Part shown: positions 1 to 64,000 of the stretch, piece after piece
How the letters are laid out: every line of letters starts with the position of its first letter
Position numbering within the stretch: the first letter of the stretch is position 1
Position numbers and translations under genes: made by a program
The notes under the pieces: generated by a model
Databases searched by the model: none
What the model was told of the DNA's origin: nothing
Seen by the model: only the letters and a program-made list of their open reading frames with translations
Source of the DNA: Bacteroides caccae
Lineage (GTDB): Bacteria; Bacteroidota; Bacteroidia; Bacteroidales; Bacteroidaceae
Direction: 5' to 3'
Assembly (NCBI RefSeq): GCF_002222615.2
Contig: NZ_CP022412.2
Location: 3,410,001-3,474,000, forward strand
DNA: 64,000 nt

Positions 1-547
1 AAAAGTCTTCCGGAATCTGGAAGAAATAAGTTTTGGATAATCCTATCAATGACCAGTGGCAAAGAAAAAGCACCAGAAACATATTCACTTTATGAGCAAA
101 CAGCAATAGTAGTCCGATTGTAAATACCACCACGGAACAGGGCATTACCGGAGAGGTCATTTCCGGGAAACTAAGTCCGCGGGCCAACGAAACCAGTGGG
201 TATATAAAAGGCATTGCCAACAAGATATACGATAAGATATCATACTTATGTGTACGTTCAAAAGTTGTATATCCCGTAATAGTATCCCAAATCCAGATAA
301 TAGCCATTACTCCCCAAAACATAGCCATTACTCCATTATAGCTGCGTTCCTCACAATAAATATAATAATAGATAACTGAAATCCATGAATACAGCCCTAT
401 CATGTAGAACTTCATTCCCATTTTCACACACGGACGTGGCCGGCAGATGAGCAATGCTGTCAGCACGATACCAATAAGAATAATAACTATCTGCAAAAGC
501 CAGGTGGCTGAATTATAATATGCGATTGTTCTCCAAAAAATCTCCAT
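1..547 (-). CDS. DUF6064-family membrane protein (3' end outside window)
   Basis: Reading from an ATG at 547 gives 182 open codons running off the window start, so the C-terminus is missing. The protein is very hydrophobic with about five or six membrane segments. It opens MEIFWRTIAYYNSATW and has an RPRPC motif after the first helix and an HWSLIGLSKTYFF stretch near the visible end. This layout matches my recollection of the DUF6064 family, whose function is unknown. It lies 13 bases after the ThrE-like gene pair on the same strand and is probably the last known gene of that operon. The family call is from memory of motifs; that it is a membrane protein is clear. Confidence 0.7.
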   Translation of the reverse strand, partial: MEIFWRTIAYYNSATWLLQIVIILIGIVLTALLICRPRPCVKMGMKFYMIGLYSWISVIYYYIYCEERSYNGVMAMFWGVMAIIWIWDTITGYTTFERTHKYDILSYILLAMPFIYPLVSLARGLSFPEMTSPVMPCSVVVFTIGLLLLFAHKVNMFLVLFLCHWSLIGLSKTYFFQIPEDF

Positions 548-560
548 AAAAGTAGTTTAA

Positions 561-1046
561 TTAATGTCTTGTTAAAGAAAAAGCCCGGTGTGGAAACAGG
601 AACATCGGGAATGTGGCTCCTACCGCCAACATGAATATTACAGTACTGGCTATCAAGCTATTGGAGAAAAACATACCCATGAATTTATCCAGTTGCTCCG
701 GGTCATTCATATTCTGTAAACACATAATCAGTGAAAATACCATATTATAGGCAAACTTGCCCGGAATCATCGGAAGCAATGCCGGAATATAGAGTACCGT
801 CATTGGGCAATAGACCCTTTTTCCCAGCCATAGACTACCAAAACCTATTACCAAACCGGCAAATAAAGAAGCGGTAGCAATATCTACCCCTAAATAAGTC
901 ATCAGGCAAAAACGACATGCGTGTCCTAATGCCGCTAAAATCGCAATCATTTTAAATGCGCGCAAAGGTGGGTCGGAAATAGCTCCGAAGCCTATACCCG
1001 CCACTGCTGCAAAAAATCCATCGGAAAGAATATCGAGTGCTACCAT
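561..1046 (-). CDS. ThrE_2-type small subunit of a split threonine/serine exporter
   Basis: A 161-residue protein with four to five hydrophobic segments, matching the short C-terminal half (ThrE_2/DUF3815) of ThrE-type exporters. Motifs seen include GFGAISDPP near residue 20, a CRFCLMTYLG segment, and YIPALLPMIPGKFAYN, which is typical of this half. In Bacteroidota and enterobacteria (YjjB with YjjP) the exporter is encoded as two proteins that together make one inner-membrane channel for small amino acids or dicarboxylates. The substrate cannot be read from sequence. The gene starts one base after the stop of its partner, which indicates translational coupling. Confidence 0.85.
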   Translation of the reverse strand: MVALDILSDGFFAAVAGIGFGAISDPPLRAFKMIAILAALGHACRFCLMTYLGVDIATASLFAGLVIGFGSLWLGKRVYCPMTVLYIPALLPMIPGKFAYNMVFSLIMCLQNMNDPEQLDKFMGMFFSNSLIASTVIFMLAVGATFPMFLFPHRAFSLTRH

Positions 1047-1047
1047 A

Positions 1048-1815
1048 TCAAATTAAGCTGTTTTTTACCATTAATAATGTAAAGGAAAGGCCGATCGCAA
1101 TGCTGACAATCAGCAAGGACGCCTCCGTCAAGCGGGCAAATCCGGTCAGGACATATCCTTCTACCACATCAATCACACCATTAATCAAAGGCACCCCCGG
1201 AACGAGATACAGTACGCTGGTTGCCAGTGCTATTTCGGAAGTCGTATCAAATATCAAAGCTGTGGATGCACATAGGGAAGCCACGAACGCCGAAACAATA
1301 AATGTTATATAATGATTGATTTTCTTTTTCTGCATCTGTTGTTTCAGGTAAAATCCTGTAATTGTGGCTGAGAAAACAATGCCCATAGAAATCAAATCCC
1401 CTCCGAACAGTTTACAGAAAGAAGCATTGGCAAATCCTACCAGCAATAATACAAAAAGAGGATGTATCATCGGAGCGGAAACTATTTTCCTGTATTTTTC
1501 CGTCAGTTCTTCCAACGAGAGGCGATTGTCCACGGCTTCCCAACTCAATGCACTTAATTCCGAGTTATGTTCAAAACTAATAGGATGTGCAGGAATGTCT
1601 ATAACCTCGTTGCAAGCCTCATTGGTTTGTTTGTCAATAATCGTAAGAATGATGTTTTTATGAAATACTCCTAATTTTACGTCTAGCCCGAAAGCCTCAC
1701 CGATACGTTTGGAATTACGGACAACCCGCGAAGTATGTACTCCGGCTCCCATTAGGTGGGCAGAATATTCGGCAATGAATTTTCCTTTTGATAATAAAGA
1801 TTCGCTTGTCTTCAT
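1048..1815 (-). CDS. ThrE-type large subunit of a split threonine/serine exporter (DUF1212)
   Basis: Starting at MKTSESLLSKG (ATG at 1815) gives 255 residues; the frame is open 12 codons further, but the upstream residues look non-coding. The N-terminal cytoplasmic part carries the family signature (AEYSAHLMGAGVHTSRVVRN near residue 17), followed by five or so membrane helices, including LYLVPGVPLINGVIDVVEGY. This is the YjjP/ThrE N-terminal domain; with the ThrE_2 protein it would export small organic molecules across the inner membrane. It is first in a three-gene minus-strand operon. The pairing is certain; the transported compound is not. Confidence 0.88.
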   Translation of the reverse strand: MKTSESLLSKGKFIAEYSAHLMGAGVHTSRVVRNSKRIGEAFGLDVKLGVFHKNIILTIIDKQTNEACNEVIDIPAHPISFEHNSELSALSWEAVDNRLSLEELTEKYRKIVSAPMIHPLFVLLLVGFANASFCKLFGGDLISMGIVFSATITGFYLKQQMQKKKINHYITFIVSAFVASLCASTALIFDTTSEIALATSVLYLVPGVPLINGVIDVVEGYVLTGFARLTEASLLIVSIAIGLSFTLLMVKNSLI

Positions 1816-1920
1816 GCATGTGGTATTTTTAAATCGGCTGCAAAAGTACAAAAAAGAGTCATAGCAGAAGCCTTATTCTTGAATATTTTCTCATTAAATA
1901 TCCGAAAACAAAAACACAGC

Positions 1921-1955
1921 CTTTCACAGAGCTAAAAAATAAGCTACTGTGAAAG
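1921..1955 (-). terminator. Hairpin after the 1974-2211 relic
   Basis: A perfect 9-bp stem (CTTTCACAG / CTGTGAAAG) encloses a 17-base loop that itself contains AGCT twice. On the minus strand it is followed by GCTGTGTTTTTG, a T-rich tract. It lies just after the decayed gene on that strand, so it is probably that gene's old terminator. Confidence 0.5.
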
Positions 1956-1973
1956 ACTGTATCAATCCTTTGA

Positions 1974-2211
1974 TTAGCAATAAAATAAATCGTCTTCCTT
2001 AGATGGAATAACGGGAAGCAACACGCCTGCCTCTTTTAATTCATTAATCTTCTGTTTCACTTCCGGTGAAAGTTCCACCGGATCGGGATTCATCGGACGG
2101 ATTCAAGAATTGTTCGCGAAGCGAATGTGTTTGTTGAGTACCGGAAGGACATATAACAGTCCATACCAATAAAGAAAATACAAATATTCGATGTTTCAGT
2201 CGGCTTTCCAT
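1974..2211 (-). pseudogene. Relic of a secreted GH106-like glycoside hydrolase
   Basis: The ATG at 2211 opens a signal-peptide-like run (MESRLKHRIFVFSLLVW) followed by SLREQFLNPSDESR, which resembles the mature start of GH106-type rhamnosidase-like enzymes. That frame then breaks. A second frame, ending at the TAA at 1974, carries LSPEVKQKINELKEAGVL, which resembles an internal segment of the same enzymes. The simplest reading is an internal deletion that left the 5' end and a short inner piece of a gene of perhaps 1,000 codons. The family assignment rests on recalled motifs and is tentative; that it is broken is clear. The rest of the 1852-2299 gap shows nothing else I can support. Confidence 0.5.
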
Positions 2212-2299
2212 TCCAATCTATATTTTTACTAAAATAAAGACGGAAATCCGGCCGTTTTGTACTCACTATCCTCTACTTCTGAGTAAAATAAATAAAAAG

Positions 2300-3826
2300 T
2301 TATTTTATATTTTTAACCGCCTCCTCAATTCTAGATCGCAAATTCGGATTACTCGGACGTGCCGAACTACCAAAATCAATAATCTGTCCTTTTCTGTTTA
2401 TCAAGATATAATATGGCATATCATGCACATTCCATTGGTTACAAATCTTCTGATAATTTTCTTTTCCAAAAAAATCATTTGCATAAATACATTCAATTCC
2501 CCGGTTCCTCAATGAATACTTATCCAGGCACTCCTCCCACTCCTCTTTCGGTTCGCTGCCACATATAGAATATATGACCAAATCTTTTGTAGAATACTTA
2601 CTGCGTAACTGCTTCAACGGTTCCATCTCCGTTAAACAAGGAGGGCACCACTTAACCCAAAAATCAAAATAGATCACTTTTCCACGATCTTTCTCGAGCA
2701 TTTCATAAATAGGTTCCATAAATGACATAGACGTTTTTTGACTTGCATTTTCATGAAATACCCCATACAATAAATTATCGGAAACCGATTGAGGATTTTC
2801 CAAATATGACTTAGTCCGATTATATATTTGGGTAATCTGTGCACGTAAATGCGGCATCTTCACTATTGAATCAAACTGTGCGTGTCGTTTTGCTAAAGCA
2901 AGTGTATCATTAGCCGTCAAACAATTAGCCATCATCTTTGTATACAAATACTGATTCAATGTGTTCTCCCCAATTAGAGACATCATATCCTCTATCTTCG
3001 GATATTTCCTATTTTTCAAAGCCATTCCAAATAAAACATAGTTTTCTACACTTTCAGCAATATCAAATAAACGTGCTGATAGTATGCCTTTATGGTAAAG
3101 CCCGTTAATTTCAGGCAACAACGCATGATAGCGCTCCAACTCCTTACCAGTTTCATCTTGGATGTGAGAAGCATAAAGTAGCAAAGCATAATAATAATCC
3201 TGTTTCAATAGTTCTTCTGTGAGAAATTCAACTTCTTCTGACGGCTTATATTTTTGTATATACTCTTGCCTACGTTCCAAACGAAGATTATACTCCCTTT
3301 TAAGTTCTGTTTCAAAATCATTATTATTCAAATTAGATCCTATACTATAATTCTGTATATAGTAATAAGCATTCTCAGTAAAAGCCAATATTTCTTGGTT
3401 TAATTTTTCAGCATCACCCGTTACTTTGGGATGAAACATATCTTTAAAATCAATCTCTACGTATACACTATCCCCCGGATGCACATACAAATGTTCGGCA
3501 TAATTACGAATAGAAATCTCCCTTATTTTTGCAAAAATAGGAAAACGGAAAGAGAATGATCCATCCTTTTGGATAGGTGCACAGTACTGATTCTCCATTT
3601 TTCTAAAAAAAGGAATAATAAGAGTCAAATCTTTTTCATTAGGATAAAAATCCCGGTTCAGCACCTTGCCTGTAACAATCACTTCTTCAGCGTATTCTTC
3701 AGGTAAAGAATAGCTTTCCTCCGCTTGTTCAGAAAGTTCAGGCTGAAAATTACTTTGTGTTTTTGAACGGCAACCAAATAACAGCAAAGAAGCTATTATC
3801 AGAAAAGAAAAAAGATGTTTCATCAT
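2300..3826 (-). CDS. TlpA-like thiol-disulfide oxidoreductase lipoprotein
   Basis: A 508-residue protein. The start MMKHLFSFLIIASLLLFGC is a lipoprotein signal with its cysteine at about residue 19, so the protein is likely periplasm-facing and lipid-anchored. The middle is an extended helical region found in Bacteroides TlpA relatives. The C-terminal 130 residues form a thioredoxin fold with WCPPC (cysteines 394 and 397) and a cis-proline context MPYY near residue 471. The expected role is thiol-disulfide exchange in the envelope; the partner is unknown. It stands alone between two degraded glycoside hydrolase genes, so it may be a survivor of a former polysaccharide-utilisation cluster. Confidence 0.88.
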   Translation of the reverse strand: MMKHLFSFLIIASLLLFGCRSKTQSNFQPELSEQAEESYSLPEEYAEEVIVTGKVLNRDFYPNEKDLTLIIPFFRKMENQYCAPIQKDGSFSFRFPIFAKIREISIRNYAEHLYVHPGDSVYVEIDFKDMFHPKVTGDAEKLNQEILAFTENAYYYIQNYSIGSNLNNNDFETELKREYNLRLERRQEYIQKYKPSEEVEFLTEELLKQDYYYALLLYASHIQDETGKELERYHALLPEINGLYHKGILSARLFDIAESVENYVLFGMALKNRKYPKIEDMMSLIGENTLNQYLYTKMMANCLTANDTLALAKRHAQFDSIVKMPHLRAQITQIYNRTKSYLENPQSVSDNLLYGVFHENASQKTSMSFMEPIYEMLEKDRGKVIYFDFWVKWCPPCLTEMEPLKQLRSKYSTKDLVIYSICGSEPKEEWEECLDKYSLRNRGIECIYANDFFGKENYQKICNQWNVHDMPYYILINRKGQIIDFGSSARPSNPNLRSRIEEAVKNIK

Positions 3827-3866
3827 GTGTGAGTAGTATTATAACGTTTCGGTAATCAGAATATAT

Positions 3867-3908
3867 AAAGCAGAACAAAGATAATGATTATTATCTTTGT
3901 TCTGCTTT
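3867..3908. terminator. 19-bp perfect palindromic hairpin
   Basis: A 19-bp perfect stem (AAAGCAGAACAAAGATAAT and its complement) with a GATT loop. It sits between the end of the GH2 relic and the start of the TlpA-like gene, both on the minus strand, so termination of the GH2 transcript is the likely old role. Each arm contains a TATCTTTG -7-like box on one strand, so a promoter role cannot be excluded, but no fitting -33 box was found. Confidence 0.6.
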
Positions 3909-3963
3909 ATTTGTATGACTTTTAAAATTAAATATCATGTCAGGTGTCAGCACCTTTTTTTAT

Positions 3964-4727
3964 TTATTCCATAAACCGGAAAACAATCCGCCCCGTTTGG
4001 GAACCATTCACCCACTTAGCTTGTGAAGAAGGACAGCACAAATCCGTTGAGTTTACCTTATTACGTACCGGTGGAATCACATTCAAAACAGAAATTCCAC
4101 TTTCGGGAAGTGTATAAAGCACTCGGTTTCGGCCGTCACAAGGCTGATATACTCCGATATACGCATCATAGCTACCTTCCTTTTCGTGATGTGGCCCTAC
4201 AATACCGTCAACGCCAAAGTTGCCTTGATTATCAATGAATCCGTCCATATCCACGCGTTTCACACCTTCATCTGCCAATACCCATAAGAAGCCGCCGATA
4301 CTGCCCTACCGGATTCCTTTCTTGATAAGTCGCATAATCCGCCTTGGGTTCCCCCCATTACTCGCGAAGGGTCTATCTTAAATGGATAACCGGCTGATAC
4401 ATAAATTGGAGTACCATATCCGTTGATTTCCCAATTAGCAGGAACCGGAAAATCAGTCCAGTCCTTATCATTAAAATTCGTTTGATAAAAATCAACGATT
4501 CTTTCGTCAGGTACAGGTGTCCATCTGAATTTCCACATTCCATCCAAGCATACCGAACAGTCTCCTTTCTGTGTGGAGAAAGGAATAAACGCAGCCCGTG
4601 CCGGTTTCCGATTGATTTGAAGTACATGGTGGTTTTCCCAATCATGTACTGTCTGTGCCTGCATCGGACAAACGACCAATGCCCCAAACAGTAAAGTATA
4701 TATTTTCATTCGTTCTTTTTTCTTCAT
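3964..4727 (-). pseudogene. Degraded GH2 beta-galactosidase
   Basis: The start at 4727 (or the Met at 4709) gives a signal peptide ending MQAQ, then the GH2 N-terminal jelly-roll signatures DWENHHVLQINRKPARAAF, LDGMWKFRW, DFPVPANWE and PSRVMG. At about 4350 the frame moves into GGFLWVLADEGVKRVDM, DGIVGPHHEKEGS, a segment near the end of the GH2 catalytic barrel. Most of the roughly 1,000-residue enzyme, including the catalytic glutamates, is deleted, and the frame is shifted at the join. The last 50 residues before 3964 do not match the family. The gene would have encoded a secreted beta-galactosidase of a polysaccharide-utilisation locus. Confidence 0.85.
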
Positions 4728-4961
4728 ATCAAGTAGACGGATGAGGAGTCTTTTTGTACTCTATAAAAGCACTGATTAAAATATGAATATCGAATCTTAA
4801 AAAGAGAATATCATATTAACACTCAATATATTGCAAATTAAAATAGCGATATAAACAAGCTCAAAAACATTCATTAAAGTAGTATTATCTTCAAAAGAAA
4901 TGAGTTTCTTTGTTATGGAATTATATTTATTACTTCATACTTTGCATTAAAACAACAACAC

Positions 4962-6464
4962 ATGGAAGTGAACGAACAAACACTCTACGATGATGAATTG
5001 CTGAATATTCTACCTGACGGAGTTATTATATTGGATATAAATGGAAAAATCATACAACTAAATCAGCAAGCTCTTACAGAACTTCATGTTCATTCATCTG
5101 TCAATACAATGATGCCCCTCCCTACAAGTCAGATATTCAAGCTATTGAATAATAAAGAAGATATTTTGTCAACTATCTTAGAGAAGATTAGTCAAGGTGA
5201 GAGGATATATACACTTCCAGAACATACCTATATACAGGAGCAAGTAGACCATACACAATTCCCTATAAGGGGAGAATTTGCTACAATCAGAAATAAAGGA
5301 AACTTAAAAACCATCTTGTTCTTTTTTCGTAATATTACAGTGGAACTCACACAAGAATATATTCTGAACACTGCTTTGCAAAGGACCAGAATATATCCTT
5401 GGTATTACGATATAAATCGAAGTGAGTTTACTTTAGATAATCGTTATTTTACCCATTTGGGTATTCCGGCTGGAGAAAACAACACCTTAACAATGGAAGA
5501 ATATGTAAGCATGATTCACCCGGACGATCGACAAACTATGGCTGATGCCTTTGTCGTACAACTCAGCGGCATTGAAACATTTGATAAAGCTGTTCCATTT
5601 CGATTGCGTCGTGGAGACGGTACATGGGAATGGTTTGAAGGACAATCCACGTATATCGCAAATATCTCCGGACATCCTTATCGGTTAGTGGGAATCTGTA
5701 TGAGTATTCAGGAATATAAAGATATAGAAAACACTCTGATTGAAGCTCGTAAAAAAGCAGAAGAAAGTGATCGGCTTAAAATGGCATTTTTGGCAAATAT
5801 GAGCCATGAAATCCGGACACCGTTAAATGCGATAGTAGGTTTCTCAGATGTCATTGCTTCCACTTATAATGAATTAAGCGATGAAGAACGGGCTGACTTT
5901 GTAAGGTTAATCAGTATCAACAGCGAGCATTTGGTACGATTGATTGATGATATACTTGACTTATCAAAAATAGAATCAAACACGATTAAATTCACTTATT
6001 CCTGTTGTTCCCTAAAATCCATGATGAAAGATATAGAGAAAGAACAAGCAGTAAAACAGTTGCCGGAAATTGAAATAAAAGCGTTACTACCGGATGATGA
6101 CATTTACATTAATACCGACGCGACACGCTTGAAACAGGTTATTTGCAATTTCATAAACAATGCCCGCAAATTTACAGAGAAAGGTTATATCCATTTCGGC
6201 TTCACATCACATTCAGAGAAAGACCAATTGGTTTACCTGTTTGTGGAAGATACGGGAGAAGGAATTCCGCAAGAATGCCAGAAAGAGATATTCGACCGTT
6301 TCTATAAGGTCAATACTTTCAAACAAGGTACGGGGCTAGGGCTTTCTATCTGCAAAACGATTGTAGAGCACCTACAAGGAAGTATTTCGGTTGAATCGGA
6401 AATCGGAAAAGGAAGCCGCTTTATTGTGACATTGCCGTTTAAAAGGCAATCGAAAGGAGTTTAA
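4962..6464 (+). CDS. Cytoplasmic PAS-domain sensor histidine kinase
   Basis: 500 residues with no signal peptide or membrane helix, so a soluble sensor. An N-terminal PAS domain (about 10-125) is followed by a second PAS/PAC unit (about 140-255, with HPDDR and GTWEWFEGQ). A short coiled coil leads to HisKA with MSHEIRTPLNA (phosphoacceptor His282). The ATPase domain shows NFINNARKFTEKG, DTGEGIP and GTGLGLSICK. It should autophosphorylate in response to a small molecule or redox signal. No response regulator is encoded beside it, so its partner is elsewhere. A near -7 box (TACTTTGC) lies just upstream of the ATG. It converges with the AraC gene, overlapping its stop by four bases. Confidence 0.93.
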   Translation: MEVNEQTLYDDELLNILPDGVIILDINGKIIQLNQQALTELHVHSSVNTMMPLPTSQIFKLLNNKEDILSTILEKISQGERIYTLPEHTYIQEQVDHTQFPIRGEFATIRNKGNLKTILFFFRNITVELTQEYILNTALQRTRIYPWYYDINRSEFTLDNRYFTHLGIPAGENNTLTMEEYVSMIHPDDRQTMADAFVVQLSGIETFDKAVPFRLRRGDGTWEWFEGQSTYIANISGHPYRLVGICMSIQEYKDIENTLIEARKKAEESDRLKMAFLANMSHEIRTPLNAIVGFSDVIASTYNELSDEERADFVRLISINSEHLVRLIDDILDLSKIESNTIKFTYSCCSLKSMMKDIEKEQAVKQLPEIEIKALLPDDDIYINTDATRLKQVICNFINNARKFTEKGYIHFGFTSHSEKDQLVYLFVEDTGEGIPQECQKEIFDRFYKVNTFKQGTGLGLSICKTIVEHLQGSISVESEIGKGSRFIVTLPFKRQSKGV

Positions 6465-7306
6465 TGCCCTCTGTACTCTTGTGGAGTAACTCCTGTATGC
6501 TGCTTAAAGAACTTGTTGAAGAAAGAAATATTATTAAATCCCAAAGATAAGGCAATATTCTTCACAGGCTCATTAGTCGATTTTAACCGGGATTTTGCGT
6601 CCATTAAGATAACGGAGGCAATCACTTCCAATGGGGTATTTCCAGCAACTTTTTTTATTGTCGAACAGAAATGTGGCAAACTAAGCCCCAGTTGATTGGC
6701 ATAAAAGGAAGTCCCATGATGAACTATATAATATTTCATGACCAATTTCAGAAACTCCTGATAAATCTCATACTTCCTTGATTGGGAAGATAGATACAGG
6801 TTATTTTGCATCTTGTAAATCTCAGTGGCTCCCTGAACGAACATAGTAAGGACAGCTTTTACTATCTCTTTATTTGCCTGTGTACGAGGTGAAGCATATG
6901 ACAGTATTGACGATTCATAAAACATCTTGTAGCTACAAGCTTGTAATGGAGACAACGTTATTATTGGGTTTTCCATAATTACAGGAAGAAGATGTTCTGT
7001 GGATTTCATTAAATTTATACCTTCTATAAATCCGGCTGAGAACCCAGCATAATAGATATGAATATCCGGTGAGAAATCAAGAATTTCCATAAAATAACCA
7101 GGCAGTAAGGTTATCAAATCGTTTTCACCAATATGATGAAGATTTCCATTGATTGTTGTTTGCATTACTCCCTTAACACAGAGGATGAAAAAACCGGACC
7201 TTACCCTACAAGGAAAGTTCTTGTACCTTTTTGATAAATCTATCTCATATCCTTCTCCAACAATATAATCAACTGGCAAATCAAAATTAGGTATATCACT
7301 CTCCAT
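6461..7306 (-). CDS. AraC-family transcriptional regulator
   Basis: 281 residues. The N-terminal 160 residues look like a cupin-type ligand domain (INGNLHHIGENDLITLLPG). The last 100 residues carry two helix-turn-helix units, ending in the AraC signature from VKNIALSLGFNNISFFNKFF to TGVTPQEYRG. This type usually activates sugar or stress genes. It is convergent with the PAS kinase and divergent from nothing intact: the next gene upstream is a degraded glycoside hydrolase, so its original target may be lost. Its inducer cannot be told from the sequence. Confidence 0.9.
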   Translation of the reverse strand: MESDIPNFDLPVDYIVGEGYEIDLSKRYKNFPCRVRSGFFILCVKGVMQTTINGNLHHIGENDLITLLPGYFMEILDFSPDIHIYYAGFSAGFIEGINLMKSTEHLLPVIMENPIITLSPLQACSYKMFYESSILSYASPRTQANKEIVKAVLTMFVQGATEIYKMQNNLYLSSQSRKYEIYQEFLKLVMKYYIVHHGTSFYANQLGLSLPHFCSTIKKVAGNTPLEVIASVILMDAKSRLKSTNEPVKNIALSLGFNNISFFNKFFKQHTGVTPQEYRGH

Positions 7307-7328
7307 TGTGTTATTTTGTTTTTGATTT

Positions 7329-7336
7329 CAAATATA
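7329..7336 (-). promoter_or_regulatory. -7 box upstream of the AraC gene
   Basis: TATATTTG on the minus strand, an exact TAnnTTTG match, lies 22 bases before the AraC start codon. No clear -33 TTG at the right distance was seen. Confidence 0.45.
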
Positions 7337-7472
7337 GAGATTATTTAAAACTCGGCTCTCAAATAATTAAAATCAGAGTATCGAATCTTAAAAAAATAAC
7401 ATCTATATTCTATTTATAAGAAAAGATTAGAATATGAGAAATGTGGCTTATATAACTGACTTTCAAAAAGCC

Positions 7473-8270
7473 CTATTGAATATCCAATGCGTCAAATGCC
7501 AAGCCTTCCATAGTATCAGCCGAAAGTAACACTTTATAATGTCCGGCATTAATAAATGTCCCCGTAGTGGTACTCATCATTTTCCACTTGTCCGGTGTCT
7601 CCGGAAATATCTGTATATCTTCTTTCAAGACTACCCTTTTCGCGTCAATAAACTTCATTAACACAGGGATTGGTTTTCCGCTTGTATTCATGTATTTGAA
7701 GCGAAGCGCATAGACCTGCACCAATCCGGTAGAAACATTCCATTCGATACTGTTCCCTTTACTAAAAAATACTCCCATTTGTTTACGATGTTCTTTCTTT
7801 TGAAATTTGCCTTTCATCACAGCTGTTTCTGCTTCATAAGCCACACTGACACGAGTATTTTTATCTTCGGAGAGCAGTTCTTTCGGGAGTTTCTCCATAA
7901 CTTTTTGCCGTCTTCTCCCAACTCCAATCAGTTGCCGGAAATACTGCCGGCTTCAAACCCGGATGGGTAGAAGCCTCTCTGGGGTATAAGGATATTCATA
8001 AACACCATATCCCGGCAGATAAGTCATTTTCTGCAAACCTACATAAGCACCGCGAAGTACCATTTCAGGTCCGTCCTTCAGTTCTTCCGGGAAGTTCAGT
8101 TTCCCTTCCGAATCGTTCAGACGGTCTATCAGTTCACGGCATCCGTAAATTACACCACTACCGTCCCTGCCGGAGACTTTAGTAAGATTTCCGGCAGTCG
8201 TAATATGAAAAGTTATATCTATATCTGCTCGCTGGTACCCCAATATTAAAAAGATAACAGAAGCAAACAA
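7473..8270 (-). pseudogene. Degraded secreted glycoside hydrolase with CBM-like tail
   Basis: The 5' piece (8270 to about 7953) begins in a signal-peptide-like hydrophobic run. It continues with a GH20-domain-2-like fold (GRDGSGVIYGCRELIDRL) and the motifs LRGAYVGLQKMTYLPG and YEYPYTPE, which in intact relatives open the catalytic barrel. The frame then jumps to FPATDWSWEKTAKSYGE and, after another shift, to a 141-residue beta-rich module (7898-7473) ending AFDALDIQ that looks like a C-terminal carbohydrate-binding domain. The whole catalytic barrel is missing. This is therefore an internal deletion plus at least one frameshift, keeping both ends of the gene. The exact GH family is uncertain. 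Confidence 0.75.
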
Positions 8271-8299
8271 AAAGTTCTGGTATATAAGACTAAAAAGCG

Positions 8300-8307
8300 T
8301 ATATTTG
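8300..8307 (+). promoter_or_regulatory. -7 box for the acetyltransferase gene
   Basis: TATATTTG, an exact TAnnTTTG match, ends 21 bases before the ATG at 8329. The -33 region is weak. Confidence 0.5.
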
Positions 8308-8328
8308 CGAATTACTATTTTTAGTTTT

Positions 8329-8862
8329 ATGCAAACTTATATCGAAACATCCCGATTGATCCTTCGCGATTGGAAAGAGGAAGACATTCCTCTTTTTGCC
8401 CTCATGAACGCCGACCCTCACGTCATGGAGTACTTTCTCCAACCATTAACTCCGGAAGAATCACTCAATTTTTATCATCGTATCCAAAAGGAATTTCAAA
8501 CCTGCGGCTTCGGTTTGTATGCCGTAGAACGCAAAGAAGACCATGCTTTTATGGGCTATACCGGGCTGCATCAGATAACATTCGATGTAGATTTTGCACC
8601 GGGTATAGAAATCGGCTGGCGGCTGGCACATGAGTATTGGGGACATGGCTATGCCCCTGAAGCAGCAACAGCTTGTCTGGAATATACTCGTAAACAACCG
8701 GACATTACAGAACTGTATTCATTTACTTCCCTGCCGAATCTCCGTTCGGAACGTGTAATGCAGAAGATAGGTATGACACGAATGAAAGAGTTCGACCATC
8801 CGCTTGTTCCTGCTGACCATCCATTATGCAAACACGTGTTATATCATATCAAAACAGGATGA
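8329..8862 (+). CDS. GNAT acetyltransferase, RimJ/RimL type
   Basis: 177 residues from MQTYIETSRLILRDW. The frame is open eight codons further upstream, but the family always starts close to the TSRLILR motif and the -7 box overlaps the upstream codons. Typical GNAT_3 landmarks are LRDWKEEDIPLF, EIGWRLAHEYWGHGYAPEA (the acetyl-CoA loop) and SFTSLPNLRSERVMQKIGM. Relatives acetylate N-terminal amines of ribosomal proteins or small molecules. The substrate is not predictable. It is a single gene flanked by a relic and an intergenic region. Confidence 0.9.
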   Translation: MQTYIETSRLILRDWKEEDIPLFALMNADPHVMEYFLQPLTPEESLNFYHRIQKEFQTCGFGLYAVERKEDHAFMGYTGLHQITFDVDFAPGIEIGWRLAHEYWGHGYAPEAATACLEYTRKQPDITELYSFTSLPNLRSERVMQKIGMTRMKEFDHPLVPADHPLCKHVLYHIKTG

Positions 8863-8996
8863 AAGCATTATCCGGAAGATTTGTATTCCTTTTAAAACGA
8901 TTAACACACCAACCGTGACGGGTGAAGGTGGATGAAGAAGACAATCCGGCAATTATATTGGTAAAACAAAAGAAATAAAGGTAAACATAGAAACTA

Positions 8997-9027
8997 TTGA
9001 CTTTGCTCTTTTTATTTTGTATATTTG
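8997..9027 (+). promoter_or_regulatory. Bacteroides-type promoter of the candidate small RNA
   Basis: -33 TTG at 8997-8999, a 20-base spacer, and an exact -7 box TATATTTG at 9020-9027. The next 120 bases hold no sizeable gene and end in a strong terminator. Confidence 0.6.
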
Positions 9028-9033
9028 TCCGAA

Positions 9034-9160
9034 AGAACCAACTGGAACAAGAATGAGATATACAAAAATAAAGACATAAAGATAGACTTTGAAGGCATAG
9101 ATATATGTCCGGAAGAATAGAAACGGGGCAAAATCTGTAGAGATTTTACCCCGTTTTGTT
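9034..9160 (+). ncRNA. Candidate small RNA (about 125 nt)
   Basis: The inferred transcript starts about seven bases after the -7 box and ends at the hairpin at 9121-9156. Inside there is only an 8-codon frame (MRYTKIKT) and a 27-codon open stretch with no good start, so a structured or regulatory RNA is more likely than a protein. The start and size are inferred from promoter and terminator positions only. A decayed gene fragment that happens to keep both signals is the main alternative. The remaining 8863-9465 interval holds an inverted repeat at 9202-9234 and nothing else I can name. Confidence 0.4.
9121..9160 (+). terminator. Strong intrinsic terminator
   Basis: A 16-bp stem with one mismatch (AAACGGGGCAAAATCT pairing with AGATTTTACCCCGTTT) and a GTAG loop, followed by TTGTTTAAT. 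This is the strongest hairpin in the 8.8-9.5 kb gap. Confidence 0.8.
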
Positions 9161-9201
9161 TAATATATTCAGTTTCATTTACTAAGTAACCCTGAATATC
9201 A

Positions 9202-9234
9202 TTTATTATAAACGTGAGACCCGTTTATAATAAA
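9202..9234. repeat. 13-bp perfect inverted repeat
   Basis: TTTATTATAAACG and its exact complement, with a seven-base centre TGAGACC. There is no T-tract on either side, so it could be an operator or a relic of a mobile element end rather than a terminator. Confidence 0.6.
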
Positions 9235-9465
9235 CTGTTCCATTATTTATTAAAAACACAAAATGAGTTTATTAGCATCTTGTATAAGAAAAAGAAAACT
9301 GTTTAAGAGTAGAAAAGACAGCAATGGGACATACACAAATATATCTATACATTGAAGACAATAAACGACCTTTACAACTAATTTTCTTTTTCACTTATTA
9401 CTCATTTAGTGCTTCTCAACAATAGAGATAATATCACTATTGTTCACCTATTCGTATTTTATTCT

Positions 9466-10221
9466 TTAGTAAAGTTTCTGGTTCACCAGTTCGTCAAAGA
9501 GCCTTGCATATTTCTCTGCGACCGCTTCTGCGAACTTTTTACCTTTTTCGGCAGAGGCTCCACGCGGATCACCTACCCCGGTATCTTTCGATACTTTTCC
9601 CCAGTTTCTGGGAATCCATGCTACTTTTTCATTCAAAGACTGCACGGCAAAGGTTTTATATTCTCCACTTCCTGCTTCTTCAAGATTGACCAGTTCGGGA
9701 TGATAGTGCATCATTACAGATGTCTCGACTTCATCTGCATGGTCACCCGGATTTTCAAAATAGTCCTTAACCTTTAATACGGTATACCATTCACTTGATG
9801 CAATCAGAAAGTCAGGATAGTCTACCGATAAATCACGAATCATACTTTTAAAAGTATTGCCACCATGCCCGTTGATAATTACTAATTTCCGGATACCTTG
9901 AACATAAAGGGAAGAAACAATATCCGTCAGTATTGCTTTCTGAGTTTCATAACGCGTATGGATACAAAACGGAAGTTCCCGTTGTCCCGGATTTTGCGAC
10001 CCCATGCCGATAGGTGGCATGACCATACAATTTACCCCATATTTCTGTTTGGCTATCAAAGCGGCAGAAACCGCTACATCATGAGAAAGGATACAATCCG
10101 TCATATAGGGCAAATGCAGATTATGAGGTTCGGTAGCCCCCCACGGTAACGCTACAATATCATATCTCCCATCTTTTACTTCTCCATAACAAGATATGGA
10201 TAAATCAACTTTTCTATTCAT
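9466..10221 (-). CDS. Creatininase-family amidohydrolase
   Basis: 251 residues matching the creatininase/MftE-like fold. Metal-site motifs are visible: WGATEPHNLHLPYMTD near residue 28, INGHGGN near residue 115, and DHADEVETSVMMHYHPE near residue 158. Members hydrolyse cyclic amides such as creatinine or formylaminopyrimidine, or act in cofactor maturation; which applies here cannot be decided. There is no obvious operon partner: upstream lies a short possible relic and downstream the intergenic region with the candidate small RNA. A -7-like TATATTTG lies on the same strand at 10368-10375, about 150 bases upstream, with no good -33 box. Confidence 0.88.
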   Translation of the reverse strand: MNRKVDLSISCYGEVKDGRYDIVALPWGATEPHNLHLPYMTDCILSHDVAVSAALIAKQKYGVNCMVMPPIGMGSQNPGQRELPFCIHTRYETQKAILTDIVSSLYVQGIRKLVIINGHGGNTFKSMIRDLSVDYPDFLIASSEWYTVLKVKDYFENPGDHADEVETSVMMHYHPELVNLEEAGSGEYKTFAVQSLNEKVAWIPRNWGKVSKDTGVGDPRGASAEKGKKFAEAVAEKYARLFDELVNQKLY

Positions 10222-10417
10222 ATACCTTATTTATTTCTGATGATTATACTATTTCATTTTTACTATCACTTCTTTCTTTTTTTATCAGACCATACTTCTT
10301 GAAGCAAAAATAGGAATTGTTTGGAGATTCTATAGCTAATCAAGGACTAAATTCACTAACTAATTAACAAATATATTACAAGCGATAGGTAACCGTTCTT
10401 TCTTCGGAAGAGTCAAT

Positions 10418-10546
10418 TCAAAGACGCCAGATACCTTCTAAGACTTTCTCTACGGTTCCTATATTCGCTTTGGGTTGGCGGCAGCTCTTGATTGTCAGAT
10501 ATCCCTTGCCTTCCGTAGCTTTTACTTCCTTCGTTTTATTATCCAT
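10418..10546 (-). pseudogene. Short unrecognised frame, probable gene relic
   Basis: A 42-codon frame begins MDNKTKEVKATEGKGYLTIK and ends at 10418. A shifted frame over the last bases reads on as VFELTLPKKERLPIACN before a stop. This suggests a once longer coding region that has decayed. I do not recognise the family. It is the only coding-like signal in the 10222-10600 gap. Confidence 0.3.
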
Positions 10547-10600
10547 GTGTTGCAATCTCAAAATTACGGAAACCATGAGAAATTTCCGGAGAATAGATTT

Positions 10601-12322
10601 TTAGCCAATAATACTCTTTATATAATCCGTAGGGCATACATGATAGAAATCCTTAAATTTCTTCCTAAAATATTGGACATCACAATATCCCAACATACCT
10701 GCTATTTCCGAAATATTAAATTGTTGGGAAGCCAACAATTTAAGTGCTTTATCCATTTTGAATGAATAGATGTAATCTTCCGGTGACATACCTATAATAT
10801 CCTTTATCTTACTGTAAAAAGCAGTACGACTCATCCCTATATCAACACAAAGTTTATCAATCCTATATTTCTCCGTTGAGAGATTCTTTTCCAATATTTC
10901 ATTGACTTTATTCATAAATAACAAATCTGTGTTTTCCATTTCCTGCCTCATAGGCACCAAAGGAAAAATGGCATCAGATAAAAAGTTTTTTATTCGTTCA
11001 CGCAACGCTATGCGGTTCTCAATAAGCATGTGAATATCCGCCCTGAACTTACAGATACTCTCTGTACGCAATTTCAACCGATCTGCTCCACATCCTAAAT
11101 GAGAAAGATAGCTTTCATTATCAAAAGACCTTATCAGCAGAACGACTGGTATCTCTCCCATTGTTTTATCTGCTTTAACTTGAAAACAGAGCGAATCACC
11201 ACTTATGCCGTTTACATTATCATCAATAATGATTGTGTCAGGAATTTGCCGGATGATAGTATGTATTATCAAATCAGGATCTTCAAGAATGGAAATCTGA
11301 TAGTATCTCGACAAAGACTTTCTCAAATAATCACTGAACGGTTTATCCTTCATTACTAATAAGATATGAGGAGCATCCTTTGCTTTCAAATCTTGTTTTT
11401 CATCCTTATGAATTCGAGAGGATTTTATAACGGGACATTCTTGATTCTGGCAATGACAGTCCGTCGGGATAACAATCCTGAAAGTGGCGAATTTGCCGTG
11501 TCCGTAGCCAATCATTTTCCCTCCATGCAAACGAATGATTTTTCTGACAGTCCTCAAACCACTATATCCATATACAGGAAACAGAGCGGAAATAAAGGAA
11601 AATAAACTTTCAGCTTTATTCTCCGTTACGGTATTATTGCTGATATGTAATTCCCATGCATCCATTGTATGCGTTACGCTAATTGATATGCAACAACCCG
11701 AATTTGTTATCAAGATTATCTTGTATAAAAGATACTGAAGTGCGGCTGTCATTATGTTCTCATTTATCCTGCAACTGACACAATCCGAACATTCGTTGAC
11801 CTTCAATTTCACTTGACGGATGTTTGCGTATGGCCGACATTGATTAACAATGGAAGTGATATAAGTGGAAAGTTCAAAATCGACAGTAGCTGTCTTAGGT
11901 TTAATACTACCTTCAATCTTATCAAGCGTCATAACATTCTGATTACAGTCTATTATACGTTCAGCATATTTCAAGACTTCCTCTATTTTCAGAGAAATCG
12001 GTTCAGACAGACTAGCAGTTTTAATATCTTCCAACTGATTTCGTAATAATGTCAAGGGTGTATGTATCGAATGAAGCATATTCATTGCAATCTTATATTT
12101 TTCATGAGATTGAAACCGGACATTATACTCTGCCGCAAGATAGGCAAGTAGGCAAATAAATAGTCCAATACCAAGTCCCCCTACGGGAATTACATATCCA
12201 AGCAGAGACAAATCAGACAAAATTACATCAATAGTCTGTTTACTGCCCACAAAATCTGCTCCCTCCTTTAAAGGAAGTAAAAGCTGAAAACTAAATAATA
12301 AATTCAGGAAACAATCATTCAT
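10601..12322 (-). CDS. Short-input hybrid two-component regulator (HTCS-like) with AraC output
   Basis: 573 residues. A brief N-terminus leads to one membrane helix (VIPVGGLGIGLFICLLAYLAA, about 43-63), then a HisKA segment with MLHSIHTPLTLLRN, an ATPase-like domain, a receiver-like domain (about 310-430) and a C-terminal AraC DNA-binding domain (MSPEDYIYSFKMDKALKLL, ISEIAGMLGYCDVQYFRKKF). Canonical Bacteroides hybrid regulators have a long periplasmic sugar-sensing propeller, which is absent. Several key residues are altered: HisKA reads HSIHTP, not HExRTP; the ATPase glycine motifs are weak; the receiver opens LLVMKDKP, where acidic residues are expected. It may bind DNA without phosphorelay control. 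No target operon is adjacent. Confidence 0.85.
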   Translation of the reverse strand: MNDCFLNLLFSFQLLLPLKEGADFVGSKQTIDVILSDLSLLGYVIPVGGLGIGLFICLLAYLAAEYNVRFQSHEKYKIAMNMLHSIHTPLTLLRNQLEDIKTASLSEPISLKIEEVLKYAERIIDCNQNVMTLDKIEGSIKPKTATVDFELSTYITSIVNQCRPYANIRQVKLKVNECSDCVSCRINENIMTAALQYLLYKIILITNSGCCISISVTHTMDAWELHISNNTVTENKAESLFSFISALFPVYGYSGLRTVRKIIRLHGGKMIGYGHGKFATFRIVIPTDCHCQNQECPVIKSSRIHKDEKQDLKAKDAPHILLVMKDKPFSDYLRKSLSRYYQISILEDPDLIIHTIIRQIPDTIIIDDNVNGISGDSLCFQVKADKTMGEIPVVLLIRSFDNESYLSHLGCGADRLKLRTESICKFRADIHMLIENRIALRERIKNFLSDAIFPLVPMRQEMENTDLLFMNKVNEILEKNLSTEKYRIDKLCVDIGMSRTAFYSKIKDIIGMSPEDYIYSFKMDKALKLLASQQFNISEIAGMLGYCDVQYFRKKFKDFYHVCPTDYIKSIIG

Positions 12323-12603
12323 ACTAATATCAGATTAATTTAATTAATATTTTACACTTTCAGTAAAACACGTCTGATGATTCTTTGACGTATTAAAATC
12401 CGATGCAAGTATAAACTTTTCGATACCGGTTTACGAGGTGGTTTCTGACAAAAACAAAGGGCGTTTTCTATCTAAAATGGTAACATTTTCATTTGTTACT
12501 CTAATATAAGCAAATGTAAGTGTAAAGCTACATTTTTATCCGATTTACATACAATAATATATATTTTTACTATGAAATTAATCAATAGAAAGCATACAGA
12601 TAC
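12323..12603. other. Non-coding gap
   Basis: AT-rich sequence with no gene. A minus-strand TACATTTG -7-like box at 12511-12518 could serve the hybrid regulator through a leader of about 190 bases, but no -33 box fits. A small inverted repeat (GTAACA...TGTTAC) lies near 12480-12500. Confidence 0.4.
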
Positions 12604-12649
12604 AAAACAAAAACGGGCAAATATGCAATACATCACGCATATTTACCCG
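12604..12649 (-). terminator. Terminator of the GIN-domain gene
   Basis: A 13-bp stem with one mismatch (CGGGCAAATATGC / GCATATTTACCCG) at 12614-12649. On the minus strand it is followed by TTTTTGTTTTG. Confidence 0.75.
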
Positions 12650-12672
12650 CATCCTATTATAATCGAGAATTC

Positions 12673-13464
12673 CTATTTTCTGGAAATAGAATCTTTCCTG
12701 CCTTGTTTATTTAGAATAGATGGATTTCCTTTATATTCAATATCTCCACTACCGCTAACTTTTGCATCCAACTGTTTAGAAGCATAACAAGAGATATCGC
12801 CGGAACCTGAAACAGTGGCAATCACTTCAGTAGCCGCCAACTTATCAGCACTGATGTCACCGGAGCCGTTTACAGTCAACGCAGCCCATTTCGCAGCGCC
12901 TTTGATATTCACATCTCCCGAACCACTGACTATCGTTTTTACAGTAGTGCCCTTCACATTTTTCACATCGATATCTCCACTCCCTTTTATATAAGCAGAA
13001 AGATTAGTATATTGCAGATTCTCCGCTTCAATATCTCCGGAACCGGTTATGTTCAGAGTTAAATCAACACCTTTAATAGTACCCTTCAGATATACATCTG
13101 CCGAACCTTTAATATCTACTTCATCTAATGAAGGAGAAGAAGCAATCACTTTCAAACGACGTTCTCCACTAAGAATCTTAACCCCCTTCTTGATATTCAC
13201 CTGCAACACTCCATTCGCAGTAGACACTTCCAGCAAATCGACCAAATTGTCCGAACCATATATAGAAATCTCTGTTTTAGAGCCACTACTCTGTCGATAT
13301 TCAACATCAGTACTGCCTAGCACCTTGATTGAGCTAAAATTGCTTACGTTATTCAACTCCTTTGTAATATACTTCTTACTGGGAGTTACGGTCTGTGCCT
13401 GCATTCCTGTTATAAACAAGAACATCAGTACTGCCAACATAGATGTAACCTTTAAACTTTTCAT
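12673..13464 (-). CDS. Secreted GIN-domain (DUF2807) protein
   Basis: 263 residues from MKSLKVTSMLAVLMFLF. The frame extends ten codons further upstream, but those overlap the promoter region and do not look like a signal peptide. A cleavable signal ends at MQAQT. The rest is a right-handed beta-helix made of repeating turns with the periodic motif GSGDI (ITGSGDIEAENL, IKGSGDIDVKNV, VSGSGDVNIKG, VNGSGDISADKL, VSGSGDISCY), the hallmark of putative auto-transporter adhesin head GIN domains. It is probably exported to the periplasm or surface. The function is unknown; a stress or adhesion role is only a guess. It is monocistronic, with its own promoter and terminator. Confidence 0.9.
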   Translation of the reverse strand: MKSLKVTSMLAVLMFLFITGMQAQTVTPSKKYITKELNNVSNFSSIKVLGSTDVEYRQSSGSKTEISIYGSDNLVDLLEVSTANGVLQVNIKKGVKILSGERRLKVIASSPSLDEVDIKGSADVYLKGTIKGVDLTLNITGSGDIEAENLQYTNLSAYIKGSGDIDVKNVKGTTVKTIVSGSGDVNIKGAAKWAALTVNGSGDISADKLAATEVIATVSGSGDISCYASKQLDAKVSGSGDIEYKGNPSILNKQGRKDSISRK

Positions 13465-13491
13465 AATTTTTTTCGTTAAATGTTCTAACGA

Positions 13492-13522
13492 CAAATATAA
13501 GAAGTATATTTCAATTTACAAG
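13492..13522 (-). promoter_or_regulatory. Promoter of the GIN-domain gene
   Basis: On the minus strand: a -33 CTTG at 13519-13522, a 19-base spacer, and an exact -7 box TATATTTG at 13492-13499, 28 bases before the chosen start codon. This supports the start at 13464 rather than 13494. Confidence 0.6.
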
Positions 13523-13730
13523 AAAAGAACGAATATAACTTTGCCAACCTTCCGGATCAATGCGGAACAATAATGGTCCAATAATTAAACTATACATTTT
13601 AGTTATTTGTTTATAATGAATAGATAAGTACACATTATTGTATTTACACTTCCAACGTATTTTCACCTATGCATAGTAAGTCCTTTTCAGCCGGATATTG
13701 AAATTCGTTTTTATGCCCGATAACTTTTAA

Positions 13731-13895
13731 TTATTTCTACGCCTTATTGCCTGTAGTATTCATGCACAAGAAAAGTAACCACCTGTGCAGGAATATAAAC
13801 TTTGGTACGATCGCCCGGCACAAGTATGGACCGAAGCATTACCATTGGGAAACGGCCGTTTAGGGGCCATGGTATATGGAATAGAATCACCCGCT
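13731..13895 (+). pseudogene. 5' relic of a GH95 alpha-L-fucosidase
   Basis: One frame reads a partial signal peptide (LFLRLIACSIHAQ), an in-frame TAA at 13776, then YKLWYDRPAQVWTEALPLG followed by NGRLGAMVYG. This is the characteristic N-terminal start of GH95 fucosidases. Homology stops near 13895, so more than 700 codons are missing. The relic runs straight into the promoter of the next gene and must not be joined to it. Confidence 0.8.
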
Positions 13896-13923
13896 CGTTT
13901 GGACAAAAAGGAGCGGGCGATTC

Positions 13924-13955
13924 TTTGCATTTATCCTTTTTATATTTTACATTTG
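13924..13955 (+). promoter_or_regulatory. Promoter of the SDR gene
   Basis: -33 TTTG at 13924-13927, a 20-base spacer, and -7 TACATTTG at 13948-13955, both exact matches to the Bacteroides consensus. The start codon follows 17 bases later, which fixes the gene start at 13973. Confidence 0.75.
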
Positions 13956-13972
13956 CCAGTAAAAAAGAAATC

Positions 13973-14860
13973 ATGGCAGATAATTATATAGAAAGACAGC
14001 AGGAACAATATGAAGCCAGAAAAGCTGCTTGGAAACAAGCACAGAAGTATGGTAAAAAGAAAACCGGAACAACGCATCAGGTGAGAACGGGACAAGCAGA
14101 CAAGATACCTTCTGATGCAAACAGACGGAAAAGAAGAGTTTTCGTAACAGGCGGAGCGGAAGGAATAGGCAAAGCAATCGTAGAAGCATTTTCTCAAGCG
14201 GATTGCCTAGTCGCTTTCTGTGATACGAATGATGCATCCGGTCAACAAACTGCAAAAGAAACAGGAAGCATATTCCACAAGGTTGATGTAAGCAATAAAG
14301 AGTCGTTGGAGAATTGTGTCCTGCAAATTCTGAAGGAATGGGGCGATCTTGATATCATTATTAATAATGTAGGCATTAGCAACTTTTCTCCTATCACGGA
14401 AACAAGTATAGAGGATTTCGACAAGATTCTCTCTGTCAACCTGCGTCCTGTATTTATCACTTCACGATTACTTGCCATTCATCGTAAAGCCCTTTCCTTT
14501 CCAAATCCTTACGGAAGAATTATCAATATCTGTTCCACCCGTTATCTGATGAGCGAGCCCGGAAGTGAAGGTTATGCCGCCTCAAAAGGTGGTATCTATT
14601 CTTTAACCCATGCATTAGCCTCATCATTATCCGAATGGCACATTACGGTAAACTCTATTGCACCGGGGTGGATACAGACACATGACTACAACCAGCTCCG
14701 CCCGGAAGACCATTCACAACACCCTTCCCGGCGAGTGGGCAAACCGGAAGACATTGCCCGTATGTGCTTATTTCTTTGCGAGGAAAACAATGACTTCATC
14801 AACGGAGAGAACATAACCATTGACGGAGGAATGACGAAAAAGATGATTTATGTGAAATAA
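13973..14860 (+). CDS. Short-chain dehydrogenase/reductase with charged N-terminal extension
   Basis: 295 residues from MADNYIERQQEQYEARK. The open frame continues upstream, but that part is the GH95 relic read in another frame. A lysine/glutamine-rich extension of about 50 residues precedes the Rossmann fold with VTGGAEGIGKAIVEAF (NADP(H)/NAD(H) loop), NNVGISNF, the active-site YAASKGG (Tyr and Lys), and a C-terminal GENITIDGGMTKKM. A classic SDR oxidoreductase; the substrate is unknown. It is convergent with the patatin gene, two bases apart. Confidence 0.9.
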   Translation: MADNYIERQQEQYEARKAAWKQAQKYGKKKTGTTHQVRTGQADKIPSDANRRKRRVFVTGGAEGIGKAIVEAFSQADCLVAFCDTNDASGQQTAKETGSIFHKVDVSNKESLENCVLQILKEWGDLDIIINNVGISNFSPITETSIEDFDKILSVNLRPVFITSRLLAIHRKALSFPNPYGRIINICSTRYLMSEPGSEGYAASKGGIYSLTHALASSLSEWHITVNSIAPGWIQTHDYNQLRPEDHSQHPSRRVGKPEDIARMCLFLCEENNDFINGENITIDGGMTKKMIYVK

Positions 14861-14862
14861 GT

Positions 14863-15654
14863 CTATCCTTCTTGGGATGTCACGCCAATGCGATCTAATG
14901 CATTTCGAGTAATCTCAATCCCCGTCGCTACAATGGACTCTGCATGATGAAACTCCAACATATCATAAGCATTGCCGGACATCCGTATTAATATGTCCGG
15001 CTGACAGCGTTCTATCTGATAACGAGTAATTTGTTGCATCATCATTCTTGAAGATTCTGTCAACAGATTATAAGGACTCATCTTCTTTCTCTTTCCGCAA
15101 TCAACCGGTGCATTCACATCGACTGCTATCAAAAGATCTCCTTCGGTGCGATGTACATGATTGAGCGGGAGGGGATTCAAGATCCCCCCGTCAATCAATA
15201 CCATGCCGTCTTTTCGCAAAGGGCGGAAAAGCATTGGTATGGAAATGGATGCGCGGATAGCCTCATGTAAGCTGCCACTATCGAACCTCACCTCCTGATC
15301 ACAAACAATATTGGTGGCCATGGCAACATAAGGAATCGGTAAGTCCTCGATGTTCATATCGGGGATTATCTCCTTTAACTCTTTGATGAAGCGATCTCCT
15401 TTCACCAGTCCGTCCCGACTTAATGTGAGGTCTGCCAGTTCCCACATCTTACGCTTATCCCAGCTATACAGCCATTCTTTGCATTCTTCCAGTTTTCCCG
15501 AAGCATACATCGCTCCCACCATTGCTCCCATTGAACTTCCGGCAATAGAAGTTATTTCATAATTGTGACGTAATAATTCTTCTATGACTCCAATATGTGC
15601 AATACCACGCGCACCACCCATAGAAAGGACTAATGCTACTTTCTGTTTTCCCAT
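14863..15654 (-). CDS. Patatin-like phospholipase (RssA/NTE type)
   Basis: 263 residues. The oxyanion glycine loop SMGGARGIAHIG lies near residue 11, the nucleophile elbow GSSMG has Ser41, and the catalytic aspartate sits in LIDGGILNPLPL near residue 155. No signal peptide or membrane helix, so cytoplasmic. Family members hydrolyse acyl groups of phospholipids or lysophospholipids; the physiological substrate is not clear. It is separate from the downstream mannose operon by a 320-base gap. Confidence 0.92.
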   Translation of the reverse strand: MGKQKVALVLSMGGARGIAHIGVIEELLRHNYEITSIAGSSMGAMVGAMYASGKLEECKEWLYSWDKRKMWELADLTLSRDGLVKGDRFIKELKEIIPDMNIEDLPIPYVAMATNIVCDQEVRFDSGSLHEAIRASISIPMLFRPLRKDGMVLIDGGILNPLPLNHVHRTEGDLLIAVDVNAPVDCGKRKKMSPYNLLTESSRMMMQQITRYQIERCQPDILIRMSGNAYDMLEFHHAESIVATGIEITRNALDRIGVTSQEG

Positions 15655-15900
15655 AATAAATCCATTTTCTACAAAGGAAACAAATTCCGGAGAAAAAAGT
15701 CGGTTGGAAACATATAATTATCGCAAATTACTATTCGCCTTGCAGCATTCCACTGTTTACCCCAGGGATTAGGAACTTTTATCCCGGGAATTATCGACAA
15801 CGAACCGGATAGTGACGCTGTTCCAGCTATATAGAGACACTATACCCGACACATACCGTCACTCTTTTTTATCGGGAACAACAATCAATATAAATGTAAT

Positions 15901-15939
15901 AAAAAATGGGCTGCCGAACCCTGAAAAGTCCGACAGCCC
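15901..15939 (-). terminator. Terminator of the GH92 operon
   Basis: The stem GGGCTGCCG / CGACAGCCC (one G-T pair) is followed on the minus strand by ATTTTTTATTA. It ends the MFS-GH130-GH92 operon. The remaining bases between 15655 and 15900 show no gene or clear signal. Confidence 0.8.
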
Positions 15940-15976
15940 TGTCAACCCAAAAACGATACCTATGAAACACTGTGTG

Positions 15977-18244
15977 TTACTTTAAATCAAATAATATACG
16001 TTGACTATGAACCAGTTCATCATGCGTGATACGGTATTGATTGAATTTCTTTCCGTTCAATAACACCTTGTTAATATATAAAGTTCCCGGTTGAGTACGA
16101 TTGCTTTCTATCACTAATTCTTTTTCCTTATACCATTTCGGATCTAAACGAATAGTCACTTTATTGAATACAGGAGTCGTTAATGTATATTCCGGCAATC
16201 CGGGACAATCGGGATAAAAACCAATCATATTAAAAATAGCCCATGCAGACATTGTCCCTGTATCATCATTACCGGGAATACCATTCGGCTTCGTTGTAAA
16301 GTACTTATCCAACAGCCGTTGTGTTTCTTTCTGCGTGCGCCATTCCTCTCCTCTAAAATAAGAGAATAAATGAGCATAGGCAATATCCGGTTCATTGGCC
16401 GGGTCATAAAGACCTTCGTCAAAAACCATTTGCAGTTTTTTGACAAAGGGGTTCTTTCCTCCCATTAACTTGGCAAGTCCATAAACATCATGTGGCACAT
16501 AGAATGAATAATTCCATGCACTACCTTCATGGAAACCGGGATTCGGTTCAAAATTCTCTCCTTGTCTGGGATTAAACGGACTGTAAAAAGTGCCATCAGG
16601 AAGAATCGGACGGAAAGTACCGAACTCTTTGCTATAATAATGCTTATAACCTAAAGAACGTTTATAAAACATTTCCGCATCCTTTTTCTTTCCCAAAGCT
16701 TCCGCAAAGCGAGACAACGCAAAATCTGCAATATAATATTCCAATGCATGAGATACCGAGTTATCATACTGCTCACGAAGCGGTACATAGCCTTTGGACA
16801 TATAATCATCATTATCCGGACGCATCAGATTCTTTGCTCCCGGCAATGTAGCCGACTTATACATCGCTTCATAAGCCAAATCAACGTCAAAATCACGTAA
16901 TCCTTTCATCCATGTATCTACGATAACCGGAATACTCGGATCACCTTCCATAGTCAATGTCTCTCTTCCATACAATTCCCATTTGGGCAGCCACCCATGT
17001 TCCCGATACATATCAAGCATAGTACGTACCATTTCCATTTGGCGTTCCGGATAGACCAGTGTCAGCAACTGATGAACATTGCGATAGGTATCCCAGAGAG
17101 AAAACACTGTATAGCGGTCTCCCTTTGTCGTCATAATCTTATCACTCTCCATTGCCGGATATTCTCCGTTGACATCCTGTAATATATTCGGATGAATCAG
17201 CAAATGATATAGTGCCGTATAGAAAACAGTCTTCTGAGCATCAGTACCTCCTTCTACAGTAATTCTCGACAAATCGTCATTCCATTTTGCACGAGCCTCT
17301 GCATGAATCTGTTCAAAGTTCCTACCCTCCTGTTCACGATCCAGATTCAGCCGGGCATTCTCTATGCTGACAAACGAAACGCCCATTTGCACTTCTACCT
17401 GTTCGCCTTCCTCCGTATCGAACGAAAAATAAGTACCAACATCATCTCCTGCTATCTCTTTTCCATAGCGGGTATAAAGTTTATATTTTCCCTGGTCCGG
17501 ATCCCATTCTGCCTCTACACCAGTCATAGGTCTCTGTTTCTTCCAATACCCTGTTGTTACAGGTGTTTTCTTTACCCGCATCACAAAATAAATAGGAAAT
17601 ACAGCTTGAGGATTATAACAGAATGTACCAAGCAGCTTCATTCCCTCAACTTCGCAATCGTTTACACGGCGAAGCATAGCACCACTTTCATTTGTCAGTC
17701 CCTCTCCCAGATTTAGTAGTATATGGCTCTTACCTTTAGGGAAAGTAAAACGGGCGATACTTGTACGTGGAGTAGCCGAAACCTCTGTTTTTACATTATA
17801 CTTTGTCAGATAGTTGGAATAATAACCGGGTGAAGCCTGTTCATCCTTATACTTACTTCCATACTCCTTATAGTCTACATTCAACTCTCCGGTAGTAGGC
17901 ATCAGCAACAAAGAACCTAATTCAGGACATCCGACTCCACTTAAATTAACATGAGCATATCCGGTAAAGAAGCAGTTGGTATGCTCATAAGGTGTGGACC
18001 ACCAGCGGGCATCTTTATCGTATTTATTTTCTGAATATCCCATTACATTGAAAGGAACCACAGACATCATCCCGTTCGGGCAAATTGCTCCCGGATTGGT
18101 AGTGCCAAAATTTGTTGTCCCGATAAAAGGATCAACATAATCTATCAAAAGACTTTTCTTCTCAGCAGGGGAGCTTCCTCCCTCTCCCCCATAAACGGGA
18201 AGAAGGATGAAAGCTAATGTGTAAGTTAATAGAATACGTTTCAT
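15977..18244 (-). CDS. GH92 alpha-mannosidase, secreted
   Basis: 755 residues with a signal peptide (MKRILLTYTLAFILLPVYG). The mature start is IDYVDPFIGTTNFGTTNPGA, and other GH92 hallmarks follow: WWSTPYEHTNCFFTGYAH, FSLWDTYRNVHQLL, EHGWLPKWELYGRE, EGSAWNYSFYVPHD and GNDDTGTMSAWAIFNMIGFYP. GH92 enzymes are calcium-dependent exo-alpha-mannosidases that remove mannose from N-glycans or yeast mannan; linkage specificity cannot be assigned here. Its start is six bases after the GH130 stop, so it is the last gene of a three-gene operon. It likely acts in the periplasm, trimming mannose before import of the core disaccharide. Confidence 0.95.
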   Translation of the reverse strand: MKRILLTYTLAFILLPVYGGEGGSSPAEKKSLLIDYVDPFIGTTNFGTTNPGAICPNGMMSVVPFNVMGYSENKYDKDARWWSTPYEHTNCFFTGYAHVNLSGVGCPELGSLLLMPTTGELNVDYKEYGSKYKDEQASPGYYSNYLTKYNVKTEVSATPRTSIARFTFPKGKSHILLNLGEGLTNESGAMLRRVNDCEVEGMKLLGTFCYNPQAVFPIYFVMRVKKTPVTTGYWKKQRPMTGVEAEWDPDQGKYKLYTRYGKEIAGDDVGTYFSFDTEEGEQVEVQMGVSFVSIENARLNLDREQEGRNFEQIHAEARAKWNDDLSRITVEGGTDAQKTVFYTALYHLLIHPNILQDVNGEYPAMESDKIMTTKGDRYTVFSLWDTYRNVHQLLTLVYPERQMEMVRTMLDMYREHGWLPKWELYGRETLTMEGDPSIPVIVDTWMKGLRDFDVDLAYEAMYKSATLPGAKNLMRPDNDDYMSKGYVPLREQYDNSVSHALEYYIADFALSRFAEALGKKKDAEMFYKRSLGYKHYYSKEFGTFRPILPDGTFYSPFNPRQGENFEPNPGFHEGSAWNYSFYVPHDVYGLAKLMGGKNPFVKKLQMVFDEGLYDPANEPDIAYAHLFSYFRGEEWRTQKETQRLLDKYFTTKPNGIPGNDDTGTMSAWAIFNMIGFYPDCPGLPEYTLTTPVFNKVTIRLDPKWYKEKELVIESNRTQPGTLYINKVLLNGKKFNQYRITHDELVHSQRILFDLK

Positions 18245-18250
18245 ATCTTA

Positions 18251-19225
18251 TTAAATGATACTTGTCCGTTTAGTAAAATCAATAATCTCCTGAATATATC
18301 CGAAAGCCATACCCACAACGGTATCTGCCGCACCATAATAAACGGCTACACGTTCACCGTCCTGTAAAGCTGCACAAGGAAATACCACATTAGGGACATC
18401 CCCTTGAAGTTCATAAGGAGCAGCAGGGCCAAGCAGGTATTCGCGAGTACGATAAAGTACCTTTTCCGGATGATTTTTATCAAGTATGGCAGCCCCCATC
18501 GCATAGCGGAAACCATTACAAGTAGTAATAACCCCATGATAAAAGAGTAACCAGCCTTCATCTGTCAGGAAAGGAACAGAACCTGCACCGATCTTTGTGC
18601 ATTGCCATGCACTTTCAGGGAATGGAGTTACTTTCATTACGCAACGATGCTCTCCCCAATATTTCATATCCGGACTGAAACTGATATATATATCACCAAA
18701 CGGAGTATGACCGTTATCACTAGGACGACTCAACATTGCATATTTACCGCCTATCTTTTGCGGAAAAAGAACGCCATTACGATTGAAAGGTAAGAAAGCA
18801 TTCTCACATTGAAAAAATTCTTCAAAATCAAAAGTATAAGCGATACCGATTGTAGGACCATGGTAACCGTTGCACCAAGTTATCCAATAACGGTCTTCAA
18901 TCCATGTGACACGAGGGTCATATTTATACTCCGATTCAATCATTTCTGTATTACCGGCCTTGAATTTTATAGGTTCATGGCTGATATCCCAATGAATACC
19001 GTCTTTGCTGAATCCTGTAAAGATATTCATCTGCACAGCTTTATTATCACAACGGAATACCCCTGCAAACCCCTCCTTAAAAGGTACGACCGCACTGTTG
19101 AAAATACTGTTAGATGAGGGAATATGATAACGTCCTATAACCGGATTTTGTGAATAGCGCCACATAACGTCTGTACATCCGGACGGACGGTCTTCCCAAG
19201 GCATTTGAATCTTACTCATAATCAT
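18251..19225 (-). CDS. GH130 mannoside phosphorylase, probably Man-beta-1,4-GlcNAc phosphorylase
   Basis: 324 residues (or 322 from the second Met, MSKIQMPW), with no signal peptide, so cytoplasmic. GH130 marks include [61 protein letters not shown] and GWLLFYHGV. The sequence strongly resembles the B. thetaiotaomicron enzyme described as beta-1,4-mannosyl-N-acetylglucosamine phosphorylase (BT1033), which sits next to a GH92 gene in the same way. Phosphorolysis would give mannose-1-phosphate and GlcNAc. The specificity is inferred from resemblance and context. Confidence 0.92.
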
Positions 19226-19241
19226 TAAATTTTTATGTTAT

Positions 19242-20567
19242 TTATTTTTTTGAATCATCATAAGTGAATGGTATAAAATAGGTAATCAGAAAAGCCGGAA
19301 TTGTAGCAATCAAAACATAGATGAAGAAATTCCGATATCCTAATAAATCACTGAAATAGCCACTAACCATGCCCGGAAGCATTACTCCCAAGTTCATAAT
19401 TCCGGATGCAAATGCATAATGCGACATTTGATGTTTCCCCGGAGCTATCTGTTGCATCATAAACAGTGTCAAACCGACAAAGCCAAAACCATAACCAAAA
19501 TATTCCATAGTAATACAGGTTCCTATCAGATAAACATTGGTTGGTTGAGTTACAGCCAGAAAAGTATAGGCCAAAAACGGAAGATTAAAAATACAACAAA
19601 GTGTAAAAAGTGTCCGTTTTAACCCGAACTTAGAGACATAGATACCTGCCAGCAAAGAGCCTAGCACAAAAGCTGCCGAACCAAAAACTCCATTTAACGT
19701 ACCTATCTCTTTTAAAGACAATCCCAATCCGCCAACTTCTCTTGAAGCACGTAAGAAAAGTGGAGCTATCTTCATAATAAATCCTTCCGCCAAACGATAT
19801 AATATAATAAAGCAGATATAGTAAAAAATATGCTTTTTAGTAAAGAAATTAGCAATTACCGCTACTAACTCCCGCCCTACCTCTGAGGTCGTCTTTTTTG
19901 TTGTTGACGGTATCTGATTAGACGGCAACATCCTTATATGATAGAGACCTATTAATACCATTATTGCCGCAATCACAGCAAAAATAATCATCCATGCATA
20001 AGAATATGCTCCTTTATTTGCTTCTAAAGAAGCCCCTTCTATTGCCCCAAAGTATTCTGCCAGTGCTCCCGCCATAGCAACTAATCCTCCGTTAGCTACC
20101 AACTTAGCAACATTATAAAATGCACCTTGCACTCCAATATATTTTGCCTGTTCTTCTTTATTCAGTTCAGCCATATATACACCGTCACAAGCTATGTCAT
20201 GGGTAGCCCCACTAAAAGCAATAACAGCCATTGTAGAAATGCTAATAGCAAAAAAGTAATCGAAAAATAAAGAAAAAGCCACTATCCCAAATAATATCCC
20301 ACTCAACAACTCTGTCACTAATACGAAAAACTTTTTCGTCCGATACATCTCAAGAAAAGGACTCCACAGGAATTTCAGTGTCCAAGGCATCATAATAAGA
20401 GAAGTCCAGAATGCTATTTGCGTATCTGAAATTCCTAAATCTTTGAACATAAATACAGAAACCAGATTAATAGCAATAAAGGGAAGCCCCATTGCAAAGT
20501 AAGCGGTAGGCACCCAGTAAACCGGGTTGATAGTTTTCTGTTGAGAAACTGTTTTATTCTGCTGCAT
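19242..20567 (-). CDS. MFS sugar transporter
   Basis: 441 residues with about twelve membrane helices and an AmpG/sugar-porter-like layout (NPVYWVPTAYFAMGLPFIAIN, GISDTQIAFWTSLIMMPWTLK, SGATHDIACDGVYMAEL). It is first in the operon with GH130 (16 bases downstream) and GH92. The likely job is inner-membrane import of the mannose-containing disaccharide for phosphorolysis. The substrate is inferred from neighbours only. The 234-base gap upstream separates it from the divergent helicase gene. Confidence 0.9.
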   Translation of the reverse strand: MQQNKTVSQQKTINPVYWVPTAYFAMGLPFIAINLVSVFMFKDLGISDTQIAFWTSLIMMPWTLKFLWSPFLEMYRTKKFFVLVTELLSGILFGIVAFSLFFDYFFAISISTMAVIAFSGATHDIACDGVYMAELNKEEQAKYIGVQGAFYNVAKLVANGGLVAMAGALAEYFGAIEGASLEANKGAYSYAWMIIFAVIAAIMVLIGLYHIRMLPSNQIPSTTKKTTSEVGRELVAVIANFFTKKHIFYYICFIILYRLAEGFIMKIAPLFLRASREVGGLGLSLKEIGTLNGVFGSAAFVLGSLLAGIYVSKFGLKRTLFTLCCIFNLPFLAYTFLAVTQPTNVYLIGTCITMEYFGYGFGFVGLTLFMMQQIAPGKHQMSHYAFASGIMNLGVMLPGMVSGYFSDLLGYRNFFIYVLIATIPAFLITYFIPFTYDDSKK

Positions 20568-20766
20568 AAATCATAGTATATAGATGAAAAAAAATCTAAT
20601 CCATTTATATATAATACAACTAAAAGAGGAAAACTACTAACGCCTCTCCTCTATTTTTTATTTTATTATCACTCTGTCTACTAATGATGATATAGTCAAC
20701 AGCACAAATATACTAAGGAAAAATCTTTTTATCATGTTTTTATTTCGTTTCTTCTACTACTTTCAT

Positions 20767-20774
20767 TATTTTTG
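20767..20774 (+). promoter_or_regulatory. -7 box of the addAB-like operon
   Basis: TATTTTTG matches TAnnTTTG and ends 27 bases before the ATG. No -33 TTG was found at the usual spacing. Confidence 0.45.
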
Positions 20775-20801
20775 TCTTATATAACACCCAATCATTAAAT
20801 A

Positions 20802-23800
20802 ATGAGTGAACTCTTAGTCTATAAAGCCTCCGCCGGTTCAGGTAAAACATTTACCCTGGCCGTGGAATATATCAAACTATTAATTCTAAACCCGCGAGCC
20901 TATCGTCAGATTCTTGCCGTAACCTTCACTAATAAGGCGACAGCAGAAATGAAAGAACGTATTCTTAGTCAGCTGTACGGTATTCAGACAGGAGACAAAG
21001 GATCCGAAGCCTATCTCAACCGTATCAAAGAAGAAACGGGAAAAACAGAGCAGGAAATACGGGAAGCAGCAAGCATTGCCCTTGGTTATATGTTACATGA
21101 CTACAGTCGGTTTCGGGTAGAAACAATAGATTCTTTTTTCCAGTCTGTTATGCGCAATCTGGCTCGCGAACTGGAATTAAGCCCTAACCTGAATATCGAA
21201 CTGAACAATACGGAAGTGCTTAGTGAAGCGGTAGACAGTATGATTGAGAAATTAGGCCCTACCTCTCCTGTCCTCGCATGGCTACTGGATTATATCAATG
21301 AGCGGATTGCAGACGACAAACGTTGGAACGTATCGGACGAAGTCAAGAATTTCGGCCGTAATATATTCGATGAAGGATATATAGAAAAAGGAGAAGGACT
21401 CCGTCATCGGCTACGCAATCCGGATACCATTAAAGAATACCGTAAACAGTTGAAAGCACTGGAGACTGAGATTTTGGAACAAATGAAGGGATTCTATGAT
21501 CAGTTTGAAGGAGAATTAGACGGACATGCGTTAACTGCTGACGATCTGAAAAACGGTTCACGAGGAATCGGAAGTTATTTCCGTAAGCTCAACAACGGTA
21601 TTTTAGGTAACGATGTTCGCAACGTTACAGTAGAAAAGTGTCTGGAAGATGCCAAAAACTGGGCTACAAAAACGTCTCCACGCTATGCAGACATTATTGC
21701 TTTAGCCAATTCCAGCCTTATGCAGATTTTGGAAGATGCAGAAAAGTTACGATCAAAAAATAACCTGTTACTGAATAGTTGCCGACTGTCTTTGCAGCAT
21801 CTCAACAAAGTACAACTTCTCGCCAATATCGACGAAGAAGTACGCGAGTTAAACCGGGAAAATAATCGGTTCCTACTCTCAGACACCAATGCCCTGCTCC
21901 ACCAATTAGTAAAAGACGGTGATTCCTCTTTCGTATTCGAAAAGATAGGAACGAACATCCGCAATGTTATGATTGACGAGTTTCAGGATACCAGCCGGAT
22001 GCAATGGGGTAATTTCAAACTGTTATTGCTCGAAGGATTATCCCAGGGAGCCGACAGCTTGATTGTAGGAGATGTCAAACAGTCAATCTACCGTTGGCGT
22101 AATGGCGACTGGGGAATCCTCAACGGGTTAAATGACCATATCGACCACTTCCCGATTCGCGTCAAAACACTGGCAACCAACCGGAGAAGTGAAACGAACA
22201 TCATCCGGTTTAACAATCATATATTTACGGCCGCTACTGATTATTTGAATGGAGTTTATAAAAAACAGCTCAACAAAGATTGTCAAGATCTGCAAAAGGC
22301 ATATGCAGACGTCGTACAAGAATCTCCCTTAAACACCCAAAAAGGTTATGTCAAAGCCTCTTTCCTCGAACCGGACGAAGAACATGACTATACCGAACAG
22401 ACACTTATCAGCCTGGGAGAAGAAGTCGAACATCTGCTCGCTTCCGGTATCCACCTGAACGACATAACTATTTTAGTACGAAAGAATAAAAGTATTCCCC
22501 GCATCGCAGATTACTTTGATAAGGAGCTGCATTACAAAATAGTGTCAGACGAAGCCTTCCGTCTTGACGCTTCCTTTGCTATCTGCATGATGCTGGATGC
22601 TCTTCGTTACCTCTCGGATGAAAACAACAAGATAGCACGGGCCCAACTTGCCATAGCCTATCAGAATGAGGTCTTACAGAAAGGACTGGATTGGAATACC
22701 CTCTTGCTTCTTCCCACCGAAAGCTATCTTCCTACGACATTTCTTGATAAAATAAAAGAGTTTCGGTTAATGCCTCTCTACGAGTTATTGGAAGAATTAT
22801 TCAGCTTGTTCGAGATGAATCGCATCAAAGAACAAGATGCTTATTTATTTGCCTTTTTTGATGCCGTAACAGATTATTTGCAAAATAATTCTTCTGAACT
22901 CGACGGATTCATTCGCTATTGGGACGAAACTTTGTGTAGCAAAACAATTCCCAGCGGAGAAATCGAAGGGATCCGGATTTTTTCCATACATAAATCAAAG
23001 GGATTGGAATTTCATACCGTGCTTCTTCCTTTCTGTGACTGGAAATTAGAGAATGAAACGAATAATCAACTGGTATGGTGTGCTCCTCAAGAAGCGCCAT
23101 TCAATGCTTTAGATATTCTTCCTATTAATTATTCCACGCAAATGGCAGAATCTATCTACGGAAACGATTATCTGCATGAACGCCTCCAACTTTGGGTGGA
23201 TAACCTGAACCTGCTCTATGTAGCGTTTACCCGTGCCGGAAAAAATCTAATAATCTGGAGCAGAAAAGGGCAAAAAGGAACAATGTCCGAACTATTAGCA
23301 AATACTCTTCCTATCGTTGCCCTCAAAGAAGGAATCGAATGGGAAGAAGATTGTTATGAGCAAGGAGAACTCTGTCCGTCCGAAAAAGAAAAGGGCAAAG
23401 CCTCCACTAATAAATTAACCCAAAAAGCAGAAAAATTGCCCATCCAAATGGAGTCCATGCGGCACGACATCGAGTTCCGGCAATCCAATCGTTCTGCGGA
23501 CTTTATCCAAGGAATCGAAGAAGAAGATTCGGACGACCGTTTCATCAATCGCGGACGTATGTTGCATACTCTGTTTTCTGCCATTGAAACAGCCGATGAT
23601 ATTGATCCGGCTATCGAACGATTAATCTTTGAAGGAGTTATTAGAGACCAGGAAAAAGAAGATACAGTACGTGAAGTTGTACAGAAAGCGTTTTCATCTC
23701 CCGAAATACAAGATTGGTATTCCGGAGAATGGATCCTGTTTAATGAATGTGCCATTATATACAAGGAAAAAGGAATATTACAAACTCGTCGCCCGGACCG

Positions 23801-23972
23801 TGTAATGATGAAAGACGGGCAGGTTGTTGTGGTTGATTTTAAGTTTGGTAAAGAAAATCCTAAATACAATAAACAAGTGAAAGGATATATGCAACTGTTG
23901 ACGAAAATGGGTTATAAGAATATTACCGGATACCTGTGGTATGTAGATGAAGAAAAAATAGAAAAAGTATAA
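20802..23972 (+). CDS. addA: AddA-type UvrD/RecB helicase-nuclease
   Basis: 1,056 residues. Superfamily 1 helicase motifs are complete: the Walker A loop KASAGSGKTF (Lys15), Walker B MIDEFQDTSRMQW, GDVKQSIYRWRNGD, ATNRRSETNI, GIRIFSIHKSKGLEFHTV and LNLLYVAFTRA. The C-terminal RecB-like nuclease domain (last 200 residues) shows RRPDRVMMKDGQVVVVDFKFG, the PD-(D/E)XK active site. With the following gene it should form an AddAB-type complex that unwinds and resects double-strand breaks for RecA loading and also degrades foreign linear DNA. No Chi site can be inferred. The downstream partner follows after 50 bases. Confidence 0.9.
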   Translation: MSELLVYKASAGSGKTFTLAVEYIKLLILNPRAYRQILAVTFTNKATAEMKERILSQLYGIQTGDKGSEAYLNRIKEETGKTEQEIREAASIALGYMLHDYSRFRVETIDSFFQSVMRNLARELELSPNLNIELNNTEVLSEAVDSMIEKLGPTSPVLAWLLDYINERIADDKRWNVSDEVKNFGRNIFDEGYIEKGEGLRHRLRNPDTIKEYRKQLKALETEILEQMKGFYDQFEGELDGHALTADDLKNGSRGIGSYFRKLNNGILGNDVRNVTVEKCLEDAKNWATKTSPRYADIIALANSSLMQILEDAEKLRSKNNLLLNSCRLSLQHLNKVQLLANIDEEVRELNRENNRFLLSDTNALLHQLVKDGDSSFVFEKIGTNIRNVMIDEFQDTSRMQWGNFKLLLLEGLSQGADSLIVGDVKQSIYRWRNGDWGILNGLNDHIDHFPIRVKTLATNRRSETNIIRFNNHIFTAATDYLNGVYKKQLNKDCQDLQKAYADVVQESPLNTQKGYVKASFLEPDEEHDYTEQTLISLGEEVEHLLASGIHLNDITILVRKNKSIPRIADYFDKELHYKIVSDEAFRLDASFAICMMLDALRYLSDENNKIARAQLAIAYQNEVLQKGLDWNTLLLLPTESYLPTTFLDKIKEFRLMPLYELLEELFSLFEMNRIKEQDAYLFAFFDAVTDYLQNNSSELDGFIRYWDETLCSKTIPSGEIEGIRIFSIHKSKGLEFHTVLLPFCDWKLENETNNQLVWCAPQEAPFNALDILPINYSTQMAESIYGNDYLHERLQLWVDNLNLLYVAFTRAGKNLIIWSRKGQKGTMSELLANTLPIVALKEGIEWEEDCYEQGELCPSEKEKGKASTNKLTQKAEKLPIQMESMRHDIEFRQSNRSADFIQGIEEEDSDDRFINRGRMLHTLFSAIETADDIDPAIERLIFEGVIRDQEKEDTVREVVQKAFSSPEIQDWYSGEWILFNECAIIYKEKGILQTRRPDRVMMKDGQVVVVDFKFGKENPKYNKQVKGYMQLLTKMGYKNITGYLWYVDEEKIEKV

Positions 23973-24022
23973 GACAGAACTCCGATTACAATAATATGAA
24001 TTAGAAAAACGATTTAATCAAT

Positions 24023-26884
24023 ATGCAATCATTTCTCCAATTAGTAGCTCATGACCTATATGCCAAAATAGGAAATGACCTCTCTCGCACAGTACTCATC
24101 TTCCCTAACAAACGTGCCAACCTGTTCTTCAATGAATATCTGGCGGGAGAATCCGATCAACCGATATGGTCACCTGCCGCTATGAGTATCAGTGATCTGT
24201 TTCAGAAGCTATCTGTACAGAAAACCGGTGATCCGATTCGATTGGTTTGTGAACTCTACAAAGTATTCAAGGAAGAAACAGAAAGTCAGGAGACATTAGA
24301 TGACTTCTATTTTTGGGGAGAACTGTTAATCAGTGACTTTGATGATGTAGACAAAAATTTGGTGGATGCAGATAAGCTCTTCAGCAATCTGCAAGACTTA
24401 AAAAGTCTAATGGATGACTACGAATTTCTAGATAAAGAACAGGAAGAAGCAATTCAACAATTCTTCCGGAATTTCTCCATTGAGCGCCGCACGGAGCTCA
24501 AAGAGAAATTCATATCTCTTTGGGATAAGTTAGGCACAATCTATCACCATTACCGGAAAAACTTAACTGAGGTAGGCATTGCTTATGAAGGAATGCTTTA
24601 TCGCAATGTTATCGAACAACTTAATACAGATCAACTTAAATACGACAAATATATATTTGTCGGCTTCAATGTGTTGAATAAAGTAGAAAAAGAATTCTTC
24701 CGAAAACTGCAAAAAGCAGATAAAGCAATATTCTATTGGGATTATGACATCTTCTATACCCAACAAATCAAAAAACATGAGGCCGGAGAATTTATTAACC
24801 GCAACCTGAAAGATTTCCCGAACGAACTGCCTGCCAGCTACTTTGACTCCCTAAAGAAACCGAAGAAGATACGTTACATCTCCGCTTCTACTGAGAATGC
24901 GCAAGCACGTTTCCTTCCCGAATGGATACGTACTACTTTCTCATCCGATAATGAAAAAGAAAATGCCGTAGTTCTTTGCAATGAAACCTTGTTGCTTCCC
25001 GTACTCCATTCTATCCCGGAAGAAGTGAAGAATGTCAATATCACAATGGGATTCCCGTTGGCACAAACTCCGGTTTATAGTTTTATCAATGCGGCTATGG
25101 AACTACAAACCAATGGCTACCGTTTTGATACCGGTCGTTTCACCTACGAAACCGTATCAGCTATACTAAAACATCCATATACCCGCCAATTATCGACAAA
25201 AGCAGATATAATAGAACGGGAACTTACAAAAACCAATCGTTTCTATCCGCTTCCCTCGGAATTGAAACAAGATGAGTTTCTAGCTAATCTTTTCACTCCC
25301 CGTAACGGTATCAAGGAGCTATGTGATTATCTTATCGGACTTATCAAAGATATCTCTACCCTATACCGTAAAGAAGGAGAATACAACGATATATTCAACC
25401 AACTATATCGTGAATCTCTTTTTCAGAGCTTTTTGAAAATCAACCGTTTATACAGTTTGATTGAAAGTGGAGAATTAAATATACAGCCCCATACACTGAA
25501 AAGATTAATCAGTAAAGTACTGACAAGTTCCAACATACCTTTCCACGGAGAACCTGCCATTGGAATGCAAGTTATGGGAGTACTTGAAACACGTAACCTT
25601 GACTTCCGTAATCTTGTAATGCTTTCGCTCAATGAAGGACAACTTCCTAAAACCGGTGGAGAATCTTCTTTTATTCCCTATAACCTTCGGAAAGCCTTCG
25701 GCATGACGACTATTGAGCACAAAAATGCAGTCTACGCATACTATTTCTATCGCTTGATACAGCGGGCAGAAAATATCACCTTGCTCTACAATACCTCTTC
25801 CGACGGCCTGAATCGCGGAGAGGAGTCCCGTTTCATGCTACAATTATTAGTAGAAGGTCCTCATGAGATTACTCGTGAATATTTAGAGGCCGGACAATCT
25901 CCCCAAAGTACCCCAAAAATAGAAATACCAAAAACACAGAAAATATTAGAACGATTATACCATATCTATGACGTTACCAATCCTAAGTCCCTCATTCTCT
26001 CTCCTTCAGCCCTCAATACATATCTCGACTGCCGTTTGAGATTCTACTTCCGCTATATAGCCGGATTAAAAACACCGGAAGAAGTGAGTGCGGAAATTGA
26101 CTCCGCGTTATTCGGAACAATCTTTCACCGCTCTGCCGAACTAGCTTATACTGAACTGACATCCAATGGGCAAATGATACAGAAAGAGGATCTTGAACGC
26201 TTATTACGTAACGATGTTAAATTACAAGGTTACGTTGATCAGGCTTTCAAAGAAGAATTTTTCAAGGTTAAGCCGGAAGAAAAACCGGAATATAACGGTG
26301 TACAACTCATTAATTCCAAAGTAATCACCTCCTATCTGCGACAACTATTACGCAATGACCTCCAATATGCCCCTTTCGAAATGGTTGCTATGGAACAAGC
26401 TGTTTCCGAAAAGATAACTATTCAAACTGACCTAGGTCCCTTCACAGTTCGCTTGGGCGGAACCATAGACCGCATGGATGCCAAAGAAAGCACATTACGG
26501 ATTGTTGACTATAAAACCGGAGGAAACCCCAAGATACCGGCTAATATCGAACAATTATTCACCCCTTCGGAAACACGTCCGAACTATATCTTCCAAACTT
26601 TCCTGTATGCCTCCATTATGTGCCGGCAACAAACATTGAAAGTGGCTCCTGCCCTGCTCTATATTCACCGGGCAGCTTCCGATAGTTACTCACCTGTTAT
26701 AGAAATGGGAGAACCCCGCCAGCCAAAGATACCGGTCAATAACTTCACCTTTTTCGAAGACGAGTTCCGCAAGCGATTACAAACATTATTAGAAGAGATT
26801 TTCAGTGAAAACGAACCTTTCACTCAAACAGAAGATATTAAAAAGTGTAGTTACTGCGATTTCAAAGCAATCTGCAAACGATGA
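24023..26884 (+). CDS. addB: AddB-type PD-(D/E)XK nuclease subunit
   Basis: 953 residues. The N-terminus keeps a degenerate helicase-like fold (FPNKRANLFFNEYL), as in AddB proteins, which lack motor activity. Near the C-terminus are LSPSALNTYLDCRLRFYFRY, GTIFHRSAEL and the nuclease core LGGTIDRMDAKESTLRIVDYKTGG, followed by CSYCDFKAICKR. The three final cysteines plus the earlier DCR cysteine fit the 4Fe-4S staple of AddB. It likely recognises Chi and cuts one strand. Cotranscribed with the addA-like gene; a bidirectional terminator follows. Confidence 0.88.
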   Translation: MQSFLQLVAHDLYAKIGNDLSRTVLIFPNKRANLFFNEYLAGESDQPIWSPAAMSISDLFQKLSVQKTGDPIRLVCELYKVFKEETESQETLDDFYFWGELLISDFDDVDKNLVDADKLFSNLQDLKSLMDDYEFLDKEQEEAIQQFFRNFSIERRTELKEKFISLWDKLGTIYHHYRKNLTEVGIAYEGMLYRNVIEQLNTDQLKYDKYIFVGFNVLNKVEKEFFRKLQKADKAIFYWDYDIFYTQQIKKHEAGEFINRNLKDFPNELPASYFDSLKKPKKIRYISASTENAQARFLPEWIRTTFSSDNEKENAVVLCNETLLLPVLHSIPEEVKNVNITMGFPLAQTPVYSFINAAMELQTNGYRFDTGRFTYETVSAILKHPYTRQLSTKADIIERELTKTNRFYPLPSELKQDEFLANLFTPRNGIKELCDYLIGLIKDISTLYRKEGEYNDIFNQLYRESLFQSFLKINRLYSLIESGELNIQPHTLKRLISKVLTSSNIPFHGEPAIGMQVMGVLETRNLDFRNLVMLSLNEGQLPKTGGESSFIPYNLRKAFGMTTIEHKNAVYAYYFYRLIQRAENITLLYNTSSDGLNRGEESRFMLQLLVEGPHEITREYLEAGQSPQSTPKIEIPKTQKILERLYHIYDVTNPKSLILSPSALNTYLDCRLRFYFRYIAGLKTPEEVSAEIDSALFGTIFHRSAELAYTELTSNGQMIQKEDLERLLRNDVKLQGYVDQAFKEEFFKVKPEEKPEYNGVQLINSKVITSYLRQLLRNDLQYAPFEMVAMEQAVSEKITIQTDLGPFTVRLGGTIDRMDAKESTLRIVDYKTGGNPKIPANIEQLFTPSETRPNYIFQTFLYASIMCRQQTLKVAPALLYIHRAASDSYSPVIEMGEPRQPKIPVNNFTFFEDEFRKRLQTLLEEIFSENEPFTQTEDIKKCSYCDFKAICKR

Positions 26885-26914
26885 GCATAAATATGATAAT
26901 GATTGAATAAAAAA

Positions 26915-26960
26915 ATGAACGGTGAATGCTGCATACAAGCACAAAACATTCACCGTTCAT
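26915..26960. terminator. Bidirectional terminator
   Basis: A 14-bp perfect stem (ATGAACGGTGAATG / CATTCACCGTTCAT) with an 18-base loop, between the convergent addB-like and kinase genes. A-run on the left and AT-rich sequence on the right. Confidence 0.8.
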
Positions 26961-26985
26961 GATTTATAAATTACCGTTTTATATT

Positions 26986-28119
26986 CTATTTATCCAGTAA
27001 TGGAATTGAGAAACTAAATGTAGATCCCTCTCCCTTCTTTGAAGTAAACCAGAGTTTACCACCATTCTTGATAACAAAGTCCTTACACAACAACAATCCG
27101 AGTCCTGAACCTTCTTCATTATTTGTACCGAAGGTACTAAAGTGCGTATCCGTATGAAGCAACTTCCTCTGATTTTCTTCATCAATGCCGCATCCGCTAT
27201 CTTTCACACTAACGATTGCCATACCGTCTTCCTCAGCCAACGATACCACCACTTCCGCCCCCTCATTGCTAAACTTGATAGCATTACTAATCAGGTTACG
27301 GATTACCGTTTTAACCATATCAATATCAGCACGAACAGCTACATCTGCAACAGGTACATCCTGCACAATCTTAATATTCTTCAAGCCGGCTACCATTGTA
27401 AAGATCTCACTTACCCCCTCTACAACTTCTACCATATTGATATCCTGATAAACCACCTTCAATTTGCCAATCTGGCTTTTCGTCCATTTCAGCAGATTAT
27501 CAAGTAATGAAAATACATCTTCAGTAGTTTGATTCGCCATTGTAAGCAACTCATACATCTCCTCGCCGATTGTTTCGCTCGGCAGGTTCAGAATCAACAT
27601 ATTCAGTACCATTTTGATAGACCCCATTGGCGAACGTAGGTCATGCGCAATCACAGAATAGAGTTTATCACGTCCCATAATTGTCTTACGTAATTCCTCT
27701 GTTTGTGCAACAATAATTCGTTTAGCCGCCACTAGAGAAATCTGATGTGTTACACGAATTATCAATTCTTCCTTGTTGAAAGGTTTCGAAATAAAATCAT
27801 TACCTCCTACTTGGAATCCTTTTACGATGTCCGCCGTACTATTCAGCGCAGTCAGAAAAATAATAGGAATTTCAGACATTTCCGGATCTGCCTTCATCTG
27901 TTGAGCCACTTCAAATCCACTGATATCCGGCATCATTACATCCAGCAACACCAAATCCGGTTTTTCCTTCTTCACCTGTTCCAATGCTTGCGTGCCGTTA
28001 CCGGCAGTTACAATATTGAATTTCTCATTAGTCAAAAGGACCTTCAACAAAAGGACATTTGATATTACATCGTCCACAATAAGGACTTTATATTCAGAAG
28101 GATTTATTTCCATATTCAT
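26986..28119 (-). CDS. Response regulator-histidine kinase hybrid (REC-HisKA-ATPase)
   Basis: 377 residues, soluble. The N-terminal receiver (about 10-125) is complete: VLIVDDVISN, phosphoacceptor in LVLLDVMMPDISG, FLTAL and ISKPFNKEEL. HisKA follows with SVIAHDLRSPMGSIKM, then an ATPase domain with NLISNAIKFSNEGAE, VKDSGCGIDEENQ and GSGLGLLLCKDF. A receiver at the front suggests that an upstream kinase controls this one. It is 19 bases downstream of the UDP-sugar decarboxylase gene and probably cotranscribed with it. There is no DNA-binding output domain. Confidence 0.92.
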   Translation of the reverse strand: MNMEINPSEYKVLIVDDVISNVLLLKVLLTNEKFNIVTAGNGTQALEQVKKEKPDLVLLDVMMPDISGFEVAQQMKADPEMSEIPIIFLTALNSTADIVKGFQVGGNDFISKPFNKEELIIRVTHQISLVAAKRIIVAQTEELRKTIMGRDKLYSVIAHDLRSPMGSIKMVLNMLILNLPSETIGEEMYELLTMANQTTEDVFSLLDNLLKWTKSQIGKLKVVYQDINMVEVVEGVSEIFTMVAGLKNIKIVQDVPVADVAVRADIDMVKTVIRNLISNAIKFSNEGAEVVVSLAEEDGMAIVSVKDSGCGIDEENQRKLLHTDTHFSTFGTNNEEGSGLGLLLCKDFVIKNGGKLWFTSKKGEGSTFSFSIPLLDK

Positions 28120-28138
28120 AATTATCTTATTTTATGCA

Positions 28139-29068
28139 TCAGACAGTTTTAAAATATTCAATCATACGCTTCAGCCCGTCTTCCAATTCAATAGTAGGCT
28201 GCCAGCTGAGTTTTTCTTTTGCCAGTGTGATATCCGGCTGACGTTGTTTCGGGTCATCATCCGGCAACTGCTTAAATACAATTCTCGAAGAAGAACTGGT
28301 CATACGAATTATTCTCTCTGCCAATTCCAATACGGGAAACTCATTTGGATTTCCAAGATTCACAGGTCCCGTAAATTCATCTTCCGTATTCATCATTCGT
28401 ATCATCCCTTCAACCAAATCATCAATATATTGGAAACTACGTGTCTGTTTCCCGTCTCCATAAATAGTAATATCTTCATTATGTAGCGCTTGTAAAATGA
28501 AATTAGAAACGACTCGTCCGTCATTCGGCAACATCCGTGGACCATACGTATTGAATATACGAATAATCTTCACACGCACATTATTCTGACGATGATAATC
28601 CATAAACAAAGTTTCCGCACAGCGTTTTCCTTCATCATAACATGATCTGTATCCTACCGGATTCACGTTTCCCCAATAACTTTCCGGTTGCGGGTGAACA
28701 ATTGGGTCTCCATATACCTCACTGGTAGAAGCCTGCAATATTTTAGCATCCAATCTCATTGCCAGTCCCAACATATTAATTGCTCCCATTACAGATGTTT
28801 TGGCAGTCTGAATCGGGTCATGTTGATAATGGATAGGAGATGCCGGACAAGCCAAATTATAAATCTCATCGACTTCAGCAGAATAAGGGTAAGTGACATC
28901 GTGTCGTACCACCTCAAAATGATGATTATCCATCAAATGCATGATGTTATCTTTTGATCCTGTAAAAAAATTATCAAGGCATATCACGTCATGACCTTCG
29001 TTTATAAGCCGGGTACAGAGATGAGAGCCAATGAATCCGGCTCCGCCACTAACCAATATTCTTTTCAT
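28139..29068 (-). CDS. uxs: UDP-glucuronate decarboxylase (UDP-xylose synthase)
   Basis: 309 residues, an extended SDR. The NAD loop is [18 protein letters not shown], followed by [27 protein letters not shown], the active-site STSEVYGDP and [11 protein letters not shown] (Tyr-x3-Lys), then [12 protein letters not shown]. These marks are typical of UXS/ArnA-type decarboxylases, which convert UDP-glucuronate to UDP-xylose. The product could feed surface polysaccharides, although the capsule locus lies about 10 kb away. Promoter at 29127-29157. Probable operon with the response regulator/kinase. Confidence 0.92.
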
Positions 29069-29126
29069 TATATATTTTTCTATTGTTTACTAAAGAGACA
29101 CCGTCTCTCCGTTTTGTTTATGGACA

Positions 29127-29157
29127 CAAATGTAACCGATTTGCTCAAAATATACAA
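29127..29157 (-). promoter_or_regulatory. Promoter of the uxs-kinase operon
   Basis: On the minus strand: -33 TTG at 29155-29157, a 20-base spacer, -7 TACATTTG at 29127-29134, about 58 bases before the start codon. Confidence 0.65.
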
Positions 29158-29268
29158 TTTTAAAGAAGGATATTTTTGAAAAAAGATTAATTAAATAGTT
29201 TCACTTTCCGAAACAACTCATCACTGAGAAATGTTTATAATACTAAAGAACAACTTATTCAAACTGTT

Positions 29269-29590
29269 ATGATAACAAATGACCCGAATACAAACCTGAT
29301 AGAAGCGATGAAAGAAAAGCTTCCACTCAAAGGAAAACTGGCAGATATGTTAATGGATACTCTCTATATAGGCAAAGAAGCCGTATATAGAAGGTTACGT
29401 GGTGAGGTTCCTTTCACTTTACAAGAAGCGGCTCTCGTTTCGAGAAAGTTAGGGAAATGAAGCCAAAGAAGATATCAAGTAAGAATTATTCCTCCTGACA
29501 AACGAACTGGAAGATCCTGACACTAAAGGTAAAACAGAGAATGGTAACACACTGTTCGTATCTATGTGTCGTATATCAATTTTGAAGTGA
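29269..29590 (+). pseudogene. Truncated helix-turn-helix regulator
   Basis: The first 63 codons (MITNDPNTNLIEAMKEKLPL, then MLMDTLYIGKEAVYRRLRGE and PFTLQEAALVSRKLGK) match the N-terminal DNA-binding part of a common Bacteroides regulator, then stop at 29460. A shifted frame continues with NEAKEDIK, a stop, and ELFLLTNELEDPD up to about 29590, which looks like decayed coding sequence. Intact relatives are, from memory, about 250-300 residues. So only the helix-turn-helix remains and the sensing part is gone. A stable 63-residue DNA-binding peptide is possible but unlikely. Confidence 0.65.
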
Positions 29591-29597
29591 CGTACAG

Positions 29598-29822
29598 TTA
29601 TGTAATTTCCTTCCATTTTACTGTCGCTTCCTCACTATCCGCTACATAGTTTTCTGTCAAAGGTACCAGATTAGGAATATTACTAAATGTAATCCCTTCA
29701 AAAACTTCGTCAAAATTATCTTTTGCTTCCAATAACACCTCTACTCGCACAGCCAGCCTGTCAAAAGCCAGTTGTAGAACAGTAATCCTGGTATTATCAC
29801 TTATAATCATCCGAGCTTCCAT
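29598..29822 (-). CDS. Small hypothetical protein (74 aa)
   Basis: Starts MEARMIISDNTRITVLQLAF and is acidic, with no signal peptide, membrane segment or motif I recognise. The composition is protein-like and there is a weak purine-rich stretch (AACGGA) before the ATG. It lies between a decayed regulator and a 258-base empty gap (29823-30081), so it could also be a leftover fragment. Confidence 0.4.
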   Translation of the reverse strand: MEARMIISDNTRITVLQLAFDRLAVRVEVLLEAKDNFDEVFEGITFSNIPNLVPLTENYVADSEEATVKWKEIT

Positions 29823-30081
29823 AGTCCGTTGATTTCATTTCTGTTACAGATAATCCGAGTCTGAAAACAAGACTATTAATGTAAACTACAAATCAGGGGA
29901 TTACGAAATATAAAATAAAGAGATAGGAAAATACTAATAGATTTTCATATCATTTAGATACAATCCAGGCATAAATCAGACAAGAGAAACGACTATTTTA
30001 CACAATAAAAAAGCCGAAAACTTGTATAATCCATGCCTAAATGGTAGAATGTTCAATTTTTGTATATAAATAGCTATCAGA

Positions 30082-30624
30082 TTATAACGTTTTTCGTTCC
30101 GTTTCTGTGGGTGCTACTTCATCCGGAATACTAAATTCACGATTAGCAAACAAATCAGCAAGTCCTGAAATTTGCTTCAGGCGCAATAATTCATCACGAT
30201 CCATACCGATATTCTTCATAATCCATTGATCGGACATACCTGCTTTGTCAAGTTCCGCAACAATGTTACACATCAATTCTATATTATGCATCCCACGAGC
30301 ACGGTTGTGACGTATAGTAGAACTCATCCGGTTCGACAAATCCTTGTCAATCACCACAATCGGAAGCAGCCCGTTTTCACGTTTATAAATTCGCTGCGAA
30401 GTCTTCAATACCGTATAGCGATGATAACCATCCACTAGAATATAACGATCTTCCTCTTTATTATAATAACATACACATGGCATTGTAAAGCCATCTTCCC
30501 AGATAGAAAGTTCAAGTAATTTCATTTCGGGCGGTGCAACGACGTTCGGATTATAATCGTTTGCATATACTTTTTCTACGGGCACCGCTTTTACCTCGTA
30601 GACAGGACTTTTATCTACACTCAT
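30082..30624 (-). CDS. ParB-like nuclease-domain protein (IbrB-like)
   Basis: 180 residues. The N-terminal ParB/sulfiredoxin-type fold shows VPVEKVYANDYNPN, LLELSIWEDGFTMPC and the signature ILVDGYHRYTVL. The C-terminal half is helical (NAGI-like recognition region, MSDQWIMKNIGMDRDELLRLKQI). Its start overlaps the stop of the PAPS-reductase-like gene by four bases, so translation is coupled. In E. coli the related pair IbrA/IbrB affects expression of prophage immunoglobulin-binding genes, by an unknown mechanism. The same pairing of fold types occurs in DNA phosphorothioation systems (DndC with DndB). The actual function here is unknown. Confidence 0.85.
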   Translation of the reverse strand: MSVDKSPVYEVKAVPVEKVYANDYNPNVVAPPEMKLLELSIWEDGFTMPCVCYYNKEEDRYILVDGYHRYTVLKTSQRIYKRENGLLPIVVIDKDLSNRMSSTIRHNRARGMHNIELMCNIVAELDKAGMSDQWIMKNIGMDRDELLRLKQISGLADLFANREFSIPDEVAPTETERKTL

Positions 30625-31925
30625 GATACTATAATTCTATATTGTTCCATTATTTGACTTCTCTTACTCATTTCTTCCTTTGTCGGTGAAAATCCCATAT
30701 ACTTGCATGCATGATCATTTTTGAGGATGCAAATACACATCCGTTTATACGTAGGTATTTCTTTAAACTCCGGAATATCTATATCATCCTGATATTCCAT
30801 ACGTACCGGCTTCTTTAGTGTTTTGTAATTACTGTTATCCATGACGATTATCGGTACTTTGGCATCAATTAACTTCCGGATAGTAGCGTCACTCAGGCAA
30901 CCGCCTTTTGTCCGCCAAAAATTTACACTTACCGACAGTTTCCGGAGATAATTCTTCCGTGCCCGTTCCGGCAAAGTAGACAACAGGAAATACATAAACT
31001 CACGCCATGTATACCCTTCTGGCAGCTTCACTGACTGCCACCCCATTGCGTGGGTACCACCATACATACCTGTAAAGTTAACCCCGTTCACTCGTCCTAC
31101 CATCTTGCCCCACGTATTGGGATCAAGTACCCGATAGAGCTGAAGACTCTCTTGTGCTTCATTGATAAAAGGACTTGCTACACGCTGACGCTCCAGATTG
31201 ACTCCCGCCCGATAATAAAGGTCATATAGCACATTATAATCCCACTGGAATTTTCCGTTAGCCGTCCACACATCCGTTGTTTTCCAGTCATAGATAGGAT
31301 AAGCATTATAAATGTCATTTCCCACTTTCGAAGTCCATTTATACTTGTGGTACATCTGAAATTTACGACTCATATAAATACATCTCCAACGATTGAAACT
31401 CTCCTGCGTACGAATACCGATCAGGCAACAAGTACGCACAGCATCATTCTTATTATGTATCCATTGCGCAAAACGCATCTGAAATTCATAATCCCACATC
31501 GTTGTATTATAAAACGGAAAGTCGTCTTTAGTCATTGCCTTTTTAGGCATGGGGCGAACCCATATATTCTTTTTACTATCTTCCCAAGGACGCCAAAAAG
31601 ACTGATACATAGAAGTACAGGTAGCTACACGAAAAGGAATACATACCCGGTATACATCCAGAATATCTTTATTAGCTTCCAGTATCCGGTCCACATAGTC
31701 AATGGTCATTTTATACTGGATTTCATAATCCATGTGAAAGACTCCAAGACGTATCTTTAGATTATTTTTCCGGATGTAGTCAATACACATATTCAGCAAC
31801 ACCCCACTATCTTTACCTCCGGAAAATGATACATAGATATTATCAAATTCATTAAATATAACTTTCAGTCGCTCTTGTGCTAGTTCATATACATTCTTTG
31901 TGCCCGCTATCTTCTTTTTGCCCAT
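30621..31925 (-). CDS. PAPS-reductase-like protein (DUF3440, IbrA-like)
   Basis: 434 residues. The N-terminal ATP-pyrophosphatase loop is VSFSGGKDSGVLLNM (about 33-47), the adenylating site shared by PAPS reductases, DndC and tRNA thiolases. It is followed by the DUF3440 region (IHNKNDAVRTCCLIGIRTQES, TTDVWTANGKFQWDYNVLYD, ERQRVASPFIN). It may activate sulfate or a nucleic acid base for sulfur or other group transfer. It lies three bases after the acetyltransferase and overlaps the ParB-like gene. The reaction is not known for this family; a role in DNA or RNA modification or in phage-related regulation is inference. Confidence 0.88.
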   Translation of the reverse strand: MGKKKIAGTKNVYELAQERLKVIFNEFDNIYVSFSGGKDSGVLLNMCIDYIRKNNLKIRLGVFHMDYEIQYKMTIDYVDRILEANKDILDVYRVCIPFRVATCTSMYQSFWRPWEDSKKNIWVRPMPKKAMTKDDFPFYNTTMWDYEFQMRFAQWIHNKNDAVRTCCLIGIRTQESFNRWRCIYMSRKFQMYHKYKWTSKVGNDIYNAYPIYDWKTTDVWTANGKFQWDYNVLYDLYYRAGVNLERQRVASPFINEAQESLQLYRVLDPNTWGKMVGRVNGVNFTGMYGGTHAMGWQSVKLPEGYTWREFMYFLLSTLPERARKNYLRKLSVSVNFWRTKGGCLSDATIRKLIDAKVPIIVMDNSNYKTLKKPVRMEYQDDIDIPEFKEIPTYKRMCICILKNDHACKYMGFSPTKEEMSKRSQIMEQYRIIVS

Positions 31926-31928
31926 AAA

Positions 31929-32336
31929 TCATCTATACATTTTAACATACCGTGTCCACTTTTTATCCATGGATACAAATTCAAATTTCTCAAAGATTTC
32001 TTTGTCTTGTATCAGCGTGACAGAGTTAAGTAACCAAGTCTCAGATCCGAATTCAGCAATAACAGCCGGTAACAACAACGACAAAAGCTCCTCCCGTTCT
32101 GTCCCCTCTGCCTTCACATAATAATTATTGATTACAGCTTTCTTCCGACCTTTTTGCTCCACCGGAACGAAACCCAACACTTCCTTATCTTCAATTGCAA
32201 TAAACCAGACATACTCCTCACCCGTCTTAAAAGGGTAATTATTGTTGGCGCGTATTACTTCAGGATCCATAACCAACGGTGCCAAAAGCCGATATAAGTG
32301 TTTGTCTTTTCCTTTTAATTGTATTATCTGCATCAT
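31929..32336 (-). CDS. GNAT-like acetyltransferase, first gene of the IbrA/IbrB-type operon
   Basis: 135 residues from the Met at 32336 (MMQIIQLKGKDKHLYRLL). The frame opens seven codons further up, but those look non-coding. A weak GNAT fold: EYVWFIAIEDKEVLGFVPVE (beta strands 2-4), AVINNYYVKAEG, and a final strand with KKWTRYVKMYR. It is directly upstream of the PAPS-reductase-like gene with three bases between, so the three proteins should be made together. The acyl acceptor is unknown; it could modify the same substrate as its partners. Confidence 0.7.
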   Translation of the reverse strand: MMQIIQLKGKDKHLYRLLAPLVMDPEVIRANNNYPFKTGEEYVWFIAIEDKEVLGFVPVEQKGRKKAVINNYYVKAEGTEREELLSLLLPAVIAEFGSETWLLNSVTLIQDKEIFEKFEFVSMDKKWTRYVKMYR

Positions 32337-32448
32337 ATCATTCAAAAATGGACACACAAAAATAAGGAAAAAATATCAATTTAGTCATTTCTGTTCCTAA
32401 AACATTTGTTTTTCATGTTATTATCTTTATATTTCGATATTTTTGAAA

Positions 32449-32859
32449 TCATGAGTTCACCATCCCCCTTTCACGTTTAAAATAAGTCAGCACGGTGGCA
32501 TAGCTAAGATATTCCCGTCCGGGAACATGTGACCGGCTTCGGAATTGATAACGAGCAAATATAACTTCACATACCAGCTTATATTTAAAAAACAGCTTTA
32601 ACCTATGCTGCAAATAATCAAATTCACGACAAAGAGATGCAAAGACATTACTTATTTCGGCATTAGGAATCACCCGTGGTTCACGTTTCGATTTCTCTAT
32701 ATGCTCTATTTCATGAAGGACATATTCCAATTGTTCTACTTCTTCTTCTGTTTTCCGCATTGTACATTTCATTTGTTCCAGTTTCTCCTTTTGATGAATG
32801 CACTGTTCCCGTTTGCGCTGTAAACGTTCTTCTATTACTTTTTTTCCTTGTGATATCAT
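32449..32859 (-). CDS. Coiled-coil hypothetical protein
   Basis: 136 residues. The first 65 are strongly charged and heptad-like (VIEERLQRKREQCIHQKEKL, KTEEEVEQLEYVLHEIEHIE), so an alpha-helical coiled coil. The rest is basic, with a HRLKLFFKYKLVCEVIFARY stretch and an arginine-rich tail. No signal peptide, no recognised family. It may belong with the phage-like module on its right but is on the opposite strand. Confidence 0.55.
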   Translation of the reverse strand: MISQGKKVIEERLQRKREQCIHQKEKLEQMKCTMRKTEEEVEQLEYVLHEIEHIEKSKREPRVIPNAEISNVFASLCREFDYLQHRLKLFFKYKLVCEVIFARYQFRSRSHVPGREYLSYATVLTYFKRERGMVNS

Positions 32860-33059
32860 AAAATTTAATTATATACTATTAGTAATACATTGCCGTCAAT
32901 TAGCGGCTAAAAAAAGCCTTTATAAAATCTAATTTCATTTGCAAAGATAGAGAAGATTGTTTAAATAATTAGATTTTTAATTAAAAATATTATTAATAAT
33001 AGCACTTTTAAATTACCAGTACATCAAAAAAAAGCTTTTTCAGGCAAATTGACAAATTA

Positions 33060-33067
33060 TACCTTTG
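33060..33067 (+). promoter_or_regulatory. -7 box before the leader peptide
   Basis: TACCTTTG, an exact TAnnTTTG match. A T-rich run stands near the -33 position, but a clear TTG is absent. It is the best promoter candidate for the replication-like genes at 33309-35314. Confidence 0.45.
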
Positions 33068-33090
33068 CCGAAAATTAAATATAGCGAACA

Positions 33091-33153
33091 ATGAAAGTCG
33101 AGGATGAAGATATAATGTATTTTAATACATTCTTTTTTTATTATATATATTAG
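33091..33153 (+). CDS. Possible 20-residue leader peptide
   Basis: ATG at 33091 encodes MKVEDEDIMYFNTFFFYYIY and a stop. Its last 13 codons cover a terminator-like hairpin (33114-33139), which suggests translation-dependent attenuation. It may also be chance. Position and start are inferred; no protein homology is claimed. The remaining leader up to 33308 contains a further hairpin (GGAGGT...ACCTCC near 33245-33270). Confidence 0.3.
   Translation: MKVEDEDIMYFNTFFFYYIY
33114..33139 (+). terminator. Terminator-like hairpin in a leader
   Basis: A perfect 8-bp stem (AATGTATT / AATACATT) with a TT loop, then C and seven Ts. It lies 47 bases after the -7 box and 170 bases before the next gene start. 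Confidence 0.6.
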
Positions 33154-33308
33154 TGGGCCAAAGAGAGGTCGAAGCATAAAATACCATATACTCCCCCTAT
33201 CTTCTACCACGACGTTTGAGAGTAATCAAAAAAGGTCGCTCAAGGAGGTCCTAAAATGTACCTCCCAAGACGACTGAAATATTTTATATGTATTAAATAA
33301 GTAAACTT

Positions 33309-33926
33309 ATGATTAAATCAACAGCAGAAATGCTAAAGAAGGGATATCTCCTTTTCCCTAAAGTATTGTTTGAGGAGCAAATGAAAAAGACAAAAGGTGC
33401 GACAGGATACTTCGACGCCTTCATCCTCGTGCTAACTCACGTCAATTACAGCACAACAGAATGTACTGTGAAACATTACACTTTTGAATGTCGGCGGGGC
33501 GAATCGGTTATATCCATTGCTCATTGGGCGAAATTATTTGGTTGGAAACGTAGCCGGACACGATATTTCTTCAATAAAATGTATGAAGAAGGGATTATAG
33601 AAAGAGTTATTAATCCGTATATCACTCACATACGTATCCCCAGTTATGATCTACTTGTAGGACAGAAACGTCGCGAGAATGCCCACGAAGAAGCAAATGG
33701 AGTTACTTTCGAAGTATTCTGGGCTAAATATCATGAAGTAACTCAAAAGCCGAAAACCAATATCGGCCGGGCACGCCGGGAATGGAAGAAATTGTCTCCC
33801 CACGAACGCAGCCTGAGCTTGAAGAATATTGATGAATATTATGACAATCTGACAGATACAAAGTACTGTATGCAGGCTAGTACATATCTATCCGACAAAG
33901 CATTCCTGAATGAATATGATTATTAG
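33309..33926 (+). CDS. Winged-helix replication-organiser-like protein
   Basis: 205 residues. The N-terminal half (KGYLLFPKVLFEEQMKKTKG, then RRGESVISIAHWAKLFGWKR and RTRYFFNKMYEEGIIERV) reads like the winged-helix domain of phage replication-initiation proteins. The C-terminal half (VTFEVFWAKYHEVTQKPKTN, REWKKLSPHERSLSLKNIDE) resembles the helical tail of DnaD-type proteins. It lies eight bases before a DnaB-type helicase, the usual phage arrangement of helicase loader plus helicase. It may recruit that helicase. Function by context; there is no direct proof. Confidence 0.65.
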   Translation: MIKSTAEMLKKGYLLFPKVLFEEQMKKTKGATGYFDAFILVLTHVNYSTTECTVKHYTFECRRGESVISIAHWAKLFGWKRSRTRYFFNKMYEEGIIERVINPYITHIRIPSYDLLVGQKRRENAHEEANGVTFEVFWAKYHEVTQKPKTNIGRARREWKKLSPHERSLSLKNIDEYYDNLTDTKYCMQASTYLSDKAFLNEYDY

Positions 33927-33934
33927 TAAAGAAA

Positions 33935-35314
33935 ATGAGTGAAATTATAAATCCACAGGATGCCGAACTTGAGGAAATCATACTTGGCAGTTGCCTGATT
34001 GAAAGCAAAGCAATCACATTGATTGCAGATATACTACGACCGGAAGCTTTTTATAATGAAAAAAATCTGGAGATTTACGCTACGTTACAAAGTATGTATC
34101 GCAACGGACAGAAAATAGATATCATAACAGTCAAAGAAGAACTTGCCCGACGCGGCAAACTTGAATTCATCGGAGGACCTTACACGCTGGCACACATCAG
34201 CGGGCGTGTAGCTTCCAGTGCTCACCTCGAATATCATGCACGGATTCTTAAACAGAAATATATCCGTCGTGAAACGATTCTGGGATTCCACAAGCTTCTG
34301 GCGTTGGCTGCCGACGAAACCACCGATATAGACGATACATTGGCAGACGCTCATACCCTCCTTGACCGACTGGAAAATGAATGTGGAACTACCGAACATC
34401 TACGCTCCATGTTACAACTGATGGATGATACGATTAAACAAATAGAAGCGCGCATCAGCTCCAACAAGAATGGTATAACGGGGCTTCCTACCGGATTCTC
34501 CGATCTTGATCGCCTGACATGCGGCTGGCAACCAGGTGACGAGGTAGTCATTGCTGCCCGTCCTGCAGTAGGTAAAACGTCATTCGCCCTGCACCTGGCG
34601 CGTGCCGCTGCTTCTGCCGGTTATCACATAGCTATATTCAGTCTCGAGATGCTAGGAGAACGTTTGGGTGACCGCTGGTTACTGGCTGCTACCACCAATG
34701 TCAACCCCGACAATGTACGCAGCGGCCAACTTACACCCAGTGAACAGAGGCAACTGCACGCAGCAGCAGCTGAGTTGTCCCGTCTACCTATTCACATTGA
34801 TGATAACCCGTCAGTGAGTATGGATTACGTTCGTTCTTCCGCCAAACTGCTACAAAGCAAAGGTGAATGCGACGGTGTCATCATTGACTACCTGCAATTA
34901 TGTGACATGAAAAGTGATCGGAACAACCGCAACCGCGAGCAGGAAGTAGCCCAAGCCAGCCGTAAAGCCAAAATGCTGGCAAAAGAACTAAATATTCCCG
35001 TCATACTACTCAGCCAATTAAACCGTAATGTAGAAGGGCGTCCTGACAGTCGTCCTAGTTTGAGCGACCTGCGGGAAAGCGGAGCTATCGAACAAGACGC
35101 TGATCTGGTATTGATGCTTTCACGCCCTGCTCTTTCCGGACGTGACACAGACCGTAAAAGTACGTATCCAACTGAAGGACTGGGAGTGATAGATATTGTC
35201 AAACACCGCAACGGTACGACAAAAGAACTTTATTTCAGACATGACCCGAGTATGACAAAACTGGAGGACTACGTGCCCGGCATAGCCTGGATGAAAAAGA
35301 ATACGACTGCCTGA
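33935..35314 (+). CDS. DnaB-type replicative helicase, accessory copy
   Basis: 459 residues. DnaB N-terminal domain (NPQDAELEEIILGSCLIESK), then a RecA-like ATPase with Walker A ARPAVGKTSFALHLAR, Walker B GVIIDYLQLCDM, LLSQLNRNVEGRPDSRPSLS and the arginine finger region LRESGAIEQDADLVLMLSRP. It is complete and looks active. Its position in the capsule-side phage-like module, rather than with rplI/rpsF-type genes, suggests it is not the chromosomal copy. GC content and codon use look a little higher than in the AT-rich neighbours. Confidence 0.92.
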   Translation: MSEIINPQDAELEEIILGSCLIESKAITLIADILRPEAFYNEKNLEIYATLQSMYRNGQKIDIITVKEELARRGKLEFIGGPYTLAHISGRVASSAHLEYHARILKQKYIRRETILGFHKLLALAADETTDIDDTLADAHTLLDRLENECGTTEHLRSMLQLMDDTIKQIEARISSNKNGITGLPTGFSDLDRLTCGWQPGDEVVIAARPAVGKTSFALHLARAAASAGYHIAIFSLEMLGERLGDRWLLAATTNVNPDNVRSGQLTPSEQRQLHAAAAELSRLPIHIDDNPSVSMDYVRSSAKLLQSKGECDGVIIDYLQLCDMKSDRNNRNREQEVAQASRKAKMLAKELNIPVILLSQLNRNVEGRPDSRPSLSDLRESGAIEQDADLVLMLSRPALSGRDTDRKSTYPTEGLGVIDIVKHRNGTTKELYFRHDPSMTKLEDYVPGIAWMKKNTTA

Positions 35315-35387
35315 CCTGTTTCAACCGACCGTTTGACTTATATAAATCGAGCGGTCAATTCAACGTAAACGACTGTATGTTTACACT

Positions 35388-35427
35388 AAAACGACCGCTC
35401 CTTATTAAGAAAAGAAGCGGTCGTTTT
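35388..35427. terminator. Bidirectional terminator
   Basis: A 12-bp perfect stem (AAAACGACCGCT / AGCGGTCGTTTT) between convergent dnaB-like and DUF4248 genes. Runs of A on one side and T on the other serve both strands. Confidence 0.85.
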
Positions 35428-35442
35428 CATTTAAAAGAGCAG

Positions 35443-35706
35443 TCATTTTACATCCGCATGTTCATGCATGAAAACGTATCCGTCCGGTTCCCCCAAATAA
35501 CGTACGATAAGCCTGACTTCCCGCGCACTGAACATTTTCATTTTCGGATGAAAATCTCCTGCCATAAGTTCCTCCATTAAGGGCATACAATTACGCATCC
35601 AACGACGGAGCTTTGCTACAGATACGGGATTACTCAAATTCGGGAAATACATTCTCGCCAACTCAATCTTATCATAGCATCTCACATAAAATTTTACTTC
35701 TTCCAT
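35443..35706 (-). CDS. DUF4248 family protein
   Basis: 87 residues, beginning MEEVKFYVRCYDKIELARMY and carrying the DUF4248 layout (FPNLSNPVSVAKLRRWM, FSAREVRLIVRYLGEP), a small helical protein with a putative DNA-binding core. Nearly every Bacteroides capsule region has one beside the HU-like gene; its role is unknown. It is divergent from the HU-like gene across a 200-base promoter region. Confidence 0.85.
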   Translation of the reverse strand: MEEVKFYVRCYDKIELARMYFPNLSNPVSVAKLRRWMRNCMPLMEELMAGDFHPKMKMFSAREVRLIVRYLGEPDGYVFMHEHADVK

Positions 35707-35792
35707 TTTATCCTACTTATTCTGTTATTAATGATATAAAGATAGTGTTTTTTACATACCTCAGCAAGTATTTAGTCAAATAAAATAACCAC

Positions 35793-35818
35793 CGTTCAAT
35801 AACGTTCACTGACGTTCA
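35793..35818 (+). repeat. Three CGTTCA repeats at exact 10-bp spacing
   Basis: CGTTCA occurs at 35793, 35803 and 35813. The period of one DNA helical turn places the three copies on one face of the helix, directly at the -33 region of the HU-like gene promoter. It looks like an operator or activator site. Confidence 0.6.
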
Positions 35819-35837
35819 TCACCCATTCTCAATATGG

Positions 35838-35845
35838 TATCTTTG
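35838..35845 (+). promoter_or_regulatory. -7 box of the HU-like gene
   Basis: TATCTTTG, an exact match to TAnnTTTG, 62 bases before the start codon at 35908. The -33 position falls in the last CGTTCA repeat instead of a TTG, consistent with an activator-dependent promoter. Confidence 0.6.
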
Positions 35846-35907
35846 CGGTGTAATCGATTACAGAGATATGATTTAAGAATTAAGAATCAATTAAAAAAGA
35901 AAGATTT

Positions 35908-36378
35908 ATGGCACAGAAGTATGTCGTGGTAGAACGTAAAAATCCGTTAAAGCCACAAGAGCCGGCCAAGTTTTATGCAATGGCTCGTAGCAATCGCAGA
36001 GTGGATACAGACGAAGTTATCAGTCGTGTATCAGAGCGTTCCTCTTATTCTATCGGTGAGTTGAAAGGATGTATTACTGAGTTTCTGTTGGAAATGAAGA
36101 ATCAGTTGTCATTGGGTAATATCGTCCTGCTTGGCGATATGGGGAGTTTCCGTGTAACGATTGTTACTGGTAATGCCAGCGAAACGGCAGAGAAATTCAA
36201 GGCGGCCACCTGTATCAAAATTTCCCGTGTCCGTTTTCATCCGGGAAGCATGCTTCTGGACATGTGTAAGGCAATGAAATATACACAAGTAAAGAAAGGT
36301 GAAGGAAGTGAAGGTGACGACGTTGTAGTACCTGATCCGGATGAAGACAAAGGACAAACACCGGACCCGAGCATATAA
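35908..36378 (+). CDS. HU-family DNA-binding protein with acidic tail
   Basis: 156 residues. The HU/IHF fold spans about 20-125 (ISRVSERSSYSIGELKGCI, LSLGNIVLLGDMGSFRVTI, ISRVRFHPGS) and is the Bacteroides 'HU, histone-like' variant with an N-terminal strand (MAQKYVVVERKNPLKPQEP). The C-terminal 25 residues are acidic and proline-rich (DDVVVPDPDEDKGQTPDPSI). Probably bends or coats DNA; a regulatory role for the neighbouring capsule or phage-like module has been suggested by position only. Followed by the smalltalk peptide and the amidase on the same strand. Confidence 0.9.
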   Translation: MAQKYVVVERKNPLKPQEPAKFYAMARSNRRVDTDEVISRVSERSSYSIGELKGCITEFLLEMKNQLSLGNIVLLGDMGSFRVTIVTGNASETAEKFKAATCIKISRVRFHPGSMLLDMCKAMKYTQVKKGEGSEGDDVVVPDPDEDKGQTPDPSI

Positions 36379-36490
36379 AATAACACGGTATTTATGCTTC
36401 ACAGAGTTGCCGGTTTAATGCTGGCAACTCACAAGTCAACTCTATTTTTATAATCTCATTTTTATTTTCAATTATTTAAAATCAAAAGTC

Positions 36491-36592
36491 ATGAAAAAAT
36501 CAGTTTGGAAACAAATTTTACAAATCTTTATCACGGTAGCCACTTCAATCATCTCTGCCTTGGGGGTAACCTCTGGTGTAGCCCATATCTAA
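36491..36592 (+). CDS. Smalltalk-type 33-residue membrane peptide
   Basis: ATG at 36491 encodes MKKSVWKQILQIFITVATSI followed by ISALGVTSGVAHI and a stop. One hydrophobic helix after a basic N-terminus. This matches the annotated 'smalltalk' peptides that sit between HU-like and amidase genes in Bacteroides. The placement is conserved, its function unknown. It is 13 bases before the amidase start and could act as a holin-like partner of the amidase, which is inference. Confidence 0.8.
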   Translation: MKKSVWKQILQIFITVATSIISALGVTSGVAHI

Positions 36593-36605
36593 ACGAACGA
36601 ATAAG

Positions 36606-37064
36606 ATGAAAGAGTTAAAAGAATTTTCTTCAGAAGAAGAATATGTGCCACGAAGCATTCAATATATTGTAGTACATTGCAGCGCTACGCGTGCCAACAT
36701 CCCCTTTACAGAAGAACAATTACTCAAATGCCATTTGCAACGTGGTTTCAAATGCATCGGATATCATTTTTATATCACCAGGGACGGAGAACTTCATCAC
36801 TGCCGTCCGGTATCAGAGCCGGGTGCGCATGTGCGAGGCTTTAACCGGCACAGCATAGGCATTTGCTATGAAGGCGGACTGGATGAAAATGGATACCCGG
36901 CAGACACTAGGACCCAGGCGCAGCGTTTTACACTACTCGATCTGTTAACTATACTCAGGCATCAGTATCCGAAAGCACAAATCCTGGGGCATTATCAACT
37001 TAGTGCTTCGATTCATAAAGCCTGTCCTTGTTTTGACTGTCGAAAAGAATATGCAGAATTATAA
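36606..37064 (+). CDS. N-acetylmuramoyl-L-alanine amidase, phage-lysozyme type
   Basis: 152 residues, no signal peptide. Amidase_2/PGRP fold: SIQYIVVHCSATRA (zinc histidine), CIGYHFYITRDGELHHCRPV, GFNRHSIGICYEGGLDENG, ILGHYQLSASIHKACPCFD (second histidine and cysteine ligand). It resembles T7 lysozyme-like amidases. It likely cleaves the peptide from the glycan in peptidoglycan. The lack of an export signal makes release depend on a membrane peptide or lysis. Terminator at 37194-37238. Confidence 0.9.
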   Translation: MKELKEFSSEEEYVPRSIQYIVVHCSATRANIPFTEEQLLKCHLQRGFKCIGYHFYITRDGELHHCRPVSEPGAHVRGFNRHSIGICYEGGLDENGYPADTRTQAQRFTLLDLLTILRHQYPKAQILGHYQLSASIHKACPCFDCRKEYAEL

Positions 37065-37193
37065 AAAATATCAACGATCTTCACAGACAGTCGATATAGT
37101 GGAAAATTTGCATCAGTCATTATCCTGATGCGAGGGTGTGGTCAAGAAATATATCACTATATAGTTTCCTAACCAGCATAGCTTCAAATATCT

Positions 37194-37238
37194 AAACAGC
37201 TACGGGAAATAGTACTTCACTGCCTCCCATAGCTGTTT
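37194..37238. terminator. Terminator between amidase and wzc
   Basis: The stem AAACAGCTACGGGA / TCCCATAGCTGTTT (one G-T pair), with T-rich sequence to its right. It ends the plus-strand amidase operon and probably also the minus-strand capsule operon. Confidence 0.75.
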
Positions 37239-37243
37239 TATCT

Positions 37244-39664
37244 TTATTTTTCCTGCCCATAACCATAGCCATACCCATACCGTTTGCCATAGCCGTAATG
37301 TTTGCTATACTTACCATAGCCATAATAATAGCCATATTTTCTTTTCTTCAGGTCTACTCCATTAATAATAGTACAAAGATTAGGCAACTTCTGTTCATGA
37401 GACAACTCATTGATCAATGTATATTCCGCTTTATGAGTATAGTCGGCACGACATACGTATACCGACAAATCAGCCACACGCCCTATCAATAAAGTATCGG
37501 TAACCATACCGACAGGAGCTGTATCCAGAATTACATAATCAAAATTGTTCTTGAGCATATCAATAGCTTTATCCAAGCCATCACGAGCCAACAATTCCGT
37601 CGGATTAGGAGGAACGGTTCCGCCCGGAAGAATAAACAGGTTCTTATTCACATCGGACGGTTGCACAAGACTCATCAGATCCATTTCCGGATTGGACAGA
37701 TATTGAGTTATACCTTTCTCCTTGCTCGAAAGACTAAAAACCTTGTTCAATCCCGGCTTACGGATATCAAGACCTACAATCACAACTTTCTTCCCCAAAA
37801 GAGACAGGCTGATAGCCAGATTAGCCGAAGTGAAAGATTTACCTTCACCGCTGACCGTTGAAGTCACAAGGATTACTTTCCTGTCATTCTGAAGCATAAA
37901 CTGGATATTCGTCCGGATGTTACGGAAAGTTTCGCTCATCAGGTTATTCTGGTTCTCGAATACGGCGATAGAACCGTCTTTGGCGTTCTTCTCATTAGTC
38001 AATGGGATATCACCCACAATCGGAACACTCGTCAGTTTCTCCACATCCGCATGGCCTTCGACCCTGAACTTCGTCAGGTCAATCAGGAAGATAACGGCAA
38101 CAGGGATCACAAATCCCAAGACCAATGCAACCAAATAAATAATACCGCGCTTGGGAAATACCGGAATATCATCAGCGATTGCTTCATCTATTATCTTCGC
38201 ATTATTGGCAGTGGCAGCCAGCATGATGGCATTCTCTTCACGCTTCTGCAACAACATCAAGTACAATCCGGCCTTTATTTCCTGCTGACGGGCTATACTC
38301 ACATACCGGCGTTCCTGCCCCGGAGCGTCACTGATACGACGCATATAGCGTTTGGCTTCGCGGTCCAGATCAGCTTTGGTTATAAACAGCCCTTGGAGCG
38401 TGCCTTCAATGGTAGCCTGCACATTCGCCTTCGTCGCACGGATACTGGTATCCAAATTGACGATAGCCGGATTGCTCTCCGTAGAAGTGCGGAGCAGACG
38501 CTTACGTTCAATGAGCATCTCATTATAACGGTCGATCTGCGTGGCAAGGGCCGCGTCCTTCAAGCCGACATTGCTCGGTAACACTTCATATTCACTATGA
38601 CTTAAATACCTCTTCAAATCCTCCACCAGGCTGATCTGAGTACGGTTTTCCACCTGCTTCTTCTCATATTCGGCATTACCGGATAAAGCGATTTGCGCGT
38701 CACTGCTCAAATCCGTTATTCCCGCGTCACGCTTGAAAGTTTCCAGGTCAGCTTCCGTGCTCCCCAGTTCCTTTGAGATAATGCCAATGCGTTCATCGAT
38801 AAACTCCGCCGTTTTCTGCGCAATCTCATTCTTGTCATTATTCGTGTTGCGATTATACATCTCCAGCAACTGATTGATAAAATCCTGTCCGCGACGCAAG
38901 CTGGAATTCTTCAAGGAAACCGTTACCACAGAAGTCGTTTGCGAGGTAGGTACGATAACTAAATTTCCACAATATCCTCTTGCCACATTCATGGGACAGC
39001 TAATGGTAGCTGTGATATGCCGTGCGCCCTGAACTGAAGAAGCCCCCTCCACAGGGATAGAATCAGTAGCCTGAAAGAAAGAAATCGTTCCCCGGTCAGT
39101 AGGAAGAATGGCAGGCAACTTTTCGAAATGTTTCTGAATTTCCCTATCATCCATTTTCACGTTCACATCCAAACTGCCCTGTGGCTGTACCACCATTTCA
39201 ACAACAATGTCTTTTTTCAGCTTTTCCGCTTCTTGCGGAGTCATGTTTACCTGCACCGGAGAAGTCTTGTACAACTCTTTCGAAGGGATGAGATCTTCAT
39301 CCTTATAAGTCACATAGAGATTCAGATAATTGACAACTTCTTTTACAAGCGTCTTGGAACGCAGCACCTCTATTTCGTTATCTATACTTTGCGAAGAAGT
39401 GATTAATCCGCTAAGGCCCAGTTCATCCAAACCGCCCACATTATTTGAGGCTCCTCCTTTCTTATCATCCTTTATCAGAACCGTAGCCGAAATGTTATAT
39501 ACAGGAGTAGCAACATACAAATAAACATAGGCGGCAATCAAACAAGCCACCACCGTTCCTACGAACCAAGGCCAGTGGATCAGGCATTTGAAAAGCAGTT
39601 CCTTAATATCTATTTCCATATCCTCCGCTTCGCGCAATTTCTCGTTTGGTAGTTCCTCTTTCAT
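37244..39664 (-). CDS. wzc: Wzc-type tyrosine autokinase for capsule assembly
   Basis: 806 residues. The N-terminal Wzz-type chain-length domain has helices at about 30-50 and 510-530 around a long periplasmic coiled coil. The cytoplasmic BY-kinase domain has Walker A TSTVSGEGKSFTSANLA, Walker A' VGLDIRKPG and Walker B FDYVILDTAP. The last 35 residues are tyrosine-rich (KYGYYYGYGKY, KRYGYGYGYG; twelve tyrosines), the autophosphorylation cluster. It controls polymer length and export with Wza. Last gene of the capsule operon, ten bases after wza. Confidence 0.95.
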   Translation of the reverse strand: MKEELPNEKLREAEDMEIDIKELLFKCLIHWPWFVGTVVACLIAAYVYLYVATPVYNISATVLIKDDKKGGASNNVGGLDELGLSGLITSSQSIDNEIEVLRSKTLVKEVVNYLNLYVTYKDEDLIPSKELYKTSPVQVNMTPQEAEKLKKDIVVEMVVQPQGSLDVNVKMDDREIQKHFEKLPAILPTDRGTISFFQATDSIPVEGASSVQGARHITATISCPMNVARGYCGNLVIVPTSQTTSVVTVSLKNSSLRRGQDFINQLLEMYNRNTNNDKNEIAQKTAEFIDERIGIISKELGSTEADLETFKRDAGITDLSSDAQIALSGNAEYEKKQVENRTQISLVEDLKRYLSHSEYEVLPSNVGLKDAALATQIDRYNEMLIERKRLLRTSTESNPAIVNLDTSIRATKANVQATIEGTLQGLFITKADLDREAKRYMRRISDAPGQERRYVSIARQQEIKAGLYLMLLQKREENAIMLAATANNAKIIDEAIADDIPVFPKRGIIYLVALVLGFVIPVAVIFLIDLTKFRVEGHADVEKLTSVPIVGDIPLTNEKNAKDGSIAVFENQNNLMSETFRNIRTNIQFMLQNDRKVILVTSTVSGEGKSFTSANLAISLSLLGKKVVIVGLDIRKPGLNKVFSLSSKEKGITQYLSNPEMDLMSLVQPSDVNKNLFILPGGTVPPNPTELLARDGLDKAIDMLKNNFDYVILDTAPVGMVTDTLLIGRVADLSVYVCRADYTHKAEYTLINELSHEQKLPNLCTIINGVDLKKRKYGYYYGYGKYSKHYGYGKRYGYGYGYGQEK

Positions 39665-39674
39665 TGTTCCGGTA

Positions 39675-40460
39675 TTATCTTAAAATGTTATACAATAGAC
39701 TGGCAATGGAAATCAGGATAGAAGTGGCGGAGAACCACAGGCTGGTACTGCTTCCGATGTCCGAATTACGGGCCTTGGCCTTGTTGGGAGTGACATAAAT
39801 AATATCATTCTGTTGTAACCAGTAGTAAGGTGAAAGAATCGTCTCTGCCTTGTTCAAATCCAAGGTTACAATCTCCTGTCTGCCGTTAGCGTCCTCCCTT
39901 ATTAATTTAATGTCATCACGCAGTCCATATACGGTCATATCTCCTGCCATGGCCAATGCTTCCAATAAGTTTACTTTCTCATTCGAGATAGTAAAAGTGC
40001 CGGGACGGGCAACTTCGCCGATCACTGAAATCTTATAATTCACCATGCGGACAGTCACAATAGGAATTTCCTTTATATAAGGCTTCAACTTTTCTACAAT
40101 CATTTGTTCCGTTGCCTTCTTTGTCAACCCTCCCACATGGAGTTCACCCAATACCGGGAAGTTTATCTTTCCTTCATTATCCACCAGATATTGCTGCAGA
40201 ACCGGCTGAGCGGTTGTATAGTTCGAAGCAACATTACCCTGTGTAGCAACTGTCAGATTGAAAGGAGCTGCCAATTCAGGACTGGTACATGACACCACAA
40301 TGGTCAACAAGTCTTTAGGCATTATCTTCGCATCATACAGCTGTTCGTTCTGAACTCCATGCGATACGGCCTCTGCATCCTGCAGATAGGGGACTTTTTT
40401 ATAAGACTGACAGCCAGTCATCACAAAAGCCAGCAATACAATTAAAAAGAATTTATTCAT
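39675..40460 (-). CDS. wza: Wza-type capsule export lipoprotein
   Basis: 261 residues with a lipoprotein signal (VMTGCQSYK, Cys at 17). Poly_export domain (IMPKDLLTIVVS), SLBB-type domain (VIGEVARPGTFTISNEKVNL) and a final hydrophobic stretch (SLWFSATSILISIASLLYNI) that could cross the outer membrane. It forms the export channel with Wzc. Ordered between the initiating transferase and wzc, the common Bacteroides order. Confidence 0.93.
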   Translation of the reverse strand: MNKFFLIVLLAFVMTGCQSYKKVPYLQDAEAVSHGVQNEQLYDAKIMPKDLLTIVVSCTSPELAAPFNLTVATQGNVASNYTTAQPVLQQYLVDNEGKINFPVLGELHVGGLTKKATEQMIVEKLKPYIKEIPIVTVRMVNYKISVIGEVARPGTFTISNEKVNLLEALAMAGDMTVYGLRDDIKLIREDANGRQEIVTLDLNKAETILSPYYWLQQNDIIYVTPNKAKARNSDIGSSTSLWFSATSILISIASLLYNILR

Positions 40461-40480
40461 CTTATTTTTACTATTATTTA

Positions 40481-41107
40481 TTAGAATTTCTTACCGAAAA
40501 CAATACAGATAAAGGTCTTTATTAATATTTTAAAATCAAACCACCAGGAGCGATGTTGCAGATAAAACAAGTCATAACGTAAGCGACGTAACATCTTTTC
40601 TATCGTATCTGTATAACCGTTATAAAGCGTTGCATACGAAGTTACCCCGGGACGAATCTGATATAAAAAGCGGTAACGCGGATCATGTTCCATTATTTGG
40701 TCAATATAAAATTTACGTTCCGGACGGGGGCCTATAAAAGCCATATCACCACAGAAGACATTCCAAAGTTGCGGTAACTCATCCAAATGGTGTTCGCGTA
40801 AAAATTTACCCACTTTAGTTAACCTGGGATCTCTTCCGCCTTTATATAACTGAGGTCCCATAGATTCAGCATCCAGTCGCATACTGCGAAACTTATAAAT
40901 ATAAAACGGGCGGCCAAAACGACCGACACGCTCCTGTTTGAAGATAGCCGGGCCGCCATCCTCACGCTTCACCACCAGATAACAGATTAAGAACAATGGA
41001 GAAAATATTAATAATAAAACTCCCGCAATAATGCAATCCCCTATTCGCTTTACATTACGCTCAAAAGCATTCATTCCGTCCGGAATGAAGTCCTCACTAT
41101 ACCCCAT
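40481..41107 (-). CDS. Initiating sugar-phosphate transferase (WbaP/WecA-like bacterial sugar transferase)
   Basis: 208 residues from MGYSEDFIPDGM. The open frame extends to 41200, but that would overlap the upstream gene by more than 70 bases. One membrane helix (CIIAGVLLLIFSPLFLICYL), then the catalytic signatures KQERVGRFGRPFYIYKFRSM, DELPQLWNVFCGDMAFIGPR, RYRFLYQIRPGVTSYATLYN. It attaches the first sugar-1-phosphate to undecaprenyl phosphate. The fragment of a second such gene at 53118-53264 indicates the locus once had another copy. Eleven codons of the C-terminus (SWWFDFKILIK) align with that fragment. Confidence 0.92.
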   Translation of the reverse strand: MGYSEDFIPDGMNAFERNVKRIGDCIIAGVLLLIFSPLFLICYLVVKREDGGPAIFKQERVGRFGRPFYIYKFRSMRLDAESMGPQLYKGGRDPRLTKVGKFLREHHLDELPQLWNVFCGDMAFIGPRPERKFYIDQIMEHDPRYRFLYQIRPGVTSYATLYNGYTDTIEKMLRRLRYDLFYLQHRSWWFDFKILIKTFICIVFGKKF

Positions 41108-41127
41108 ATTTTTAAAAATTGAAAGAA

Positions 41128-41940
41128 TTACCTTAATACTTTTTCGTATACCAAACTCCTCAAACCGTTTGGCATCATACGGACACAAAAACGGACACAT
41201 ACATTTCTTAAGAATACATGTAAACTGATTAAGCCCATTTGCAATATTTTTCTTTGAAACCGTATTTCACTTTTCGCATATTTCCATCCTCCGCGTCTTG
41301 CAGACATAGCACTTCCGCCCCGTACATTGACCAGCACGTCCTGTACATTATACAATTTCACCCCATTCTTTATCATTCTTGCCCACAACCAGTAATCCTC
41401 AAACAAGTAAAAATGCTGGTATCCTCCTGCATCAAGCACTTCTTTTTTACTAAACATTACTGTCATATGATTCAACGGATTTTTCAACTGACACATTCTT
41501 CTAAGCTCTCTATCTGTTTGTGGAAGCTTCCGATATGAAATTATACTTTGGGGATCATTATCAAATTCAGAAATCCATCCTCCTACAACAGAAACTTCCG
41601 GATTTTCTTCAAATACTTTTAATTGAGCTTCAAACCGGTTAGGTAACGATAGGTCATCACTATCCATACGTGCAACCAAATCATAAGTACATGCGGATAA
41701 GCCTATATTCAGCGCATTGCCCAACCCCATATTCTTAGCCAACCTTACTATTTTCAAAGTGTTATATTTCTCACAAAAATCGGTAATGACAGCCTCCAGC
41801 TCAGTTGTCAATGGACCATCTTCAACCAATACGACTTCTGTAGGTGGCACAGTCTGTTCAAACACACTATGCAAGGCAGATCTTAAATAATCGCTCTGCT
41901 CACGTGCATAGACTGAAATCAATACACTGAACTCCTTCAT
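41128..41940 (-). CDS. Family 2 glycosyltransferase
   Basis: 270 residues. GT-A fold: MKEFSVLISVYAREQSDYLR, VLVEDGPLTTELEAVI, the nucleotide-sugar site LVARMDSDDLSLPNRFEAQL, then YHFYLFEDYWLWARMIKNG-like acceptor region (YQHFYLFEDYWLWARMI). Cytoplasmic. Adds one sugar to the lipid-linked repeat; donor not assignable. It is directly upstream of the initiating transferase. Its upstream flank is a 690-base scar region. Confidence 0.9.
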   Translation of the reverse strand: MKEFSVLISVYAREQSDYLRSALHSVFEQTVPPTEVVLVEDGPLTTELEAVITDFCEKYNTLKIVRLAKNMGLGNALNIGLSACTYDLVARMDSDDLSLPNRFEAQLKVFEENPEVSVVGGWISEFDNDPQSIISYRKLPQTDRELRRMCQLKNPLNHMTVMFSKKEVLDAGGYQHFYLFEDYWLWARMIKNGVKLYNVQDVLVNVRGGSAMSARRGGWKYAKSEIRFQRKILQMGLISLHVFLRNVCVRFCVRMMPNGLRSLVYEKVLR

Positions 41941-41977
41941 TATATTATAGATTTATAAAACTGAAAGTCTGTTTTAA

Positions 41978-42036
41978 ATTTAACATTGGCTCGTAGCCAA
42001 AGCGATTTTGCCAAAAACCATATTAGCATAGTCCCT
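41978..42036. repeat. 58-bp repeat, copy 1
   Basis: About 50 of 59 aligned positions match the copy at 53342-53399 in the same orientation, including the exact run CGTAGCCAAAGCGATTTTG. It lies just before the family 2 glycosyltransferase gene. Confidence 0.75.
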
Positions 42037-42044
42037 ACATCTTC

Positions 42045-42185
42045 TTAAGATTTTTTCAAGTGTCCTTATACCACTTATAGAACACGTTATGGGGAACTTT
42101 ATTCCTCAAACAGAAGGACTGCAGAGATTCTCCATGAGGCAAAGCTCACTCTGGTACTGAAAGTAAAACCTTTCAAGTTTGAGCC
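42045..42185 (-). mobile_element. Possible IS66-type accessory ORF remnant
   Basis: Two minus-strand frames read LERFYFQYQSELCL and, after a shift, GESLQSFCLRNKVPHNVFYK with WYKDT before a stop. This resembles the helix-turn-helix accessory protein of IS66-type elements. Only about 45 codons are left; family assignment is from memory. It sits beside repeat copy 1, so the repeat may be IS-related. Confidence 0.35.
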
Positions 42186-42238
42186 ATTATTTGAGTGCTT
42201 ACATACAGAGAATTTCATAAATGTAGATATACAGATTG

Positions 42239-42430
42239 TTACTTACCTAAGAGCAACAAAGACAAGCAACGGTTCTTTCCAATTAGAATATGACACAAGT
42301 AGCTTATTATTAAAACCATTATCCACATACCGCATACACATAACCAATAAGGCAGTTGTAGGGTATCAATATCAAGACAGGAAATAAGTAGAGTAATAAC
42401 AGTTAGGTGGATAGCATAAATACTCAATGT
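42239..42430 (-). pseudogene. C-terminal piece of an acyltransferase-3 family membrane protein
   Basis: Frame GTLSIYAIHLTVITLLISCL through MWIMVLIISYLCHILIGKNR to a stop at 42239. These are the last two or so helices of an O-acetyltransferase-like membrane protein (acyltransferase 3). The upstream 85 percent is absent: at about 42425 the frame joins a glycosyltransferase fragment. It would have acetylated capsule sugars. Confidence 0.7.
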
Positions 42431-42620
42431 CCCCCCATTTTGTATTATGCTGATTTACAAACACATACACCCCATCTATTCCTTGTAGGCATGAAAAGTC
42501 CTCTCCGGATGAAGCGTCCACATGTACGTAAAACTCCACATGAGGAGCTTTTAGCCGCTGTATTGTATGAAGCAGCAGCTCCGGGTTTTTATAAGTCAAA
42601 AAGAGATAGACAATATTCAT
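42422..42620 (-). pseudogene. N-terminal piece of a core-2/I-branching (GT14-like) glycosyltransferase
   Basis: Starts MNIVYLFLTYKNPELLLHTI and continues EFYVHVDASSGEDF, VFVNQHNTKWGD, the opening of beta-1,6-N-acetylglucosaminyltransferase-type enzymes. Homology ends at TKWGD, exactly where the acyltransferase tail begins in another frame. The join is a deletion scar of two former genes. It lies ten bases after the GT11 gene. Confidence 0.75.
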
Positions 42621-42630
42621 ATCTTCTATG

Positions 42631-43500
42631 TTATAGTTTTATCCATTTATCAGAAACAGGGTCTTCTATCGGTGAGTTCATCCACCTTTCGGGCGCGACC
42701 ACCACCTTCTGCGGATTGCGGTTCAGCCAAGCTCCCCACCAGGAGAAAGAAGAGTTGGCAATGATATTGTGCCGGCACAGGCTCATCAACCGCATATCCA
42801 CATAGCTTTCCGCACCCTTGTTCCAGTCTACATACACCACCTCCTTCCCCGGCAATAAAGCACGCAGATGGCTTTCGCACCAAGCCATATCGTTGGAAAA
42901 GACACAATACAGCTGCGGATTTACCCGCTCTTCCATGTAGTGTATCGCCCGTTTATAATAGTCCAAATCACAAATTCCCCGAAAAAGCGGATGGTTTACG
43001 TAATCCCCGCGGCGGACATGCAATGAAGCACTGTCGCTTGCCTGAAGCAGTGCCCCTATTTCCTTGTTCCGCCCGTCGACCGGCTCCGGAAAGGAGAATG
43101 CTTCCCAAATAGTTTCCTTCATGTCGCAAAAATATTCCTCATGCTGCCAATAACCGTCATAGTAACAGTCTCCTTTACGTGTTAAAACGGCAGCATCAAA
43201 GGAGAAGTTTTTCCGCTCCACGCACATGGTTTTACGTTTTGGCAGAATGTATTTCCCTATTTTCCAGAACCGGTAATTCGGATATGGATATGCCACTTTC
43301 AAAATATTCCTCCATGAAGCGACGGGGGCTTTTTGTGCAAATATCCGGTCTACCTCAAAACCATTGTGCAGGGGATAGTTCCTGAAACAGGATGTATCTA
43401 TCATCACCTGCTCATGAGGGAACCGCTCTTTCAATGAAAGGAACAAGGCATACTGGAACATCTGGTTTCCCAGACCTCCGAGAATTTTTACGATTTTCAT
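42631..43500 (-). CDS. GT11 alpha-1,2-fucosyltransferase
   Basis: 289 residues. GT11 signatures: KILGGLGNQMFQYALFLSLK at the start, SLHVRRGDYVNHPLFRGICD (the HxRRxD GDP-fucose motif), FSNDMAWCESHLRALLPGKE and NSSFSWWGAWLNRNPQKVVV. It would transfer fucose from GDP-fucose to the 2-position of galactose. Immediately after the GT6 gene (14 bases), so the two probably act in sequence on the same repeat unit. Confidence 0.92.
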   Translation of the reverse strand: MKIVKILGGLGNQMFQYALFLSLKERFPHEQVMIDTSCFRNYPLHNGFEVDRIFAQKAPVASWRNILKVAYPYPNYRFWKIGKYILPKRKTMCVERKNFSFDAAVLTRKGDCYYDGYWQHEEYFCDMKETIWEAFSFPEPVDGRNKEIGALLQASDSASLHVRRGDYVNHPLFRGICDLDYYKRAIHYMEERVNPQLYCVFSNDMAWCESHLRALLPGKEVVYVDWNKGAESYVDMRLMSLCRHNIIANSSFSWWGAWLNRNPQKVVVAPERWMNSPIEDPVSDKWIKL

Positions 43501-43514
43501 TATCTGATAAGTTT

Positions 43515-44306
43515 TTAAAGATACCAGCGAATCGCTCTATAAATGACACTGACTGTTTTTTTCAGTTTCCCCTTCAATGAGTAATCACGTCCTTTGTTAA
43601 AGTAAGGATCAAGTTTTACTTTGTCACGGAAAATAATTTTAGGTGAAAAATCACATGTAATCCACTCTTCCGGGAAACAATATTCGGCAGAAAGCACTTT
43701 GCAGTCATGAGTCCGGAAATATTTGTTGATATGGCTTTCATCATGGACTAACGCCACGATACCTTTTTCATAATCGGCATGGATATTCTCCGACAGAGTT
43801 TCTGCCATTTCCAAATAGTCGGCAGCTTCTCCTCCGTTTATTCCACCCATATAATAGATATATGGCTTGTCTTCCCGGGGAGGTATATACGCCGATGAAT
43901 GCTTGTTACGTTCGTAGGGATAAAATGCCGGATGCTTGAAAGGCTTACGCTTGCCCGGCCACTCTGCCCCTACAAGCTTTTCCCCATTCAGCGGCAATAA
44001 CTCCTTTCCTACAGGAGCTTTAAACTCCGCATTGCTATTGAAAAAGTAAATATAATCCGTCTTCTCTAATTCTTGTCTCACTTGTAGGAACATATCGAAG
44101 CGGAAAAGAGAGTCTGCCGGAAAGCCTGCGCACTCTTTTTTTATCAAGTGTACATTGGCTTCGTCGGACAAAGACATATCATCCGTGAATACATAGTATT
44201 CCAATTGGGCAATATCCTTTAGCAGATACTTCTCACACGATTCAAAGAAACCCTTGAAAAATTGGTTGTACTTGCCTGTACATATATATAGAATAGCTAC
44301 TTTCAT
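43515..44306 (-). CDS. GT6 glycosyltransferase (bacterial ABO-type alpha-1,3-GalNAc/Gal transferase)
   Basis: 263 residues. Family 6 marks: VAILYICTGKYNQFFKGFFE, YYVFTDD, the nucleotide site FFNSNAEF (Asn90-Ser-Asn92, the metal-independent NXN motif of bacterial GT6 in place of DXD), AEWPGKRKPFKHPAFYPYER, YYMGGINGGEAADYLEM, HDESHINKYF and LSAEYCFPEEW. Mammalian relatives make blood group A and B antigens; a characterised B. ovatus enzyme of this type transfers GalNAc. Donor choice here is not proven. The neighbouring GT11 would make the fucosylated acceptor (H-type). Confidence 0.88.
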   Translation of the reverse strand: MKVAILYICTGKYNQFFKGFFESCEKYLLKDIAQLEYYVFTDDMSLSDEANVHLIKKECAGFPADSLFRFDMFLQVRQELEKTDYIYFFNSNAEFKAPVGKELLPLNGEKLVGAEWPGKRKPFKHPAFYPYERNKHSSAYIPPREDKPYIYYMGGINGGEAADYLEMAETLSENIHADYEKGIVALVHDESHINKYFRTHDCKVLSAEYCFPEEWITCDFSPKIIFRDKVKLDPYFNKGRDYSLKGKLKKTVSVIYRAIRWYL

Positions 44307-44309
44307 ACT

Positions 44310-45533
44310 CTATTGCTTCATTTTATTTCCGTTGACATGTTCTAATATCCACTGTTTGTCATAATGGTCTTGCAATATTACAGGTACCGGCATGGCGATA
44401 TACTGATATCTGGAATTCAGTATAATGGATCTATAGTTTACGGTATTACACAGAGTTGTCATTATTCCGCACCATAAAAGAATTGTTATAAACCGTTTCC
44501 TAATGTAGAAGTGCTGTTCTATTTCCAGTAAAAGGAAAATGCCTATGGTGGAAAGTACAAATGTCAGTCTGTACAGCATTGTCATATTGGAAATGAACAT
44601 TACAGCCATCCCTATCCACACCGCAGCCATACGCGTCCATCTGCATGAGTGATACTGGGCGACTCTGGTGGGATTAAAGTATTGATATACAAGCACTAAT
44701 AGAGGAAGAAGAAACAATCTGACACCAATGGTAAGAATAAAACCATAAATAGTGATAGCAGAATTGTCGGAAACGCTGTTGCCTCCCCCGAAATACCAGT
44801 CCGCGCGCCGTCCCAATAAGTAACTGAAGTGTGAAATTATAGGAATTAACACAACAGAAAGCAAGCCGAAAAATACGATTGTCTTCCGTTTGGTGGAGCA
44901 CAGCCAATACAACAGTACACTTATAGGAATGAAGAATGCGAATGATACATGAATTTGTGTGGCGAACAAGGCAAAAAATAAAGCCGGAAGCCAGGACTTC
45001 TTATTGAACACCAAATGCAAGGCGTAAATATACTGACAAACGGCAAAACCGTATCGTACCCCGCTGGTAGTCATGATGAACTCAAAGAACAGATACATGA
45101 TGCAGAAACGCATGAAGACTTCCCCGTATGTATATTCACGCTCCGATGTTTCAATCATATAATTGAATATGACTGTCAGCAAGAAGAAACTCTCTGTTAC
45201 TGAAAACAACCGGAGATATTGATATGGAATGTTGCCGTTTACCAATATCCAGTTTACGATAGGGATAAAGTAATCCGCGGACTGCTTGTTCACATACACA
45301 TAAGAGAAAGGTTTGTCTAAATAGTGATAAATATTGAGTGAATGCCTGAACAAGTCGGACAATGGAACTTGTAGCCATGCAAGGAATCCTAAGAATAAGG
45401 CAAAGAAAAAGTACGCGCTACGCTCTTGCCTATATATTCCCAACAGAATGTAAGGCAACGCCAGCAACGGCGACAGCAAGAACAATGTCGCTACCGTCAC
45501 CGTATACAGTCGTATATAACCATTATAATACAT
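44310..45533 (-). CDS. EpsG-family polysaccharide polymerase (Wzy-like)
   Basis: 407 residues and about ten membrane helices. Features of EpsG: FRHSLNIYHYLDKPFSYVYV, a TTSGVRYGFAVCQYIYALHL segment and QIHVSFAFFIPISVLLYWL. It is the intact one of two EpsG-like genes and so the likely polymerase that joins repeat units in the periplasm. No catalytic residue can be assigned. Stop is three bases before the GT6 start. Confidence 0.85.
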   Translation of the reverse strand: MYYNGYIRLYTVTVATLFLLSPLLALPYILLGIYRQERSAYFFFALFLGFLAWLQVPLSDLFRHSLNIYHYLDKPFSYVYVNKQSADYFIPIVNWILVNGNIPYQYLRLFSVTESFFLLTVIFNYMIETSEREYTYGEVFMRFCIMYLFFEFIMTTSGVRYGFAVCQYIYALHLVFNKKSWLPALFFALFATQIHVSFAFFIPISVLLYWLCSTKRKTIVFFGLLSVVLIPIISHFSYLLGRRADWYFGGGNSVSDNSAITIYGFILTIGVRLFLLPLLVLVYQYFNPTRVAQYHSCRWTRMAAVWIGMAVMFISNMTMLYRLTFVLSTIGIFLLLEIEQHFYIRKRFITILLWCGIMTTLCNTVNYRSIILNSRYQYIAMPVPVILQDHYDKQWILEHVNGNKMKQ

Positions 45534-45547
45534 GATATGAGCTATTA

Positions 45548-46481
45548 CTAATATCCGAACAATGTTTCTTGATGCTCTAAACTGAAATCAAAGAAACTGT
45601 ACGGAACAAGATGAAACCATTCATCTCTATAAATCAAGACAATGAGTATTCGCAAAACCAATATCGCGACAACCGCATATTTTAATATTTTCAATCGCTT
45701 GGCCGCTTCCTCCTGATACAGGCTGTTTATAAAGAGTACAACCGCATATTGCGAGAAGAACATACCGAAGCGGAAAAGGGCTAAAACATGGAAGTGCCCA
45801 TATGTTGACAATCAATGCTGACAAGGCGAATGAAACATATAATTTGTCCTTTTCAATCTCTTCTTTATACTTGTTGCCGTAAATATAATAAAACAACAGG
45901 CACGCAAGTATGAATAATGTATCCAACAATTGCGCCAAGGGAACCGCCTCCCGCTCCATGCCTGTTACCAAGTATTTACTATCACCATAGCACCAATAAA
46001 ATATATATGACACGGATACAGCCAATGACTGCCTGATTGCGCTATAACATCCGAGCAGGAGTGTACTTGTCATCAGGACAAAAACAGCAAACGCGACATG
46101 TGAAGTCGACTTATTCAGAAACCATAACAGGGAAGCGGTCGTTATGAATGAAGTGATGATAATGAGAGAATACGGCTCTTTTGAAATGACCAGTCCTATA
46201 ATTCTAAGAAATATCTGAAATCCTTCCTCGAAATTAGAGGAAGAGTCAAAAGTGTACCAAGGTGTATTGTCGAATGGCGTGTTGGAGAACAAGTGCCTTA
46301 CATGTCTGTAATAATGCGCCGTGTCGTTTAATATTGGTAAGTCTCTAAATCCAAAGAATATAAACAGCAGAAGAAAACACATGACGATTTGTGTATTTTT
46401 CTGCACCTTTTCTCCTTTAAAATGCCAAGATATATACTCAACAAGCAAAAAGGAGAGACAAAACAGGATTATAACTGACAT
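45548..46481 (-). pseudogene. Frameshifted second EpsG/Wzy-like membrane protein
   Basis: The first 235 codons (from 46481: MSVIILFCLSFLLVEYISWH, LILNDTAHYYRHVRHL-like region, TTASLLWFLNKSTSHVAFAV) are open and hydrophobic, then the frame turns to low-quality sequence near 45790. The matching continuation (ALFRFGMFFSQYAVVLFINS, then ILKYAVVAILVLRILIVLIY, ending ETLFGY at 45548) is in the +1 frame. A single-base change near the TTTTAGCCCTTTT tract would restore about 310 residues. Either a real frameshift or an assembly error in that tract. The start overlaps the upstream gene by 13 bases. Confidence 0.75.
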
Positions 46482-47653
46482 TTCATTTCGCTATTAAACA
46501 ACCTTATCCATAGTTTTACCACGTTTTCAGGCATAAGACGTTCCATTGAGTTCATCACATTCATCACATAATCCACTTTAAAATTATCCGCCAAACGTAA
46601 TACCTTATCAGCATACTTATCTATATCAAACGGCTTCACAAGAAAGCCATTCTTGCCATCCTCAATTATTTCATGTATGCTTTCAAAAGAATCAAAAGCA
46701 ATGGGTACGCAACCGAATTGCATCGCTTCTGTCAATACAAGTCCCCATCCTTCATGATTGCTAGTCAAACAAAAAATGGAAGACTCTTTGTAATATTTGA
46801 TAGGATTTGCAAACCCTGCAAACTCTACACGCTGCAATGATAGTTTTTTACTCAATTGTTTCATTTCATTGCTAAATGGTCCGTCACCAACAATCACAAG
46901 ATTCCAATCCGGTAATTGTTCTTGTAGCTTTTTCCAAACTAACAAAATACGATCCGGCCTTTTTTGGGAAAAAAGTAGCCTACCACACCATAATAGCTGT
47001 TTCTTTTTCTGATAGTTATTCATCTCATAGGGAAATGATAACATATTATTAATAGCTGTTAGTTTAGAGGATTCTTTTATACCAGACAATTTGATATATG
47101 ATTCCTTAAATTCATTACTTAATAATACAATCCTGTCACTATTAAGATACAGATTCTTGTACATCCGACATTGATCATACATGAAAATGTAACGGAGAGG
47201 GAAACGTGTACATACATCCCGCAAAAGATTAATAATATTCTCTTTTAAAGACAAATATTTGAAACTCACAAGATTTCTATTTCCTTTTATTCGCATATCT
47301 GGCGAGAAATGCAATACAGAAATCAGTTTCACACCGGACAAACTTTTTACTTCATAACAAGTACGGTTATAAAGTTCCGAATGGGAATTCTGATTCAACA
47401 ATATATCCACCTTTTCCTCTTTTAGAATATGTGCCAACGCCTGTACGTTCTCGATGCAATAATCCAAAGTTTTAGGTAGGAGCACTTGTTTGGCTGGTAG
47501 TGTATAAGGTTTGCTGTAAGGAGATTTCCGACAAGCGACAAACAGCACTTCTACCCCTTCCTTTATCAGTCCCTCGGCCAATGAAACAGAAACACGCTCA
47601 ATCCCTCCGATAGTGGGATTAAACTCTTGTACATTACAGATTGCTATCTTCAT
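46469..47653 (-). CDS. Family 4 glycosyltransferase
   Basis: 394 residues, GT-B fold. N-terminus FNPTIGGIERVSVSLAEGLI; C-terminal donor domain LLWCGRLLFSQKRPDRILLV, IVGDGPF and the retaining motif LTSNHEGWGLVLTEAMQFGC (E-x7-E). Adds a sugar to the lipid-linked repeat. Overlaps the pyruvyltransferase gene by four bases. Confidence 0.92.
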   Translation of the reverse strand: MKIAICNVQEFNPTIGGIERVSVSLAEGLIKEGVEVLFVACRKSPYSKPYTLPAKQVLLPKTLDYCIENVQALAHILKEEKVDILLNQNSHSELYNRTCYEVKSLSGVKLISVLHFSPDMRIKGNRNLVSFKYLSLKENIINLLRDVCTRFPLRYIFMYDQCRMYKNLYLNSDRIVLLSNEFKESYIKLSGIKESSKLTAINNMLSFPYEMNNYQKKKQLLWCGRLLFSQKRPDRILLVWKKLQEQLPDWNLVIVGDGPFSNEMKQLSKKLSLQRVEFAGFANPIKYYKESSIFCLTSNHEGWGLVLTEAMQFGCVPIAFDSFESIHEIIEDGKNGFLVKPFDIDKYADKVLRLADNFKVDYVMNVMNSMERLMPENVVKLWIRLFNSEMKCQL

Positions 47654-48714
47654 GCGAGTATGGATTTCAAATAATTCAATGAACTTTCCCGATAAGCAGA
47701 AAGCCGTTGATTGACAGTCTCATAATTTATAGAAGGAGCAGCAATTGCATCATCCACATCATTAACGATACGCCGTTTTATTCCAAGAATGTCCAGCAGA
47801 TTAGATATCCTGAAAACCTTGGAAGGTTCACTGATATATACATAGAACGGCTTGCCGAACAACATGGAGAAAACGGTAGCGTGAAAGCTGTCCGTTATGA
47901 CTACTTTTGCAGAGGCTATGGCATACAACCATTCTTCTATGGGAAGAAATTCCATGTTTTTCTTTCGTTCCGGTTGCAAATACCCGTAATGCTTACGGAT
48001 AGGAAGTCCTGTCTTAACAGATAACCCTTTGGCAAAAGCATTCATTTCTGCGGTATCGGATAATGAAAGAAACAATATCTCGTTTCTTTCTTCCACTTTG
48101 TGCGGCAATAAGTCTCTGTAACTTTCAAGCAACAATGTCGGGTCAATCACTTCCACCGCATCAATCCCGTTACGTTGCAGAAACTCTACCCCGAATTTCT
48201 CACGAACTGCAATTCTCTTGAATAAAGAGAGGGCTTTCATATCCAATTCGGATTTTCTTCTCTCCTCGTCCTTGATGTTGCCGAAACTGGCCGCGTATGC
48301 ATACCTGTTTTTTACATCGTTCTTCAGAAAAGAAAAACAGAAAGCTGTCCGTAAGTTCTGGGTTATCCCCGGATTCCAAACCTGGTCGCTGCCTATCAGA
48401 TAATAGTCGTCCTTATTCCACGGGTAGGACTCCAGCTCAGCTGTAGTATGAAAATTACCTATCTGATTGGGACAATGCTTCCTGCTGAATCGCTCCGCCA
48501 GCGCAAAACAATGTGAGTATCCCTTCATCCACTTATGCAGACCAAGCAATACCCTGTATTTGAGGCTGTAAGGGAAACGACTGTAATCCATGTCCAAATT
48601 GATGATGTAGGGTACATGACCGAGATTCTCTATTGTCTTGTACAAGGCGTATGCCTGTAGTACAGCTCCATAGTTCGGTTCTTTGTGTATGGTGAGGATA
48701 TTTACATTGTGCAT
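47650..48714 (-). CDS. Polysaccharide pyruvyl transferase
   Basis: 354 residues. PS_pyruv_trans signatures: ILTIHKEPNYGAVLQAYALY at the start, YYLIGSDQVWNPGITQNLRT, YAYAASFGNI, and VVITDSFHATVFSMLFGKPF. Such enzymes move a pyruvate ketal from phosphoenolpyruvate onto a sugar, giving the polymer a negative charge. Translationally coupled to the GT4 gene and 12 bases after the TPP-enzyme gene. Confidence 0.92.
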   Translation of the reverse strand: MHNVNILTIHKEPNYGAVLQAYALYKTIENLGHVPYIINLDMDYSRFPYSLKYRVLLGLHKWMKGYSHCFALAERFSRKHCPNQIGNFHTTAELESYPWNKDDYYLIGSDQVWNPGITQNLRTAFCFSFLKNDVKNRYAYAASFGNIKDEERRKSELDMKALSLFKRIAVREKFGVEFLQRNGIDAVEVIDPTLLLESYRDLLPHKVEERNEILFLSLSDTAEMNAFAKGLSVKTGLPIRKHYGYLQPERKKNMEFLPIEEWLYAIASAKVVITDSFHATVFSMLFGKPFYVYISEPSKVFRISNLLDILGIKRRIVNDVDDAIAAPSINYETVNQRLSAYRESSLNYLKSILA

Positions 48715-48726
48715 AATTGATAATTT

Positions 48727-50487
48727 TTATTTAGTGCGACCGATGTGTTCAGTTATTTTTCGCTGGACACTTTCCGGCAGAATGGCTTTGGCGATTCTTT
48801 TTGCAATGCCTTTCGCCGATTCGTTCAATGTGTTCATATACAGAATCGAGGCGTTTTCGTCCACTTCGTTGGTAAAAGCTTCCCAAACCAAAGGTTTGTC
48901 CGTCAGTTTGCAGGATGTGAACCAATCTATGTTCTCAAGAAAACTTTTTTTATCGGTTGACGCACGATATTCAAATCCTAAAGCACCGACAAAATCACGG
49001 ACCAATCTCGGCGATTGTGCGCCGAAATGACCACGAGCCGCAAAATATTCATTGGCGGCATCACCGAACTTGAAAGCCGGATGAAGGTAATTTTTAAACT
49101 CTATTCCTTCTCCGTTATTTACAAGAAGAATTCTTATGTTATTTTTAATATAGTGGTTGCCAAGGGCGTTGAGATCATAAAAGAAAGCTAAATCGCCCAC
49201 CACTAAAAAAGATATTTTTTGGGGGGCATTAAATGAAGCTCCAACAAGTGCCGATATAGGTCCGTCAATACCAAATCCGCCGGTATTACATTGGAAATGA
49301 ACGCTGCCGGGAATATTAAAGTAATTCCATGAACGCAGAGAGTTCAAGATACCGACATGGAGAATTGATTCGTCCGGCAGCTTTCCCGATAGTTGGCTTG
49401 CCATCCAGATATTCGAAAAAGGTATGGCGTCGACATTGATTTTGGCGCGTGTAGTCTCTATTTCCGTCCGGCATTCTTCAAGGAAAGTGTTTTTTGCTTT
49501 TGCCGGGACATCCATAGAAGCATAATGACGGAAAAACCATTCTTCTTCGGTTTGAAATACATATTTCAACTTTCTAAAATGGTCGCGAAGTTCACCGTCA
49601 GGATTTACCCGCCACACTTCTTGTGGAAAAGCCTTCATATATGCTCCGGACACTTCTCCGATGTGTATGAGGAGACCTACATGATTAATCTCACAATCTC
49701 TTTGCGATTGAGAACTTAATAAGGGGAGCAACACTTTAAACCGCCCATTATAGCCACTCGTATTATCGCAAAAAACCACAGCACCGTATTTCTCGCAAAA
49801 GGCATCGACAGCTTCTGTCAGGCCTGAAGTGAACCGTGAATGGTTACCCACGAATATGGCTATACGCGCGAAATCGCCTAATGGAGGAAGAACGTCAGTG
49901 TAGCCAAACCGGAATATGGCATTGGCCGGAATAATTTCTTTCACAGTATAATCACCGGACACAAGCGTCACACAATTAATATGTGCCGGTCCGCCACCAT
50001 TACGGCGCAACGCAAGAATGGCTTTGTTGGCTTTTATCGTATTGCCCCATTCATCATCAGCATCTTTACAAAATTGAAGATGAACACTGCAAACGTATGT
50101 ATCTTGCGGATGGCTCAAACGATTGATCGTTTGAGGATTTAAGTGTCCGTATGTATCCACCTCACGGGCACCGGTTATGGCAAGTACAGGCAATTTGCGG
50201 TAATGCGCTTCAGTTATCGCCGGGAAATAGTCTCGTGAAGCTGTCGCACCCGTACAAGTGATAACAACCGGCTCACCGCTTTCTGCGGCTAAGCCGCATG
50301 CCATGTATGCGGCAGAACGTTCATCAACACAAGAGATAACATCGAACCATTTGTCATATTGGACACTGGCCACGAATGGCATGTTGGTTGTTCCCGGAGA
50401 AGCGATGATTTTCTTTATTCCATGTTGTTTCAAAAGAGAAACAAGGATTTGCACATTGCGTTCAGCGCTATAATATTTAGTTTCCAT
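48727..50487 (-). CDS. Thiamine-diphosphate enzyme (MenD-like)
   Basis: 586 residues. N-terminal pyrimidine-binding domain with IKKIIASPGTTNMPFVASVQ and the catalytic glutamate in SCVDERSAAYMACGLAAESG, VITCTGATASRDYFPAITEA. C-terminal pyrophosphate domain with VVGDLAFFYDLNALGNHYIK and LVNNGEGIEF, the GD-x(n)-NN motif. Sequence style is closest to MenD-type 2-oxoacid decarboxylase/carboligases, but the genes around are capsule genes and no menaquinone genes are near. It may make a branched or ketone-bearing sugar or a lipid-linked precursor. Substrate unknown. Confidence 0.8.
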   Translation of the reverse strand: METKYYSAERNVQILVSLLKQHGIKKIIASPGTTNMPFVASVQYDKWFDVISCVDERSAAYMACGLAAESGEPVVITCTGATASRDYFPAITEAHYRKLPVLAITGAREVDTYGHLNPQTINRLSHPQDTYVCSVHLQFCKDADDEWGNTIKANKAILALRRNGGGPAHINCVTLVSGDYTVKEIIPANAIFRFGYTDVLPPLGDFARIAIFVGNHSRFTSGLTEAVDAFCEKYGAVVFCDNTSGYNGRFKVLLPLLSSQSQRDCEINHVGLLIHIGEVSGAYMKAFPQEVWRVNPDGELRDHFRKLKYVFQTEEEWFFRHYASMDVPAKAKNTFLEECRTEIETTRAKINVDAIPFSNIWMASQLSGKLPDESILHVGILNSLRSWNYFNIPGSVHFQCNTGGFGIDGPISALVGASFNAPQKISFLVVGDLAFFYDLNALGNHYIKNNIRILLVNNGEGIEFKNYLHPAFKFGDAANEYFAARGHFGAQSPRLVRDFVGALGFEYRASTDKKSFLENIDWFTSCKLTDKPLVWEAFTNEVDENASILYMNTLNESAKGIAKRIAKAILPESVQRKITEHIGRTK

Positions 50488-50491
50488 AGAT

Positions 50492-51583
50492 TTATTTTCC
50501 GATAACCAAAAATATGCGATTAAACAACGGTTTTGGCATATATCTCACAAGCAATTGTTTTACTCTGTTTTTAATACCCCTTATATTTTGCAATGGTACA
50601 TACGAATTTGCAAGCCGGGCATGACAAGGAGCCGGGATTGACCTGAAGTTTTCCCTTTTAAGGAATTCGGTAAGACAATGCTCCAACCCCTTTTTCACTT
50701 CCGTAAATTTCAAATCCGGCAAAACGCCCATCAACTTGGCATTATTGAATCTTCTGTTGTAAAGCCGATCGTACTTTGCGTGCCATTGCCCTTGTCTGAA
50801 CCTGAGATTCAAACTTTCATCCGTCCATTTTACACGCATTTTTATGTTTCGCTCACGAAGAAGAACCATCTTATATATATCGAGAATCTCATTCCACTTC
50901 AACGATTGATTCGTTGTTATGGTAAAGTCCTCGCCGAACGCTTTGTCATTCCCGATCAGTTTACTTATGGCAAAAGCTACATCTTTCGCAAAAGTAAGTG
51001 TGGTGTATTGTTGTGCTATATCTTTACTGAACAAGACCTCTCCACCGTTAAGACAGCGCCATAACCACAACTCTTTCTCATAACATCCCAGTTGCAAACG
51101 ATTAGAGTTAAAAGTTATATAGGGCCTTACAATTGTCCAGTTTGTCAATCCGGTCTGTCGCAATATATTTTCACATAACGCCTTGTTTATCGGATATGGC
51201 TTTACTGCCAAAAGCTCTTTATCGGTAGTTACGTCGAGCAAACGTGGGGTCTTTTCTGTGATTATCTCATCCAAATCAGAGTATTCTGTAGCCGATGACA
51301 AAAAGAAATATTGGTCAGTAGACTTTAGCAGCAAACCAATCCTTTGCCGGAATACCGATTCGCTATATATCATAAAATCAATGACAGCGTCCCAATGATT
51401 CCGCATAAGGATGTTTTCCAGTTCACTTTGGTTCAGTACATCGGCTTTCAAATATTGTACATTTTCTTCTGATGAATGCTCTGAACGAGACGTAACACAA
51501 ATTTGGATGTCCTGATTTTGTCTCAAAATGGCAATAAGTGGAGTACCTATCGCACCTGTTCCTCCTAATATCAAGATTTTCAT
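50492..51583 (-). CDS. NAD-dependent epimerase/dehydratase (extended SDR)
   Basis: 363 residues. NAD loop ILILGGTGAIGTPLIAILRQ, VQYLKADVLNQSEL, FFLSSATEYSD and a PYPINKALCENIL segment (active-site Tyr and Lys region). Likely oxidises or reduces a sugar nucleotide or a related precursor. It lies between flippase and MenD-like genes and overlaps the flippase stop by four bases. The MenD-like enzyme and this one may act in one pathway, which is inference. Confidence 0.85.
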   Translation of the reverse strand: MKILILGGTGAIGTPLIAILRQNQDIQICVTSRSEHSSEENVQYLKADVLNQSELENILMRNHWDAVIDFMIYSESVFRQRIGLLLKSTDQYFFLSSATEYSDLDEIITEKTPRLLDVTTDKELLAVKPYPINKALCENILRQTGLTNWTIVRPYITFNSNRLQLGCYEKELWLWRCLNGGEVLFSKDIAQQYTTLTFAKDVAFAISKLIGNDKAFGEDFTITTNQSLKWNEILDIYKMVLLRERNIKMRVKWTDESLNLRFRQGQWHAKYDRLYNRRFNNAKLMGVLPDLKFTEVKKGLEHCLTEFLKRENFRSIPAPCHARLANSYVPLQNIRGIKNRVKQLLVRYMPKPLFNRIFLVIGK

Positions 51584-53094
51584 CGCACAAATTTTATCTT
51601 TCGCATAAATGAATTAAAATAGTTCCGCTCATAATTGTTAAGAGACAGTCTGTATGATACAGGCAGATAAAACACAGAGAAAGCGATAATACCCAAGCCC
51701 AATTTGCCCCAATCGGAAAAATCAGTATATGGCAATATCAACAGACCTGCTACAACAAACAATGAGGGCACCAAAGACATCTTTAATATTTCTATCCAAA
51801 ACTGCCGTACATTTATTCCGATTACCCGGGCATACATCTTGTTCAATATCGGTCCGTATGTGATTACGATGCATAAGAAAATGGGGAAAGAACACCCCAC
51901 GGCACCCCAATATTTCGCACAAGGGAATATGGCGACGAAGCTCAATAATGAAGCGAATATCACAATAATCGTTTTCCTTTTCATCTTATTGTATGCCATC
52001 AATATGGAATTCCCCAGATTCTGTATTGAGGGGATTGTGGTACATACAAAAATCATCAAAGTAATGTAGTAGACAGACATATACTCTTCACCTACCCAAA
52101 GGGTTATAAATGATTTTCCGAATATCACAAAACCCACTATAATGTACGATATTACCGCATATTGGATTCGTCCTGTTTTTATGAATAAATCCGATATTTC
52201 TTTGGCAGTGGTATTGGAAGTAACCATCCGTGTAACCTTTGGAAGGAATACTGAACTTATGGCCGAAGAAAACAGATAAAACATTCCCTTTAATTGAATG
52301 GCTAACGAAAAAATCGCTACCATTGTTGTCCCTTGAAAGATTCCTAATGCCCATTGTCCCGAGTTCCAATAAAACTGTTCGGTTATAGCCGCAAGAAAAA
52401 TCCAAAAAGAGTAAAATAGGATTTCTCTGAAAAAGTTCCAATTCATTTTTCCAAAGACAATCTTTATTTTGAGTTTATGCCGGCAATAAAAAGCATTGCC
52501 GAACAGAAATGCAATATTGAATATGGTTTGTACAACTACTAATCCAATAGCTTTATACCCCAATCTTAAAATCACAATCATTACAATGGTAGATAGAACG
52601 ATACGGGCTATTTGGGCTAATTTTTGGAAAATAAAATTTTCATACGCATTTATTATTGATCCGTAAACACTAAGCGGAAAGGTCAAGGCAAGATTTATCA
52701 ATAATATTAACAGTAGAATTTTTGCTTTCGACAGTTCTTCCGGCGACATGGATTTGTCGAATAGATTATCCACATTGAAGCAAAGGATTATTCCAATACA
52801 CAAAGCAAATAGACCTATGGCACAAAACAACTTCAAAAACATTCCAAACATTTCATATTGTTCAGTCGTTTTGTTTTCCGTCCGAAACTTTGCGGTGTAT
52901 CTTACGATAGCATTGCCAAATCCGAAATCCAAAATGGTCAGATAGGAAATTACTGATGCAACCAGTGAGAATAAACCATACTCATTTTGGCCCAACATAC
53001 GTAACATATATGGGGTGTATAGTAATCCTACTAAAGCATTTATTCCTATTATGACGTAGTTAAGAGCGGCTCCGGCCTTAATTTGGTTCTCCAT
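51580..53094 (-). CDS. wzx: Wzx-type polysaccharide flippase
   Basis: 504 residues, about twelve membrane helices, starting with NYVIIGINALVGLLYTPYML and RMLGQNEYGLFSLVASVISY, the Polysacc_synt signature. Moves the undecaprenyl-linked repeat unit to the periplasmic side. First intact gene of the operon after upxY. Confidence 0.9.
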   Translation of the reverse strand: MENQIKAGAALNYVIIGINALVGLLYTPYMLRMLGQNEYGLFSLVASVISYLTILDFGFGNAIVRYTAKFRTENKTTEQYEMFGMFLKLFCAIGLFALCIGIILCFNVDNLFDKSMSPEELSKAKILLLILLINLALTFPLSVYGSIINAYENFIFQKLAQIARIVLSTIVMIVILRLGYKAIGLVVVQTIFNIAFLFGNAFYCRHKLKIKIVFGKMNWNFFREILFYSFWIFLAAITEQFYWNSGQWALGIFQGTTMVAIFSLAIQLKGMFYLFSSAISSVFLPKVTRMVTSNTTAKEISDLFIKTGRIQYAVISYIIVGFVIFGKSFITLWVGEEYMSVYYITLMIFVCTTIPSIQNLGNSILMAYNKMKRKTIIVIFASLLSFVAIFPCAKYWGAVGCSFPIFLCIVITYGPILNKMYARVIGINVRQFWIEILKMSLVPSLFVVAGLLILPYTDFSDWGKLGLGIIAFSVFYLPVSYRLSLNNYERNYFNSFMRKIKFVR

Positions 53095-53117
53095 TTTTTA
53101 ATTCATATTTAAATGCT

Positions 53118-53264
53118 TCAGAACTTCTTGCCAAATACGTTGGAACGGAACGTGTTGAGCAGAATCTTGAAGTCGAACAGCCACGAACGGTGGCCCCAAT
53201 AATAAAGGTCGTACTCCAGCCGGCGCAACATCTTTTCCATGGTGTCAGTATAGCCGTTGTAAGC
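53118..53264 (-). pseudogene. C-terminal fragment of a second initiating sugar transferase
   Basis: Frame AYNGYTDTMEKMLRRLEYDL through SWLFDFKILLNTFRSNVFGK, then KF and a stop at 53118. It closely matches the last 50 residues of the intact transferase at 40481-41107 (AYNGYTDT versus LYNGYTDT, DFKILIKTF versus DFKILLNTF) but is not identical. The fragment begins exactly at a 56-bp palindromic element. It marks where an older end of the operon was cut away. Confidence 0.85.
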
Positions 53265-53320
53265 ACTCAATTTAGGGCACCCCCCTTTGAAAGGGCAGTT
53301 GGAAGTGCCCTAAACTGAGT
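53265..53320. repeat. 56-bp palindromic element at the breakpoint
   Basis: Arms ACTCAATTTAGGGCAC and its near complement (15 of 16 pairs) enclose an inner palindrome CCCTTTGAAAGGG. The left edge falls on the first base before the sugar transferase fragment. It looks like a miniature element or a collapsed IS with both ends. Confidence 0.65.
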
Positions 53321-53341
53321 TGAATTAAAAATTTGTTCTAG

Positions 53342-53399
53342 ATTTAACATTGCCCCGTAGCCAAAGCGATTTTGTCAGGAATCATACAGCATAGTTCCT
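53342..53399. repeat. 58-bp repeat, copy 2
   Basis: About 50 of 59 positions match copy 1 at 41978-42036, same orientation. It lies in the 130 bases between UpxY and the palindromic element. Confidence 0.75.
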
Positions 53400-53451
53400 G
53401 CACCCGTTAAAGTTATTTTAATAGAAACACTTCAAGAGCGTATGTTGAACA

Positions 53452-54045
53452 CTAAACTTTCGGAGTATCATTGATTAAGTGAATAGGCTCTACATAACCG
53501 ATCGGCATATCAACACAGGCACAACCGAGCATATTCAAACGGACAGCAATCTTACTCTTACTCCCGACAGTCACCAGTTCGCCGACAAGACCGCTCAAAG
53601 GACCTTTTATGACACGGACCTTCTCACCACGGGCCAAAGGAGAGTCATTCATACAGACGGCTTCATCAGAATAATCGAGCATGAAACGGAAACGGGCCAT
53701 TTGCTCGTCGGGAATTACGGCAGGAGTACTTTCACCACGCATCACCATATAACGGCTGACAGTGGAAAAGGAAAGAACTTCCATACGCTCCTTGGGAGTC
53801 ACATGAACGAAAACCATCATCGGAAGCAAGACGGTATCCACCAGCTTACGACGGTCGCTCCATTGATGAATCTGTTGCTGAACGGGAACAAAAGAATCAA
53901 TTCCCATTTTGGATAAACGTTCGGATACCTTCTTCTCGTGATGCATACGAACGAGAGCGACATACCAACGTTTTGAGTGTGCTACGCCTTCCCCTGTCCC
54001 ACAACTAGGCCCGGCATTGACTGACTTCTTTTCTTGAAAAATCAT
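53452..54045 (-). CDS. upxY: UpxY-type NusG-like antiterminator of the capsule operon
   Basis: 197 residues. NusG N-terminal domain (RWYVALVRMHHEKKVSERLS, DSFVPVQQQIHQWSDRRKL, VLLPMMVFVHVT) and a C-terminal KOW domain (VRVIKGPLSGLVGELVTVGS). UpxY proteins are first in each Bacteroides capsule operon; they stop premature termination in the leader of their own operon. The invertible promoter lies directly upstream. No UpxZ gene, the usual trans-inhibitor of other UpxYs, follows it here. Start codon is preceded by GGGGTAAAAAAAT, a plausible AT-rich leader. Confidence 0.93.
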   Translation of the reverse strand: MIFQEKKSVNAGPSCGTGEGVAHSKRWYVALVRMHHEKKVSERLSKMGIDSFVPVQQQIHQWSDRRKLVDTVLLPMMVFVHVTPKERMEVLSFSTVSRYMVMRGESTPAVIPDEQMARFRFMLDYSDEAVCMNDSPLARGEKVRVIKGPLSGLVGELVTVGSKSKIAVRLNMLGCACVDMPIGYVEPIHLINDTPKV

Positions 54046-54068
54046 ATTTTTTTACCCCAATTTTATCC

Positions 54069-54087
54069 GTTACTTTAAAGGTAACGG
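54069..54087 (+). repeat. Left inverted repeat of the invertible promoter
   Basis: GTTACTTTAAAGGTAACGG, itself nearly palindromic, with extended arms ATCCGTTAC and GTAACGGAT (54065-54089). Likely recombinase binding site with a seven-base crossover. Confidence 0.85.
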
Positions 54088-54292
54088 ATCATACACATAG
54101 GAGACATGACAGCAATGAAAAAGGGAATTATACTAACAAGGAGGACGTAAAACCGGGGAATGTCTGATATTCAATGCAGAAATCATTCGGATTCAGGCAA
54201 TAAAATCCATTGAGCATGAAATTCATATTTTCATGTTCAGCAGCTTTTTTATCGCATATTTCAAGAGAAAAAGGAAAAAAAGGAAAGTTTAC

Positions 54293-54324
54293 TTGTATGC
54301 TATTAATATTTTTACCTATATTTG
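54293..54324 (+). promoter_or_regulatory. Promoter inside the invertible segment
   Basis: -33 TTG 54293-54295, spacer 21, -7 TATATTTG 54317-54324. In this orientation transcription runs antisense into the recombinase gene. Confidence 0.75.
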
Positions 54325-54337
54325 CATCGAAATATTT

Positions 54338-54356
54338 CCGTTACCTTTAAAGTAAC
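54338..54356 (-). repeat. Right inverted repeat of the invertible promoter
   Basis: CCGTTACCTTTAAAGTAAC, the exact complement of the left copy. It lies 44 bases from the recombinase stop codon. Confidence 0.85.
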
Positions 54357-54400
54357 ATTCATCTAAGCATACTATTTATCAACAGTTTACACACATACAA

Positions 54401-55345
54401 CTAGATAGTCTTGAAGTTCATCACGTAAGAATAATTCAACCGATTTACTTTAGTTCTTTCTGACAGTTCGAAGCCTTTTAAATAGATTTGTGTTGTTTTG
54501 ATAGATTTGTGTCCCAATGATTCACTTATCATTTCGATAGGAACTCCACGATATTTTGCCGTAGTAGCCCATGAATGACGGAATGTATAAGAGGTTACAG
54601 AGGAGCGAATACATAACTTTCTGGCTAAACTCTTCAAATCATTATTGAAACAACGTAAAGCAGATTGGTATTCTTTATAACCCGCCTCATCACTCCTCTT
54701 ATTCTTTCCACTCAATATGTAAAACAGATAATCCGGATGTTCGGGAAGAACTGTTGTATGCTTATTGCGAAGTTGTGAAATGATAGTTGCTGCCGAATCC
54801 AATATTTCTACGTTCATAGGAATACCGGTTTTGGCACGGTTGTACTTCAACATATTCCCTTCCAAATTTGACTTTTCCAAATAGGCAAGATCGACAAAAG
54901 GCATTCCGCAAAATAAAAACAATAAGTTGGCAATAGCTTGTGTCCGACGCAGCTTATCAGATTGTGGGTCTTCGTTAAGTAACGTATGAAGTTCGTTTAT
55001 AGGAATAGCTTTCTTCTGACGAGTGTCTATCCCAGTGAACACATCACGAAACATACGATGAACGTATGGGGTCTGATGCATATCTACTCCCCTATTGTAT
55101 ATGCAGCGCAACATCCGCATATAGGTAGAAATGGTATTAAGCCTCAAATGGCAATCCATAAGATAGCTGCTATACCTCTTTAAATTTCCACGGGTGATCT
55201 GTCTGAATGATACACCCGCAGTGCCACAAAACATAGTGAAAGAGCGAAGCGCACTTTCATAAACATGCGCAGTGGCATAACGCCCTTCTTGCCGCAAACA
55301 CTTAATATAATGTTTTGCGCATACGGTAAATCCGTCTTTTCTCAT
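54401..55345 (-). CDS. Tyrosine site-specific recombinase (capsule promoter invertase)
   Basis: 314 residues. An N-terminal SAM-like core-binding domain (YIKCLRQEGRYATAHVYESA, RGNLKRYSSYLMDCH) and a catalytic domain with the arginine in LRRTQAIANLLFLFCGMPF, then SYTFRHSWATTAKYRGVPIE (RxxH-type box), SLGHKSIKTTQIYLKGFE (His and nucleophile Tyr). It is adjacent to the inverted repeats and on the same strand as the capsule operon, as in Bacteroides loci where a local invertase flips its own promoter. It is a likely but unproven inverter of 54069-54356. Confidence 0.93.
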   Translation of the reverse strand: MRKDGFTVCAKHYIKCLRQEGRYATAHVYESALRSFTMFCGTAGVSFRQITRGNLKRYSSYLMDCHLRLNTISTYMRMLRCIYNRGVDMHQTPYVHRMFRDVFTGIDTRQKKAIPINELHTLLNEDPQSDKLRRTQAIANLLFLFCGMPFVDLAYLEKSNLEGNMLKYNRAKTGIPMNVEILDSAATIISQLRNKHTTVLPEHPDYLFYILSGKNKRSDEAGYKEYQSALRCFNNDLKSLARKLCIRSSVTSYTFRHSWATTAKYRGVPIEMISESLGHKSIKTTQIYLKGFELSERTKVNRLNYSYVMNFKTI

Positions 55346-55451
55346 ATTATTACTATTAGTTTAAAAATGAATTCGATAATACGAGAATTTAAACAAATTT
55401 CCAAACAAGAAGGTGCTTTTCTATAGTTTTCTTATATTGTTTTTAGTAACC

Positions 55452-57059
55452 TTATACAATCTGATATAAAGATGCTGCTGTATCCAGATAGTTAATAAAA
55501 TCTACAATCTTGTATGGACGAATAACAAGCTGCTTTTTATCCTTAACCCAGTCTATCTGATTCTCAGAATCAACAAATATACTTGGTGCCAGAAACACAC
55601 ATTGGAAATTTTCACATTCATATTTTTCTCTAAGCTCCTTTAAATGTCTCGCAATAGGCCATACTTCCATCATTGTCTGCTGACGCCCTTCAGACATTGT
55701 GACTTCCACCAATATACTGTTAGAAGCCTCGAAACACTCAATATCTCCAATATCCCCACCAGCCGTAGAGGTTGGCAGACCTTCATCGTCACATGGATAA
55801 TTGGGAATTACCTCAACAGCAGGCAGTTTTGACTTAATAGCAAGGGCGGTCAGGAACTCTAATCTTGCCGGAGCTGCAATAAACCTTAAAATATTGTGGC
55901 TTGATGATGTTTTTTTCGCCAAATGGGTAAGTTCTTTTTTAATAGAATCCCATGAGTAATCACCCACGAGTTTAGCTAATTTATCAGCTGCGACATTTTT
56001 GGGGATTTCGACAGCTTTTAATGCAAACAATGCATCATCAATGTCTGACATATAGTCAAAATATTCTTCTTTTGAAGTGTACTTGCGATATGTGGCATAA
56101 TTAGCCAGTATATAATTTATCTTATCATCTTCATTATGGTTAATGTCGATAAATCGACCACCCCCTCTAAATGATATAAGTCCTGTCATTCTCATTTTGC
56201 GGACAAATTCATCGGGATATTCGGACACAATAGAGTCAAGATCAAATTTCTTGAATCCCCCAAGTATTTCGTTTACACATATATCCTCTATCACTTCATT
56301 TGAAGGATTGTACCTATGTTCCTTTCGCAGAAGTTTAATACGCTGATACAAAGATTCCGCATCATTATCTTTCCAAAAGATAACTAAAGGTATCTCCTTA
56401 TATGAGATTCCCGAACCATTATAATCTGGATCAGAGTTTAACTTCTTTATAACTTCAAGCAATAATATCAGTGGAATATTATCATTTAATTCACAAATAA
56501 ACGGATTGCATCTTTGTTGCTTGGCAAAAGCTTGCATAAATGCAATTTGCTCATTCTGTGGATTTACAATCTCGCGAGATATTGCTCCTGAATCTATTTC
56601 AATGGATACAGTATCTGCAAGATAGTTACCTGTTTGAGAGAAGTTTATAGGCTTTCCCCATTCATAATATACAAAGCCCAGAACTTTCATCAATTTGAAT
56701 TGTGTGTCAAATCGACTCGGCCACCCTTTAGGAAACCCTGCTTCTTTATGTCCCTTTATACTTTTGTTGACTTGGGGATCATTCTGCTGATACACATCTT
56801 TCGTTTCTTCATCTGTTAATGGTTTGCTGGCTAATTCCCCGTTCTTTGTTGATTTCCACTTATCCTGAACTGTTTCCGGGCGCTTCATTGGTCGATACAA
56901 GCCAACCTTAAACAGTTCTCTCTCGAACAACTCGACTGTTTTATTATTAAGTATCCGGCCATTGAATCGTTTAAGTATGTGCATGAAATCTTTAAAACGC
57001 TCAGGATTTCGTATCGTAGTCGTGTAAAGCAACGGCTTATATTCAGGTTTTCTAGGCAT
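55452..57059 (-). CDS. AlwI-family type IIS restriction endonuclease
   Basis: 535 residues. Starts MPRKPEYKPLLYTTTIRNPE, with RFKDFMHILKRFNGR, FPKGWPSRFDTQFKLMKVLG, and a C-terminal stretch EVIPNYPCDDEGLPTSTAGG, DIGDIECFEASNSILVEVTM that fits a PD-(D/E)XK nuclease (D, E and nearby residues). This resembles the AlwI/BstNBI endonuclease family, which cuts beside short asymmetric sites (AlwI GGATC). The site recognised here is not known. It is third in an operon after two methyltransferases, one base after the second. Confidence 0.8.
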   Translation of the reverse strand: MPRKPEYKPLLYTTTIRNPERFKDFMHILKRFNGRILNNKTVELFERELFKVGLYRPMKRPETVQDKWKSTKNGELASKPLTDEETKDVYQQNDPQVNKSIKGHKEAGFPKGWPSRFDTQFKLMKVLGFVYYEWGKPINFSQTGNYLADTVSIEIDSGAISREIVNPQNEQIAFMQAFAKQQRCNPFICELNDNIPLILLLEVIKKLNSDPDYNGSGISYKEIPLVIFWKDNDAESLYQRIKLLRKEHRYNPSNEVIEDICVNEILGGFKKFDLDSIVSEYPDEFVRKMRMTGLISFRGGGRFIDINHNEDDKINYILANYATYRKYTSKEEYFDYMSDIDDALFALKAVEIPKNVAADKLAKLVGDYSWDSIKKELTHLAKKTSSSHNILRFIAAPARLEFLTALAIKSKLPAVEVIPNYPCDDEGLPTSTAGGDIGDIECFEASNSILVEVTMSEGRQQTMMEVWPIARHLKELREKYECENFQCVFLAPSIFVDSENQIDWVKDKKQLVIRPYKIVDFINYLDTAASLYQIV

Positions 57060-57060
57060 A

Positions 57061-57966
57061 TTAGTAATTTGTGATTAATACTTCGCTAATTTGTTTTGTT
57101 GAATTGTCGTGATAGCTTATATAATTACTCTTTATCGGATGAACATTGTACTTGCATGCCCAATCTATAAACAGATTGTTACATCGACCTTTGTAATGAG
57201 TAACATTCGATATAGCGAACCGAATACGTCGTTTGTTTAGGCTATCCAATAATTGCAACAACTCAATTTCATCTTGCTCATTCCATAACTTATTATATTC
57301 ACTAAATGTGATAAGATATGGCGGGTCTAAATATACAAAATCTTTTTCAGACAACCTTATTTTTTGTAGGAAATCTTTATAATCGATATTAAACCATTTA
57401 GGTTTTTTGGATATTACTTGCATGAAATATGCCTCTAGAGCATTTACTACATTAGCATTAAAATCAACATTGCCTACAGGAAGATTGAAGTCTCCATTTT
57501 TATTGAATCGTAGCATTCGATTAAATCCATATATCAACAGAAGATACAAAACATATAAATCTGCTACCGACGATTCATTAAAATCCCTTTTCATCTGCCC
57601 ATACGCTTCTTTGTTATATTTAGCATAGTATGTTTTTTTATACTGTTGCCTAAGTTCTATCGGGATACGATCTTCCTTATATGAATATGATAGTCCATAC
57701 TCAGCGATAAGACTTTCTATTCGACTAAAAAATTCAGTTCGTTTATTGGCAGATTTACATAAAAATTTGTGTAGCGCAATTACATTTACATCTATATCAT
57801 TCAGGTAAAATTTCCGAGCGTCAATATTCATAAATACCGACCCTCCGCCAACAAACGGTTCAACGAATTTCTCTATGTCGTCAGGGAAATACGAGCTAAT
57901 TTCTTCAATGAGCTTATATTTGTCTCCAACATAGAAAAAAGGTGATCTTACTATCTTTTTTTTCAT
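57061..57966 (-). CDS. Dam-type adenine-N6 DNA methyltransferase (first of two)
   Basis: 301 residues, class D12. Motif I FVEPFVGGGSVFMNIDA (SAM site) near residue 35 and catalytic motif IV DFVYLDPPYLITFSEYN, with the N-terminal RSPFFYVGDKYKLIEEI. Its start overlaps the upstream methyltransferase stop by four bases. With an asymmetric restriction site two methylases are needed, one per strand, so the two enzymes together should protect the host. Confidence 0.9.
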   Translation of the reverse strand: MKKKIVRSPFFYVGDKYKLIEEISSYFPDDIEKFVEPFVGGGSVFMNIDARKFYLNDIDVNVIALHKFLCKSANKRTEFFSRIESLIAEYGLSYSYKEDRIPIELRQQYKKTYYAKYNKEAYGQMKRDFNESSVADLYVLYLLLIYGFNRMLRFNKNGDFNLPVGNVDFNANVVNALEAYFMQVISKKPKWFNIDYKDFLQKIRLSEKDFVYLDPPYLITFSEYNKLWNEQDEIELLQLLDSLNKRRIRFAISNVTHYKGRCNNLFIDWACKYNVHPIKSNYISYHDNSTKQISEVLITNY

Positions 57967-59075
57967 TGCCCTACTTCCGTGATAAATAATAGTTCCTTGT
58001 GCTTTGCAAAATTAGTCTTACCTGCATTAAAATATCTGTGATCGCAATCATATATCTTTGTAGTACCGCGTTCTTCTAAAATGGATTTAATCTGCTCTAA
58101 TGTAATCTTGTTTTTTGATGACCCGCTTTTTGATTCGTATGTATTATTGTATGATACGACAATATACTTGACGTTCAATTTACTTATAAGATCCCGAAAT
58201 GCAACGGGAGCACTAGAGGTACAATATGCACTCATATTTTGTGCTTTAGGCTTCATCGCTACACCAAACAATTCAGGCTTCTCCCAAGTTACCAGATTTT
58301 CGTAAATATGATAAAATCTACTATATTGACGAGAGTTATAAGGCGGGTCAATATATGCAACATCTGCCGTGATGTTTTCAGCAAGTATATTGGAGTCTTC
58401 TCTAAAGATTTCTACACACTGAGGATCAAGTGGTCTAATAAGTTGTATGGATAAAGGATGATACAGGATGTTTTTTTTGATGTATGCATCAAAATGCCCT
58501 ACTGTATTTGCTATTTTATCAATACTATATATTAAAGAGGTCAATAGAATGGCATATTCCTTATGCGTCAATGCCACTTTCCTCTTTTCGACATCCTCCC
58601 TTATATGACCTATCAATTTGGAGTTCTTGTAATCAAAGAACTTATCTCCGAAATTATCCGAAAAGTAATTGTCTTCAATAGTGTCAGGATTTATATTATT
58701 ATAATACTCTATGATTGAATGAAGTTTATTCATATCATAAGTTCCGGAACCAAAAAAGGCTTGATATATAATATTGTTAGATGACAGAAAGTCATTCATT
58801 ATTATTCTCTTTGCATAAGGTATCGCAGCCTTGGAAACAGATGCGGTTCCCGCAAAGACATCAAAAAATGATTCAAACCCTCCTGTATGCTCGTTGATTA
58901 TATTCATAATCCAAGGGGTTAACTTTGCTTTATTTCCAATATATCTACGACTCTCCAAATCAAACATCTTATACCCCAAAAGAGTGACATCTATATCAGT
59001 TCGATTATAGACTTCTTGTAATGACAATTTCAATTCCTCACGAACATCTTTTGAATACTGACTCAATGACTCCAT
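57963..59075 (-). CDS. Adenine-N6 DNA methyltransferase (second of two)
   Basis: 370 residues. Motif I SFFDVFAGTASVSKAAIPYA and motif IV ADVAYIDPPYNSRQYSRFYH. N-terminal region LESRRYIGNKAKLTPWIMNI as in Dam relatives. First gene of the restriction-modification operon, so methylation proteins are made before the nuclease. A+T content is high compared with carAB and addAB, suggesting transfer. Confidence 0.9.
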   Translation of the reverse strand: MESLSQYSKDVREELKLSLQEVYNRTDIDVTLLGYKMFDLESRRYIGNKAKLTPWIMNIINEHTGGFESFFDVFAGTASVSKAAIPYAKRIIMNDFLSSNNIIYQAFFGSGTYDMNKLHSIIEYYNNINPDTIEDNYFSDNFGDKFFDYKNSKLIGHIREDVEKRKVALTHKEYAILLTSLIYSIDKIANTVGHFDAYIKKNILYHPLSIQLIRPLDPQCVEIFREDSNILAENITADVAYIDPPYNSRQYSRFYHIYENLVTWEKPELFGVAMKPKAQNMSAYCTSSAPVAFRDLISKLNVKYIVVSYNNTYESKSGSSKNKITLEQIKSILEERGTTKIYDCDHRYFNAGKTNFAKHKELLFITEVGQ

Positions 59076-59194
59076 TTACTTTACACGTTGACAATTTCTG
59101 TCAAAGGTAAAACGAATATTTGAATGCAGCTAATTTTCGAGCATAAAAAAATGAGCACGGAGACTAAGCCAATTATCCTTTTTGCAATATTTTT

Positions 59195-59230
59195 ATAAAA
59201 AAAGCCGCCCCTGAAAAAACAGAGACGACT
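59195..59230 (-). terminator. Terminator of the carA-carB operon
   Basis: An 11-bp stem with several G-T pairs (AGTCGTCTCTG / CAGGGGCGGCT) and a six-T loop, followed on the minus strand by seven Ts. It lies about 30 bases after the carB stop. Confidence 0.85.
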
Positions 59231-59261
59231 TCTTCTACTTATTATATAACAACTTATTATA

Positions 59262-62200
59262 TTACTTATATTCCGCCCAACTCTTGATAGCAATATCATC
59301 AATGCTCATTGTACAGAAAGCATTAATAAATGCACTAGCCAAACGGGCATTCGTTATCAACGGAACATTCAGGTCGATAGCCGCACGACGGATTTTATAT
59401 CCGTTGTCCAACTCTCCGGCTGTCAAATTCTTCGGAATGTTGACTACCATATCAATCTTTTTACTATGGAGCATTTCCAAAGCTTGCGGATGTCCTTCTT
59501 CACTCGGCCAATAAACATGAGTACTCTCAATACCGTTTTCGGCAAGCGCTTTGTGCGTACCGCCCGTAGCAAAGAGTTTATATCCTTTATTTACCAACAT
59601 ACGGGCTGCGTCTATCATATCGGCTTTCTGTTTCATTGTACCTGTAGAAAGCAGGATATTCTTCTTCGGAATGCGATAACCTACGGAAAGCATTGCTTTC
59701 AGTACGGCGCAGGAAGTATCCATACCTATACAACCGACTTCACCGGTGGAAGCCATATCTACCCCCAACACCGGGTCGGCTTTCTGCAAACGGTTGAAGG
59801 AGAACTGGGAAGCCTTGATTCCAACATAGTCCAGTTCAAAAAGATTCTTTTCCGGTTTTTCGACAGGCAGGCCAAGCATTACTTTCGTTGCCAGTTCGAT
59901 AAAGTTTATCTTCAATACCTTGCTGACAAACGGGAAAGAGCGGCTGGCACGCAGGTTGCATTCGATCACCTTGATATCATTATCTTTTGCCAAATATTGG
60001 ATATTGAACGGACCGGAAATGTTCAAAGCCTTGGCAATCTCACGGCTGATACGCTTGATGCGGCGAACCGTCTCCACATATAACTTTTGCGGCGGGAATT
60101 GAATGGTCGCATCACCGGAGTGCACACCGGCAAACTCGATGTGCTCACTGATAGCATACGCTACGATTTCTCCATTTTGAGCCACGGCATCCATTTCCAC
60201 TTCCTTGGCATGCTCAATAAACTGACTTACTACTACCGGATGTTTCTTCGATACATTGGCTGCCAGTTTCAGGAAACGTTCCAGTTCTTCCTGATTGGAG
60301 CAAACATTCATCGCGGCACCCGAAAGCACATAAGACGGACGGACAAGTACAGGAAAACCGACCTCGTCAACAAATTCATTGATATCATCCATAGAAGTCA
60401 GTTCACGCCAACGCGGCTGGTCTACACCAATACGGTCGAGCATGGCAGAGAATTTCTCGCGATCCTCAGCGTTGTCAATGCTTTTGGCACTTGTACCAAG
60501 AATATTGATATTTTGTGCATCCAGGCGCAATGCCAGATTATTCGGAATTTGTCCACCGGTAGATACAATGACGCCATGTGGATTTTCGAGTTCCAGAATA
60601 TCCATTACGCGTTCGAAAGTCAGTTCATCGAAATAGAGGCGGTCGCACATATCGTAATCCGTAGATACGGTTTCCGGATTATAGTTAATCATAACGCTGC
60701 GCCACCCTTCCTTGCGAATTGTATTCAATGCCTGAACACCACACCAGTCGAACTCAACCGAAGAACCGATACGATAGGCACCGGAGCCTAGTACGACGAT
60801 AGATTTATGGTCACCCAGATAATGAACGTCATTTGCTACGCCACTATAAGTAAGATATAGATAATTAGTTTGTGCCGGGTATTCGGCAGCCAGAGTATCA
60901 ATTTGTTTCACAACGGGAAGAATACCCGCACGTTTGCGATGATTACGGACATAGAGAATGCCGTCTTCCATATCACCTTCATAACCAATGGCACGGGCAA
61001 TCTGGAAATCGGAGAAGCCTTGCACTTTCGCTTTCTTCAGCAATTCTCCCGGCAAGTCGGTAATCTGTTTGTGATTGTTTCCCCAACTGTGCAGCTCTTC
61101 GGAAGTCTGCATAATGTTCATCAGTTTCTGAAGGAACCACTTGTCAATCTTTGTCAGTTCATGTACCTGATCGATTGTGTATCCGGCACGGAATGCTTTC
61201 GATATTACAAAAATACGTTTATCGGTCGGCTCACGAAGTGCTTTGTCAATATCAGAGATAACCAGTTCTTTGTTTTCCACAAATCCGTGCATTCCCTGTC
61301 CTATCATACGAAGACCTTTCTGGATCGCTTCTTCAAAAGTACGACCGATAGCCATTACTTCACCGACTGATTTCATTGAAGAACCCAATTCTTTGTCTAC
61401 CCCATGGAATTTACCCAAGTCCCAACGAGGAATTTTACAGACCACATAATCCAGAGCAGGCTCGAAGAAGGCGGAGGTCGTTTTTGTTACGGAATTTTTC
61501 AAATCGAAAAGTCCGTAACCCAATCCTAATTTAGCGGCAACGAAAGCCAGCGGATAGCCGGTTGCTTTGGAGGCTAAGGCTGATGAACGGGAAAGACGGG
61601 CATTTACTTCAATCACCCGGTAATCTTCGGATTCCGGATCGAAAGCGTATTGTACGTTACATTCGCCCACGATACCGATATGGCGAATGATACGAATAGC
61701 CAATTCACGAAGTTTATGATATTCTTTGTTAGTAAGCGTTTGAGACGGAGCAATAACGATAGACTCACCGGTATGGATACCTAGCGGATCGAAATTCTCC
61801 ATATTACAAACAGTAATACAGTTATCGAAGCGGTCGCGCACTACTTCGTATTCCACTTCTTTCCAGCCACGGAGTGATTTTTCCACCAATACTTGTGGGG
61901 AGAAGGAAAAAGCCTTTTCTACCAGAATATTCAGTTGTTCCTCGTTATCACAAAAACCGGAACCCAAACCACCCAATGCATAAGCAGCACGAACAATCAC
62001 CGGATAACCCAGTTCTTTTGCTGCACGACGAGCATCTTCCGCATTTTCCACGGCTTCGCTCTTGATAGTCTTTACATTGATTTCATTCAGTTTCTGCACG
62101 AAAAGTTCACGGTCTTCGGTATCCATAATAGCTTGTACCGGAGTACCGAGTACCTTTACATTATATTTTTCAAGGACTCCTTCCTTATATAAAGCCACAC

Positions 62201-62489
62201 CGCAATTCAAAGCGGTCTGACCGCCAAATGCAAGCATAATGCCTTCGGGTCTCTCTTTCTGAATCACTTTCTCTACGAAGTACGGAGTCACCGGCAGGAA
62301 GTAAATCTGATCTGCCACTCCTTCGGAAGTCTGTACCGTAGCAATATTCGGGTTGATGAGAATCGTTTCAATCCCCTCTTCTTTCAAGGCTTTGAGTGCC
62401 TGCGAACCGGAATAGTCGAACTCACCGGCCTCACCGATTTTTAGGGCACCGGAACCCAGCAGCAATACTTTCTTTATATTTTCTTTCAT
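59262..62489 (-). CDS. carB: Carbamoyl-phosphate synthase large subunit
   Basis: 1,075 residues, the usual length. Two ATP-grasp halves with the expected repeats: KVLLLGSGALKIGEAGEFDY and SIVVLGSGAYRIGSSVEFDW; VIEVNARLSRSSALASKATG and VIECNLRASRSFPFVSKVLK. The C-terminal allosteric MGS-like domain ends in SIDDIAIKSWAEYK. Makes carbamoyl phosphate from ammonia, bicarbonate and two ATP for pyrimidine and arginine synthesis. Downstream of carA by nine bases. Confidence 0.97.
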   Translation of the reverse strand: MKENIKKVLLLGSGALKIGEAGEFDYSGSQALKALKEEGIETILINPNIATVQTSEGVADQIYFLPVTPYFVEKVIQKERPEGIMLAFGGQTALNCGVALYKEGVLEKYNVKVLGTPVQAIMDTEDRELFVQKLNEINVKTIKSEAVENAEDARRAAKELGYPVIVRAAYALGGLGSGFCDNEEQLNILVEKAFSFSPQVLVEKSLRGWKEVEYEVVRDRFDNCITVCNMENFDPLGIHTGESIVIAPSQTLTNKEYHKLRELAIRIIRHIGIVGECNVQYAFDPESEDYRVIEVNARLSRSSALASKATGYPLAFVAAKLGLGYGLFDLKNSVTKTTSAFFEPALDYVVCKIPRWDLGKFHGVDKELGSSMKSVGEVMAIGRTFEEAIQKGLRMIGQGMHGFVENKELVISDIDKALREPTDKRIFVISKAFRAGYTIDQVHELTKIDKWFLQKLMNIMQTSEELHSWGNNHKQITDLPGELLKKAKVQGFSDFQIARAIGYEGDMEDGILYVRNHRKRAGILPVVKQIDTLAAEYPAQTNYLYLTYSGVANDVHYLGDHKSIVVLGSGAYRIGSSVEFDWCGVQALNTIRKEGWRSVMINYNPETVSTDYDMCDRLYFDELTFERVMDILELENPHGVIVSTGGQIPNNLALRLDAQNINILGTSAKSIDNAEDREKFSAMLDRIGVDQPRWRELTSMDDINEFVDEVGFPVLVRPSYVLSGAAMNVCSNQEELERFLKLAANVSKKHPVVVSQFIEHAKEVEMDAVAQNGEIVAYAISEHIEFAGVHSGDATIQFPPQKLYVETVRRIKRISREIAKALNISGPFNIQYLAKDNDIKVIECNLRASRSFPFVSKVLKINFIELATKVMLGLPVEKPEKNLFELDYVGIKASQFSFNRLQKADPVLGVDMASTGEVGCIGMDTSCAVLKAMLSVGYRIPKKNILLSTGTMKQKADMIDAARMLVNKGYKLFATGGTHKALAENGIESTHVYWPSEEGHPQALEMLHSKKIDMVVNIPKNLTAGELDNGYKIRRAAIDLNVPLITNARLASAFINAFCTMSIDDIAIKSWAEYK

Positions 62490-62498
62490 AATTGTCGG

Positions 62499-63578
62499 TT
62501 ATTTAAGCAGGTTTACAAATTCATCGAACAGAAATTCCGTGTCCGTAGGTCCACTGGCAGCTTCCGGGTGGAATTGTGCCGAGAACCAAGGATTCGTCTT
62601 ATGTTTAATTCCTTCGTTAGAACCGTCATTCATATTGATGAAAAGCGGCTCCCAATCTGCTCCTAACGTATTATTATCTACGGCATAACCGTGATTTTGG
62701 GAAGTGATGAAACATCGTTCCGTACCTACCATACGCACAGGCTGATTGTGGCTACGGTGTCCGTACTTCAGTTTATATATTTTGGCACCTCCGGCTTTCG
62801 AGAGTAATTGATTACCCATGCAGATTCCGAAGATAGGAAGTTTTTCGTTTTTCATTGCCTTGCGGATATTTTGCACCGCAGCATCACAGGTATCCGGATC
62901 GCCCGGACCATTGGAAATAAACAATCCGTCAAATTCGAGTCCATTGAAGTCATAATCCCAAGGGACACGAATCACTTCAACATCACGTTTCAGCAGACAA
63001 CGGATAATATTAGTCTTTACACCGCAATCCACCAATACCACTTTCCTTTTATCCGCACCTTCATTATAGCGAATCACTTCCTTGCAACTTACTTTATCTA
63101 CATAGTTAACGCCTGCATAAGTAGCTTCAAGAACATTGTCCGGTTCATCGTCAAAAACAATCTTTCCCAACATCACGCCATGTTCGCGGAGTACTTTAGT
63201 CAGTTCGCGGGTATCAATGCCTGTGATGCCGGGAACCTGCTCACGTTTCAGCCAGTCGCCGAGACTTTCAACAGCATTCCAATGACTGTATTCGTAAGAA
63301 TAGTCACTTACGATAATCGCTTCCGCATGAATCTTCTCACTTTCCATAAAAGTAGCGAGTCCGTTCGGTTCGATTGAAAAAGGGGGAACTCCGTAATTTC
63401 CTATCAACGGATAGGTAAGAGTCATCAACTGTCCGGCATACGAAGGGTCAGTGAGACTCTCCGGATATCCGGTCATGGCAGTATTAAAAACTACTTCGCC
63501 CGCCACCGGCTTCTCGTAGCCAAACGACTTGCCGGAAAACCGGCTCCCGTCGTCAAGGATTAATGTCACATTTCTCAT
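62499..63578 (-). CDS. carA: Carbamoyl-phosphate synthase small subunit (glutaminase)
   Basis: 359 residues. N-terminal CPSase domain (LILDDGSRFSGKSFGYEKPV, VFNTAMTGYPESLTDPSYAG) and class I glutamine amidotransferase with FISNGPGDPDTCDAAVQ, the nucleophile cysteine in LPIFGICMGNQLLSKAGGAK, and HPEAASGPTDTEFLFDEF. Supplies ammonia to CarB by glutamine hydrolysis. Operon with carB and the purF-type gene; 27 bases after the latter. Confidence 0.97.
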   Translation of the reverse strand: MRNVTLILDDGSRFSGKSFGYEKPVAGEVVFNTAMTGYPESLTDPSYAGQLMTLTYPLIGNYGVPPFSIEPNGLATFMESEKIHAEAIIVSDYSYEYSHWNAVESLGDWLKREQVPGITGIDTRELTKVLREHGVMLGKIVFDDEPDNVLEATYAGVNYVDKVSCKEVIRYNEGADKRKVVLVDCGVKTNIIRCLLKRDVEVIRVPWDYDFNGLEFDGLFISNGPGDPDTCDAAVQNIRKAMKNEKLPIFGICMGNQLLSKAGGAKIYKLKYGHRSHNQPVRMVGTERCFITSQNHGYAVDNNTLGADWEPLFINMNDGSNEGIKHKTNPWFSAQFHPEAASGPTDTEFLFDEFVNLLK

Positions 63579-63605
63579 TCTTATTTTTGAATCGTTGTAT
63601 GATTG

Positions 63606-64000
63606 TCAGAATTGATACAGTTGCTCTATGTAATTGATGAATGCCTGATTCACCATTTTCACGCCACCCGGCGTAGGGTAATTGCCGCTAAAGTACCAGT
63701 CGCCCCGATGATTGGGACAGGCTTCATGAAGCCCTTCCAATGGCTGGTAGACGATTTCCACTTTAGCTTTCGTTCCCTTCGGAGTCAATAGTTCTACCAT
63801 TTTGGCGGAGATTTCCTCATCCGTGAAAGGTGCATATATTTCTTTTACATAGTTCACCATTTGCTCTTTCGGCAAACCTATCTGATCTTTGGATTTCCGG
63901 TAGGCAGACGCAATTATATCTTTCATATCCCGCTCTTTCAGCAATTCGACAGCAGCTCTGAAAGCAATAAACTCACTCATCTTTGCCATATCGATACCGT
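63606..64000 (-). CDS. Amidophosphoribosyltransferase-like protein, C-terminal part
   Basis: 131 codons to the window end, opening GIDMAKMSEFIAFRAAVELL, followed by KEQMVNYVKEIYAPFTDEEI. This matches the C-terminal part of PurF-type amidotransferases of about 630 residues (GIDM... phosphoribosyl region). The N-terminal catalytic half lies outside the window, so the full activity is not seen. The internal ATG at 63989 is not a start because the reading frame continues upstream. Precedes carA on the same strand. Confidence 0.85.
   Translation of the reverse strand, partial: GIDMAKMSEFIAFRAAVELLKERDMKDIIASAYRKSKDQIGLPKEQMVNYVKEIYAPFTDEEISAKMVELLTPKGTKAKVEIVYQPLEGLHEACPNHRGDWYFSGNYPTPGGVKMVNQAFINYIEQLYQF

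Follow-up and report, generated by a model that had tools for sequence, protein, structure and literature searches.

Inverted repeats between upxY and a tyrosine recombinase gene

The window, by which we mean the whole 64,000-nt stretch of Bacteroides caccae DNA that was analysed, contains a 288-bp segment (54069–54356) bounded by inverted repeats and lying between upxY, at the head of a polysaccharide operon, and a tyrosine recombinase gene. An inverted repeat search revealed arms of 20 nt with 100% complementarity and 248 nt between them, namely GTTACTTTAAAGGTAACGGA on the upxY side (54069–54088, + strand) and its exact reverse complement on the recombinase side (54337–54356, − strand). Each arm contains a palindromic GTTAC-N7-GTAAC core, and the spacers are TTTAAAG and CTTTAAA. 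An earlier note on this DNA had described exact 19-bp inverted repeats with these same complementary seven-base spacers, flanking 250 bases; the spacers and the exactness were borne out and the distance was approximately right, but the arms are 20 bp long. With its inverse pair of GTTAC-N7-GTAAC sites, identical spacers and a total length in the range of about 280–310 bp, the segment has the repeats of a GTTAC-type inverton. The exact 20-mer had no match in viral_contigs, and no second copy of the locus was found there.

On one side of the inverton, upxY (53452–54045, − strand), whose ATG lies 23 nt from the repeat, encodes a transcription antiterminator (NCBIfam NF033644, 172.5 bits against a cut-off of 100). 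Downstream of it is a capsule-type polysaccharide operon (37244–53094, − strand) with genes for a flippase, an epimerase, a TPP enzyme, a pyruvyl transferase, glycosyltransferases, EpsG-type proteins, a sugar transferase, Poly_export and Wzz/kinase; the capsule target named in the earlier note thus holds, as a UpxY family antiterminator heads a flippase/EpsG/Wzz-type operon. Between upxY (53452) and the flippase gene (53094), the interval to which the search for an upxZ directly after upxY was confined, there is no minus-strand frame of at least 80 aa. This interval contains a C-terminal remnant, the last ~50 codons, that by eye resembles the initiating sugar transferase at 40481–41200 (53118–53276, − strand) and, at the edge of the remnant, a strong hairpin with a 20-pair stem (53265–53320, − strand; z −6.2). 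The hairpin is present in a single copy in the genome, and its interpretation as a dispersed element was rejected. Remnant and hairpin (53118–53320) have the appearance of a scar left by capsule loci exchanging a cassette.

Two further stretches of the operon are irregular. The second EpsG-type gene (45548–46481) matches its profile over the first third only and is overlapped by a frame with no EpsG match; at 41953–42620, a frame with a sub-threshold Core-2/I-Branching match ends after 82 aa and is followed by no gene-length frame on its strand. The window upxY is 98% identical to that of another capsule locus in the same genome (L019:4347–4940), and the 500 bp downstream of the repeat are 97.6% identical between the two loci, whereas the recombinases are only 71% identical; judged from these identities, exchange between the two capsule loci is likely. 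An Rfam search over 52900–55600 gave no matches up to E = 1.

On the other side of the inverton, the recombinase gene (54401–55345, − strand; 314 aa), which encodes the predicted invertase of the segment, reads toward it and has its stop codon 44 bp from the repeat. The product is a tyrosine recombinase, as the earlier note had it, with a Phage_integrase domain (PF00589, 48.3 bits against a cut-off of 27.1), PF13102 and the catalytic Lys, Arg II, His III and Tyr. The corresponding residues K172, R256, H279 and Y288 are invariant in an alignment of the 71 full-length recombinases beside invertons (L102, L134 and L138, which have short frames, were left out). The canonical Arg I is absent: where the XerA-like chain 4a8e has AGLR, the window recombinase has CGMP in the alignment, and the position is occupied by Pro, Ser or Cys in all 71 relatives and by arginine in none. 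The histidine of HxxR is a tyrosine, Tyr253, in all 71. IntDOT-type Bacteroides enzymes are likewise not known to have Arg I. Because the whole family beside invertons shares this absence, it is no argument for an inactive enzyme. Searching genome_contigs with the recombinase returned eight loci at 52–72% identity; a second strain was not found in that collection, which may omit records of the same genome or of one very close to it.

Directly upstream of the recombinase gene lie genes for an AlwI-like restriction endonuclease (PF09491) and two D12 adenine methyltransferases (55452–59075). A GGATC site is present at the edge of the upxY-side repeat (54086–54090), and another occupies the matching place in L019 (4981–4985). 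GGATC is the recognition sequence of AlwI, and the neighbouring AlwI-like enzyme might recognize it as well.

GTTAC-type invertons in the genome and the genus

The single-site motif GTTAC-N7-GTAAC occurs 26 times in the genome, compared with 9 times for a reversed control. Nine exact pairs are formed, with 271–285 bp from start to start, along with a tenth that has a single mismatch in the arms. These ten pairs adjoin exactly the ten best matches of the window recombinase (itself included), which score from 715 down to 203 bits; the next match scores 147. By recombinase similarity, five of the ten invertons are capsule-type, and three of these five head upxY genes. The other five precede large genes with similar N-termini, of which one that was Pfam-scanned carries DUF4988 and another has no NCBIfam match; by analogy with the repeat type of the published B. 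thetaiotaomicron S-layer loci, these five invertons may be S-layer-like. Eight different spacers occur among the ten, and TTTAAAG is found in none of the other nine. The genome also contains a fourth upxY-like gene, whose frame holds an internal TAG (G000:C1:2964000–2964563, L029), and a distant fifth next to an eleventh relative of the recombinase (4552816–4554842, L030 and L041); no GTTAC-type site is listed near either.

A pair pattern built from the cores of this genome and run on 99 genus genomes, drawn from a larger group and including this one, yielded 88 pairs in 19 of the 99 genomes and none with the reversed control. Together with the single-site counts, this places the inverted repeats of the window locus beyond chance. 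We examined 76 pairs, the 10 of this genome and 66 of the 79 others, leaving out 13. The spacers match within the pair in 75 of the 76, a count favoured by the search pattern, which fixes part of each spacer. At the exception, L088 (G030:C1:2032634–2038935), the repeats differ by one spacer base (TTCGTAG/TTCATAG); this inverton is possibly frozen, or possibly the product of exchange with another inverton. Omission of L088, for its differing spacers, and of L140, at a contig end with no recombinase seen, left 74 loci. The recombinase gene reads toward the inverton in all 74 testable loci, with its stop codon 22–44 bp from the repeat where the locus is capsule-type (30 loci) and −12 to 52 bp where it is S-layer-type (44 loci). 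Among the 30 capsule-type loci, 22 have upxY beginning at a distance of 22 or 23 nt from the repeat. The spacer TTCTTAG is common to 27 of the 30 capsule-type invertons, and TTTAAAG occurs once in the 74-locus set.

Comparison of orthologous loci revealed the same inverton in both orientations. L097 and L117, from two other genomes, have flanks of 92.6% and 98.4% identity and invertons that are 97.3% identical when one is flipped and 54.5% identical unflipped. L127 has the recombinase closest in the sample to that of the window and is ON; the OFF invertons of L087 and L095 are 79.5–80.4% identical to it flipped and 52.6–54.1% unflipped. Because orthologous loci carry the same inverton in opposite orientations, the GTTAC-type class inverts. 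There is accordingly next to no room for the reading of the repeats as an ordinary hairpin or terminator pair with no role in recombination: the upxY-side arm and its flanks do fold as a hairpin (54065–54089), but the arms match each other over 20 bp at a distance of 248 bp, spacers match almost throughout the examined pairs, and the segments of L097 and L117 lie flipped.

The ten-to-ten pairing of recombinases and invertons in the genome and the unbroken adjacency in the genus sample indicate that the window recombinase would be the enzyme that inverts the window segment. A different arrangement, in which the segment inverts but a master invertase encoded at another locus acts in trans, making the neighbouring gene a passenger, appears unlikely. 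The recombinases of the class do share the arms GTTAC/GTAAC, the capsule-type spacers are mostly alike, and 3 of the 74 neighbouring recombinase frames are short, so that some invertons may need another enzyme; against this stand the pairing and the adjacency themselves and the rarity of the window's own spacer. The Mpi-type repeat core is ARACGTWCGT, for which there are no matches in the window, and Mpi-type control of the window promoter was rejected on that ground. A motif similar to this core, ARACGTTCGTN, is quoted in a passage of PMC8375218. Precedent for action in trans comes from passages of PMC4747536, where Mpi and Tsr19 of B. fragilis act on distant regions. These systems resemble the window in having invertible promoters upstream of capsule/EPS loci, and Tsr19 is a tyrosine invertase beside a local promoter; Mpi differs in being a serine recombinase that acts on many regions with other repeats (PMC4747536).

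Promoter orientation and the proposed capsule switch

Inside the inverton, near the recombinase-side repeat, lies a match to a Bacteroides-type promoter (54292–54324, + strand) with a −33 element CTTG (54292–54295), a 21-nt gap and a −7 element TATATTTG (54317–54324). It is a consensus match (TTTG/TAnnTTTG) with a score of 8.5, a value that 18 of 500 shuffled versions of the segment attain (shuffle median 7.25), and taken alone it is suggestive only. All 30 capsule-type invertons have a TAT[AC]TTTG box in this position. The match points away from upxY, into the recombinase gene on its antisense strand, the orientation termed OFF, in line with the earlier note, which had the promoter pointing away from upxY and toward the recombinase. 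Among matches facing upxY in the present orientation, the highest score is 6.75, which is less than the shuffle median. The orientation of the match and the alignment of invertons agree on the OFF assignment, which the earlier note had likewise made. That note had also placed the inverted promoter about 50 bases before upxY; by arithmetic, inversion brings the end of the −7 box to 55 bp from the ATG.

We propose, with high confidence, that the locus is a phase-variable capsule switch, in which the promoter segment is flipped by the adjacent tyrosine recombinase and then drives upxY and the capsule operon. The recombinase would bind the arms GTTAC/GTAAC, with strand exchange taking place within the 7-bp spacer. 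The flipped predicted promoter would then transcribe upxY and the capsule operon with a 5′ leader of about 50 nt before the upxY ATG (54045), and UpxY, by the role known for its family from the literature, would antiterminate its own operon. A conserved hairpin behind the promoter, described below, would likely limit transcription entering the promoter from behind.

The window inverton belongs to an already known class of switches, in which its spacer TTTAAAG is uncommon; the mechanism that the earlier note had taken from known Bacteroides capsule biology matches the GTTAC-type capsule and S-layer invertons in passages of the published accounts. In B. xylanisolvens CPS1, the repeat GTTACTTCTTAGGTAACGGA surrounds a 290-bp invertible region with an integrase upstream, and inversion is documented by long reads (passages of PMC12118408). 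The two loci have in common the arms GTTAC/GTAAC with a trailing GGA, the segment length, an upstream tyrosine invertase and UpxY-headed capsule operons; they differ in the spacer, TTCTTAG there and TTTAAAG in the window, and the long-read evidence for inversion belongs to CPS1. Related repeats occur at the CPS1, 3, 5 and 6 and S-layer loci of B. thetaiotaomicron (PMC12118408). The CPS and BT1927-type loci of that species resemble the window in their CCGTTACCTAAGAAGTAAC-type repeats beside tyrosine invertases and in promoter inversion, and differ in species, capsule content and spacer, BT1927 driving an S-layer protein (passages of PMC12118408 and PMC12548429). The window adds one well-formed capsule switch, and its genome a set of ten, to a class tied to the phage sensitivity of gut Bacteroides.

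The OFF orientation prevails throughout the sample. All ten invertons of the genome are OFF, as are 28 of the 30 capsule-type loci, the other two being ON, with promoter score and alignment in agreement. Among the S-layer-type loci, 43 of 44 are OFF by alignment, L120–L123 by small margins, and L136 (47 versus 48) received no call. The promoter score sets ties to OFF, which affects 17 S-layer-type rows and no capsule-type row; hence S-layer calls were made by alignment, with OFF segments of this genome as references. L121 and L123 are ON by promoter score and OFF by alignment. The OFF excess is a population bias and not a rate, an assembly showing one form, probably the commoner one. About 1 in 1,000 cells is described as expressing BT1927 in vitro, with a higher ON frequency in vivo (passages of PMC12118408 and PMC12548429), and because of this reported rise the OFF bias depends on conditions. 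The comparison turns the strong OFF bias of these switches into a testable question.

The uniform OFF state of the genome could also mean a frozen switch, that is, intact repeats at a decaying capsule locus where inversion has ceased and which is permanently OFF. The condition of the operon, with its sugar-transferase remnant, partial EpsG-type gene and stretch lacking a gene-length frame, points the same way: the operon may be partly broken, and with broken genes a flip to ON might not yield a full capsule. We nevertheless regard a frozen switch as very improbable, given that the recombinase is full length with its K/R/H/Y residues, that the repeats are identical over 20 bp, and that OFF is the usual state both in the capsule-type sample and, as reported, for BT1927 in vitro. 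An inverton can be locked experimentally: passages of the same two sources describe BT1927 locked by mutation of one repeat (PMC12118408, PMC12548429).

A conserved hairpin and the antisense geometry of the recombinase gene

The hairpin that would shield the promoter of the proposed switch lies at 54210–54240 (+ strand), has a terminator-like tail, CAGCTTTTTT, on that strand, and is conserved about 50 bp behind the −33 box across the capsule-type invertons. On the promoter strand, which is read in the ON form, 97.4% of 270 cells pair, four pairs comprising eight cells are changed on both sides, and the covariation score was reached by none of 500 shuffles. On the opposite strand 90.4% of cells pair, with five pairs comprising ten cells changed on both sides; the consensus energies are −10.9 kcal/mol for the promoter strand versus −4.7 kcal/mol for the other. 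This covariation supports the structure but is not proof of it, as sequences that share descent can exceed such shuffles even when they have no structure.

Scans for terminators did not converge on one direction. Of the 30 capsule-type invertons, 5 have a match by standard criteria when ON and 10 when OFF (shuffle means 0.8 and 1.75), and under a laxer tail rule 9 and 11 do (shuffle means 2.0 and 3.4). For the 44 S-layer-type invertons the matches numbered 5 in the OFF reading (shuffle 4.4) and 7 in the ON reading (shuffle 4.1), the latter rising to 15 under the laxer rule (shuffle 7.8). As scans and pairing tests disagree on direction, a clean intrinsic terminator inside the inverton was set aside and the designation conserved terminator-like hairpin was kept.

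A promoter in the OFF orientation points at the 3′ end of the recombinase gene and would read it antisense. Within the first 350 nt past the repeat on the antisense strand, standard intrinsic-terminator matches are absent from all 30 capsule-type and all 44 S-layer-type loci (shuffle means 3.75 and 5.8), and the laxer tail rule gives matches in 2 of the 30 and 5 of the 44 (shuffle means 6.1 and 10.2); the controls are dinucleotide shuffles only, and coding DNA may lack such matches generally. With no standard intrinsic-terminator match between the OFF promoter and the antisense strand of the gene, an antisense RNA over the recombinase is predicted. According to passages of PMC11892184, invertases near such invertons generally lie in an orientation in which the promoter is unable to drive them, consistent with the antisense geometry observed here.

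Geometry and hairpin suggest that the recombinase is under orientation-dependent control. One tentative scheme, which we put forward as speculation, is a self-damping loop: in the OFF form antisense transcription would lower the recombinase and so hold the switch OFF, and in the ON form the antisense RNA would cease, the recombinase transcript would end in the hairpin, and the enzyme would rise and flip the segment back. If true, such a loop would account for capsule and S-layer invertons being mostly OFF in Bacteroides assemblies and cultures. In the open-licence literature we found no paper describing, for Bacteroides, invertons of this kind whose recombinase is controlled by antisense transcription or by a terminator. 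In E. coli, the fimE gene runs into the invertible element fimS, whose orientation could alter the transcript of the recombinase (orientational control). The window recombinase gene likewise runs into an invertible element; the case here differs in being predicted from geometry only, in having a single recombinase and in its host. The fixed arrangement across the class, with the recombinase stop within about 50 bp of the repeat and the OFF promoter facing it, together with the covarying hairpin, predicts orientation-dependent expression of the recombinase. In several S-layer-type loci, L017 and L020–L022 included, the middle of the inverton is occupied by a G+C-rich element, with no T-run on either side, of the form CCCCTCTGCC...AGAAGCAGGGG.
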